Assembly: GCA_003141615.1 (NCBI GenBank)
Contig: PLMV01000147.1
Coordinates: 1,862-36,789, forward strand
Direction of reading: 5' to 3'
Source: Syntrophaceae bacterium
Lineage (GTDB): Bacteria > Desulfobacterota > Syntrophia > Syntrophales > Smithellaceae
DNA length: 34,928 nucleotides
The position numbers and the translations under genes were made by a program. The first letter of the stretch is position 1, and the number at the start of each line of letters is the position of its first letter. Shown here piece after piece: positions 1 through 34,928 of this stretch. The notes below the pieces were generated by a model that did not search any database, was not told the origin of the DNA, and was given only the letters and a program-made list of their open reading frames with translations.

Positions 1-107
<107 letters not shown>

Positions 108-292
108 CTATCCTCCTGTTTTTTCACAAATTAAGATAATAACTTCCCCTCACGGGTTATTTTCTATACCGTATTTCATTATCCTAATCAACGCCTTTTT
201 AAATTATGTTTGCATTTTGCAAATGACTATAATAATAAAGCAAAAGTTTCATTTACTTTTGGACAAATTCATTATTCTTTCGAGGTGACTTT
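108..292. promoter_or_regulatory. Divergent intergenic region between mreB and the PpiD-like gene
   Basis: The 185-bp gap must hold promoters for both genes. On the plus strand a TATAAT is visible at 228-233, but no good -35 sits 16-18 bp upstream. A 15-bp palindrome made of TTTGCA and TGCAAA arms overlaps about 209-223 and could be an operator. The ribosome site for the plus-strand gene (GAGGTGA) is near 282-288. The promoter assignment is an inference from motifs. Confidence 0.35.
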
Positions 293-1888
293 ATGCTGAG
301 ATTTTTTCGTAAACACGCACGTGGCTGGTTCATGATTGCAATTATAGGTATCATCATCGTTGTCTTTGTTCTTTACTTCGGTTCCAGCAGAGGCAGTCGC
401 ACCTCAAATGCAATTGCTATAGTTGATAGAAGAATAATCAGCGAAGCTGAATTTCACAACGAATACGAAAAATTGTTGGATAAAACCCAACTTCGCTTCG
501 GCAGTAAGCTTACTCCCGAAATACTCAAGAAAATGGATCTCAAACGACAAGCGTATAATGACTTGCTGAATCGGCAGATTATCATTGCCAAAGCTGCGGA
601 TTTAAAGATTCAAGTTTCCGATGAGGAATTAAGAAATATGCTTATGTCGGTACCCGTATTGCAGACAAATGGTGTATTTGATGAACGCAAATACCAGCAA
701 ATACTTCGCTATAATAAACTCTCCGCCGAAGATTTCGAAGCTCTCCAAAAAGCCGAGCTGATTGCCAATAAAATTGAAACGATTGTGCGTGAAGGCATTA
801 AAATTTCCGATCAGGAAATTTACGATTTGTACGCTTTACAGAACCAAAAAATTAACGTTAATTTTGTGCAAATTTACGGTAAAGATATCAAAAAGAAAAT
901 TACTCCGACCCAGACTGAATTGGAAGACTATTTGAAGCGTAACAGTAATTTATTTAGTATCGCTGAACAGACAAAAATTAAATATATATTTTTTGCGGGC
1001 GATTCTTTTCCCTCGGATATCAGTGATTCCGATATTATGGGCTATTACAGCAGCTACAAAGATAAATATAAGACGAAAGACGGCAAACAATTATCGTTGA
1101 CCGATGTTAAGAGCGCCATAGTTAAAGAATTAAAGAAAACAAGGGGACTGCAAAACGCTTACTCCGAGGCGAAAAAGGCCCATGACATTATTTATCAAGA
1201 AGATAAATTTGAAGCTTATGGCAATAAAAATAATTTAAAAATTCATGATGTGGAGTTTTTCCCGATTAATAAACCGCCGCAGGAATTTACATCCATTAAA
1301 AACTTTACAGCCATGCTTTTGGAATTGCAGAAAGACGAGATCAGTAAAGTCATTGCTGCCGAAAATGGCTATTATCTTTTGAAAGTTATCGATAAAAAAC
1401 CCGCTTACCTGCCGAAACTGAACACCATAGAAAATGAAGTCCAGCGCCGCTTTATAGAAAGCGAAATGCAGATCCTTGCCGAAAAAGAAGCGCAGTCGAT
1501 TTTAGAGAGTACAAAATCAGGAGACACTCTCGATAAAATCGCAGGGAAAAACGGATTGAAAGTTAACGAAACAGGGTTTTTCCAGCCGGGGAATACTATT
1601 CCCAAGTTGGGATCTAACCAGGATGCGGCTGAAGTTCTTTTTCAGCTCTCGCCCAATAAACCATATGCGGAAAAGCCGCTTTTCATCAATAATGCTTATG
1701 TAATATTGAAGCTTAAGGATGTGAGCAAACTGGATGAGAAAGACTTTGAAGCAAAAAAAGACCAGTATAAAAAGATATTGATTTCCATCAAACGGGAAGA
1801 AGCCATGCAGACATGGCTGGAGGGCAATAAAGCGGCCATGATTAAGGAAAAAAGAATTAAGATTAAAAAACAAGTAGAGGATCTATAA
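293..1888 (+). CDS. PpiD/SurA-like membrane-anchored periplasmic peptidyl-prolyl isomerase/chaperone
   Basis: The 531-residue protein has the layout of PpiD-type foldases: a short cytoplasmic start (MLRFFRKHARGW), one transmembrane segment at about residues 13-30, then a periplasmic SurA_N-like helical chaperone region (about 40-190, with DLLNRQIIIAKAADL and the repeated helix pattern typical of the family). A parvulin-like region follows, with the recognisable YYLLKVIDKKPA strand near residue 365, and then a charged C-terminal helix. Such proteins help fold outer-membrane and periplasmic proteins as they leave the Sec translocon. The parvulin active-site pattern is weakly conserved, so it may act mainly as a chaperone. 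The start is supported by GAGGTGA 6-10 bp upstream. Confidence 0.85.
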   Translation: MLRFFRKHARGWFMIAIIGIIIVVFVLYFGSSRGSRTSNAIAIVDRRIISEAEFHNEYEKLLDKTQLRFGSKLTPEILKKMDLKRQAYNDLLNRQIIIAKAADLKIQVSDEELRNMLMSVPVLQTNGVFDERKYQQILRYNKLSAEDFEALQKAELIANKIETIVREGIKISDQEIYDLYALQNQKINVNFVQIYGKDIKKKITPTQTELEDYLKRNSNLFSIAEQTKIKYIFFAGDSFPSDISDSDIMGYYSSYKDKYKTKDGKQLSLTDVKSAIVKELKKTRGLQNAYSEAKKAHDIIYQEDKFEAYGNKNNLKIHDVEFFPINKPPQEFTSIKNFTAMLLELQKDEISKVIAAENGYYLLKVIDKKPAYLPKLNTIENEVQRRFIESEMQILAEKEAQSILESTKSGDTLDKIAGKNGLKVNETGFFQPGNTIPKLGSNQDAAEVLFQLSPNKPYAEKPLFINNAYVILKLKDVSKLDEKDFEAKKDQYKKILISIKREEAMQTWLEGNKAAMIKEKRIKIKKQVEDL

Positions 1889-1889
1889 A

Positions 1890-2160
1890 CACGGGTATTT
1901 ATGAAACTTTACGCCAATGGCGGAATAATACCAACACTCTGCGCTTGCGGGATAATTCGACTTACCAATTTTCAATACGCTACGCTTTTGAAATTGGAGT
2001 TTCATTACAACTAACAAATATTACTACTGCACTACGTTTGTGAAGTTTTTGTCTCATTAAAATAGTCCCACTTAGCTTCGCACGTGGGATAATTCAACTT
2101 GCAGATATTATTGTACTGCGCTTGTAATATCTGAGTTTCATTAAAACTTGAGTCTCATTA
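1890..2160. repeat. Hairpin-rich modular repeat, copy A
   Basis: Directly after the ppiD-like stop codon lies a run of hairpins. It begins CACGGGTAT and contains paired arms GGTATT/AATACC (about 1896-1935), CCAATTTTCAA/TTGAAATTGG (1965-1997), TCCCAC/GTGGGA (2066-2089) and a perfect CAGATATTA/TAATATCTG (2102-2133). Constant strings GGGATAATTC, GTCTCATTAA or GTTTCATTA and loop motifs such as GCGCTTG separate them. The same architecture, with different stem sequences, recurs at 34531-34665. It is not coding. It looks like a dispersed chromosomal repeat family located outside both islands. Confidence 0.6.
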
Positions 2161-2161
2161 A

Positions 2162-2193
2162 AAAGGGAAGAGTTGGCAAAAACTCTTCCCTTT
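2162..2193. terminator. Bidirectional rho-independent terminator
   Basis: The arms AAAGGGAAGAGTT and AACTCTTCCCTTT form a 13-bp stem with a short loop, flanked by A and T runs, so it can act in both directions. It would end rightward transcription from the ppiD-like gene. It also sits only 6 bp from the tRNA-Ala 3'-end fragment at 2199, so before the island inserted it would have been the terminator of tRNA-Ala. That supports the proposed island boundary. Confidence 0.85.
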
Positions 2194-2198
2194 AATCA

Positions 2199-2222
2199 TT
2201 GGTGGGATGAGCGGGATCGAAC
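2199..2222 (-). other. Distal attachment site of element 1 (tRNA-Ala 3'-end fragment)
   Basis: On the minus strand this 24-bp stretch reads as half of the T-arm plus acceptor and CCA of a tRNA. It equals the tRNA-Ala(GGC) 3' end at 21724-21748 except for one missing base in the acceptor stem. Orientation matches the intact tRNA, as expected for a direct repeat made by a tRNA-targeting integrase. GTATACC motifs like those beside the integrase lie 50-80 bp inside. Confidence 0.75.
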
Positions 2223-2274
2223 AAATAGGCTAACAATATTTAATCATTACGTTTCTTTGTGACGTAATTTTTGC

Positions 2275-2300
2275 GATATACCATACCGTATACCATAAAA
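2275..2300. other. Probable integrase arm-type sites, distal end of element 1
   Basis: The stretch contains ATATACCAT, then CCGTATACCAT. The GTATACC core, in one or the other orientation, also occurs next to the integrase at 21563-21608. Short repeats shared by the two ends of an integrative element are typical of integrase arm-binding sites. This is inferred by eye. Confidence 0.45.
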
Positions 2301-2496
2301 GAAAATACAAACCAGAGTTTTACTTTGATAGGACTGCTGCATTTGTTACACCTACTAAGGCTTAACGTGTTTGGGTAAGAAAAAGTGAAGATTACCATTT
2401 GAAAGAGATTGACGGTTGAATTCAGCAGAAGCCGCGTCAGTAGCGTTTAGCTGGAATGGCTTTTTGTGTATCGTTTCAAATTTCGTCTACATTAAT

Positions 2497-3024
2497 TTAT
2501 GAGACCATAAACTTTCTAGAATATTTGTTTCTCCAGAGTTCATCTTGTACGACAGCTTTAATTTCTCGACGTTCACTGTCTTTAAGTATCTTATCCAAAA
2601 CTCTTTGTGGTATAAAAACATTATACGATTTTCCCGACGCAAGTGACAAAGGGCATTTGCATTCTAATTCGTAATTGGAGAGACTTGATAGTACCCAACC
2701 CACAGTCCAAGAAAATCGCCGGTATTTCAAGATATGAGATATAAAATCTATAAATCTTTTTTTTGAACTAGGATAAAGAATAGAAATATTGGATAGGTGA
2801 ACTGTGTAAAGTGATGGATTTTGAACTGAAATGTAAACACCCGTTATCCACTTTTCTTCAATCTTATCGGTACCATATACTATTTTGACTTTCACTCTTG
2901 GTATTGCTCGAGTAACATTCCAAATAAAAACGATAGTAGACAGACAGGCTGCGTATATGGCTAAAAGCTCAGTAACTTTCAATACCAAAATCCCCTTAAA
3001 GGTCGTTGCAATTATTTTGTTCAA
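2497..3024 (-). CDS. Hypothetical membrane-anchored protein, cargo of element 1
   Basis: I do not recognise this 175-residue protein. It has one hydrophobic segment at about residues 18-38 (LLAIYAACLSTIVFIWNV), followed by a soluble beta-rich region with IEEKWITGVYISVQNPS and SNISILYPSS. This suggests a membrane-tethered domain. The frame overlaps the end of the upstream Sel1-repeat gene by 29 bp. A TTG at about residue 14, preceded by AAGGGGAT, is a plausible alternative start. Translational coupling with the Sel1 gene suggests the two work together. Confidence 0.6.
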   Translation of the reverse strand: MNKIIATTFKGILVLKVTELLAIYAACLSTIVFIWNVTRAIPRVKVKIVYGTDKIEEKWITGVYISVQNPSLYTVHLSNISILYPSSKKRFIDFISHILKYRRFSWTVGWVLSSLSNYELECKCPLSLASGKSYNVFIPQRVLDKILKDSERREIKAVVQDELWRNKYSRKFMVS

Positions 3025-4375
3025 GAGTAATTTTAAAATGTTTGATTAAATCATCGCGCTCTTTCTGTAAATCCTCTTTACTTCTTGGCCCATTTTTTCT
3101 TATTTCACTTTCTGTCCTGTCCTTAATTACTTGAAATGCGACATTTGCAGCGTCCTGTGATGCTTTTTCTTCATCAATGTATTTCAGTTTCAGTGGTGTT
3201 GCCCAGTCCGGAAACGATTCGCACTCATTAAGTCTCGCAATTGCATCCTTGTCCTCGGGATCAATTTCCTGCCAGTCGCGTGCTAGTGACGTGAAAAGAT
3301 AACCAAGCGTCGGCAGCATCTTGTCGTATGCTTCACGAAGTGTATGATTAGTCGTCTCCTCTAACTTAGCTTCGTGATAATCTATTAGCCATCTAATTGC
3401 ATATAGAATTGTCTTCTTGGGATACGGTAGTATGCTGCAATCACCAATAAGAGGTCTATGTGCGGCCATCAGGTCCATAAATGCAAAAACAATGTCATGA
3501 TACTTATCCCGGGAAAGTTTCGCTTCGAGTCTGTTCAGATTAGTAAGCGCATTCACGTCCCCATTTTCCGCAGCTTTTCGATACCATTTGATGGCTTCAG
3601 CGTAGTCTTGAGACACGCCTTGACCATTTTCATACATCAAGGCCAAATTGTTCTGCGCTACGGCGTAGTCTTGTTCCGCTGCTATCCGAAACCAGTTTGC
3701 AGCTTCCACATAATCCTGTGGAGTGCCATTACCATCAAAAGCCATCTCTCCAAAACTATTTATCGTCGCAGGGTCTTCGAGGAGTTGCAATTGAGTTTTT
3801 AAGTGATGAATTTCTTCTTTGAGTTGCTGTTCCGTAGCTTGTTTCTGACAATCAGGTTCAGCCTTCTTAGCAAGATGCTCTTCCAATTCGTCTTCAGCTT
3901 CCGCAATTTTTTTTGCAAGGGTTGCAAATTCTTTACGTTCTTCAAAGGATAGAGGCCCCTTTTTTGCTTTAGCAATACTATACATAATTCCTTGGTAAGA
4001 ATACTTATCAGTATCATAAGCTTTTTTAGCAATCATAAATTCCAATTCTGCTCTAATCAAACTTACTTCTGCATTGGCTTTAAGATAGCCAACGACTGCT
4101 TCGTACTCCTCATGGTTTTGATACGCTAGATTTAACGAATACAGTTCCCGCAAGGCATATTTTATATGTGACTTATCTATTGGCGTTCTTGCGTCAGCCG
4201 CAATTCGAATAGCAATATACACGCATAGTAAATCAAATGGTTTTTTGTCGGCGACAAGTTTTTTTTCCAGATGATTTATAAGATCAGATTCCTCTATATA
4301 AATGATGTTTGTTGCACTTTTTATAAATTTCTTTATCTTTCGAGCAACAAAATATTTTTGTAGTTTGAGAAACAT
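2996..4375 (-). CDS. Sel1-like (TPR-type) repeat protein
   Basis: The 459-residue protein has a helical N-terminal region (1-180), a short coiled coil rich in Glu/Lys/Gln (about 155-195), and two clear Sel1 repeats at about 203-275 (DYVEAANWFRIAAEQDYAVA and DYAEAIKWYRKAAENGDVNA). A helical C-terminal domain of unknown type follows. Sel1 repeats are helical protein-binding scaffolds. No signal peptide is seen, so it is probably cytoplasmic. It lies upstream of, and overlaps, the small membrane-protein gene at 2497, suggesting a two-gene operon. The partner and function are unknown. Confidence 0.7.
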   Translation of the reverse strand: MFLKLQKYFVARKIKKFIKSATNIIYIEESDLINHLEKKLVADKKPFDLLCVYIAIRIAADARTPIDKSHIKYALRELYSLNLAYQNHEEYEAVVGYLKANAEVSLIRAELEFMIAKKAYDTDKYSYQGIMYSIAKAKKGPLSFEERKEFATLAKKIAEAEDELEEHLAKKAEPDCQKQATEQQLKEEIHHLKTQLQLLEDPATINSFGEMAFDGNGTPQDYVEAANWFRIAAEQDYAVAQNNLALMYENGQGVSQDYAEAIKWYRKAAENGDVNALTNLNRLEAKLSRDKYHDIVFAFMDLMAAHRPLIGDCSILPYPKKTILYAIRWLIDYHEAKLEETTNHTLREAYDKMLPTLGYLFTSLARDWQEIDPEDKDAIARLNECESFPDWATPLKLKYIDEEKASQDAANVAFQVIKDRTESEIRKNGPRSKEDLQKERDDLIKHFKITLEQNNCNDL

Positions 4376-4630
4376 ATTTTCATCTCTTACAAAATAATTA
4401 ATATACGAACTTCGTTTTTTCTGATGGATTGAATATCATAATAACATGAATCCTCTTTTTAAAAAAGAGGGAAATGCACAGTTTCATTTGTTACGGATTG
4501 AAATCTTGCATCTTTGTTGACGTTGACAATTTGTTTCTTACAGGAAGAGGTCTTTGCTGAAAATAAAGAGACGCATAAATTAGCCGCCTCTTATATTATA
4601 AGCTCTCCTGCTAGCCATCTTCCGTAAAAG
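4376..4630. other. Intergenic region with an inverted repeat
   Basis: No gene was found here. An inverted repeat, CCTCTTTTT at 4452-4460 and AAAAAAGAGG at 4461-4470, has essentially no loop. It may be a weak terminator for the leftward gene cluster ending at 4631, or a cruciform-prone site. The rest is AT-rich without a recognisable signal. Confidence 0.35.
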
Positions 4631-4915
4631 CTACTGCTTAGGATTTTTTTTGCTTTTTGGAAAAGTGGACTCCAGTTGCTGAGATTGAGTCTTCTTAAAT
4701 TTTTCCTTCAGCAACTTTTCGTTTAGTCGGTGCAATCTCATATTCTCTTTGTCCGGCTGGTTCTGGTTGTCCGGCGTATTCTGCCTTGATGGTCCTAACG
4801 GATTCCCGGAATGAATCAATATCCCCAAAGAGTCCGCTTCCTCCTGCGTCATCGAACTTACTTTGATACCCAGAGCCGCGTACCTTGCCTTTCTCTTCTC
4901 GTCCAACGAAATCAC
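4631..4915 (-). CDS. Small hypothetical protein, third gene of the riboswitch-2 cluster
   Basis: This is a 94-residue charged protein that I do not recognise. The N-terminus (LDEKRKARYAALGIKVSSMT) looks helical. The middle is rich in Asn, Gln and Pro and probably disordered, and the C-terminus is a Lys/Gln-rich tail. The start appears to be GTG at 4915, 11 bp after the preceding gene, behind GGGGG. It belongs to the cluster 5996-4631 read behind the second SAM-II-like riboswitch. Confidence 0.5.
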   Translation of the reverse strand: MISLDEKRKARYAALGIKVSSMTQEEADSLGILIHSGNPLGPSRQNTPDNQNQPDKENMRLHRLNEKLLKEKFKKTQSQQLESTFPKSKKNPKQ

Positions 4916-4926
4916 CCCCGTTTCTT

Positions 4927-5187
4927 TTAAATAATTTCTTTCTTTGGTGGAATAGTGGATGCCTTGGCCGCTAATGCCTCCTGCAACCCTTTCTCCGCGA
5001 TCTTGTGCAGCGCCAGTTGTCCTGCGTCCGGCGGATGCTTCTGAAACATTCCTGCTTTCTCGAATTGCCCTACGCAGGCTTTCTTGAAGTCCTCCCAGCT
5101 TTGACCTTTCTCCCGCATTATAAACACTGCGTTCTTTGGTCTTGTTGTAGATTCCATATTTTTGTTATTTGTGTTTTCCTTGCTCAT
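4927..5187 (-). CDS. Small hypothetical protein, second gene of the riboswitch-2 cluster
   Basis: This 86-residue protein of unknown function has a low-complexity Asn/Lys start, followed by VFIMREKGQSWEDFKKACVG and a helical Ala-rich end. Its ATG overlaps the stop of the preceding gene (ATGA). A strong AAAGGAGG site lies 4 bp upstream of the ATG, identical to the site in front of the first gene at 5996. The repeated ribosome-site block is part of the metK-derived tail described at 5201. Confidence 0.55.
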   Translation of the reverse strand: MSKENTNNKNMESTTRPKNAVFIMREKGQSWEDFKKACVGQFEKAGMFQKHPPDAGQLALHKIAEKGLQEALAAKASTIPPKKEII

Positions 5188-5996
5188 AATGCCTCCTTTT
5201 TTACTTCAATCCGGCTGCTTCCAGAAGAGCGTCCACCCTGTCTGTCTTTTCCCAGGGAATCCTTTACGGTCGAATATGAGCATTGATGATAATCGCTCAG
5301 CACTGAAAAACTAGGAGCGTGCCATATTTTTCCGTCCTCTGGATTGTAACGATTGGCATTTGCCTTCCTTTTATTGAGTTGTCCGCCGCAATAAGCGCAA
5401 AGATTGTCATTCTCGCAATAGCAGGATACTCTGACTATAAGAAAATCATCCATTATCTTATTTAGATCAAGACACTTTCCTTTGTAATCTCCACATACCG
5501 GACAGATCACAAGCCCCTTAGGAAGTCCGTTTTCCTGAAAACCCTGAAGGCATATTATTTCTTCATGTGTCGCTTTCCGGCCTCCCTTTGAGAGGTTTCC
5601 TACAATATAACCTGACGTTCCGTTTCTTTGGATAAAGTCTTTAAGTTCTTTCTCTCTCAGCAAAAGATCAGCATCAGCTGGCTGTTCCTCGGAGAGCAGC
5701 AGCCGGCCCGTTACAAAATGCCCCCCACCCTTGGGGCTTTGTTCTAAAAAACGCGGTTTATTCTCCGGTAAAAAATACACACCCTTATTCTCATTCAGCA
5801 CAAGGAAGACCCCTAATTTGTTAGCGTCCGTTTGAGCTTGCGCAAGTCGAAAGAGATCTTCAGGATTGTTTTGTTTGGAGAGAAGGTTGATGTGAAAAAA
5901 CCAGTCTTTGATAACAATCATCAAATAAGGATACCCCTTGAAAAAAGGTTTTTGCTCCCTGCAATCATTTTCATTCTTTGAATTATTTTTGTTCAT
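5184..5996 (-). CDS. Conserved hypothetical protein with cysteine-rich C-terminal zinc-binding region
   Basis: The 270-residue protein of unknown function has two parts. The N-terminal ~130 residues are a mixed alpha/beta region (GYPYLMIVIKDWFFHI, LGVFLVLNENKGVYFLP). Then comes a Cys-rich region with CPVCGDYKGKC, CYC and CAYCGGQ, which probably binds two zinc ions, followed by GKIWHAPSFS, a motif I associate with small hypothetical proteins of mobile elements. The last ~25 residues are read out of frame through a decayed metK 3' end, so the natural C-terminus may have been altered. It is the first gene after a SAM-II-like riboswitch and terminator, with AAAGGAGG upstream of its ATG. Confidence 0.65.
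   Translation of the reverse strand: MNKNNSKNENDCREQKPFFKGYPYLMIVIKDWFFHINLLSKQNNPEDLFRLAQAQTDANKLGVFLVLNENKGVYFLPENKPRFLEQSPKGGGHFVTGRLLLSEEQPADADLLLREKELKDFIQRNGTSGYIVGNLSKGGRKATHEEIICLQGFQENGLPKGLVICPVCGDYKGKCLDLNKIMDDFLIVRVSCYCENDNLCAYCGGQLNKRKANANRYNPEDGKIWHAPSFSVLSDYHQCSYSTVKDSLGKDRQGGRSSGSSRIEVKKEAL
5201..5290 (-). pseudogene. Decayed 3' end of a second metK gene
   Basis: Read in the metK phase, this stretch gives FDRKGFP, a one-base loss, then WEKTDRV and AAGLK followed by a stop. That matches the end of the intact metK at 6276 (GRNGFPWEKTDRV and ETAGLK). Nucleotide similarity by eye covers roughly the last 85 bases of metK, plus the stop. The relic differs enough to derive from an old duplication or a different metK allele. 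It forms the tail of the overlapping 270-residue ORF, read in another frame. Confidence 0.75.
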
Positions 5997-6106
5997 AATG
6001 CCTCCTTTTTCTGTTAAATTTGTTAATGTCAGTTCCGGACATCATTTCCTATTTCCCGGAGCTGAAAAACCATAACCACCAATGACAAGGCGGTCATACC
6101 TGTCCC

Positions 6107-6142
6107 AAAAACAAAAAACCCGCGCCAAGAGGCAACGGGTTC
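6107..6142 (-). terminator. Rho-independent terminator after SAM-II-like riboswitch copy 2
   Basis: On the minus strand, arms AACCCG..GCC and GGC..CGGGTT form a stem with a short loop, followed by a run of T. It directly follows the aptamer-like sequence and precedes the 270-residue gene by about 110 bp. The same order (aptamer, terminator, gene) is present in front of metK, suggesting control by premature termination. Confidence 0.75.
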
Positions 6143-6159
6143 ATTAATAAAAACACATT

Positions 6160-6213
6160 GGCCTTTAGCACATTTTTATAGCGGAGCAAGTAACCTGTTT
6201 AAATCGCCGCTGT
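6160..6213 (-). promoter_or_regulatory. SAM-II-like riboswitch, copy 2
   Basis: The minus strand reads AACAGCGGCGATTTAAAC, then TTGCTCCGCTATAAAAATG, then TGCTAAAGG. This matches the SAM-II pattern: a GCGG/CCGC P1 stem, a GAUUUAA loop, UUGC before the 3' arm, an A-rich stretch, and GCUAAA that closes the pseudoknot around S-adenosylmethionine. It is nearly identical to the copy upstream of metK. No convincing promoter is visible just upstream, so it may be reached by read-through from metK. Identification is by eye; SAM-V, a structural relative, is the alternative. Confidence 0.78.
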
Positions 6214-6275
6214 TATTTATTTAGTCATGCTATGTTTCTCATCTCATGTTCATCGTCCAAATATTGTTTCCTTTT

Positions 6276-7460
6276 TTACTTCAGTCCAGCAGTTTCCCGA
6301 AGATCTTTCACACGGTCTGTTTTTTCCCACGGGAAACCATTGCGGCCAAAGTGGCCATAGTTGCAACTCTTGCGATAAATCCACCCTTTTGGCGCGGTGA
6401 GTCCCAGGTCCTTGATCATCATAGCCGGACGGAAATCAAATATTTTGCCATCCATAAGAATCCGGGCAATCTTATCGTCATCAATTTTCCCCGTGTCATA
6501 GGTACTGACATTGATACTGAGCGGTTTGGCTACACCAATCGCATAGGCAATCTGAATCTCGCATTTGTCGGCCAGTTTCGCGGCAACAATATTCTTGGCG
6601 GCGTAACGGGCATAATAAGCAGCGGAACGATCCACTTTTGACGGGTCTTTACCTGAAAAAGCACCGCCGCCATGTGATCCCACGCCTCCATAGGAATCCA
6701 CGATAATCTTACGACCTGTAACACCAGCATCGCCGCATGGACCGCCAATAACAAACTTGCCCGTCGGGTTGATGAAAAACTCTGTCCGGTTGGTCAGAAG
6801 TCCCGTTTTATCGAGAACGTTATGCGCAACATCTATCAAATCTTTACGTATTCGTTTTAGTGGTACATCGCGGGTCTGATGGGAAATTACGACTGTTGTA
6901 ATTTTAACAGCTTTTCCATCCTCGTGTAACACGCTAACCTGCGCCTTGGAATCCGGGCGGAGATATTCAATAACCTTCTCCTTGCGAATCCGGGTTAGTT
7001 CCTCCAATAAGCTGTGTGCAAACATGATTGGGGCAGGCATTAATTGAGGTGTTGCGTTGGATGCATAGCCGAACATCATGCCCTGATCGCCTGCGCCCTG
7101 ATTTTCAATGGGCCCACGGTCTACTCCTCTCTCGATATTCTCCGACTGCTTATGAATAGCGCAGACGTAGTTAAAAGTGTCGTAACTGAATCCCTCGGAG
7201 GGATCATCGTAACCGATGTCCTCCACGACATTACGTGCTATCATCTGCGGATTGATCTTTTTCCAATTCTTGCAGGAAATTTCTCCAAGATTAACTACGA
7301 GATTTGGCCCCACAGCGGTCTCGCAACCCACATGGGCATGTTCATCCTGTTCCAGACATGCGTCCAGAATTGCGTCGGAAATCTGATCACATACTTTGTC
7401 CGGATGTCCTTCCGAAACCGATTCCGATGTGTAAATATGGCGTGTCTTCAATTTACTCAT
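6276..7460 (-). CDS. metK: S-adenosylmethionine synthetase (methionine adenosyltransferase)
   Basis: The 394-residue protein has the full set of MetK signatures: SESVSEGHPDKVCDQISDAI at the N-terminus, GAGDQGMMFGYA in the central domain, and GGGAFSGKDPSKVDRSAAY plus GFPWEKTDRV at the C-terminus. It makes S-adenosylmethionine from methionine and ATP in the cytoplasm. The start is the ATG at 7460 preceded by AAAGGA; a longer frame to 7532 would run through the terminator and is rejected. A SAM-II-like riboswitch and terminator lie upstream, giving feedback by its own product. It lies inside the region bounded by the element-1 attachment sites, which is unusual for a core metabolic gene. Confidence 0.96.
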   Translation of the reverse strand: MSKLKTRHIYTSESVSEGHPDKVCDQISDAILDACLEQDEHAHVGCETAVGPNLVVNLGEISCKNWKKINPQMIARNVVEDIGYDDPSEGFSYDTFNYVCAIHKQSENIERGVDRGPIENQGAGDQGMMFGYASNATPQLMPAPIMFAHSLLEELTRIRKEKVIEYLRPDSKAQVSVLHEDGKAVKITTVVISHQTRDVPLKRIRKDLIDVAHNVLDKTGLLTNRTEFFINPTGKFVIGGPCGDAGVTGRKIIVDSYGGVGSHGGGAFSGKDPSKVDRSAAYYARYAAKNIVAAKLADKCEIQIAYAIGVAKPLSINVSTYDTGKIDDDKIARILMDGKIFDFRPAMMIKDLGLTAPKGWIYRKSCNYGHFGRNGFPWEKTDRVKDLRETAGLK

Positions 7461-7499
7461 GTGATTTTCCTTTCTTTTGTAAATGGTTGTTTTAAAGCC

Positions 7500-7536
7500 C
7501 TTAAAAACAAAAAACCCGTGCCAAAAGGACACGGGT
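7500..7536 (-). terminator. Rho-independent terminator in the metK leader
   Basis: On the minus strand, ACCCGTG and CACGGGT arms enclose a short loop and are followed by a T-rich run. It lies between the aptamer (7558-7612) and the metK start (7460), so it is likely the expression platform of the riboswitch. Confidence 0.82.
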
Positions 7537-7557
7537 CATAAAATCAATTATGTTGCC

Positions 7558-7612
7558 AGCCTTTAGCACATTTTTATAGCGGAGCAAGTAACCTATCTAA
7601 CTCACCGCTGTT
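7558..7612 (-). promoter_or_regulatory. SAM-II-like riboswitch, copy 1 (metK leader)
   Basis: The minus strand reads AACAGCGGTGAGTTAG, then TTGCTCCGCTATAAAAATG, then TGCTAAAGG. These are the SAM-II landmarks: P1 GCGG/CCGC, a loop that can pair with the 3' CUAAA segment, and an A-rich triplex strand. Position upstream of metK fits S-adenosylmethionine feedback. The downstream element is a terminator rather than the ribosome-site masking usual for SAM-II, so control is probably at transcription. Confidence 0.82.
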
Positions 7613-7613
7613 A

Positions 7614-7646
7614 ATTATATGATACGCCTTTCTCAGATTTTGTCAA
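7614..7646 (-). promoter_or_regulatory. Sigma-70-type promoter of metK
   Basis: On the minus strand a perfect TTGACA (7646-7641) is followed after 16 bp by TATCAT (7624-7619), which overlaps TATAAT (7619-7614). Transcription would start just before the riboswitch aptamer. The equivalent region upstream of riboswitch copy 2 lacks such a promoter. Confidence 0.7.
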
Positions 7647-7733
7647 GACATATTACCTACTCCCGGGAAAACAATAATAGGAAGAAATGCTTGTTGCTTT
7701 CACATAGCGTTAGCGATCCGTTGGAACGCCTTG

Positions 7734-8432
7734 TTAACTGGTTAACTTCCAAACCGACTCCGGATATGAAAGATAATAAATAGAATTGAAACCATAGGTA
7801 TTACATATAATATTATCCTTTAAGCGAGCTTTGCCTGAATTGAACAGTCCGTCACTCACAAGGAGCAACCTTACGTCTGATATATTCTTTGAATACTTTT
7901 GAAGATTCTTTGCTTTCTCAAATATGACTCTTTCAATAATATCTTTATTAATAGGAGGCACAAAACCGACTTGATCAGACACATAATTCCATCTTTTGTA
8001 TTCGCCTAATTGATCTGAAAGTCTCAAAACATAAATTACACAGCCGTTATAGGGCTCAATCCGTTTTTGTTCAAACTCCGATAGTTGCGATGCCTCCTTT
8101 GTAATCGAGCTCAATAACTTATCGTGATGACCGATATAACCCAATAAATTAACTCTGATGGCGGAACCATTTGACTTGTAATAAACATCGGCCAATTTTT
8201 GAATATTCTTCAGGTTATTCTTTTCATTAGCTTTTTTTGTAGATCCCTTGCTTGACTCGTCGAGATATATTTCTCTGACCTCTAACCCAAATTTCCCTAA
8301 TTCTGTTGTCACTATCAGGTCAGGCCAACTGACTTCATCAGGAGAAGGTGCTACGGCCCAAGACTCTTTAAGCAACTCACCTGTTCTTTTGGCATAAGTC
8401 AATTCAAGACTTTTCTGATTTTGCGAGGTCAT
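7734..8432 (-). CDS. Hypothetical protein, possible PD-(D/E)xK nuclease-like fold
   Basis: I do not recognise this 232-residue protein as a named family. A pattern WPDLIVTTELGKFGLEVRE (about residues 36-54) resembles the catalytic core of restriction-endonuclease-like folds: Asp38, then Glu51-x-Arg53 in place of Glu-x-Lys, with a preceding conserved-looking Glu19 helix. Further on are a strand-rich NGCVIYVLRLSD and VRLLLVSDGL. It lies upstream of metK as single-gene cargo. The nuclease idea is only an inference from spacing. Confidence 0.5.
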   Translation of the reverse strand: MTSQNQKSLELTYAKRTGELLKESWAVAPSPDEVSWPDLIVTTELGKFGLEVREIYLDESSKGSTKKANEKNNLKNIQKLADVYYKSNGSAIRVNLLGYIGHHDKLLSSITKEASQLSEFEQKRIEPYNGCVIYVLRLSDQLGEYKRWNYVSDQVGFVPPINKDIIERVIFEKAKNLQKYSKNISDVRLLLVSDGLFNSGKARLKDNIICNTYGFNSIYYLSYPESVWKLTS

Positions 8433-8590
8433 GATTTATCTTTATACACAACTTTTTAATGAAGATGGATTTTTAACGATTACTGGTTATAACATAGCAT
8501 AAAAATAATATTTTGAAAAATAAGACTTACAGGAAGGAAGCATCACTCGGATGAATCGAATTAACTCTGATAATGAGCATTAATTAAAGA

Positions 8591-8932
8591 TTAAAATTCC
8601 GGCACTTTGACGGATAGATGCTTTTCAAACCATTCCGCGACCAGGCGGCGGTGACAGTCTTCGCCGGGTTTTTCCCAACACAACAAGATTACATCTTCGC
8701 CCAGATCGTCCAGGACTTTGGCTGGGTCTAGTTTACCAAGCACGTCGCGCTGATACTCTTTGACATATGCCGGCCAGGATAAACCTGCCCTGAAGCGATT
8801 GAGTAAGTCTATCGACGGCGCTAATAAAATATACCGGCGGCGGCCAGCCCACCAGCGCGGCGGCCAGCGTGCAATGCTAACGGCGTTTGGATTGTCTGCT
8901 ATTGTTTTATTTCCGAAATTTGATGTTTTCAC
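8591..8932 (-). CDS. DUF488-like protein
   Basis: This 113-residue protein ends with ILLCWEKPGEDCHRRLVAEWF, a C-x(n)-CHR pattern typical of DUF488 proteins of unknown function, and has the N-terminal aromatic RWPPRWWAGRRR segment seen in short members. The likely start is GTG at 8932 behind GGGGTAA. DUF488 genes are frequent on mobile elements, but the biochemical role is not established. Confidence 0.65.
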   Translation of the reverse strand: MKTSNFGNKTIADNPNAVSIARWPPRWWAGRRRYILLAPSIDLLNRFRAGLSWPAYVKEYQRDVLGKLDPAKVLDDLGEDVILLCWEKPGEDCHRRLVAEWFEKHLSVKVPEF

Positions 8933-9359
8933 TATTTACCCCTTAATTATATTATACTTTTTTTATTTGTGTTTATCAAGAGAAATATAAAATAATATCG
9001 CTTACTTATCATTATTTTTTCATTCTCAATTTTGGCATGTATTTTGTCCAATTCAATACGCGGCATTTAAAGGCTTCTCTTTTTTTTGTTGTTTTTTATC
9101 CCCGCCAACATAGTGGTGGTAAGGGTTTACGGTCGCTCTCTAACCCTTTATGGATATGGGTTTACTCTTACAATCGCCAACATAGTGATAGTAAGGGTTT
9201 CTTTTTTTATCCCCCGCCAGCCCAGTGTGGTATTGAGCTAGACGTCGCTTTAAAATGGTCGCCACTCAATTATTTTAAAGTTCCCCTTGTGAGTATATGC
9301 ATGTCATTTTTAAAGTATTTTTTGTCGTTTCTGATCTTGTGGCATGGTTTTTGTCCACG
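8933..9359. repeat. Non-coding region with imperfect direct repeats and hairpins
   Basis: There is no gene on either strand with credible signals. Two 26-bp near-identical repeats starting CGCCAACATAGTG and ending GTAAGGGTTT lie at 9103-9128 and 9175-9200, 72 bp apart. A degenerate third (CGCCAGCCCAGTG) lies at 9215-9227, each after a T-rich run. AAGGGTT and AACCCTT arms around 9121-9148 can form a hairpin. Position beside the terminase and excisionase-like genes suggests a control, replication or packaging region, but that is speculation. Confidence 0.5.
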
Positions 9360-9644
9360 TCATTTTGTCAAAAACTTTGATCGAGCAACAGGCCAAGTAG
9401 AAGGTGACCTCGGCGTTGCGGCCGATTTTGGTTCTATATCCGGATCAAAAAAATCTTCCGGGTTGACTTTCCTTTTTTCTATAAAATCTTTCAACGATTG
9501 TTCCGATACGCGAACGGAGCGACTACCGACCTTTATGGCCGTCAGAGATCCTTCAGCGATCAGGTCGTAAATATGCCGTTCTGTGCAGCTGAGCAAATCA
9601 GCTACAACATGCAGTGTCAAATATTTATCTTGGATCGATGTCAT
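9360..9644 (-). CDS. Excisionase-like helix-turn-helix protein (HTH_17/MerR-like)
   Basis: This is a 94-residue protein. Residues 10-57 (LTLHVVADLLSCTERHIYDL, then IAEGSLTAIKVGSRSVRVSE) show the winged helix-turn-helix pattern of small excisionase-type DNA-binding proteins: a recognition helix after a 'CTERHIYDLI' turn and a basic wing. The C-terminal tail is Pro/Ser-rich. It lies directly downstream of the terminase large-subunit gene at the phage-module edge of element 1. It may act in excision or in regulating the module. Confidence 0.7.
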   Translation of the reverse strand: MTSIQDKYLTLHVVADLLSCTERHIYDLIAEGSLTAIKVGSRSVRVSEQSLKDFIEKRKVNPEDFFDPDIEPKSAATPRSPSTWPVARSKFLTK

Positions 9645-9681
9645 TCAATTCCTTTATTCACCTATCTCATAATGTGGAGCA

Positions 9682-11703
9682 TTATCGCCGTCTCATCCAT
9701 GATGATTTCGCAACCACCGGTTTTTCACTTTTCGATTTATTGTCCGCCGCGGATAAGGTTTGTTGTCTGAGACGCTCAGCTAACAGCCGCAGACCGCCGC
9801 CGGGAAATTCCATCTCGACGCAAACCGACGCCAGGATTTCCGCATCGAACAAATGATTAGGACGTTGGTGAGGGTTAACCCATTCCTCCGCGCCTTTATC
9901 GACAATTTGTTTTTCTTCGGCCAGGATTTGCTCAGCATAATCCGCTCCGGTACCGGCGTGCAGAAATGCAGCGCCAGGCAAATTACGCGTGTCTTCCTGA
10001 GCGGCAAGTTGCAAACGATAATGGAACTGATCTTTGGCCTTTTGGGTATCGACATGCAAAAGCCTGAGCGCTGCGGGTAATTTTTTGCCCGAAGGAGTGG
10101 ACATTATTGGTTCGCCAATTTTTAACATTCCCGGAAGTGAATTTGTTGCGCCCTTAGTTCCCCAAAGAGCGACGCCGCCGCGTCCGCGGTTTTTTATAAG
10201 CCAATAATACGCTTCTTCTGTCATGCTCATGCCCTCATATTTCTCGCCGCCGCCCGTATCCTTACAGGCGCGAAAGATACGCATTTTGCGGTCTGTATCG
10301 CCGACCGGATAACTGGATTCGTAAATTAGTTTTTCGACTTCATCTTCCGTCTCCAGAAAGCCATAATGGATCAGCCAACTGGTGAGTTCCGCCGTCCATG
10401 CCCTCACAACAAACCAGAAGCCGTGTTTTTGCTTGTCAATGCCGCATGTCAGCGCAATCGCGGATTCGGGAACGGTCTGCGGAGCCAGGTCGCAGCGGGC
10501 CGCTAATATCTGCGCTTCGTTTTTACTGATGATGGTAAGTTTCCACGGTTCGGCCAAATGTTTATTGCAAAAGTCTTTCAATTTATTGATGTCGCTTTGG
10601 CCTTTTAGGAATGCTGCGGCAATGGTCGAAAAGGAAATAAATGGCGATATCCAACTGGGAATGTGGAAGCCGATCTTTGCCGGACGGTTTATCCGCAGGT
10701 ATTCCATGAGTTCAACTTCGCTTTTTCTGTCGCGCCATCGGCCATGACGAACAGCGCGGTCTCGGTCATAATCATTCCAATGCGCAGAACACTGAGGGCA
10801 CTCATACCAGGCGAGTTTTTCGGATTCGATTGTTTCGGCGGGAAGGGAATGATAATCGCCTTTTTCATCCGGTTCCTTTTCGTGTTCCCATTTGATATTC
10901 TTAAAAATCATTTTGTGATGATGGTCGCAAAACGGGCAATTAACGTGATAATCGAAAATGACCTGGGCTTCTTTGGTTAATGCTTGCCAGATGTTTCCTG
11001 ATTCGATTGTCGGCGTGCTGATTTTCCACTTTTTACAGTTGTGACGATATGTGATTGCACGAGCTTCTCCCAGGGATATCGGATCGGTTTCACGCTTTCC
11101 GGCTGTGTCGGGGTATTTATCGATTTCATCAAATACCAGATACCTGATCGGTTTATTAGCCAGCCGGGAGGCGGAACGTGCCCACGCCATGTAAAGTTGC
11201 ATATGCTGGAGGCTAATGCGCAACATGCCCGCGTCATCGTCGATACCGGTCATGTAGGATGCCAGGCGCCGGCTGGATTTAATCATGGGCTGGATTCGGT
11301 CCTGACAGTTTTCTTTGGCCGTCAATTCGTCGGGGTAGATAAAGAGCACGGGGCCAGGATCGCGGTCTATGGCATATCCGATGCAATTTAGGGTTGATTC
11401 CGAGGCGCCCACTTGAGGGGCTTTGCATAAGATAGTGGTTTGCACGGACGGGAAAAAAGAGGCATCCATGATTCCGGCCAAGTAGGGTGTAACTTCATTT
11501 TTCCATCGGCCGGGCAGCACCGACATTGTAACATTACGATGCAATTCAGCCCACTTTGATACTAATATTTTTTTATGCTTGCGGAAGATGCGCCGTTCAC
11601 TTTCGGAAAATTTAATTCGGTGCCGGATTTCGCCTTCTTGCTTAAGCATTGCAGGAGGCAGCCAGGGGGAGTTGCGGGGTATGTGGATAGTGTTTACGTT
11701 CAT
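9682..11703 (-). CDS. Phage terminase large subunit, GpA family
   Basis: The 673-residue protein matches the lambda gpA-type terminase large subunit, which pumps DNA into proheads and cuts it. Seen in order: an adenine/P-loop region CKAPQVGASES (about 93-103), Walker B YLVFDEIDKYPD (about 188-199), a zinc-knuckle insertion CPFCDHHH...CPQC (about 255-310), and a C-terminal RNase H-like nuclease half starting near TCGIDKQKHGFWFVVRAW (Asp as metal ligand). Length fits intact members. It overlaps the small-subunit-like gene by 4 bp. It is remarkable that no portal or capsid gene follows; the next gene is an HTH protein. Confidence 0.9.
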   Translation of the reverse strand: MNVNTIHIPRNSPWLPPAMLKQEGEIRHRIKFSESERRIFRKHKKILVSKWAELHRNVTMSVLPGRWKNEVTPYLAGIMDASFFPSVQTTILCKAPQVGASESTLNCIGYAIDRDPGPVLFIYPDELTAKENCQDRIQPMIKSSRRLASYMTGIDDDAGMLRISLQHMQLYMAWARSASRLANKPIRYLVFDEIDKYPDTAGKRETDPISLGEARAITYRHNCKKWKISTPTIESGNIWQALTKEAQVIFDYHVNCPFCDHHHKMIFKNIKWEHEKEPDEKGDYHSLPAETIESEKLAWYECPQCSAHWNDYDRDRAVRHGRWRDRKSEVELMEYLRINRPAKIGFHIPSWISPFISFSTIAAAFLKGQSDINKLKDFCNKHLAEPWKLTIISKNEAQILAARCDLAPQTVPESAIALTCGIDKQKHGFWFVVRAWTAELTSWLIHYGFLETEDEVEKLIYESSYPVGDTDRKMRIFRACKDTGGGEKYEGMSMTEEAYYWLIKNRGRGGVALWGTKGATNSLPGMLKIGEPIMSTPSGKKLPAALRLLHVDTQKAKDQFHYRLQLAAQEDTRNLPGAAFLHAGTGADYAEQILAEEKQIVDKGAEEWVNPHQRPNHLFDAEILASVCVEMEFPGGGLRLLAERLRQQTLSAADNKSKSEKPVVAKSSWMRRR

Positions 11704-12500
11704 AATATTTCTTCTACCGAGTCGCTTCGCTCCGGGGATCGTTCTCTGGGATTATTTTCATGATCCACAGGCTCACTATCAATTACGACTTCATATTCCC
11801 TACTGCTCGCATAATGGTTGATGTGTTCATCAATATCGTTGCTCATCTTATTGATTAGCTCTCCCACTTTCCGCGTGTCGCCGCCGGACAACTCTATCCA
11901 ATCGGAGACGTTAGTTTGCACCCAATGCTTTAATCCGGCAATTAATATCCCGGCGCGCGTGGCTAGTTCGATTTCCATCTGCTCACGGGGAATATATAGG
12001 CCGCGGTCTTTTTCGTAATTAAATGTTTCTCGGTCATTTTTGAGTGTGAGGTTTCTTAATTCGGCTTCGAGTTTTTGCCTTTGTAATTCATCGAGGCCCT
12101 CCTGAAGACGTTTGCCGGTCGCCTTTTTTTTGAGCCAGGTTTCTGCGTACTTCTCTATAGATTTTTGCGTAAAAGTTCCGTCAACCTGTCTTAGCAATTT
12201 ACGCTCAATCTTTATGTGCCGATTTAAGGTAGCTTTGGATGTTTTCCATCCATTTTCTTCAAGATATTTTAAAATGGATTTTTCCGTAGAATATTTTTCA
12301 TCGGATTTTTCGCCGCCCTGAGCCAATCTGAATTTTTCCAGAGCTTCCTGCGCAGAGTTCATATTCCGATAATTTTGAGAAGACGGGTCTTCCTTAACAT
12401 TTATTTGTGTCTTCAAATAGGCATTAAACAGTAATATACCTTTACTCTTTATATCATCGGGTTTGCCGTCGATTAATTTTTCGAGTTCTTCTTTTTGCAT
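11700..12500 (-). CDS. Terminase small-subunit-like DNA-packaging protein
   Basis: This is a 266-residue protein. Residues about 85-180 (NGWKTSKATLNRHIK..., then a long basic coiled coil GLDELQRQKLEAELRNLTLK) resemble small terminase or Nu1-like proteins that recognise packaging sites with an N-terminal winged HTH and oligomerise through helices. Its position immediately upstream of, and overlapping, the large-subunit gene (ATGA) supports this role. The start at 12500 has only a weak ribosome site. Confidence 0.7.
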   Translation of the reverse strand: MQKEELEKLIDGKPDDIKSKGILLFNAYLKTQINVKEDPSSQNYRNMNSAQEALEKFRLAQGGEKSDEKYSTEKSILKYLEENGWKTSKATLNRHIKIERKLLRQVDGTFTQKSIEKYAETWLKKKATGKRLQEGLDELQRQKLEAELRNLTLKNDRETFNYEKDRGLYIPREQMEIELATRAGILIAGLKHWVQTNVSDWIELSGGDTRKVGELINKMSNDIDEHINHYASSREYEVVIDSEPVDHENNPRERSPERSDSVEEIL

Positions 12501-12511
12501 AGTTTAATTTT

Positions 12512-13921
12512 TTATTTTACTTTTTTTTCGCCAATTGGCGAAATTACTTTTATTAGGTTCTTCCAAGTAATTTCCTGATCAGGATGATTTAAAATATATT
12601 CCCGGACTTCTTTTTCGTGAAACACTAAATGGTTAATCCGGCCCGCGCCGCCGTATTTGCCATTACGCAAGAGGGTAAAACGTCCCGGTTCATTGATAAT
12701 TTTAACGCCGGGATTGTCGCGCAGGAGCTTCCAAAGCTCAGCTAAAAGCGGTGGTGTGCCTTCTGGTGGCGACTGGATATTCCGGATACCGGCCTGCGCC
12801 GGTATGACGGCGGAGATCGTCAATACTGGCGGCAGCCCTGCTCTTATCCACTGTCCGAGGTCTATCCCCATTTGATACGCTTCGCCCGGATCCTTGCCTC
12901 TGGGTACGGGCCACCGATCGCAATTATCCGGAAATTGTTCCGCCCACCATTTAATGGCTCTCTGTGCCGCTGTCTTTCCGCCTCCCACATCACCATAATC
13001 AAGGGCGTTGAGTATCTGTACAGCCCCTTTTAAAATGGCGTAGGCGGCAGCGTCAGGTTTTCCTTCGAGTGTTCCCAAGGCGACGGTTCCGGCCAGATCG
13101 GTGGACGCGGCGCAGGCGATGGCATCGAGTTCGGATTCGACAAGGATAAATGCCTTGCGTTCGGCGCCGATGACCATTGTGGCTTTAGATGAACCCCAAA
13201 TAAAAATATAAGGATCGGGATATTCCTCGGTACGATGTTCTTCCGGTCGGCGGATTTTGATGCGAATAATTATTTGTTTTTGTTCCTGGATTCCCGCCTG
13301 CGCGGGAATGACACATAGAAGTGGAATTACTAATCCTCTGGGTATCCACAATTTGCGCGACTTCCCATTTTCTTTTTTCTGATCAGGCAATCCCCACGCG
13401 GTATGGTGACGGAATATGTCCTTGCCGTCTTCGCCGGGATTCCAGCCGAGGCGCGCTTGTTCTGCGGCTTCGGCGCTAATGCCGCGGGAGGCCAGCCAGG
13501 ACAAGGCAGATTTGTTTTCTTTAAGATTACCTTGTGCCCAGGTGATAAATTTCTGCGCCCTTTCCTGCCACAAATCGGTTGGGTTTTTATATTGTGTCGG
13601 TTCGAATTCTCTTTTTTCCGGTGGCGGGGTAAAGTCCGTCGGGCGATCCGCCATAGTTATATCAAGATAGGCGCAAGCATCTTTAAAATTCATTCCTTCA
13701 AAATCAATAAGGAACTGGATATTGTCACCCGCTTTCAGGCAAGACCGGCACCAATAACTCCCCTTACCATCGTTCTGGTTCGGCCAAATATGAAAGCGAT
13801 CACTCTCCTTTGGTCGTCCCCCATCACCACATCCCGGGCACGGACCGTGCCATTCGCCGCCGTGCGTTGACGAAACTTTCTTAAGATTCACTTTTTTTAC
13901 TGCCAGGTCGTAGGTATTCAT
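12512..13921 (-). CDS. Phage/satellite DNA primase with zinc ribbon and Toprim-like domain, interrupted by two in-frame REP sequences
   Basis: This is a 469-residue protein. The N-terminus has a zinc-binding primase motif (CPGC at about 29-32 and CRSC at about 58-61). A Toprim-like region follows around 235-330 (ILVESELDAIACAA, with an LDYGDVGGGKTA motif as acidic site). It would make primers for element replication together with the D5-type helicase upstream. Two segments, VIPAQAGIQ near residue 208 and VIPAQAGIR near 374, are translations of REP-like palindromes that do not interrupt the frame. Inserted residues probably form surface loops. The end lies 11 bp before the small-terminase gene. 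Confidence 0.82.
   Translation of the reverse strand: MNTYDLAVKKVNLKKVSSTHGGEWHGPCPGCGDGGRPKESDRFHIWPNQNDGKGSYWCRSCLKAGDNIQFLIDFEGMNFKDACAYLDITMADRPTDFTPPPEKREFEPTQYKNPTDLWQERAQKFITWAQGNLKENKSALSWLASRGISAEAAEQARLGWNPGEDGKDIFRHHTAWGLPDQKKENGKSRKLWIPRGLVIPLLCVIPAQAGIQEQKQIIIRIKIRRPEEHRTEEYPDPYIFIWGSSKATMVIGAERKAFILVESELDAIACAASTDLAGTVALGTLEGKPDAAAYAILKGAVQILNALDYGDVGGGKTAAQRAIKWWAEQFPDNCDRWPVPRGKDPGEAYQMGIDLGQWIRAGLPPVLTISAVIPAQAGIRNIQSPPEGTPPLLAELWKLLRDNPGVKIINEPGRFTLLRNGKYGGAGRINHLVFHEKEVREYILNHPDQEITWKNLIKVISPIGEKKVK
12782..12808. repeat. REP-like palindrome inside the primase gene, copy 2
   Basis: Arms ATACCGGC (12787-12794) and GCCGGTAT (12799-12806) flank the loop CTGC, in the context CGGAT...GAC. 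It is translated as VIPAQAGIR. Compared with copy 1 at 13284, two base pairs of the stem have changed on both arms, keeping the pairing. Confidence 0.8.
13284..13312. repeat. REP-like palindrome inside the primase gene, copy 1
   Basis: Arms ATTCCCGC (13290-13297) and GCGGGAAT (13302-13309) flank the loop CTGC, followed by GACA. This is the classic dRS3/REP-type palindrome, whose read-through translation is VIPAQAGIQ on the minus strand. It lies in frame within the primase coding region. Confidence 0.82.
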
Positions 13922-13923
13922 AA

Positions 13924-14208
13924 TTATTTATGTGGCGGGTCAAATTGTTTGGGCCGCCACAGTTTTTTATTATTCGGATTGCCTCTTTTTACAGGAATAC
14001 CTTCAATCAGATTTAGGGCAGCCGGCAAAATAGGGAGGATTTTCTTTTCATCATCATCTAATGCTTTCAAAGCCATTGTTGTGTTTGCGAGACCCAAGAT
14101 ACTACAGACATCTTTAGCAACCCACCATGGATCGTTCTGCTCGTCCAAAATGACACGTACGGGTCTGTCTTCGTAAATAAAGGGAATAATATTGGTGTTT
14201 TCGTTCAT
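13924..14208 (-). CDS. Short BRO-N domain protein (antirepressor-like)
   Basis: The 94-residue protein covers a BRO-N domain: RPVRVILDEQNDPWWVAKDV, followed by CSILGLANTTMALKALDDDE, the standard signature of phage antirepressors and Bro proteins that bind DNA. The usual C-terminal KilAC or other domain is absent; the protein ends after ~40 residues of Pro/Asn-rich sequence, so it is either a minimal form or truncated. A strong AAGGAG lies before the ATG. It is first in the minus-strand run leading into the primase gene. Confidence 0.82.
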   Translation of the reverse strand: MNENTNIIPFIYEDRPVRVILDEQNDPWWVAKDVCSILGLANTTMALKALDDDEKKILPILPAALNLIEGIPVKRGNPNNKKLWRPKQFDPPHK

Positions 14209-14219
14209 GATCTTTTCTC

Positions 14220-14374
14220 CTTTTTTATTATATGTAGATGGTTTATTTTTTAAAAATCTTCCTTTTCTTCTTCTTTTTTTTATATCTATTTATTATTATT
14301 ATATATTTATATATATATTTAATATATACCCCACCCCTTAGGGACAGTTATCGATATTTGCAGGGAATCTCTAA
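14220..14374. other. Very AT-rich intergenic region, candidate replication origin
   Basis: A 120-bp stretch is almost only A and T, with a polypyrimidine run (about 14255-14282) and TATATATA repeats (14295-14328), followed by a short GC-rich box CCCCACCCCTTAGGGAC. It lies between the D5-type primase-helicase and the BRO/primase genes. DNA-unwinding elements look like this, but no iterons are visible. The origin function is inference. Confidence 0.3.
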
Positions 14375-14611
14375 TCATTGATAATTAATAAAACCGCTCT
14401 GGCGTTCATATAGCGAAAACGCTCCCCGCCTCCCTAGAAAAAATCCACAAATCAGACTATCTACTCCGATCACTGAATGATTACGAATATTTATATGCTT
14501 TGAGCGGAAATGACGCAATTTTCTCATCTGTCCCTTGATTATAGGGACGAAGGGAGGCTTTGTTGACTTTTCCTTGTTTGTTTTAATAAATTTTAATAGA
14601 TTTGCTTTCAT
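14375..14611 (-). CDS. Possible small basic protein overlapping the primase-helicase stop
   Basis: This is an open frame of 78 residues, rich in Lys/Arg/His, with no family recognised. Its ATG overlaps the stop of the primase-helicase gene (TATGA), as in coupled genes, but there is no clear ribosome site and the C-terminal part looks random. It could be a chance ORF. Confidence 0.3.
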   Translation of the reverse strand: MKANLLKFIKTNKEKSTKPPFVPIIKGQMRKLRHFRSKHINIRNHSVIGVDSLICGFFLGRRGAFSLYERQSGFINYQ

Positions 14612-16263
14612 ACGTTTATAGCCTCCCCGCCTCCCTGATTAATGTCGCAAGTATCGCAAGGCGGTTCTGTGGGGGTTTTCTTTCCGAAGTGCAGATTCCG
14701 GCATTCAACACATTGAGTCGGCCATAAGGCAATGCCGTGATAAATGTTGCAGCCGTTGGATTTGGTTTTGCTGAATTTCATGGAGAGGTTTTTGCCGAAT
14801 TTTGTGCCTGACCATTCTTTCTTTCCAATGTTTGAATTATACCAGGTGATGAATCGCGCATAGAGTATAGATGCTTTTTCATGAGCGCCCGGCTCAAGGA
14901 AGCAACATTCATCGATGAAGTCGGCTAGTAGATCCTCACGCCGGCGATATTCTTCGGACGCTTCCAGTATTGTACGAGGTGGATTTAGTCCAACCCGCTG
15001 CCATTCCAAACATCCCTTGACCAGCCAAGCTAATATCCCTGACGCTTCTTTGCGGAGCTGATCACCAAGATCAAGTATGGCCCGGCGCTCGTATTCGTTT
15101 TGAGGTTCCCGATTAACAAAACTGATATCATGCGGGATTAAATGAAAGCGTTCCCAGAATGCTTTATCATTGGGAGGGGCTTCGGGCTGTGTGTTAGTCT
15201 GCAAAAATAGTTTGTGCGTTGGCTTAAATCTGATTGGGCGCTTGTCGTTCGGCCAACGGCCCTGCAGTTCGTCGCCGCCGGTCAACCATTTTATCTTTGC
15301 GGCGCTGAATCGCTGGTCGTCATCAACCTCAGCGGCAAAAGCGAAGCGTAAACCTTTGAGGCTCATGGTGTCGGGCGATGGCCCGGCGGAGGATCGGGAA
15401 AACTTCTGGGATAGAAGCATTTCTGATGGGATCGATCCAGCCAGGGAACCCATCGCGTGACTGATCGCCTCTACGATTTTGGTGCGGCCGTTCCATCCCG
15501 ACTTTCCGAATAATACCGGAAACACTTTCTCCTGCGTCAACCCGGTCATGGCATATCCAAAAAGCCGCTGGAGGTATTCGACCATTGATCTATCTGAATT
15601 TTCCTTGTCGCAGTTATGTATCTGCAACAGGGTTCTGTCCCAAAGGGGCGCTGGTTCGTCTATGTCTTTAAATTCAACAGGGCTGGCCAACGATAAGTAG
15701 TCAGACGGGCGGCCGGGCTTGATCTTTCCGGTGGTTAAGTCAATAACGCCATTGGCGCAGGGGAAAAGCATGGGCTTCTCGTCGAACTCTTCCCCGGCGA
15801 TGGCTATCAGATTGTCTATGGTATGCGCGAATTTAAGAGTTGCGGTCCGGCGATTGTCGCCGCGTAACTGGCGCGCACGCTCCAGGAGTTTGTCACATTT
15901 TTTGCGGAGTTTATTTGATTCGTCCTTGTCATCGGTATTGGCACGCAGATCCGCTGTTGTTTTATATTCTTCAAGATATTTCTTGGCGACTTCATCAACC
16001 GCGGCTAAGGCTTCATCCAAAACGTCCAACGTCCAGAAATGTCCCTGCCATTTATACCATTCTCGTTGACTTTTACAGTAAAGGAATTTGTCCCGGAAAA
16101 GCGCAGCGTATAACATGCCGTCGCCCAGGGAATTGGAAAAAAGGCACTGCTGGATAAATTTACTATCTATCTGCGGTTTGTCATCCACCGCCGGGATTCC
16201 GGCGGCTTCCAGCTCAACGCGATTTTCAACCAGCCTATGGATGTTGTCATCTTTGTCGCTCAT
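14608..16263 (-). CDS. D5/P4-type primase-helicase (SF3 helicase)
   Basis: This is a 551-residue protein. Residues ~40-200 match the D5_N region preceding viral SF3 helicases (LFPCANGVIDLTTGKIKPGR). The helicase follows: Walker A-like LFGKSGWNGRTKIVEAI (251-267), FAFAAEVDDDQRFS as Walker B region (~310), sensor-like HKLFLQTNTQPEAP, and a C-terminal winged-helix part (FIDECCFLEPGAHEKASILY). It would unwind DNA at the element origin. The usual NGK(S/T) of Walker A reads NGRT, i.e. Arg replaces the catalytic Lys. A CxxC...CDTC pair near the end may bind zinc. It overlaps the upstream gene by 4 bp. Confidence 0.87.
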   Translation of the reverse strand: MSDKDDNIHRLVENRVELEAAGIPAVDDKPQIDSKFIQQCLFSNSLGDGMLYAALFRDKFLYCKSQREWYKWQGHFWTLDVLDEALAAVDEVAKKYLEEYKTTADLRANTDDKDESNKLRKKCDKLLERARQLRGDNRRTATLKFAHTIDNLIAIAGEEFDEKPMLFPCANGVIDLTTGKIKPGRPSDYLSLASPVEFKDIDEPAPLWDRTLLQIHNCDKENSDRSMVEYLQRLFGYAMTGLTQEKVFPVLFGKSGWNGRTKIVEAISHAMGSLAGSIPSEMLLSQKFSRSSAGPSPDTMSLKGLRFAFAAEVDDDQRFSAAKIKWLTGGDELQGRWPNDKRPIRFKPTHKLFLQTNTQPEAPPNDKAFWERFHLIPHDISFVNREPQNEYERRAILDLGDQLRKEASGILAWLVKGCLEWQRVGLNPPRTILEASEEYRRREDLLADFIDECCFLEPGAHEKASILYARFITWYNSNIGKKEWSGTKFGKNLSMKFSKTKSNGCNIYHGIALWPTQCVECRNLHFGKKTPTEPPCDTCDINQGGGEAINV

Positions 16264-16577
16264 ACTTTAATTTTTTCCTTTGCCCCGGTTCGTAAATACT
16301 CCGCAATTATTCCTGAAATCCCAAAGGCCCGATCAAAACCATAGTTATGTGGAGTTGGATTTTGGGGTTTCGCTACCCGTGTGCCGATCAGCTCCTGCCA
16401 AGGACCCACGGCCATTTTATCGGCGGCGACACCAGCTGGCCTACTCGCTGCGCTCTGTAGATACTGAAAAGGATTTTTTGCACAGGGGGTGCGGGGTTGG
16501 GTACAACGCGGAAACTCTACGTCTACTCCCGTGATATTTACATTATAAAATTTTATGAGTTGATTAATTGAGAACAC
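16260..16577 (-). CDS. Small hypothetical protein upstream of the primase-helicase
   Basis: This is a 105-residue frame of unknown function. The C-terminal half (NYGFDRAFGISGIIAEYLRT) looks like a structured helical protein; the middle (PAGVAADKMAVGPWQELIGT) is plausible coding. The start is GTG at 16577 behind GGCGGGG. Its stop overlaps the primase-helicase start (ATGA), which suggests translational coupling. Confidence 0.45.
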   Translation of the reverse strand: MFSINQLIKFYNVNITGVDVEFPRCTQPRTPCAKNPFQYLQSAASRPAGVAADKMAVGPWQELIGTRVAKPQNPTPHNYGFDRAFGISGIIAEYLRTGAKEKIKV

Positions 16578-16713
16578 TTAACCCCGCCTAATCTATCGTA
16601 CTGTAATTTATTTCATGATATTATTATCTCATTCGTTAAATGGGAAGCCTGCGGCGTCTCATTTCGGATTGAAAATTTAATACCCGCCAATCTTTGAGGG
16701 ATATTACTGCGCG
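16578..16713. other. Short intergenic region
   Basis: No gene or clear terminator was found. It probably contains the promoter of the 16577-14608 gene pair, but I cannot point to convincing -35 and -10 boxes. Confidence 0.3.
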
Positions 16714-17736
16714 TCATTTTATTTTTGGTGTATTCCTAACGCGCTCAATCAAGGCCTTTTTTTGCAAATCTGAAAGCAACCGGTGATAGGGAATAACATC
16801 ATCCGCCAACCCCGTATCCACGGCGTTCTTACCAAACAACAGTCTGGCTTGTGTGTCCATGACAACTTTCTGATCAATCCCACGATTTCGAGATATTGTT
16901 TTCACTAACAGTTCATAAATTCTTTCGGTTTCATTTTGCGCAGCAATCTGCGCAGTTGTTGATAGGGGAGCGTGCGGGTTAAAATCGATCTTCCGAGTCC
17001 CAGAAAAAATAGGCGTATAATTTACCCCAAGATTTTTATCATATTGACTCTGGTCCACGTGCATGCAAATGACGCCGATTGAACCGACGCCTCCGGTGCG
17101 CGGAAGAAATATTTTGTCCGCTGCGGAGGCGATGGCATAGGCGCCGGAATAAGCCATTTCGTTGACAACGGCGTAAATAGGCTTAGCACCCCGGGCATTG
17201 AAGATTTCATCAACTAAATCAAATACACCGGCTACTTCACCGCCAGGGCTGTCGATATCAAAAACGATGGCGCCAATGCTAGGATCGGAAAGCGCGGCAA
17301 GGAATTGTTCCCTGATTGAATCGTAGGACGTGCCGCCGAAAATACAATCAATAATTAAGTCAATGAAATTTGCGTGATAATGCAAAATGCCCAGGATGGA
17401 AATGACGGAAATGGACCCATAGCGGATTGATCTATTATTTTGTTTTGCTTGTTGTATTGTTTTTAATTCCTCGTCAGGCACAGAGAGATGGGAGCTAGGT
17501 GGGCCATTAAGTGAAGCCAAAATCGTGGTTAAATTTTGTGGGCAAATCAGCGTTGGAATATTAGTTAGCCGTTTTGTAATAAGTTCCGCGGTGACATTTG
17601 CTTTATTTTTTTTAAAGTGCATTTTTATCATCCTCTTTAGTTTTACCAGACCGGCAACGATGATGGCAAATCCGACCGCGAGCACGACGCGGCAACGACG
17701 TCGCCTGAACCTGTAAATATTTTTAAATTCAAACAA
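16714..17736 (-). CDS. S49 family serine peptidase (SppA/phage prohead-protease type), membrane-anchored
   Basis: This is a 340-residue protein. A basic N-terminus and one transmembrane segment (about 15-31, VVLAVGFAIIVAGLV) precede a ClpP/crotonase-like fold with IVFDIDSPGGEVAG (~157-170), the nucleophile Ser197 in NEMAYSGAYAIASAAD, and the probable general base Lys249 in SGTRKIDFNPH, as in SppA and phage S49 proteases. The start is TTG at 17736, backed by AAGGAGAG. Phage members mature capsids. With no capsid gene in the element and a membrane anchor, a signal-peptide-peptidase-like or host-directed role is as likely. Confidence 0.85.
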   Translation of the reverse strand: MFEFKNIYRFRRRRCRVVLAVGFAIIVAGLVKLKRMIKMHFKKNKANVTAELITKRLTNIPTLICPQNLTTILASLNGPPSSHLSVPDEELKTIQQAKQNNRSIRYGSISVISILGILHYHANFIDLIIDCIFGGTSYDSIREQFLAALSDPSIGAIVFDIDSPGGEVAGVFDLVDEIFNARGAKPIYAVVNEMAYSGAYAIASAADKIFLPRTGGVGSIGVICMHVDQSQYDKNLGVNYTPIFSGTRKIDFNPHAPLSTTAQIAAQNETERIYELLVKTISRNRGIDQKVVMDTQARLLFGKNAVDTGLADDVIPYHRLLSDLQKKALIERVRNTPKIK

Positions 17737-17751
17737 GGTATTGCGCTCTCC

Positions 17752-18339
17752 TTATTTTCTGTAAACCTCAGTATTCAAACCTGTCATCCGGTCAAAGATC
17801 CCGCGCGGCGAATTCGCGAGATTGAATTCACGCAGAACCTGAAGCGTCTCTATACTAAGGGTGACATAAAAACGCGGATCTGTTCGAACAATATCGAAGG
17901 CTTTATCAAAGCAGTCTATTATTTCATGAGACTTTAATAACAACGAGTCCAACTGTTCTTGCAAACCTTTCTTCACTTTAAAAATCGCCGGCGATATAAC
18001 ATAATAAATTTTTTCCTTTGCGATTCTTACCATTTCCTCTTGCTGTGGGAGATACCTCACATCAATATCAACGATAATATCTTCCAAAATTTTTATCTCA
18101 TCCAGCAGATCTTTCTGCATTTTATAATGAGATTCCATGTCATCAACAGTAGAAGGTAAATTTTTGAGTTTCATTTTCTTTTCAGAAATAGAAGTTACTG
18201 TTTTTCCCCGAAAATCTTTAGTTTCATTAACTTTGTTCAGGGCATTAATCAAAATATCAGTGTCTTCTTTAGATTGTGTCTTCTCGATGTGGTCAAAGAT
18301 TTCTTTTGCGGTTCCTTGAGGCGTTGGTTCATTTTTCAT
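17752..18339 (-). CDS. Hypothetical alpha-helical protein
   Basis: The 195-residue, mostly helical, charged protein has probable coiled coil at about 55-100 (MKLKNLPSTVDDMESHYKMQ and onward) and a second helical stretch at 120-150. No family is recognised. It has a strong AAGGAG before the ATG at 18339. It lies 15 bp upstream of the S49 peptidase gene and is likely co-transcribed, so it may be a partner or substrate. Confidence 0.6.
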   Translation of the reverse strand: MKNEPTPQGTAKEIFDHIEKTQSKEDTDILINALNKVNETKDFRGKTVTSISEKKMKLKNLPSTVDDMESHYKMQKDLLDEIKILEDIIVDIDVRYLPQQEEMVRIAKEKIYYVISPAIFKVKKGLQEQLDSLLLKSHEIIDCFDKAFDIVRTDPRFYVTLSIETLQVLREFNLANSPRGIFDRMTGLNTEVYRK

Positions 18340-18376
18340 GTTGTATTTCTCCTTAAATTTTTTATTTTATCTAATA

Positions 18377-18427
18377 TTAAGATATTTCATCGATTCTAAT
18401 TTCCTTCGAGTTTAATTTGTTTTCCAT
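18377..18427 (-). CDS. 16-residue mini-ORF with strong ribosome site
   Basis: MENKLNSKEIRIDEIS follows AGAGGAG at good spacing. It is too short for family recognition. It ends 37 bp before the start of the 195-residue gene. It may be a leader peptide or a decayed gene; two further mini-ORFs lie upstream on the same strand. Confidence 0.35.
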   Translation of the reverse strand: MENKLNSKEIRIDEIS

Positions 18428-18451
18428 GTTGTTCTCCTCTTATTATTTAAT

Positions 18452-18532
18452 TTATTTTTCGGCAGAGCCGGCGGTCGAAAAAATCCGCGCGTTGGACCGA
18501 CACGCGGCAAAATCTCCGCCGACCTCTGCCAT
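18452..18532 (-). CDS. 26-residue mini-ORF within a hairpin
   Basis: The frame begins MAEVGGDFAACRSN and ends STAGSAEK. It is contained almost exactly within the nested hairpin at 18461-18530, so the codons and the RNA structure constrain each other. An AGGTG lies ~9 bp upstream. Whether it is translated is unknown. Confidence 0.3.
   Translation of the reverse strand: MAEVGGDFAACRSNARIFSTAGSAEK
18461..18530 (-). ncRNA. Nested GC-rich RNA structure of unknown type
   Basis: An outer stem GGCAGAG/CTCTGCC (18461-18467 with 18524-18530), a second stem GGCGG/CCGCC (18470-18474 with 18516-18520) and an inner hairpin CCGCG/CGCGG (18485-18489 with 18503-18507) are arranged concentrically. Just upstream on the minus strand CGCGG/CCGCG (18549-18562) forms another hairpin. 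The region lies between AlpA-like and hypothetical genes. It is a structural candidate by eye; no known RNA family is recognised. Confidence 0.4.
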
Positions 18533-18542
18533 TGGATGACAC

Positions 18543-18605
18543 CTACTCCGCGGTAAGCCGCGCAGCAAAACAGCGGGGCCAGCCGATTGATCGATCGTTT
18601 TCCAT
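18543..18605 (-). CDS. 20-residue mini-ORF with strong ribosome site
   Basis: It begins MENDRSIGWPRC and ends with AARLTAE before TAG; AAAGGAG sits at good spacing upstream. The frame is open further upstream to a GTG at 18656, so a longer peptide of about 37 residues is possible. No family is recognised. It may be a small phage protein or a leader peptide. Confidence 0.35.
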   Translation of the reverse strand: MENDRSIGWPRCFAARLTAE

Positions 18606-18737
18606 TCTATTTTCTCCTTTTAGCGAGAGCGAGACGGTGACACCGCCGAATGCCACCGCCCCGCTTAACGACTGACAATGCCGGAAAAAGGCAAAGGATG
18701 AAAACCAAAACCGGCGTCGGCAGTTCGTGATTAATTA

Positions 18738-19031
18738 TCACTTCTCATCACCGTTTATTTTATCGCGGGAGCCAAGTTCTCTCGCAAGCCGTAAAATATC
18801 GGAATTGCGCCAAACCGCCACTCTTGGGGAAATGTGGATGGGTGGAGGGTATAAGCCTACCTTAATTCCATGAAACCACCCGCTCCGGCTGAACGGCAAT
18901 ATTTCAAGAACTTTGCCTATACGCATAAAACCGGCCTCAAGCATTTCATTGCCTAGATCGCCGCGTTGACATGCGAATTTTAGGAATGCGAACATGAATA
19001 AATACGATAAAAGTTTTTTTATAGATTTCAT
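18738..19031 (-). CDS. AlpA-type helix-turn-helix regulator
   Basis: This is a 97-residue protein. Residues ~36-85 (MRIGKVLEILPFSRSGWFHG, then IKVGLYPPPIHISPRVAVWR and NSDI) match the AlpA/prophage regulator domain found in P4- and CP4-57-like elements, where it controls integrase expression and excision. The N-terminus up to residue 35 is not part of the domain; an internal start is possible, but AAAGGAG before the ATG at 19031 favours the full length. It lies between the integrase-side genes and the phage module. Confidence 0.83.
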   Translation of the reverse strand: MKSIKKLLSYLFMFAFLKFACQRGDLGNEMLEAGFMRIGKVLEILPFSRSGWFHGIKVGLYPPPIHISPRVAVWRNSDILRLARELGSRDKINGDEK

Positions 19032-19248
19032 TTTATTCTCCTTTTGATGGTTATCATTGGACTCTAAAATACCTGTTTTATTTTTTTATGCAAGGAAAAA
19101 ATCATTATAATATTAAATATTTAGGTTAGTTTCTCTCTTTTTTTATCGAAATAATAACCCAAAGCAATTTAACGTTTGATAATTTATATAAAAACAGGCA
19201 GGTATTGTATGGTCCTATCAAAGTTCTAATCAGGGGAGGAATGGGAAT
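19032..19248. other. Intergenic region upstream of the AlpA-like gene
   Basis: This AT-rich gap of about 220 bp has no ORF. It must hold the promoter of the AlpA-like gene and following genes, since a terminator (19249-19278) isolates it from upstream transcription. No unambiguous promoter boxes were identified. Confidence 0.35.
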
Positions 19249-19278
19249 TAAAAAAGGCCGGACGTGCCGGCCTTTTTT
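19249..19278. terminator. Bidirectional rho-independent terminator
   Basis: AAAAAGGCCGG and CCGGCCTTTTTT arms with a five-base loop form a strong stem with A and T runs on both sides. It directly follows the stop of the gene ending at 19287 (minus strand) and ends the integrase-proximal transcription unit. Confidence 0.9.
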
Positions 19279-19286
19279 AATGATAA

Positions 19287-19862
19287 TTAAATAATTTCTT
19301 CTTTACGTAGATCCTTCAGATGGTTGCGAATGGTTTCGGTTTTCTCATCACGTGCACAACCGTGGAACAAAATATATTTTGTCAATGCAAACCATGCACT
19401 ATCAACTGTGGTTGTTCGCTCAATTCCGTATTTTTTTAACAATTGTGCCGCCTGTAAGGTGATGATAAGGGGTATTTCTGAAATGGTGGGGGTTATTTTG
19501 TATGTTTTGGATTTTAGCGAATTATCAACTATCCGATGCATGAGCATAACAATTCCAGGAAATCCAGCAATGGCTTTGCGTTCGTCATCATTTGCCTTCC
19601 ACCCTGAAAAAAGATGCCAAAAATGAGGCTGTAGTTTTCTTATTATTTGCTCGATCCTTTTTAAACGTTTCAAAAGACTTTCCATTTCTCTGCGGCGAGT
19701 ATCGTTTGACATCTCCCTTCTTGCATTTTCAAAAGGTATGCCTCGCTTATAATGATTAACAAGTTTTCCTAATTCAATCTGAAAAGCATCTCGCTGGTCT
19801 TTAGTTAAACCTTGTTTACTCATTTTATGATGATGAAATTCTGGTATAGTTCCTTCTGTCAT
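19287..19862 (-). CDS. Hypothetical helical protein
   Basis: This 191-residue protein of unknown function has no membrane segment. It has a basic, probably helical central part (REMSNDTRRREMESLLKRLK, then KRIEQIIRKLQPHFWHLFSG), followed by ITLQAAQLLKKYGIERTTT. A good AAAGGAAAG lies before the ATG. It is 11 bp downstream of the 131-residue gene, forming a pair closed by the terminator at 19249. Confidence 0.55.
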   Translation of the reverse strand: MTEGTIPEFHHHKMSKQGLTKDQRDAFQIELGKLVNHYKRGIPFENARREMSNDTRRREMESLLKRLKRIEQIIRKLQPHFWHLFSGWKANDDERKAIAGFPGIVMLMHRIVDNSLKSKTYKITPTISEIPLIITLQAAQLLKKYGIERTTTVDSAWFALTKYILFHGCARDEKTETIRNHLKDLRKEEII

Positions 19863-19873
19863 TTGCTTTCCTT

Positions 19874-20269
19874 TTAGATCTTGCTGATCGAAGATTTACC
19901 ACCTGAGATAATTTTCAAACCCCGGATTGCCATTGACGAATTGTTGCATCGTGGCAATCTTAATCGCGGACTCTTCGTTTTCTTCACTTTTTTTTCATCA
20001 TCAAAAATTACTTCATGATCCTCCGTCGATATTGTCCGAACCCTTAAATTACACGTTATGGATATATCCATTAGAGCTAATTCCATTGAATCACCAAAAT
20101 CTCTTGACGGTACTTCCGATATCTCTGCAAGTTTAAAAATATAATTAAGCGCTTTCACAACCTCATTATAATTATAAACTTCAATATCTTTGTTGTATTT
20201 TTTTCCTTCGGAGCGAAAAAAGTTTTCAATCACAACGACCTTTTCCCCATTAAGGTATCTAATCTTCAT
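19874..20269 (-). CDS. Hypothetical small protein
   Basis: This 131-residue protein is not recognised. The N-terminal ~75 residues look folded (MKIRYLNGEKVVVIENFF, LNYIFKLAEISEVPSRDFGD). The C-terminal end is basic and serine-rich (KKVKKTKSPRLRLPRCN). A strong AAAGGAGGT precedes the ATG. It sits between the integrase and the 191-residue gene in the same direction. Confidence 0.55.
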   Translation of the reverse strand: MKIRYLNGEKVVVIENFFRSEGKKYNKDIEVYNYNEVVKALNYIFKLAEISEVPSRDFGDSMELALMDISITCNLRVRTISTEDHEVIFDDEKKVKKTKSPRLRLPRCNNSSMAIRGLKIISGGKSSISKI

Positions 20270-20312
20270 CGAGTACCTCCTTTATCATTTCTATAATATC
20301 CTTACGTTTTAT

Positions 20313-21545
20313 TTACCCTGTTATCTTCTTAAACGGAATAACCTTTGCACCTTGTTTCAATCCGTCCAAATAATCAGCCCATTTCTGCATCATTTTCTTT
20401 CGTTCGATAAGGTGTGATGTTCTGTTGTAAGCGCGGCCAAGGGGGTCTTTGACTGCATGAGAAAGCTGATGCTCAATAAGCTCAGGCCTTACTTGCAAGA
20501 CCTCATCAAGAAGTGTTCGCGCTGTTGCTCTGAAGCCATGCGCGGTCGTTTCGCCCTTTTCAAACCCCATGCGCCTCAGCGCCGCAACAAGGGCATTATC
20601 GGACATTGGCCGATCAAAAGAACGGGCTGACGGAAAAATATAGCGGCTTGCACCGGTGAGTTCCTTAATCTCCGTCAATATCTCTATTGCCTGTTTTGAC
20701 AGTGGCACCAAGTGCGGTTCTTTCATTTTCATTTTACTGGCGGGAATATTCCATTCGGCATTTTCAAAAGATATTTCTTCCCATTCAGCATGACGCAATT
20801 CTCCTGGCCTGCAAAAAAGCAAAGGCAAAAGTCTCAACGCACACTTTACAACAAAAGACCCTTGATAGACGTCAATGGCCCGGAGTAGTTCGCCCACTTT
20901 TAGCGGTTCGGTGATTGCCGCCATATGACCTTTGTGGGGCGGTGGAATCGCTCCCTTGAGATCAACTGATGGGTCACGATCAGCGCGTCCCGTGGCTACT
21001 GAATATCGAAAGATTTGGCTACATGTGCTTCTTACGCGATGGGCGGTATCTAGCGTGCCCCTTAATTCGATGCGGCGCAACACTACCAACAATTCTAAAG
21101 CTTTGATCTCTGCTATCGGCCTTGCCCCCATATACGGAAAAACGTCGTGCTCTAATCGTCTTAAAATTCTTTCAGAATGGCTCGGTTTCCATGTGTGCGT
21201 ATATTTAGCAAACCATTCACGAGCTATGATCTCGAAGGTTTCAGTTGATTCAGTATTTGCTTGCTTTTGCGCCTTACGGAAGGCTCGCGGGTCAATGCCA
21301 TGTGCTATCTGTGACCTTGCTTCATCGCGTTTTTGCCGCGCGTCAAGAAGGCTTATTTCCGGGTATGCGCCAAAAGCAAGAAGACGAGCTCTACCATCAA
21401 TTGTATATTTGAAACGCCACAATTTTGAACCGGCCGGTGTGACCAAGAGAAAAAGGCCGTTACCGTCAAACAGCGTCATCGGTTTTGATTGAAGTTTGAC
21501 TTTCTTAATTTTCGTGTCCGTTAGTGGTACAATTTTTTTAGGCAT
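20313..21545 (-). CDS. P4-type tyrosine integrase of element 1
   Basis: The 410-residue protein has the DUF4102 N-terminal domain of P4-family integrases (LTDTKIKKVK, then LLVTPAGSKLWRFKYTIDGR and LLAFGAYPEISLLDAR), a SAM-like core-binding domain (~105-200) and the catalytic domain with Arg246 in CRPGELRHAEW, His336-x-x-Arg339 in HGFRATA, His363 in LSHAV and the nucleophile Tyr373 in GRAYNR. It would recombine the tRNA-Ala 3' end. The start has AAAGGAGG. It lies 180 bp from the tRNA, the standard layout of such islands. Confidence 0.95.
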   Translation of the reverse strand: MPKKIVPLTDTKIKKVKLQSKPMTLFDGNGLFLLVTPAGSKLWRFKYTIDGRARLLAFGAYPEISLLDARQKRDEARSQIAHGIDPRAFRKAQKQANTESTETFEIIAREWFAKYTHTWKPSHSERILRRLEHDVFPYMGARPIAEIKALELLVVLRRIELRGTLDTAHRVRSTCSQIFRYSVATGRADRDPSVDLKGAIPPPHKGHMAAITEPLKVGELLRAIDVYQGSFVVKCALRLLPLLFCRPGELRHAEWEEISFENAEWNIPASKMKMKEPHLVPLSKQAIEILTEIKELTGASRYIFPSARSFDRPMSDNALVAALRRMGFEKGETTAHGFRATARTLLDEVLQVRPELIEHQLSHAVKDPLGRAYNRTSHLIERKKMMQKWADYLDGLKQGAKVIPFKKITG

Positions 21546-21562
21546 GCTGATTCCTCCTTTTT

Positions 21563-21608
21563 TGGTATACGCAATTTTTTTGGGTATACGTTAACCAAAA
21601 TATATACC
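21563..21608. other. Probable integrase arm-type sites next to tRNA-Ala
   Basis: Two direct repeats, TTGGTATACG and TGGGTATACG, each beside a T-run, and an inverted TATATACCAAAA lie between the integrase start and the tRNA. GTATACC also occurs at the far end of element 1 (2275-2300). The layout fits arm-binding sites. Confidence 0.5.
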
Positions 21609-21664
21609 AAAAAATCTTGGATTATGTGTTAAAGCTTATAACACGTCTTTGGACTAAAAGCAAC

Positions 21665-21693
21665 AAAAAACCAGCTATTTCTAACTGGTTTTT
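21665..21693. terminator. Terminator downstream of tRNA-Ala
   Basis: The arms AAAAACCAG and CTGGTTTTT form a stem with A and T runs on both sides. It is placed 32 bp beyond the tRNA-Ala 3' end on the minus strand, inside element 1, so the island supplies a replacement for the original terminator, now at 2162-2193. Confidence 0.75.
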
Positions 21694-21723
21694 GTACTTC
21701 TTTGGATTTTGTTGGATTATGTC

Positions 21724-21748
21724 TTGGTGGAGATGAGCGGGATCGAAC
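21724..21748 (-). other. Attachment site of element 1 at tRNA-Ala
   Basis: The last 25 bases of the tRNA gene region are repeated, with one base missing, at 2199-2222 in the same orientation. The integrase lies just inside. This is taken as the tRNA-proximal att site. Confidence 0.75.
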
Positions 21749-21800
21749 CGCTGGCCTCTTGAATGCCATTCAAGCGCTCTCCCAGCTGAGCTACACCCCC
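21725..21800 (-). tRNA. tRNA-Ala (GGC anticodon)
   Basis: This is a 76-nt cloverleaf on the minus strand. The acceptor GGGGGTG pairs with CATCTCC, the D-arm has TAGCTCAGCTGGGAGAGC, the anticodon stem CTTGA/TCAAG holds loop ATGGCAT with anticodon GGC, and the T-arm is GCGG-TTCGATC-CCGC. CCA is encoded. Its 3' end is the insertion point of element 1. Confidence 0.95.
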
Positions 21801-21866
21801 AATAATACTTCTTGAATTGAGCAGCCCCTTAACATGTGTATTTATGGCTTGTCAACAGTTTTTAGC

Positions 21867-21894
21867 TTGACTTTTTGCACCCCGTCTATATAAT
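21867..21894 (+). promoter_or_regulatory. Promoter of tRNA-Leu
   Basis: TTGACT (21867-21872), a 16-bp spacer and a perfect TATAAT (21889-21894) end 10 bp before the mature tRNA 5' end, as expected for a strong stable-RNA promoter. Confidence 0.85.
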
Positions 21895-21904
21895 CGCTGA
21901 CCGT

Positions 21905-21991
21905 GCCGGAGTGGTGAAACTGGTAGACGCAGGGGACTCAAAATCCCCCGTTCGCAAGGACATCTCGGTTCGATTCCGAGCTCCGGCACCA
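21905..21991 (+). tRNA. tRNA-Leu (CAA anticodon)
   Basis: This is an 87-nt class II tRNA. The acceptor GCCGGAG pairs with CTCCGGC, anticodon stem GGGGA/TCCCC holds loop CTCAAAA with CAA, a long variable arm follows (CGTTCGCAAGGACAT), and the T-arm is CTCGG-TTCGATT-CCGAG. CCA is encoded. It reads UUG codons. Its 3' 59 bp are the attachment core of element 2. Confidence 0.96.
21933..21991 (+). other. Left attachment site of element 2
   Basis: From the anticodon stem to the CCA end, 59 bp are repeated without a mismatch at 34285-34343. The tRNA stays intact because the element brought in the same 3' part. This is a typical tRNA-embedded att core. Confidence 0.92.
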
Positions 21992-22004
21992 TAATAAATA
22001 CAGT

Positions 22005-22040
22005 GGCTTACGTGATTTTAATGATTAGTAAGCCTTTTTT
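22005..22040 (+). terminator. Terminator of tRNA-Leu supplied by element 2
   Basis: GGCTTAC (22005-22011) and GTAAGCC (22028-22034) form a stem followed by TTTTTTATTTTT. It begins 14 bp after the tRNA end. Confidence 0.85.
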
Positions 22041-22062
22041 ATTTTTCCCATAAAGTTCATTT

Positions 22063-22084
22063 TATCCCAGTTCTATCCCAGTTT
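22063..22084. other. Left arm-type repeat of element 2
   Basis: Two tandem TATCCCAGTT units make a 22-bp stretch that recurs at 34136-34157 with one mismatch and the same orientation. It lies 72 bp inside the left att core. It is probably an integrase or excisionase binding site. Confidence 0.7.
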
Positions 22085-22273
22085 CTAATTTCTACCTCAC
22101 CATTCCCAAGGCAATAGAAGTCCCCTGCTCTCTCCAGCGGTTCATTGATATTTCATTGACATTCAAGACCGGACTTCGTATAGTTTCCATATCCATGGGT
22201 TTCACTAAGAAAAGCGGCGATCTCCAAACCGAATCATTTATGATGCTAAAATCATAAAGCTGAAAGGTTGACA

Positions 22274-23470
22274 ATGGCGCTTATACCATGTCAAAAATGT
22301 AAAATTTCAATCAATGACACTGTAGATATATGTCCTTATTGTGGATATAAAGTTAATCCAGATCATGTTAAAAAAACAAAAATACAGAAAAAAGGATTGC
22401 TAATTACAATAGTTATTTCACTTATCTTAGCTTGTTTTCTTGCTTATTATTCTTCCGATACCCCAAAAACAGAAACTCCCAATTTACCTACGAGAGATCA
22501 AGAAGGTACGAACACGCCGGCGGAAACCACCATGCCAGATGATGAAAGGGCCTTTATAAGAGCAGTACAGGAAGCTAGTACCATATATGACACACAACCA
22601 AATGAGCTCAAAAAATCTGCCGAGAGAACAGCCCGAGGAAACGCTATAAAAGACGCCCTCCATGGTTCTCGAACTATTCACGCATGGATTGGAACACTGA
22701 CCGATATGAGAACAAACAGCGATGGTAATGCTATCATCGAAATTCAACTAGACGGAACGAGCATCAGAATCACGACTTGGAATAACGCTCTATCCGACAC
22801 ATTCGATCATACCCTTATCTTCCAGCAGAGCCCCTTGTATTCCTCGATAGCCGGGATGCACAAAGGGCAACGAGTGCTATTCAGCGGCAATTTTCTTCCC
22901 TCTCGTGAAAGTGATTATGTGAAAGAAAAAAGCATGACAGAAGAAGGGAGTATGCATGATCCGGAGTTTATTTTCAGATTCGAGAGCGTAGGGGCAAATT
23001 TGCTAGCCCGACCCCAGAGTGCCATCGAAAACTCTGACGCGGCTATACATCGGCAACAGGACGATGCCGATGCTTTCAAAAATAAGGAGAGACTTCCACC
23101 ACTAGATAAATACGTTGGCCAACATCCGCGTGAAATATTAAAAGAGCCGGCCATTGCCAGCAAGTTTCAGTCGCTTCTTTTAGATAAGGAAAGTTATGAT
23201 ATCTTTATGCCCAGGATAGATGTGTCGAGCGGTGTTGAACTCAGAAAAGGGTTTTACGTGGGTGCTGGTTGTTTGCCGCACGCCTGCGGCATCGATGAAG
23301 CTGCGTTTACAATTAACAGGAAGACGGGGGAAGCTTATGCTATAATGATCGTCGATGGTAAACAAATAACATGGTACGGCGTAAAAGACGCGTCAACTTT
23401 ACCGGCACCTCTTTTAAAATGGTTTAATGAACGTAATGGGCCATCCGTCGTTGCTGTTGGAGGTCAATAA
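22274..23470 (+). CDS. Zinc-ribbon / transmembrane protein with C-terminal lysozyme-inhibitor (Ivy)-like domain
   Basis: This is a 398-residue protein. A zinc ribbon at the N-terminus (CQKC at 6-9, CPYC at 20-23) is followed by a basic linker, one transmembrane helix (~40-58, LLITIVISLILACFLAYY) and a charged stretch. An OB-like region (~130-240; WIGTLTDMRT, GQRVLFSGNFLP) follows, and a C-terminal ~110-residue domain with GFYVGAGCLPHACGIDEAAF and LPAPLLKWF. The C-x-PH-x-C loop (Cys333, Cys338) resembles the loop by which Ivy proteins inhibit c-type lysozyme. The topology would place it in the periplasm. The ATG at 22274 is chosen over TTG at 22268 because AAAGG fits its spacing. It may protect the cell wall; this is inference from the motif. 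Confidence 0.7.
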   Translation: MALIPCQKCKISINDTVDICPYCGYKVNPDHVKKTKIQKKGLLITIVISLILACFLAYYSSDTPKTETPNLPTRDQEGTNTPAETTMPDDERAFIRAVQEASTIYDTQPNELKKSAERTARGNAIKDALHGSRTIHAWIGTLTDMRTNSDGNAIIEIQLDGTSIRITTWNNALSDTFDHTLIFQQSPLYSSIAGMHKGQRVLFSGNFLPSRESDYVKEKSMTEEGSMHDPEFIFRFESVGANLLARPQSAIENSDAAIHRQQDDADAFKNKERLPPLDKYVGQHPREILKEPAIASKFQSLLLDKESYDIFMPRIDVSSGVELRKGFYVGAGCLPHACGIDEAAFTINRKTGEAYAIMIVDGKQITWYGVKDASTLPAPLLKWFNERNGPSVVAVGGQ

Positions 23471-23527
23471 ATGAATACGAAAGAGCAAGATCGACAATTG
23501 GGCCGGTATATTAATGCTCATATGTAA
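23471..23527 (+). pseudogene. 18-residue ORF, probable gene remnant
   Basis: MNTKEQDRQLGRYINAHM begins immediately after the preceding stop codon with GGAGG well placed inside the end of that gene, then stops. A coupled start with good signal but almost no coding length suggests a truncated gene; a true micropeptide is possible. Confidence 0.35.
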
Positions 23528-23602
23528 ATTTTATTATAGCCTAGATTTTGATTCACTAACCCCATTTTACACCTTTTAATAAAAATAAGGGGGCTCACCC
23601 AC

Positions 23603-24226
23603 ATGATCTGGTTTATCGTAGCGATAGCGGTTGCGTATGCGTTTTGGCTATTCAGTAAAACCAAGAAGAACCCCTCCGTTCCTACATTTAAAAAAGCTAC
23701 CGAATCAATGGGAATAGATATCAGTCCGGAGCTTAATGATCCAAAAATCAAACCTATCCTTGTTGCTCATGCAAAGAAAACATGCAATGCAATCGAAAAC
23801 ATTCCGCAACAATATAGAGATAAAGTGGCGAAAGCTGTATTGGATAATTTTTATGGCACGCTTCCCGATGGCCGATCATTGCTGGAACAACTTCAATCTA
23901 TTTGCCAAATGTCAAAACAAGAAGCAAGGTTAATTGCGACAGATCAAACTAGTAAATTAACAGGCAGATTGAATCAGGCAAGGCAAGAAGACATTGGTGT
24001 TGAAGAATATATTTGGCGTACAGTGGGAGGTCAGCGGGTTAGGCCTTCTACCCCGTCAATGGCAAATAGTAACACTTACTGTGATCATTATGAACGGGAT
24101 GGCAAAAAGTTTAGATGGGATAGACCGCCTCATGGCGGTCATCCCGGCCAGTCGCGTTTGTGTAGATGCCGTGCGGAAGCAGTAATTGATCCTGAAAAAA
24201 TAGTCAGTAAAGCAACGCGGACATAA
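23603..24226 (+). CDS. Membrane-anchored MuF-type (phage head morphogenesis) domain protein
   Basis: This is a 207-residue protein. A transmembrane helix at 1-17 (MIWFIVAIAVAYAFWLF) is followed by a MuF-like domain at ~60-195: IPQQYRDKVAKAVLDNFYGT, ARLIATDQTSKLTGRLNQAR, EEYIWRTVGGQRVRPS, HYERDGKKFRWD and the closing CRCRAEAVID. It is clearly paralogous to the full-length MuF protein at 29550 but lacks that protein's ~130-residue N-terminal part and has a membrane anchor instead. Phage MuF proteins sit at the portal/head and are carried into the next cell. A stand-alone anchored form is unusual; a role in blocking or helping a helper phage is conceivable. Confidence 0.75.
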   Translation: MIWFIVAIAVAYAFWLFSKTKKNPSVPTFKKATESMGIDISPELNDPKIKPILVAHAKKTCNAIENIPQQYRDKVAKAVLDNFYGTLPDGRSLLEQLQSICQMSKQEARLIATDQTSKLTGRLNQARQEDIGVEEYIWRTVGGQRVRPSTPSMANSNTYCDHYERDGKKFRWDRPPHGGHPGQSRLCRCRAEAVIDPEKIVSKATRT

Positions 24227-24262
24227 TAGAAGGGTTGCTCTCTCGTTGGGATAACTCAACAG

Positions 24263-24934
24263 TCAGTTTTCCGTGACAAATGGGATGCCGTTTTTCACAT
24301 GCTCAAGCGGCACCATAGCCCAGTCGTCAATTGGCAAAGGTTCAACTTTCTGGTGTGGTTTACTGAAAAGGGCACTATGTTTTTTCATGAAATTGTCCAC
24401 TCTTTGTCTGAACTGTGGGGAAGCCCATTTTGTAGGCACGCGCTTCTTGGGAAAAAGTTTCTGCCAAGCATATTTATCGGCCCATATTTCATGCACAGCA
24501 ATCGCAATCCTGTATTCCTCCCATGTAATTTCACCCCGGCCGGCCATAATTATAAAATCAACAGGATGCGTGCCACATAGGTTATGACCGACTTCATGGT
24601 AAATTAAAAATTTGTAAATCAAATCTTCGGGGACTTTCCTCCAATCCATGTTGGGGCGTGGTGTATTATGGAATTGTTCAAGATCAATCTTATTTGTGAT
24701 TTCTATTCTTGCCTTTTCAATTAGGTTCCCTGGTATAAGGCCCAACCTTGAATCTTTGCATACCGGTAAGGACCAAAAATTTAATTCTGCAAAAGCTACC
24801 TCTCTAAAATCTTCACTTTTTTTGACGTATAAAGGAAGGCCTGCCTCAGTTTTTGAAATGACAGTAAGTTCTCTCAACATGCCAGGAGTAATGGTGAGTG
24901 TCTTAAAGTCTTTCAATTTCTTTTCTCCTTTCAT
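24263..24934 (-). CDS. Zinc metallopeptidase-like protein (HExxH)
   Basis: This is a 223-residue protein. HEVGH at 113-117 and Glu149 in HEIWADKYAWQ, 36 residues downstream, form a gluzincin-type zinc site, as in small phage/host metallopeptidases. The N-terminal ~100 residues (LRELTVISKTEAGLPLYVKK) may hold a substrate- or partner-binding region. It has no signal peptide and is therefore cytoplasmic. The ATG overlaps the preceding stop (ATGA); an alternative TTG at codon 7 has AAAGGAG upstream. It is the last gene of an operon beginning at 25694. Its target is unknown. Confidence 0.65.
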   Translation of the reverse strand: MKGEKKLKDFKTLTITPGMLRELTVISKTEAGLPLYVKKSEDFREVAFAELNFWSLPVCKDSRLGLIPGNLIEKARIEITNKIDLEQFHNTPRPNMDWRKVPEDLIYKFLIYHEVGHNLCGTHPVDFIIMAGRGEITWEEYRIAIAVHEIWADKYAWQKLFPKKRVPTKWASPQFRQRVDNFMKKHSALFSKPHQKVEPLPIDDWAMVPLEHVKNGIPFVTEN

Positions 24935-25215
24935 GCGGCCACCTTCTTTATCGGTTCATTAAGGCCATCTATGCCACGCTCTGCTTTCCCTATAAGGTTC
25001 TGAGCGTCGCTAATCGATTCAACTATTTCATAAATGATGGTACTCATACCGGCATAAAGATTACTGATATCTTGCTTCTCGATTGTCGTAAAACCTTCTT
25101 CCTGTGCTGCAAAATCATTACACGCCTTCAGCACGGTAGCCTTTTCATTGCATTTAAGAAGAATGCCAGACACCTCGGACAGAGCGCTCTTTATTTTATC
25201 TTGAGATTCTTTCAT
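24931..25215 (-). CDS. Small helical hypothetical protein
   Basis: This is a 94-residue, all-helical looking protein (KSALSEVSGILLKCNEKATV; YEIVESISDAQNLIGKAERG). No family is recognised. It overlaps both neighbours by 4 bp, so translation of the three genes is coupled. It may be a regulator or inhibitor of the metallopeptidase downstream; this is a guess from context. Confidence 0.55.
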   Translation of the reverse strand: MKESQDKIKSALSEVSGILLKCNEKATVLKACNDFAAQEEGFTTIEKQDISNLYAGMSTIIYEIVESISDAQNLIGKAERGIDGLNEPIKKVAA

Positions 25216-25694
25216 GCTTTCACCCCCGCCTGTTGTTTGACTTTCTTTAATAGTGCTTGTGATTTTTCACGATTCTCTTTATCTAACATACCCTCAAGGT
25301 ATGAATCGATTTCATCGCCGGTGATGTGTTCTTTCCAAAAGGCAATTAACTTGAAAGGATCCCATTCATTTAGTATTTCTCGGAATAGAAAGGAAAACAT
25401 TGCATATTGACAGATCATTTCACAAAAACCAATCTCTATGTCTGATCTGTCCTCTCTGCGGCGCATATCCAAAACGCAGTCAGTCAAAAGGGGGATGTAA
25501 TTATTGTCCCGGCATATGTATCTCAGAAATTGGCCAGCATATTGCTTGCCCGTTTCACAGTCTGCAAACCAGTTATCGGTCGGCGTTGTATCCCAAAAAT
25601 TGTAACTTCTTCCTTGCCGCTTGGCTTCCTTTTTGTCTAGTTTCGTAACGAATGATAATTCTTTTTCATATTCTAAATCGTTTCCAAGTCCCAT
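25212..25694 (-). CDS. Hypothetical protein, first gene of the metallopeptidase operon
   Basis: This is a protein of about 160 residues with an acidic/basic N-terminus, a folded centre (DTTPTDNWFADCETGKQYAG, then FLRYICRDNNYIPLL) and a helical, Lys-rich end. Not recognised. The ATG at 25694 is preferred to GTG at 25700, which lies too close to the GGAGGT. A structured leader (25720-25786) lies directly upstream. Confidence 0.55.
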   Translation of the reverse strand: MGLGNDLEYEKELSFVTKLDKKEAKRQGRSYNFWDTTPTDNWFADCETGKQYAGQFLRYICRDNNYIPLLTDCVLDMRRREDRSDIEIGFCEMICQYAMFSFLFREILNEWDPFKLIAFWKEHITGDEIDSYLEGMLDKENREKSQALLKKVKQQAGVKA

Positions 25695-25719
25695 TTTCAC
25701 ACCTCCATAAAATAAGAAA

Positions 25720-25786
25720 CCCCTGAAGATCTCTCACAGCGCATAAGTGCTGCCTGCAACGTCACCATCACAGGAATCTTCAAGGG
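25720..25786 (-). ncRNA. Three-way-junction leader RNA of unknown class
   Basis: On the minus strand an 11-bp closing stem (CCCTTGAAGAT with ATCTTCAGGGG, one G-U pair) encloses two hairpins: CCTG/CAGG with a 14-base loop containing GATGGTGACG, and CAGC/GCTG with loop ACTTATGC. It ends about 20 bp before the GGAGGT of the operon at 25694. A compact junction in a leader suggests a regulatory RNA or protein-binding site. I cannot match it to a known riboswitch. It could also be a terminator-less processing site. Confidence 0.5.
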
Positions 25787-25846
25787 CTCTATTAAATAAG
25801 TTATTATTCATTTTCCTATGCTTTGAGATTGATTGTTTGCTTGATA

Positions 25847-25899
25847 GATAGCTATCATGCAAGGTTTCTATTTGTCAAACCTTTTTTTTATGGTATAAG
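25847..25899 (+). promoter_or_regulatory. Promoter and operator of the ribbon-helix-helix gene
   Basis: TTGTCA (25872-25877), 16 bp, TATAAG (25894-25899) form a good sigma-70 promoter. The expected start of transcription, 7 bp on, coincides with the ATG at 25907, so the mRNA is probably leaderless. A perfect palindrome GATAGCTATC lies at 25847-25856, a possible autoregulatory operator. AAGGTTT/AAACCTT followed by eight T (25861-25889) can end transcription coming from the left. Confidence 0.6.
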
Positions 25900-25906
25900 T
25901 ACCTCG

Positions 25907-26086
25907 ATGAAAGAGAAAAAAATGTTTGCAACCCGAATGGACAAGGACGCATTAAAAAGCTTAAAACTGCTAAGCGTGCACGCTGAAAGGCCTATCAATT
26001 CACTTCTGGAGGAGGCCATTCAAGACCTTCTTAAGAAGTACGAAAAGCAAGAGAAAAAAGCATTCATCAAACAACCCCATACATAA
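25907..26086 (+). CDS. Ribbon-helix-helix DNA-binding protein (CopG/Arc-like)
   Basis: This is a 59-residue protein: a short beta strand MFATRMDKDALKSLKLLSVH, then RPINSLLEEAIQDLLKKYEK, the standard ribbon-helix-helix pattern. Such proteins are dimeric repressors, often autoregulated or antitoxins. No toxin gene is adjacent. It is one of the few rightward genes in element 2 and overlaps the end of the convergent baseplate-hub-like gene by 20 bp. A longer frame starting at 25823 has no start signals and is rejected. Confidence 0.75.
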   Translation: MKEKKMFATRMDKDALKSLKLLSVHAERPINSLLEEAIQDLLKKYEKQEKKAFIKQPHT

Positions 26087-26996
26087 GCGCTTCGACCTGA
26101 CTTATCCACGCGTCGCTGTGCGTGTCGCAAACGTGTGTTAAATTCAAAATTATGTAGCTTCGATTTAGCTGAGAGTTGAGTTCGCTTTCCAGTTTGACAG
26201 CAAACCCCGGCTGTAGGCGTGGTTCAAACAAAGATGTTATAGTAATTCCAGTCGCCGTACTTCGGTCAGGCGCTAAAGCTAGCATCGGTTCCGCTCTCAA
26301 CAAATTCCCGTTTTTAGAACTTATCGTTACCTCTCCACCCAACAGTGGCCCAGCTAGATCATCAGATGCGTAGAATACGTTCTGGTTGATCCACCAAGTG
26401 AAACGATATATCCTTGCCAATTCGGTAAGTACCTTCGCCACAGATCCAATGGCGGTATAGCCCTGATTTCCCAAAACGTACTCATCTGATATGGTTATGT
26501 TTTTAGTGTCAATTGTAACTCCGGGTAGTCCAGAGGTGCCCGCTTTATTAGAAAGAAGTGATTTTACTATATCACTTATAAGTGTTCCGGGCGCGAACGT
26601 AATCGAACAGAATACTTGGTGGCTCCCCCAGTTTGAAAGAACAAACAGTGTCGTTACGATATCAGCACCCTCTCGCTGATGCGTGGCATACAGCATACTT
26701 CCGGTAAACACTTCCACAACAGGGGTATTGGCCCAGCCCGCCGATACTCGTACTTTTGCCCCGGATACTTTACTCAACACTCCCCTCAATTCTTTACTCA
26801 GATTGTATATCTGAATCGAAGAAGGAATGGCCGCATCCGGTTCCTGTTTGTGAAGGGTGAATTTTATCCGCAACTGTTTGTCAGAGCCGTCTCCGAATAG
26901 CTTTACAGAGCTTTCTCCTGCTCCGCCGCCACTCATTTGCCATTCAGGAAGAGAGAATATTTCAACATATACCTGACGGATGAAAGGATTCGTCAT
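26067..26996 (-). CDS. Phage baseplate-hub-like tail protein
   Basis: This is a 309-residue protein with features of the phage hub family: KFTLHKQEPDAAIPSSIQIY followed by NLSKELRG at the N-terminal third, SAGWANTPVVEVFTGSMLYA in the middle, a conserved-looking TITSLFEPRLQPGFAVKLES, and NLTHVCDTHSDAWISQVEAL at the end. Hub proteins link tail tube and baseplate. It starts at ATG 26996, overlapping the stop of the previous gene (ATGA). No other tail gene apart from the neighbouring small ORFs is seen, so it is a remnant or a satellite-recruited piece. Confidence 0.65.
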   Translation of the reverse strand: MTNPFIRQVYVEIFSLPEWQMSGGGAGESSVKLFGDGSDKQLRIKFTLHKQEPDAAIPSSIQIYNLSKELRGVLSKVSGAKVRVSAGWANTPVVEVFTGSMLYATHQREGADIVTTLFVLSNWGSHQVFCSITFAPGTLISDIVKSLLSNKAGTSGLPGVTIDTKNITISDEYVLGNQGYTAIGSVAKVLTELARIYRFTWWINQNVFYASDDLAGPLLGGEVTISSKNGNLLRAEPMLALAPDRSTATGITITSLFEPRLQPGFAVKLESELNSQLNRSYIILNLTHVCDTHSDAWISQVEALMYGVV

Positions 26997-27394
26997 GAGA
27001 TCACCCCCGTAGGCAATACGATATCGACGCCGGGTTGCAACCAATTCACGTGCTGATCTTTGTTCGCATCCACAGGACAAGGCGTAATGCGATAGATAAA
27101 CTTCTTTGAGTCGAAGCGTTGAGTAATTTCAATCCGCGCTTTTCTTAGATGGCTACCAACATTTATGCGCGTCGCCGAGACAGTACAGCTATATGTGTTA
27201 ACAGGATCCCCGATACTCCAGCCGATATCGGATATCTTGAAGTTTTCATAATAAGGCCATTGAACCTTTAAGTCTTCGACCACCACTTTACAATGAGATA
27301 TTGCGGCTTTTCTGCTCCTATCGGTCGTCCTTTTTTCGGTCTCCTTAGAGACATTCCCCAGGTGCATGTCTACCTTATCCACATACTTTTTCAT
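26993..27394 (-). CDS. Hypothetical phage-like protein upstream of the hub gene
   Basis: This is a 133-residue protein. It has a charged N-terminus and beta-rich remainder (YSCTVSATRINVGSHLRKAR, IEITQRFDSKKFIYRITP). It ends PGVDIVLPTG. No family is recognised. A strong AGGAGGG lies before the ATG. It is coupled to the hub-like gene by a 4-bp overlap, so a structural role is likely. Confidence 0.55.
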   Translation of the reverse strand: MKKYVDKVDMHLGNVSKETEKRTTDRSRKAAISHCKVVVEDLKVQWPYYENFKISDIGWSIGDPVNTYSCTVSATRINVGSHLRKARIEITQRFDSKKFIYRITPCPVDANKDQHVNWLQPGVDIVLPTGVIS

Positions 27395-27445
27395 TATTGC
27401 GCCCTCCTGATTTGTTATCTTTTTTAATTTTAGGTAAAGACTTAA

Positions 27446-27637
27446 TCATTTCTTCCCGCGTGCATTTTGCCCGTTCAGTGATAATTTCTCACTTATCTCT
27501 TCCAACATATAAAGACCCGCAAGCGTAATAGTCTCTATAAGATCAGGTTCGTACTTAAATTTTTTATAATATTTTCCCGCCTTCTTGAATGCCCGACGCA
27601 TTATCGTATTTTTCTTCTGAGAATTTATTTTAGCCAT
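27446..27637 (-). CDS. Small basic hypothetical protein
   Basis: This is a 63-residue protein, MAKINSQKKNTIMRRAFKKA then GKYYKKFKYEPDLIETITL. It has a basic N-terminus and a hydrophobic-acidic helix. The ATG at 27637 has AAGGAG; the frame open to 27685 overlaps the terminase-like gene and is less likely. Unknown function. Confidence 0.5.
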   Translation of the reverse strand: MAKINSQKKNTIMRRAFKKAGKYYKKFKYEPDLIETITLAGLYMLEEISEKLSLNGQNARGKK

Positions 27638-27681
27638 GTTGATTTCTCCTTTTTTAAAATCATTATCCAACTTTTCGATCG

Positions 27682-28170
27682 TCAATATTTCGTATCTTCA
27701 TCATCGGGTAACTGCTCCATAAGCTTTTGACGGTTGGCTCGCGCCCGTTCATCTGCCGAAGCCTGTCTCATCTCCAAGGTGACTCTTTTTGCTCGCTCAT
27801 CCCAGCTTTCGCCGGTGAGGGAAGAAGCAAAATTAAGATCCCCGCTAAAACCGATTTCACCTTTTTCCGTCCAACCCTCAAACCTTTGGTATGCGAGTTT
27901 GATTGCCGCCACATTTTTGTCTTTAATCGCCTCAAAAAGCTTATGATCAGTAAAGGCCAAAAACCGGGCGTACTTTTTGCGCCTGATCTCCAGCGCCTCT
28001 TTTTCGATTTGGTCAAGTTCGTCAACAGTAAAAACCTGATATAAATATTGACTTTTTTTATACTTACATATCCGAGTTGCCAGCGTCGAACGATTGACAA
28101 ACTCATGATCAGGATTGGCAAGGTATTCAACGATTTTTACTCGAGCTGCTTTTTTTGCATTTTTAGCCAT
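27682..28170 (-). CDS. Terminase small-subunit-like protein
   Basis: This is a 162-residue protein. The centre, LFEAIKDKNVAAIKLAYQRF followed by EGWTEKGE, is the pattern seen in small terminase subunits that bind packaging sites; the N-terminal third (VEYLANPDHEFVNRSTLATR) fits a DNA-binding helical domain. The C-terminus is acidic. No large subunit is encoded in element 2, as in satellites that redirect a helper phage's packaging motor. Alternatively it is a leftover of a prophage. Confidence 0.6.
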   Translation of the reverse strand: MAKNAKKAARVKIVEYLANPDHEFVNRSTLATRICKYKKSQYLYQVFTVDELDQIEKEALEIRRKKYARFLAFTDHKLFEAIKDKNVAAIKLAYQRFEGWTEKGEIGFSGDLNFASSLTGESWDERAKRVTLEMRQASADERARANRQKLMEQLPDDEDTKY

Positions 28171-28248
28171 TTTTTGTCCCCATTTTGTAATGAAAACTAC
28201 TCTGCATTTTTAAAAGTCTGTGTCGCTGCATCAAAGCGAAGTTTAATC

Positions 28249-28788
28249 CTACTGTAATAATTTTGTTTTATTCACAAATCCGATTTCCACAATTGCCGGC
28301 TCAACTTCATGCCCCGTTCTGAAATTCTCCATTTCATGCGTTCCTGGCAAATATTTAGGATGCTTCCCTTCTCGCGCGGAAATAACTTCATAAAGTCTTT
28401 CAAACTCTTTTTGCTTCCATTTTTGCTCACTATTTTCCATCATACAGAGTTGAGGCCAGCCGCCCATAACCTGAATTACCGAATGAATTACCGGATCATC
28501 AAATTTAACACTCTGATAATTTCCGATCCGCGCCACGGAGTTTAATACTTCCAACCAAGCTTCAGTCGCTTTGTTTGCCGCTTTACCGCAAAGAACTTCG
28601 CGGAAGTCTGCTGGTTTCGGAAAAAATCTATTTGAATAAATAATCTCTTTAAATGCCGCTTCGCATTGTTCATCCGTAAACGGCTCAAGGACTTTCCAGT
28701 ATAAATCTTTCATCATATTTGACAATGGCCGGTCGTATATTTCACAAAGTATGGTCATATACTCTTTGTATTTAATTTCATTCTTCAT
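28249..28788 (-). CDS. Putative replication partner (helicase-loader-like, DUF6475-like)
   Basis: This is a 179-residue protein. The N-terminal region YDRPLSNMMKDLYWKVLEPF, then TDEQCEAAFKEIIYSNRFFP and KPADF, resembles small phage proteins that follow the replication initiator and load or inhibit helicase. The ATG at 28788 overlaps the initiator gene's stop (ATGA). The second half (residues ~95-179) is not recognised. Confidence 0.6.
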   Translation of the reverse strand: MKNEIKYKEYMTILCEIYDRPLSNMMKDLYWKVLEPFTDEQCEAAFKEIIYSNRFFPKPADFREVLCGKAANKATEAWLEVLNSVARIGNYQSVKFDDPVIHSVIQVMGGWPQLCMMENSEQKWKQKEFERLYEVISAREGKHPKYLPGTHEMENFRTGHEVEPAIVEIGFVNKTKLLQ

Positions 28789-29534
28789 ACTGGCGGACTC
28801 CACGTATTAAAAGATTCTATGTTTTGGATTGTCTTATCCGAAACTTTACCGGCTAATGGATGTAATTCAGTTTCTTCATCAAGCCATCGCTTGTCATTTA
28901 ACCATGTTGCAGGCGAAGGTATGTATTTCCCTTTTTCCTTTAGCCACTCTTCGGTTGTTTTTGATTTATCTATTGAGAATATTATTATTTGTAAAAGTTG
29001 TTCATCCGGATTAATTTTTAGAAATGCTTTTTCTGCTTTAGGTCTTGCCTTCTTTTTTGGGTAGTGTTGCCAAAATGCGTGAAACGCACTTTCCTTTTCC
29101 TTTTCCTTTTCCTTTTCCTTTTCCCTTTCCCTTTCCTGTGATCTCGGTTGTTTCCCCGTTGTTTCTCGGCCATTTCCCTTTTGCTTCACAGGTGGTGCCG
29201 GGTATCGGTTAGGCGATAACGCTTCCTTCCCTGTTATTCTCTGGTGACTGGTAAAAGTAGGTATTAAACCGTAATATTTACCATCAACTTCATACTTCAT
29301 AATAAATTTGGTTTCTAATAAAAGATTTAAAGTTTCTTCCATATCAAAATTAATAAATGGTAAAATATCAAGTTTGATCTGCCGGGGCTTCCACTCAAAT
29401 CGACCCGACTTGTCACAAAGAGTCAAAATTTCAGCATAAACCAACATTGGGTATTTTCCATGGTGTTTATTTTCTAATTCCTGCAAATCTTCATGTCTGA
29501 AAAATTCCGGTTTAATTGTCCTTATTCTCGCCAT
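28785..29534 (-). CDS. Phage replication-initiator-like protein with a charged repeat linker
   Basis: This is a 249-residue protein. The N-terminal winged-helix region starts MARIRTIKPEFFRHEDLQEL and continues with a helical DNA-binding fold (GLIPTFTSHQRITGKEALSP). A low-complexity linker of alternating Lys/Arg-Glu (~135-150) follows, then a second domain (SAFHAFWQHYPKKKARPKAE, then KAFLKI). This is the layout of phage O/DnaT-like initiators, which bind the origin and recruit helicase. The linker is encoded by hexanucleotide repeats. Confidence 0.75.
   Translation of the reverse strand: MARIRTIKPEFFRHEDLQELENKHHGKYPMLVYAEILTLCDKSGRFEWKPRQIKLDILPFINFDMEETLNLLLETKFIMKYEVDGKYYGLIPTFTSHQRITGKEALSPNRYPAPPVKQKGNGRETTGKQPRSQEREREKEKEKEKEKESAFHAFWQHYPKKKARPKAEKAFLKINPDEQLLQIIIFSIDKSKTTEEWLKEKGKYIPSPATWLNDKRWLDEETELHPLAGKVSDKTIQNIESFNTWSPPV
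29090..29136. repeat. In-frame hexanucleotide microsatellite
   Basis: Repeated TTTTCC units and then CTTTCC units encode the Lys-Glu/Arg-Glu linker of the initiator gene on the minus strand. The unit of six keeps the reading frame, so slippage changes only linker length. Confidence 0.8.
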
Positions 29535-29549
29535 TGTATCTCCCGCTGT

Positions 29550-30464
29550 TTATAACAGTTGTGCGTATTTAAGAATCTTTTGGACATTGATAATTCCCTC
29601 ACCTCTACATCGGTAATTTATCTCAATTCCAGGATGCGTTTGCGGCATTTCATCATCGCGTTTTACCCACTTTTCCTTATTCTCATCATAAATTACAGTG
29701 GGATCATCCCAGCGGCATAAACGCCCTTCCATCATGTAGTGGTTCCCGTGCGCCTTATTTCCCTCCGGATATTTCCCGCCAGGCTTACCAACCACCCGCT
29801 GATCCTTGACGGTGCGCCACTTATATGTTTCTATTCCTATGGACTGCTGCCTTGCCTGGTTGATATTACCCACAAGCTTATTCGTCTGGTCCCGCGCAAT
29901 CACACGCGCACGGTTTCTTGAAACTTTGCTCACTGCCTGAATATGATCAAGAAGGCTTCGGCCCTCCGGAAGAGGTTTTCCCACATAATTATCCGCGACG
30001 GCCTTCGCAACTTCACCCATGTAGTCTCGCGGAATGGACTTTATCAAGCCAGCAGCTTCCAAACTAGATCCCTGTAATACCAGTTGCATTTCAGGAGTGT
30101 CTACCAGCGCCTGAATATCCACGCCCAGGGATTCCTGCAAGCCATGGAACATATTATTTCTGGTTATCTGATCCACTGTGGCCATCCAGCGCCTAAGAAT
30201 ATCATCCGAAACGATATTATATTCGGTCTGCGCTTCATCAAGAACCTTTTCAATCAGGTCTGCAATTTCATAGGCCGGCGCCCCGGCTGCCACCATTTGC
30301 TTGATTCTTTCCGTTGCGGGAAACAAAACCTTTTCCCACAATTTATTCATCCGGTTGAGCAGCTCGCGCTCACCACGGGTTTTTGGTGGGCCCATTTTCA
30401 ATCTTTTTGCCCGTATGCTTCGGCGCATCCGTCTCAAGGATTGTTCAGATATGATTAAAGGCAT
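29550..30464 (-). CDS. MuF-type phage head morphogenesis / minor capsid protein
   Basis: This is a 304-residue protein. An N-terminal helical part (1-145) precedes the MuF domain: KSIPRDYMGEVAKAVADNYV, ARVIARDQTNKLVGNINQAR, ETYKWRTVKDQRV, GNHYMMEGRLCRWDDP and PGIEINYRCRGEG. Such proteins sit in the prohead at the portal. It has AAGGGA before the ATG. It is a paralogue of the membrane-anchored copy at 23603. No portal or capsid gene is adjacent. Confidence 0.85.
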   Translation of the reverse strand: MPLIISEQSLRRMRRSIRAKRLKMGPPKTRGERELLNRMNKLWEKVLFPATERIKQMVAAGAPAYEIADLIEKVLDEAQTEYNIVSDDILRRWMATVDQITRNNMFHGLQESLGVDIQALVDTPEMQLVLQGSSLEAAGLIKSIPRDYMGEVAKAVADNYVGKPLPEGRSLLDHIQAVSKVSRNRARVIARDQTNKLVGNINQARQQSIGIETYKWRTVKDQRVVGKPGGKYPEGNKAHGNHYMMEGRLCRWDDPTVIYDENKEKWVKRDDEMPQTHPGIEINYRCRGEGIINVQKILKYAQLL

Positions 30465-30546
30465 GGCATTCCCTTACCGTCACCTGACGTTTGAAAAAAA
30501 TCTTCCTCTCGATGTCCTCTCTTGTCATTGTTTCTGGGTTGGTCAT
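30445..30546 (-). CDS. 33-residue ORF coupled to its neighbours
   Basis: It begins MTNPETMTREDIERKIFFKR. The ATG overlaps the stop of the HTH gene (ATGA) and its end overlaps the MuF start by 20 bp. GAGG lies 8 bp upstream. Its position in a tightly packed operon makes translation plausible; function is unknown. Confidence 0.4.
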   Translation of the reverse strand: MTNPETMTREDIERKIFFKRQVTVRECHAFNHI

Positions 30547-30797
30547 TGCGCGGCCTCACTCTTTTGTTTGCGCCCAGGAACAACCGCACTTCTTTTTTCA
30601 AGCCATTTTACAAATTCAGCCACGGGATAAACAATTTTGCGCCCGCAGCGAATCCTTCCTTCCGGGCCCTTACCCGCGCTATCTAAATTGGCCAGGTATT
30701 TTTCGGAGATTAATCCGCCCGTAAATTTACCCGCTTCCGTCCGCGCCACAAAAGCACAGGGCCATTTCGCTGATAATTCTGAAAATAAATTTTCCAT
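30543..30797 (-). CDS. Small winged helix-turn-helix protein (excisionase-like)
   Basis: This is an 84-residue protein. LISEKYLANLDSAGKGPEGR, then IRCGRKIVYPVAEFVKWLEK, is the pattern of small MerR/AlpA-like DNA-binding proteins of phages. The ATG at 30797 is preceded by GGGGGT; the frame open to 30968 is not supported by start signals. The ribosome site is inside a hairpin (30801-30834). It leads the minus-strand block of phage-like genes and may regulate it. Confidence 0.7.
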   Translation of the reverse strand: MENLFSELSAKWPCAFVARTEAGKFTGGLISEKYLANLDSAGKGPEGRIRCGRKIVYPVAEFVKWLEKRSAVVPGRKQKSEAAQ

Positions 30798-30800
30798 AAA

Positions 30801-30834
30801 AACCCCCAAAAGATTTTGTTTCCTTTTAGGGGTT
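30801..30834 (-). promoter_or_regulatory. Hairpin masking the ribosome site of the HTH gene
   Basis: AACCCCTAAAAG and CTTTTGGGGGTT arms pair over 12 bp with one G-U pair; the GGGGG ribosome site lies in the 3' arm, 4 bp before the ATG. T residues follow. It could act as a translation-control hairpin or as an attenuator. Confidence 0.5.
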
Positions 30835-31072
30835 ATAATTTCACATAAGATAATAGATGTCCCAGCTACATGTATTTTTAGTCGGTGTTGTCTAAAAAAA
30901 ATTAAATAGTTGAATATATTGCAGAATAATACTTTAAAACCGACTAAATAAATGGAAGGCACCGACAACTTTATCGATAATATTTTAATGGCTTATTTTA
31001 TTTATATATCCGGAACCACAAATGAATTAAATAGGAAAAATCGACTATTCAAGAAATTGAAGAATAAAAATT
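30835..31072. other. Intergenic control region with inverted repeats
   Basis: TTTAGTCGG (30877-30885) is repeated inverted as CCGACTAAA (30940-30948), and CACCGACAAC follows at 30960-30969, related to CGGTGTTGTC (30883-30892). These may be operators for the HTH protein encoded next door. A 60-codon rightward frame at 30952 lacks a ribosome site and is not called as a gene. Confidence 0.4.
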
Positions 31073-32101
31073 TTATTTCTGGTTATGATTTGAAAATATT
31101 TTTACGCCGATTTTATATAGCCTTTGATAATTAGTTCTCTTGATGCCATTGTCTTTGACAATTATTTGGAGTAACTGGCCAATAAAATCACGCTTCTCTT
31201 GTCCGGGATTTAAAGTAAATAATTTTTTACTATTTAAATGTTTGCTTTTTATATAGTCATAGTTAGTATGATTTGTTTTTAACTCATTTTTCGCTTGATC
31301 CTTCAATTTACTTTCTATATCAAGCCCCCCAAATCCAACTTCCTTTATTTTCTGATAGAGACTTGTCACTTCTCGCCAAACTAACTTTACGATAGCTTCT
31401 TCTTCCCCTGGTTTTTGTTGCTTATGTTTTTTTATGGGTTCGGTTTCTTGCACTGCCTCGTTTTTCTTCCTGGATTGAATATTCCTCCAGTTGAGAAGTG
31501 CTTCCGGTAACAGCTCGGCCCTTGCAGGAGTAGCGGCAAACCATTCGAGGGCCTCACGGGGACAAAGCATAACGTTCGCAAGAGATCTACCTATCTCTGG
31601 GAATAATCTATATTTCCCCATTAGGTCACTGTTTGTCTTACCGTTTTTTTTAATGTGTGTCATGCCTGATAGAATATTTCGCCCTCTTCGGAAAAATGAC
31701 TCTTTTCCTTGTGCTGCCTCCCAAAGAGCAATACGGACTTTTTCCTCTTCAGGATAGACATCATTAAAAAAATATGGTCCCATAGTTTTATTCGAGGAAG
31801 CACGCGCCGGCGCCGGGTTCTTTTTTTCAGCATCTACATATTCATTTACCTTATGAAATACTAATATTTCCACAAAACAAGGTATATCCATAACGGACTT
31901 GTCGAACCATCCCCTCCAATACTCACTCCCCGAAGAATCTGCATAGCTATTTTTAAATATTTCATTGCTTGAATAACGATGACAGACAAGATTATTTTTG
32001 AATATCGATAAGACGCACGTTAGTCGCTCCTCTTTGCTCTTTTCGCATATTGCTGAAAAATCGATATCGATGCTGACTTTGTCCTTTTTTGGCAGTTCCA
32101 T
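31073..32101 (-). CDS. Hypothetical protein, accessory cargo of element 2
   Basis: I do not recognise this 342-residue protein. It has a folded N-terminal half (IDIDFSAICEKSKEERLTCV; YWRGWFDKSVMDIPCFVEIL), a central segment with PREALEWFAATPARAELLPE, a charged Lys/Glu linker (~215-235) and a helical C-terminal part. It has no membrane segment. GGGAG precedes the ATG. Located between the HTH gene and the toxin-antitoxin pair, the typical site of accessory genes in satellites, it is a candidate for a phage-interference or other defence function; nothing in the sequence proves this. Confidence 0.6.
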   Translation of the reverse strand: MELPKKDKVSIDIDFSAICEKSKEERLTCVLSIFKNNLVCHRYSSNEIFKNSYADSSGSEYWRGWFDKSVMDIPCFVEILVFHKVNEYVDAEKKNPAPARASSNKTMGPYFFNDVYPEEEKVRIALWEAAQGKESFFRRGRNILSGMTHIKKNGKTNSDLMGKYRLFPEIGRSLANVMLCPREALEWFAATPARAELLPEALLNWRNIQSRKKNEAVQETEPIKKHKQQKPGEEEAIVKLVWREVTSLYQKIKEVGFGGLDIESKLKDQAKNELKTNHTNYDYIKSKHLNSKKLFTLNPGQEKRDFIGQLLQIIVKDNGIKRTNYQRLYKIGVKIFSNHNQK

Positions 32102-32205
32102 TACTCCCGCCCCCTTTGCGGCCCCTGCTTATTATCGGGGGAAAGCGGCCAGGGTTTGCCGCCGTTCAACGCGGTTAATTACTCCGCGCCTATCCCCTTA
32201 ATTTT

Positions 32206-32559
32206 TTATAAAAACACCTTATAACTGATATTTAATGCTTTCCCCAGGCGCTTTGCCATTTCTTTGCCGATGGGCCGCTTGCCGTTTTCCATCTCGCTGA
32301 TATGGCGCTGCGGGATTCCGGTCATATCGGAAAGCTGAATCTGCGTCAAACCTTCCCGGTATCTTGCGCCGGCTAGCGACTTGCCGATTAGCTGTTCTTC
32401 GGAACATTCGGGGTAAGCCTCACGCCAGGGGATAGCATCGGACGTATCCAAGAATCCCAGGGGCTTCAAGGTTTCAATGGCCCGCGCCATGTTCACGATA
32501 GGGCCGATGAATTTAAGCTCAATTGTTTCAGTATGGTGCTTTTTCGTGTGTGCCTGCAT
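32206..32559 (-). CDS. HTH (XRE-type) antitoxin
   Basis: This is a 117-residue protein with a C-terminal XRE helix-turn-helix: REGLTQIQLSDMTGIPQRHI followed by SEMENGKRPIG. The N-terminal ~50 residues would neutralise the toxin. It overlaps the toxin gene upstream by 32 bp. The toxin-first order is that of HigBA-type systems. Confidence 0.85.
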   Translation of the reverse strand: MQAHTKKHHTETIELKFIGPIVNMARAIETLKPLGFLDTSDAIPWREAYPECSEEQLIGKSLAGARYREGLTQIQLSDMTGIPQRHISEMENGKRPIGKEMAKRLGKALNISYKVFL

Positions 32560-32806
32560 ATATCACCTCAATCAGTTTTATCTCTTTGTCCATAACCTCC
32601 CATATCGCCACGTAGGTAGGACGGCCCTTTTTCAAGTGGCAATGATAGCGGTTATCTGACAAGGCGCTGAAATTCGGCCAGTCGCCCCGGATAGGCCCGT
32701 TTACTTCCATATCCCTTTCCAAGGTTATGAGAAGATTCTGAACTTTCTCCGGTAATTTCCTGACCTGTTTATTCAGCGTTCTTTTTTCTGTGACCGTCCA
32801 TGTCAT
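32528..32806 (-). CDS. RelE/HigB-like toxin
   Basis: This is a 92-residue protein with the RelE-superfamily pattern: KQVRKLPEKVQNLLITLERD at the N-terminal helices, then NRYHCHLKKGRPTYVAIWEV and a C-terminal strand IKLIEVIYAGTHEKAPY. Such toxins cut mRNA on the ribosome. His54/Arg residues in the central sheet are candidates for the active site. Paired with the HTH antitoxin gene, it probably stabilises element 2. Confidence 0.82.
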   Translation of the reverse strand: MTWTVTEKRTLNKQVRKLPEKVQNLLITLERDMEVNGPIRGDWPNFSALSDNRYHCHLKKGRPTYVAIWEVMDKEIKLIEVIYAGTHEKAPY

Positions 32807-32816
32807 GATTTTATCC

Positions 32817-32835
32817 TATACCAATAAATAGTATA
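32817..32835. promoter_or_regulatory. Operator-like palindrome of the toxin-antitoxin promoter
   Basis: TATAC and GTATA arms are separated by nine A/T-rich bases just upstream of the toxin start. It overlaps TATACT, a possible -10. It is the likely site for autorepression by the HTH antitoxin. Confidence 0.5.
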
Positions 32836-32847
32836 ATGCAAGTGTTT

Positions 32848-34089
32848 CTATTTCTTAAAGTTCACAACTTGCCCTTGATCCTTTTTATGTCCCGCTTTAT
32901 TTATAGCCTTTTCCAGCGTCCGCGTGGCGTTCTGTAAGGTTTCCGGCGCTAAGTGGCTATAACGTTCTGTCATTGAAATATTTGAATGGCCTAGCAACGA
33001 TTTGACGGCGTAAATATCCGTTCCCGCCGTGACGTGCCAGCTTGCGAATGTATGGCGTAAAGAATGAAAAACAACTTTCCGCCTGGGATCTTTGACGCCA
33101 TTGTTTAAGCCTATTTCGTCAACAACGTCATGAAATACTCGCGGCGGATCATTTAATTTTTCGCCGTTCTGTATAAAAATATATTCGTCAAGTTCCCGGC
33201 GTTTCATTTTATTAAACATGGCTTTTACTTTTCCCGTCATAAATGCAATGCGCCCCTGGCCACCCTTTGGATCAACTATTTCAATCATTCCCTTGTCAAT
33301 ATCAATATGGCCCCATTTTAAAGCCGCGATTTCGCCGAATCGCAAGCCGCAATTTAATGACAATAAAGCCAGGTCATGCGTTAAGGTGTCCTTTTCTTTT
33401 AATGCGCTTAAAAGGGTTTCAGCTTCTTCATAGCTAAGAAAACGGACGCGCTTATTGTCCACTTTGGGAATTTTAATTTGTTTCGTCGGCGAATCGCTAA
33501 TTACTAAGCCATTAAGCCGGGCCGTATTCCAGGCTTGCCGGATAGTCGCTAAAACATATTGAAGGGTTCGCGGCGTCTTGTCCGCGCCCAGGATATTCTT
33601 TTTTATTTTCTCAATAGCAAAGGGCTTTATATCTTTTAACGGCACTTTTCCGATCACGGGCTCAATCCAATTTTTAAAATGTTCCTGGCCTTTTCGTGTA
33701 GTGCTTTCTTTTCTTCCAATTTTATACGTCGGGAAATAAGTATTAATCCAATATTGGCCAAAAGTAATATTTTCTTTTTCCATGCGTTCTTTGTCCGCCG
33801 TTTGCGCTTGTTTCTGCTCTTTTAATAGTACCCTTTTTTCGCCCAGGGTTTGCGGGCCTTTTCCTATTTTCTGATTTTCTTTAAGTTCCCTTAAGCGGTC
33901 GTATGCTTTCGCCGCCGTCCAGCCCTGGGAAGCCCAGCCTAATCCTTCTTCAAGAATTTTATAATCATTTCCTTTGCCAGTTGACGCATAGCGCATAGTG
34001 AAATACTGGTCCTTCTTGACGCCGTTCTTTCTGGTTTCGTGCTCATGGTAGCGCACACCGCGAAAGTTTGTTTTCATCCACTTAGCCAT
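32848..34089 (-). CDS. Tyrosine integrase of element 2
   Basis: This is a 413-residue phage-type integrase. It has an N-terminal arm-binding region (~1-70), a core-binding SAM-like domain (~108-200; FGQYWINTYFPTYKIGRKES) and a catalytic domain with Arg250 in LNCGLRFGEIAALKW, Lys275 in DPKGGQGR, His342-x-x-Arg345 in HSLRHTFASW, His368 in LLGHSNIS and the nucleophile Tyr377 in TERYSH. AGGGGG precedes the ATG. It lies ~200 bp from the right att site, and its likely binding repeats lie at 34136-34157. Confidence 0.95.
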   Translation of the reverse strand: MAKWMKTNFRGVRYHEHETRKNGVKKDQYFTMRYASTGKGNDYKILEEGLGWASQGWTAAKAYDRLRELKENQKIGKGPQTLGEKRVLLKEQKQAQTADKERMEKENITFGQYWINTYFPTYKIGRKESTTRKGQEHFKNWIEPVIGKVPLKDIKPFAIEKIKKNILGADKTPRTLQYVLATIRQAWNTARLNGLVISDSPTKQIKIPKVDNKRVRFLSYEEAETLLSALKEKDTLTHDLALLSLNCGLRFGEIAALKWGHIDIDKGMIEIVDPKGGQGRIAFMTGKVKAMFNKMKRRELDEYIFIQNGEKLNDPPRVFHDVVDEIGLNNGVKDPRRKVVFHSLRHTFASWHVTAGTDIYAVKSLLGHSNISMTERYSHLAPETLQNATRTLEKAINKAGHKKDQGQVVNFKK

Positions 34090-34135
34090 ATTTCCCCCTT
34101 TTTTTATTACCCTTCGGAAAAATCCCCCGCCCTTC

Positions 34136-34157
34136 TATCCCAGTTTTATCCCAGTTT
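34136..34157. other. Right arm-type repeat of element 2
   Basis: Two tandem TATCCCAGTT units match the left-end repeat (22063-22084) over 22 bp with one mismatch. They lie between the integrase start and the right att site. Confidence 0.7.
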
Positions 34158-34284
34158 ATCTGTTGAAACTATGTTATTCCAAATGACGCCTTGTGATAGT
34201 ACAATAATGATTAAATCCTTATCTGTCAATGGTTTTGTGTGGTTTATGTGTGATTAAATGAAATAAAAGGAAAGGCTAAATAAA

Positions 34285-34343
34285 GGGACTCAAAATCCCC
34301 CGTTCGCAAGGACATCTCGGTTCGATTCCGAGCTCCGGCACCA
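34285..34343 (+). other. Right attachment site of element 2 (partial tRNA-Leu copy)
   Basis: This is a 59-bp perfect copy of the tRNA-Leu 3' part, from the anticodon stem to CCA. It has no 5' half and is therefore not a functional tRNA gene. It marks the junction with the chromosome. Confidence 0.93.
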
Positions 34344-34464
34344 ATTATAAAAAAGTGATAATTCAAGACCTATCCACTTATTTTCGTACAGATTAGTAAG
34401 AACTCAGAGGCATAAGAAAGACGTCTTGCATCATGAATTTAGAGAAGCTCCTTTGGAAAAAACT

Positions 34465-34508
34465 AGAGGGCAGATATTGAAATAAAAGATTTCAATATCT
34501 GCCCCTCT
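34465..34508. repeat. Long palindrome / hairpin
   Basis: The arms AGAGGG-CAGATATTGAAAT and ATTTCAATATCTG-CCCCTCT pair over 19 bp with one bulged C and a five-base loop. No T-run follows. It may be the original terminator downstream of tRNA-Leu or a dispersed palindrome. Confidence 0.6.
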
Positions 34509-34530
34509 GGATTTCCTTACTCCACGTAAT

Positions 34531-34665
34531 CACGGGTATGAATCCCAAAGCAAGCTTTGGAAATCCATACCTCCGCTTTGCGGGAGATCCCGCTGTGCTT
34601 TGCACATGGGATAATTCGATCAGCAAACTTCAGCGCACTCTGTTTCTGAAGTTTGGGTCTCATTA
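34531..34665. repeat. Hairpin-rich modular repeat, copy B
   Basis: It starts CACGGGTAT like copy A. It contains GGTATG/CATACC (about 34534-34571), ATCCC..GTGC/GCAC..GGGAT (34587-34612), then AATTCGA, then a perfect 10-bp stem CAAACTTCAG/CTGAAGTTTG (34624-34655) and the constant end GTCTCATTAA. Stem sequences differ from copy A while order and constant segments are kept. Confidence 0.6.
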
Positions 34666-34928
34666 ACTTTCTAATTCCGACTTTTGACCTCGTGTGACCT
34701 TTAGGTTATGCGCTTCGCTTTCGATTCCTTCTTTGGTTGAACGCCGAAATAAAAAAAATAACTGAATTAATCTTTTTCATGTCATAAGACTATTCAAAAC
34801 AAGCAATTTTATGAAATGTTGATATTTCTCTTATAGGGATTTTTTTATTTAACAATTCTTTAGGAGACTTGTCTTTTAAACAATAAGATTGTTCCAAATA
34901 AATAAAGACCGGGGACATTTTTGAATTG
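34666..34928. other. AT-rich right edge without a recognised gene
   Basis: No credible coding frame is present. The last bases contain GACCGGGGACATTTTT, a sequence type I have seen near small transposase genes, but the window ends before any coding region, so this cannot be evaluated. Confidence 0.3.

Follow-up and report, generated by a model that had tools for sequence, protein, structure and literature searches.

Two repeat copies and the islands between them

The window, by which we mean the whole stretch of 34,928 nucleotides analysed here (contig PLMV01000147.1, Syntrophaceae bacterium), carries two copies of a modular hairpin repeat. Copy 1 occupies positions 1889-2160 and copy 2 starts with the AAT at 34528. 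A sequence-only reading had described two such copies with a shared start, linkers and loop motifs, and both are present with the quoted motifs. Its extent for copy 1 (ending at 2160) stands, whereas copy 2 runs on beyond 34665, through a degenerate CTAATTCCG...CGCTTCGCTTTCG module, to approximately 34736. The parts are as follows, H1, H2 and H3 being the hairpin types described below:

1889-2160, + strand: copy 1, complex and partly degenerate, directly after the stop codon of a SurA/PpiC-like gene (293-1888)
1890-1898, + strand: left-end motif CACGGGTAT of copy 1
1894-1932, + strand: first hairpin H1 of copy 1, degenerate (GGTATT...AATACC), read from sequence
1949-1958, + strand: linker GGGATAATTC of copy 1
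1959-2007, + strand: H3 hairpin module of copy 1 (GACTTACCAATTTTCAA...TTGAAATTGGAGTT-TCATTA)
2008-2059, + strand: additional hairpin module of copy 1 (CAACTAACAAATATTACT...GTCTCATTA) with a partly decayed stem, read from sequence
2060-2095, + strand: second-type start of copy 1, AATAGTCCCAC...GTGGGATAATTC (small hairpin H2 plus linker)
2096-2143, + strand: H3 hairpin module of copy 1, stem GCAGATATTA/TAATATCTG, closing TCATTA
2144-2160, + strand: right-hand remnant AAACTTGAGTCTCATTA of an interrupted outer module of copy 1, read from sequence
34528-34736, + strand: copy 2, intact left end AAT/CACGGGTAT, degenerate right end
34535-34571, + strand: hairpin H1 of copy 2, GGTATG...CATACC around CCAAAGCAAGCTTTGG
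34573-34583, + strand: hairpin H2 of copy 2, CCGCTTTGCGG
34587-34617, + strand: second H2-type hairpin of copy 2, ATCCCGCTGTGCTTTGCACATGGGAT, ending in the linker GGGATAATTC
34618-34665, + strand: H3 hairpin module of copy 2, stem CAAACTTCAG/CTGAAGTTTG, closing GGTC-TCATTA
34666-34736, + strand: degenerate terminal module of copy 2 (CTAATTCCG...GTGTGACCTTTAGGTTAT insert...CGCTTCGCTTTCG)

The exact linker GGGATAATTC is found at 1949, 2086 and 34608; with one mismatch allowed, its occurrence inside the window alone is not significant. Both window copies are degenerate members of their family, and folding of the DNA strand gives them z scores of -1.8 and -2.7, whereas a clean sequence of the common type, 143 nt long, scores -5.2.

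Two islands lie between the copies. A prophage-like island (2206-21800) sits beside tRNA-Ala (21725-21800) and contains an integrase (20313-21545), a terminase large subunit GpA (9682-11703) and a D5-type primase (14608-16263); 17 nt of the tRNA-Ala 3' end (GATGAGCGGGATCGAAC) recur at 2206, likely the other attachment site. The second island (21905-34343) lies at tRNA-Leu (CAA), whose 3' part, 59 bp long (21933-21991), is repeated exactly at 34285-34343 beside an integrase (32848-34089), and includes a baseplate hub gp41-like protein at 26067-27080. The end of the window (34905-34928, GACCGGGGACATTTTTGAATTG) resembles the end of yet another repeat type.

The earlier remark that the copies flank the islands only on their chromosome side is literally true, but a link to the islands is unsupported. 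With approximately 238 modules in 3.54 Mb, 2.2 would be expected in the 32 kb between the copies, and the probability of finding none is 0.11; repeat density thus explains the arrangement, and we reject a role as island boundary in favor of a chance neighbourhood.

A repeat family of the Smithellaceae

In the organism's own 3.54-Mb genome, the linker GGGATAATTC occurs exactly 193 times (110 and 83 by strand), compared with 2 (one per strand) in a reversed control. The left-end motif CACGGGTAT is found 126 times (71 and 55) versus 12 (8 and 4), and GGGATTGTTCAACTT 45 times versus 0. The refuting condition named in the sequence-only reading, that no more than these two copies exist, thus fails, and the family goes far beyond the copies first seen.

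Copies were gathered by pattern searches and from sequence stretches, in metagenome assemblies. Scanning species genomes with CTCCGCTTYGCGGGATNNTTCNAC returned at least 85 stretches, and the matches listed all come from Syntrophaceae, Smithella, Smithellaceae or Deltaproteobacteria assemblies. The pattern GCGGGATNNTTCNACT, sought in 149 genomes of the order, is present in all 15 members of the genus to which the window belongs (1 to 91 copies per genome), in 20 of 30 other Smithellaceae (up to 85 copies) and in 9 of 104 genomes elsewhere, where one or two matches each come near the reversed control. The family is restricted to Smithellaceae, with a background level outside, and copy number differs widely among sister species. 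Beyond the small sample of two copies, nothing speaks for a chance likeness of unrelated repeats or an assembly artefact, an explanation whose probability is practically nil given hundreds of copies, many independent assemblies and near-zero reversed controls.

Anatomy of the element

Alignment of 63 simple copies reveals sharp boundaries. On the left, random sequence is followed by AAT (in some copies AAC) and CACGGGTAT; on the right, GTTTCA(A)CAATAA is followed mostly by A and then by random sequence. H1 has the form GGGTAT...ATACCC and holds one or two inner hairpins (AAAGCAAGCTTT, CCGCAGCAAGCTGCGG), H2 is the small hairpin CCGCTTTGCGG, and H3 is framed by either of two linker types, TAATTC-GACY...RGTC-TCATTA and TTGTTC-AACT...AGTT-TCAACAA, which pair with their own closing ends. 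H3 loops often contain an inserted, sometimes reiterated hairpin GTGACCT...AGGTTAT.

A complete copy reads AAT/CACGGGTAT-H1-ATACCC, H2, then at least one H3 module, the right-end form being TTGTTC-AACT-stem-loop-stem'-AGTT-TCAACAA/T and the other form TAATTC-GACY-stem-loop-stem'-RGTC-TCATTA. Such an element measures 85 to about 300 nt and has no coding content, and its H3 modules are gained, lost and nested in older modules. No terminal inverted repeat is common to the left end AATCACGGG and the reverse complement of the right end TTTATTCGTGAAACTCC.

Precise insertion at AATAA

When flanks were compared all against all, eight locus pairs emerged in which one place is filled in one species and empty in another. 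Loci L128 and L168 are filled where L080 is empty, with flanks approximately 90% identical and a length difference of exactly one element: L168 reads ...GACAAA-AATCACGGG...GTTTCAAC-AATAAACTTG and the empty L080 ...GGCGAA-AATAAAAGTG. Further pairs are L170 and L120 (CTAC/AATAAC), L095 and L119, L136 and L031, and L077 and L166. In 15 genomes of the genus, a further ten queries made of joined flanks retrieved empty places for most, and six of these sites could be aligned across multiple genomes. The empty place almost always reads AATAA, and the filled one has AAT on the left and AATAA on the right. Insertion is precise at AATAA. That AAT stands at both element ends and once in the empty site fits a 3-bp target duplication and an element-borne AAT alike.

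Several insertions differ between the window's genome and its close relative G111. At the L090 site, three genomes hold copies of different build while their closer relatives are empty; such scattered states mean repeated use of one target or precise loss. At the L015 site, G111 (L262) carries two extra H3 modules between nearly identical flanks, so modules come and go quickly.

We consider it probable (roughly 0.8) that the family is a non-autonomous mobile DNA element made of stacked hairpins, specific to Smithellaceae and inserting precisely at AATAA. Insertion takes place in one orientation, leaving AAT at both ends. Because the element codes for nothing, and has neither gene nor terminal inverted repeats, we infer that it must be moved in trans. 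Weighing against a mobile element are a mover that was not found, the scattered states at L090, the uncompensated decay seen between L138 and L167 (below) and the degenerate copies of the window itself.

Stems vary freely while pairing is kept

H3 modules lacking loop inserts have exactly 42 nt between TTC and TCA. We analyzed 131 distinct 42-nt hairpins, with 37 different 5' arm octamers, over 13 stem positions. Watson-Crick pairing reaches 91.3% of stem positions, compared with 59.4% when partners are shuffled (maximum 61.6%) and 10-36% when the partner is slid by one to three columns. Two to four pair types occur at each stem position, and mutual information averages 0.72 per pair, compared with at most 0.046 in 300 shuffles; slid partners, the sole control for common descent in these figures, give 0.18-0.33, the portion owed to shared descent. 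The main stem class contains 47 double changes by which pairing is restored, where 14 would be expected if the arms changed independently. The earlier observation that stems differ while pairing is kept thus holds in a far larger sample, at a strength that excludes chance.

H1 differs between the orthologous copies L140 and L172 by two full replacements of T-A by C-G pairs, and the same-site copies L138 and L167 show decay without compensation. On the element strand, G.T and A.C mismatches number 21 each in columns 0-13; over the two main stem classes there are 20 and 23, with one class leaning one way and the other the opposite way. Preference for G.T would be expected of a structured RNA, or of a single strand recognized as a hairpin. 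The equality, of modest power, points to the DNA level or to copying between arms.

Pairing may instead be kept by mutation and not by selection. In quasipalindrome correction, the polymerase switches template between arms, a process documented to create and maintain hairpins (PMC8794818) and one that makes fresh inverted repeats. The excess of compensated double changes, symmetric for G.T and A.C, and the nested palindromic growth of loops, with GTGACCT...AGGTTAT reiterated, are what it would produce. Inverted loops, one signature of the process, are rare, however (1 of 154), and some orthologous copies decay unrepaired. That the linkers and the 42-nt spacing are constant, and that the loop motif GCGCTTCG has an orientation, suggests that recognition is at work as well. 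As a full account we hold template switching to be a serious possibility, though rather improbable. A possible trace of a switch between arms is seen in L109 (minus strand), where the loop of the terminal-module H3 is exactly inverted (AAAGCGCAGCGCAT for ATGCGCTGCGCTTT).

Returning to the mobile element, its hairpins would be kept paired at the DNA level, most likely because the mobilizing machinery handles a folded strand or cruciform, and arm-to-arm copying possibly helps. Both causes, hairpins needed for transposition and copying between arms, are possible. The sequence-only reading had offered selection on structure or a copying mechanism: conservation of pairing under sequence change was correctly seen and the choice is undecided, with selection at the RNA level disfavored, but mobility was not foreseen.

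Search for the mover

No mobilizer was found among the Y1, Y2, IS110 and reverse-transcriptase families, each of which is missing from some copy-rich genomes. One candidate is a Y1 tyrosine transposase of the RAYT kind, which would make the repeats a REP/REPIN family as in Pseudomonas and E. coli. Those repeats are likewise short, dispersed, non-coding and hairpin-forming, and high copy number, intergenic location, compensatory stem changes and stop-supplying ends are all reported for them (PMC3116915, PMC3733652): REP stems change in a compensatory manner at conserved length (PMC3116915), families have alternative complementary stems, and GTAG-tagged ends often provide the neighbouring gene with a stop codon (PMC3733652). 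Moreover, all of the highest-copy genomes tested hold some Y1 protein.

We searched for a Y1 partner in the window's genome and 20 relatives, inspected flanks and built a tree. At none of 30 Y1 loci does the repeat bracket the gene terminally; Y1 genes have other ends, and no Y1 clade follows copy number. Y1_Tnp is absent from G082 (10 contigs, 98% complete), G132 and G123, which have 15-23 strict-pattern copies, an absence that is not final in incomplete MAGs; genomes without copies hold up to four Y1 genes. The window genome's only Y1_Tnp match (L176 1501-1803; G000:C174:18051-18353) carries an in-frame TGA. The aligned boundaries AAT/CACGGG and GTTTCA(A)CAAT/AAA show no unpaired GTAG or CGTC tag. 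Unlike a REPIN, in which two inverted REPs close one long hairpin, the whole element does not pair end to end and has at least two different hairpins in series; unlike REPs, it strings several different hairpins together in a set order, with constant linkers and an AAT/AATAA target, and no cognate RAYT was found. A REP/REPIN identity is hence unlikely.

Two side observations concern the Y1 loci. AGCTG/CAGCT words abound in the DNA near the L176 match and may form another small repeat array. L197 (1390-2530) encodes a 320-aa RAYT-like Y1 transposase with its own inverted ends (GAGCCAAGCAAAGACTTGACCCC), an element other than the hairpin-module repeat.

Y2_Tnp, expected of an IS91/Helitron-like element, has no match in G000, G111 or G096. 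Among the loci examined, a regular-expression search for left ends lacking a right end revealed no longer, autonomous copy with a gene; the search yielded only chance matches, truncated copies and copies missed by the pattern. Pairing is possible between the linker ATTGTT that precedes H3 and the AACAAT end that follows it, and the guide and cleavage-site arrangement at IS200/IS605 right ends is similar. An IS200/IS605-like guide may be proposed as a lead only: at the left end a guide would not fit 5' of the hairpin, and Y1 is not universal in carriers.

One may also imagine a self-diversifying hairpin element with no dedicated transposase. Its modules would spread and nest at AATAA or TTAA-like sites through fold-back or template-switch synthesis during host replication. 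By the same process one arm would be rewritten from the other, leaving stem sequences free to drift with pairing, loop and linkers unchanged. We find this scheme distinctly doubtful.

Insertion into stop codons and gene neighbourhood

Of the 25 real copies whose left end is reached by an open frame of 100 codons or more, 19 are entered in one frame (one third expected; P = 1.6e-5). This frame reads ...xAA/TCA CGG GTA TGA and gives protein tails ending in -SRV, -PRV or a close variant. In empty relatives, a native TAA stands at that place: GAA TAA (L243, L031), CAA TAA (L257) and AAA TAA (L119). Many copies lie exactly in a TAA stop, an insertion that is tolerated because the left end brings an in-frame stop three codons on. 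Survivorship suffices to explain the bias, since AATAA contains TAA, the element brings a stop and other coding insertions are lost.

Many copies lie just after genes, and their orientation relative to neighbouring genes is unbiased (17, 16, 11 and 10), which speaks against a terminator role. In five right ends (GGAGTTTCAACAATG; L083, L114, L134, L159, L175), the motif GGAG-N8-AATG falls at the start of the next gene; judged by its sequence, the SD-like GGAG eight bases before ATG is a putative ribosome-binding site, and the ATG may start the downstream gene.

Strong covariation and a location just downstream of genes would also suit a structured RNA, whether terminator, riboregulator or small RNA, with selection acting on the transcribed hairpin. 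Yet G.T is no more frequent than A.C, although RNA would tolerate G.U; in REPs, by comparison, frequent G.T pairing has been read as RNA function (PMC3733652). Also against it are the lack of orientation bias, the variable presence among close species and Rfam 15, whose covariance models give no match to the repeats above the gathering score and find two tRNAs only in the window. We regard an RNA role as very unlikely.

Known small elements and significance

Bacterial MITEs (Correia, ERIC, RUP and others) are similarly protein-free, shorter than approximately 300 bp, present in many copies, presumably moved in trans and endowed with long stem-loops (PMC2229807). MITEs share terminal inverted repeats with a DDE-type insertion sequence; the Smithellaceae repeat differs in having neither terminal inverted repeats nor TA termini, its ends sharing only the 3-nt AAT. 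The CIR elements of Caulobacter likewise have separate hairpins, two inverted-repeat arms joined by a linker, and no terminal inverted repeat (PMC2229807); the present repeat belongs to another organism and sequence, and has a variable number of modules, nested insertions and demonstrated empty sites. In contrast to an integron attC array, copies are dispersed singly over contigs in both orientations. Cyanobacterial SDRs, mitochondrial double-hairpin elements and pneumococcal BOX are very small nested or modular hairpin elements whose movers are unknown. Their hosts and sequences are unrelated.

Our literature search found no description of such repeats in Smithella, and the family is previously undescribed in the literature searched. 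REP/REPIN and MITE-like elements are its nearest known kinds, but the features by which we tested for them (tag, bracketing RAYT gene, terminal inverted repeats) are all lacking. Three properties are new: different hairpins follow one another in a fixed order, joined by constant linkers and with stems that vary freely; modules turn over rapidly at fixed sites; and stop codons are replaced in frame.

The family offers a natural experiment on hairpin pairing: copies number in the hundreds and stem sequences in the dozens, close species can be compared at one and the same site, and there is no bias toward RNA. Selection on structure can thereby be separated from arm-to-arm copying. It also presents a mobile element made harmless in a stop codon by the stop that it brings, which places the same short tail on unrelated proteins. 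Its mover, once found, could reveal a new small transposition system.
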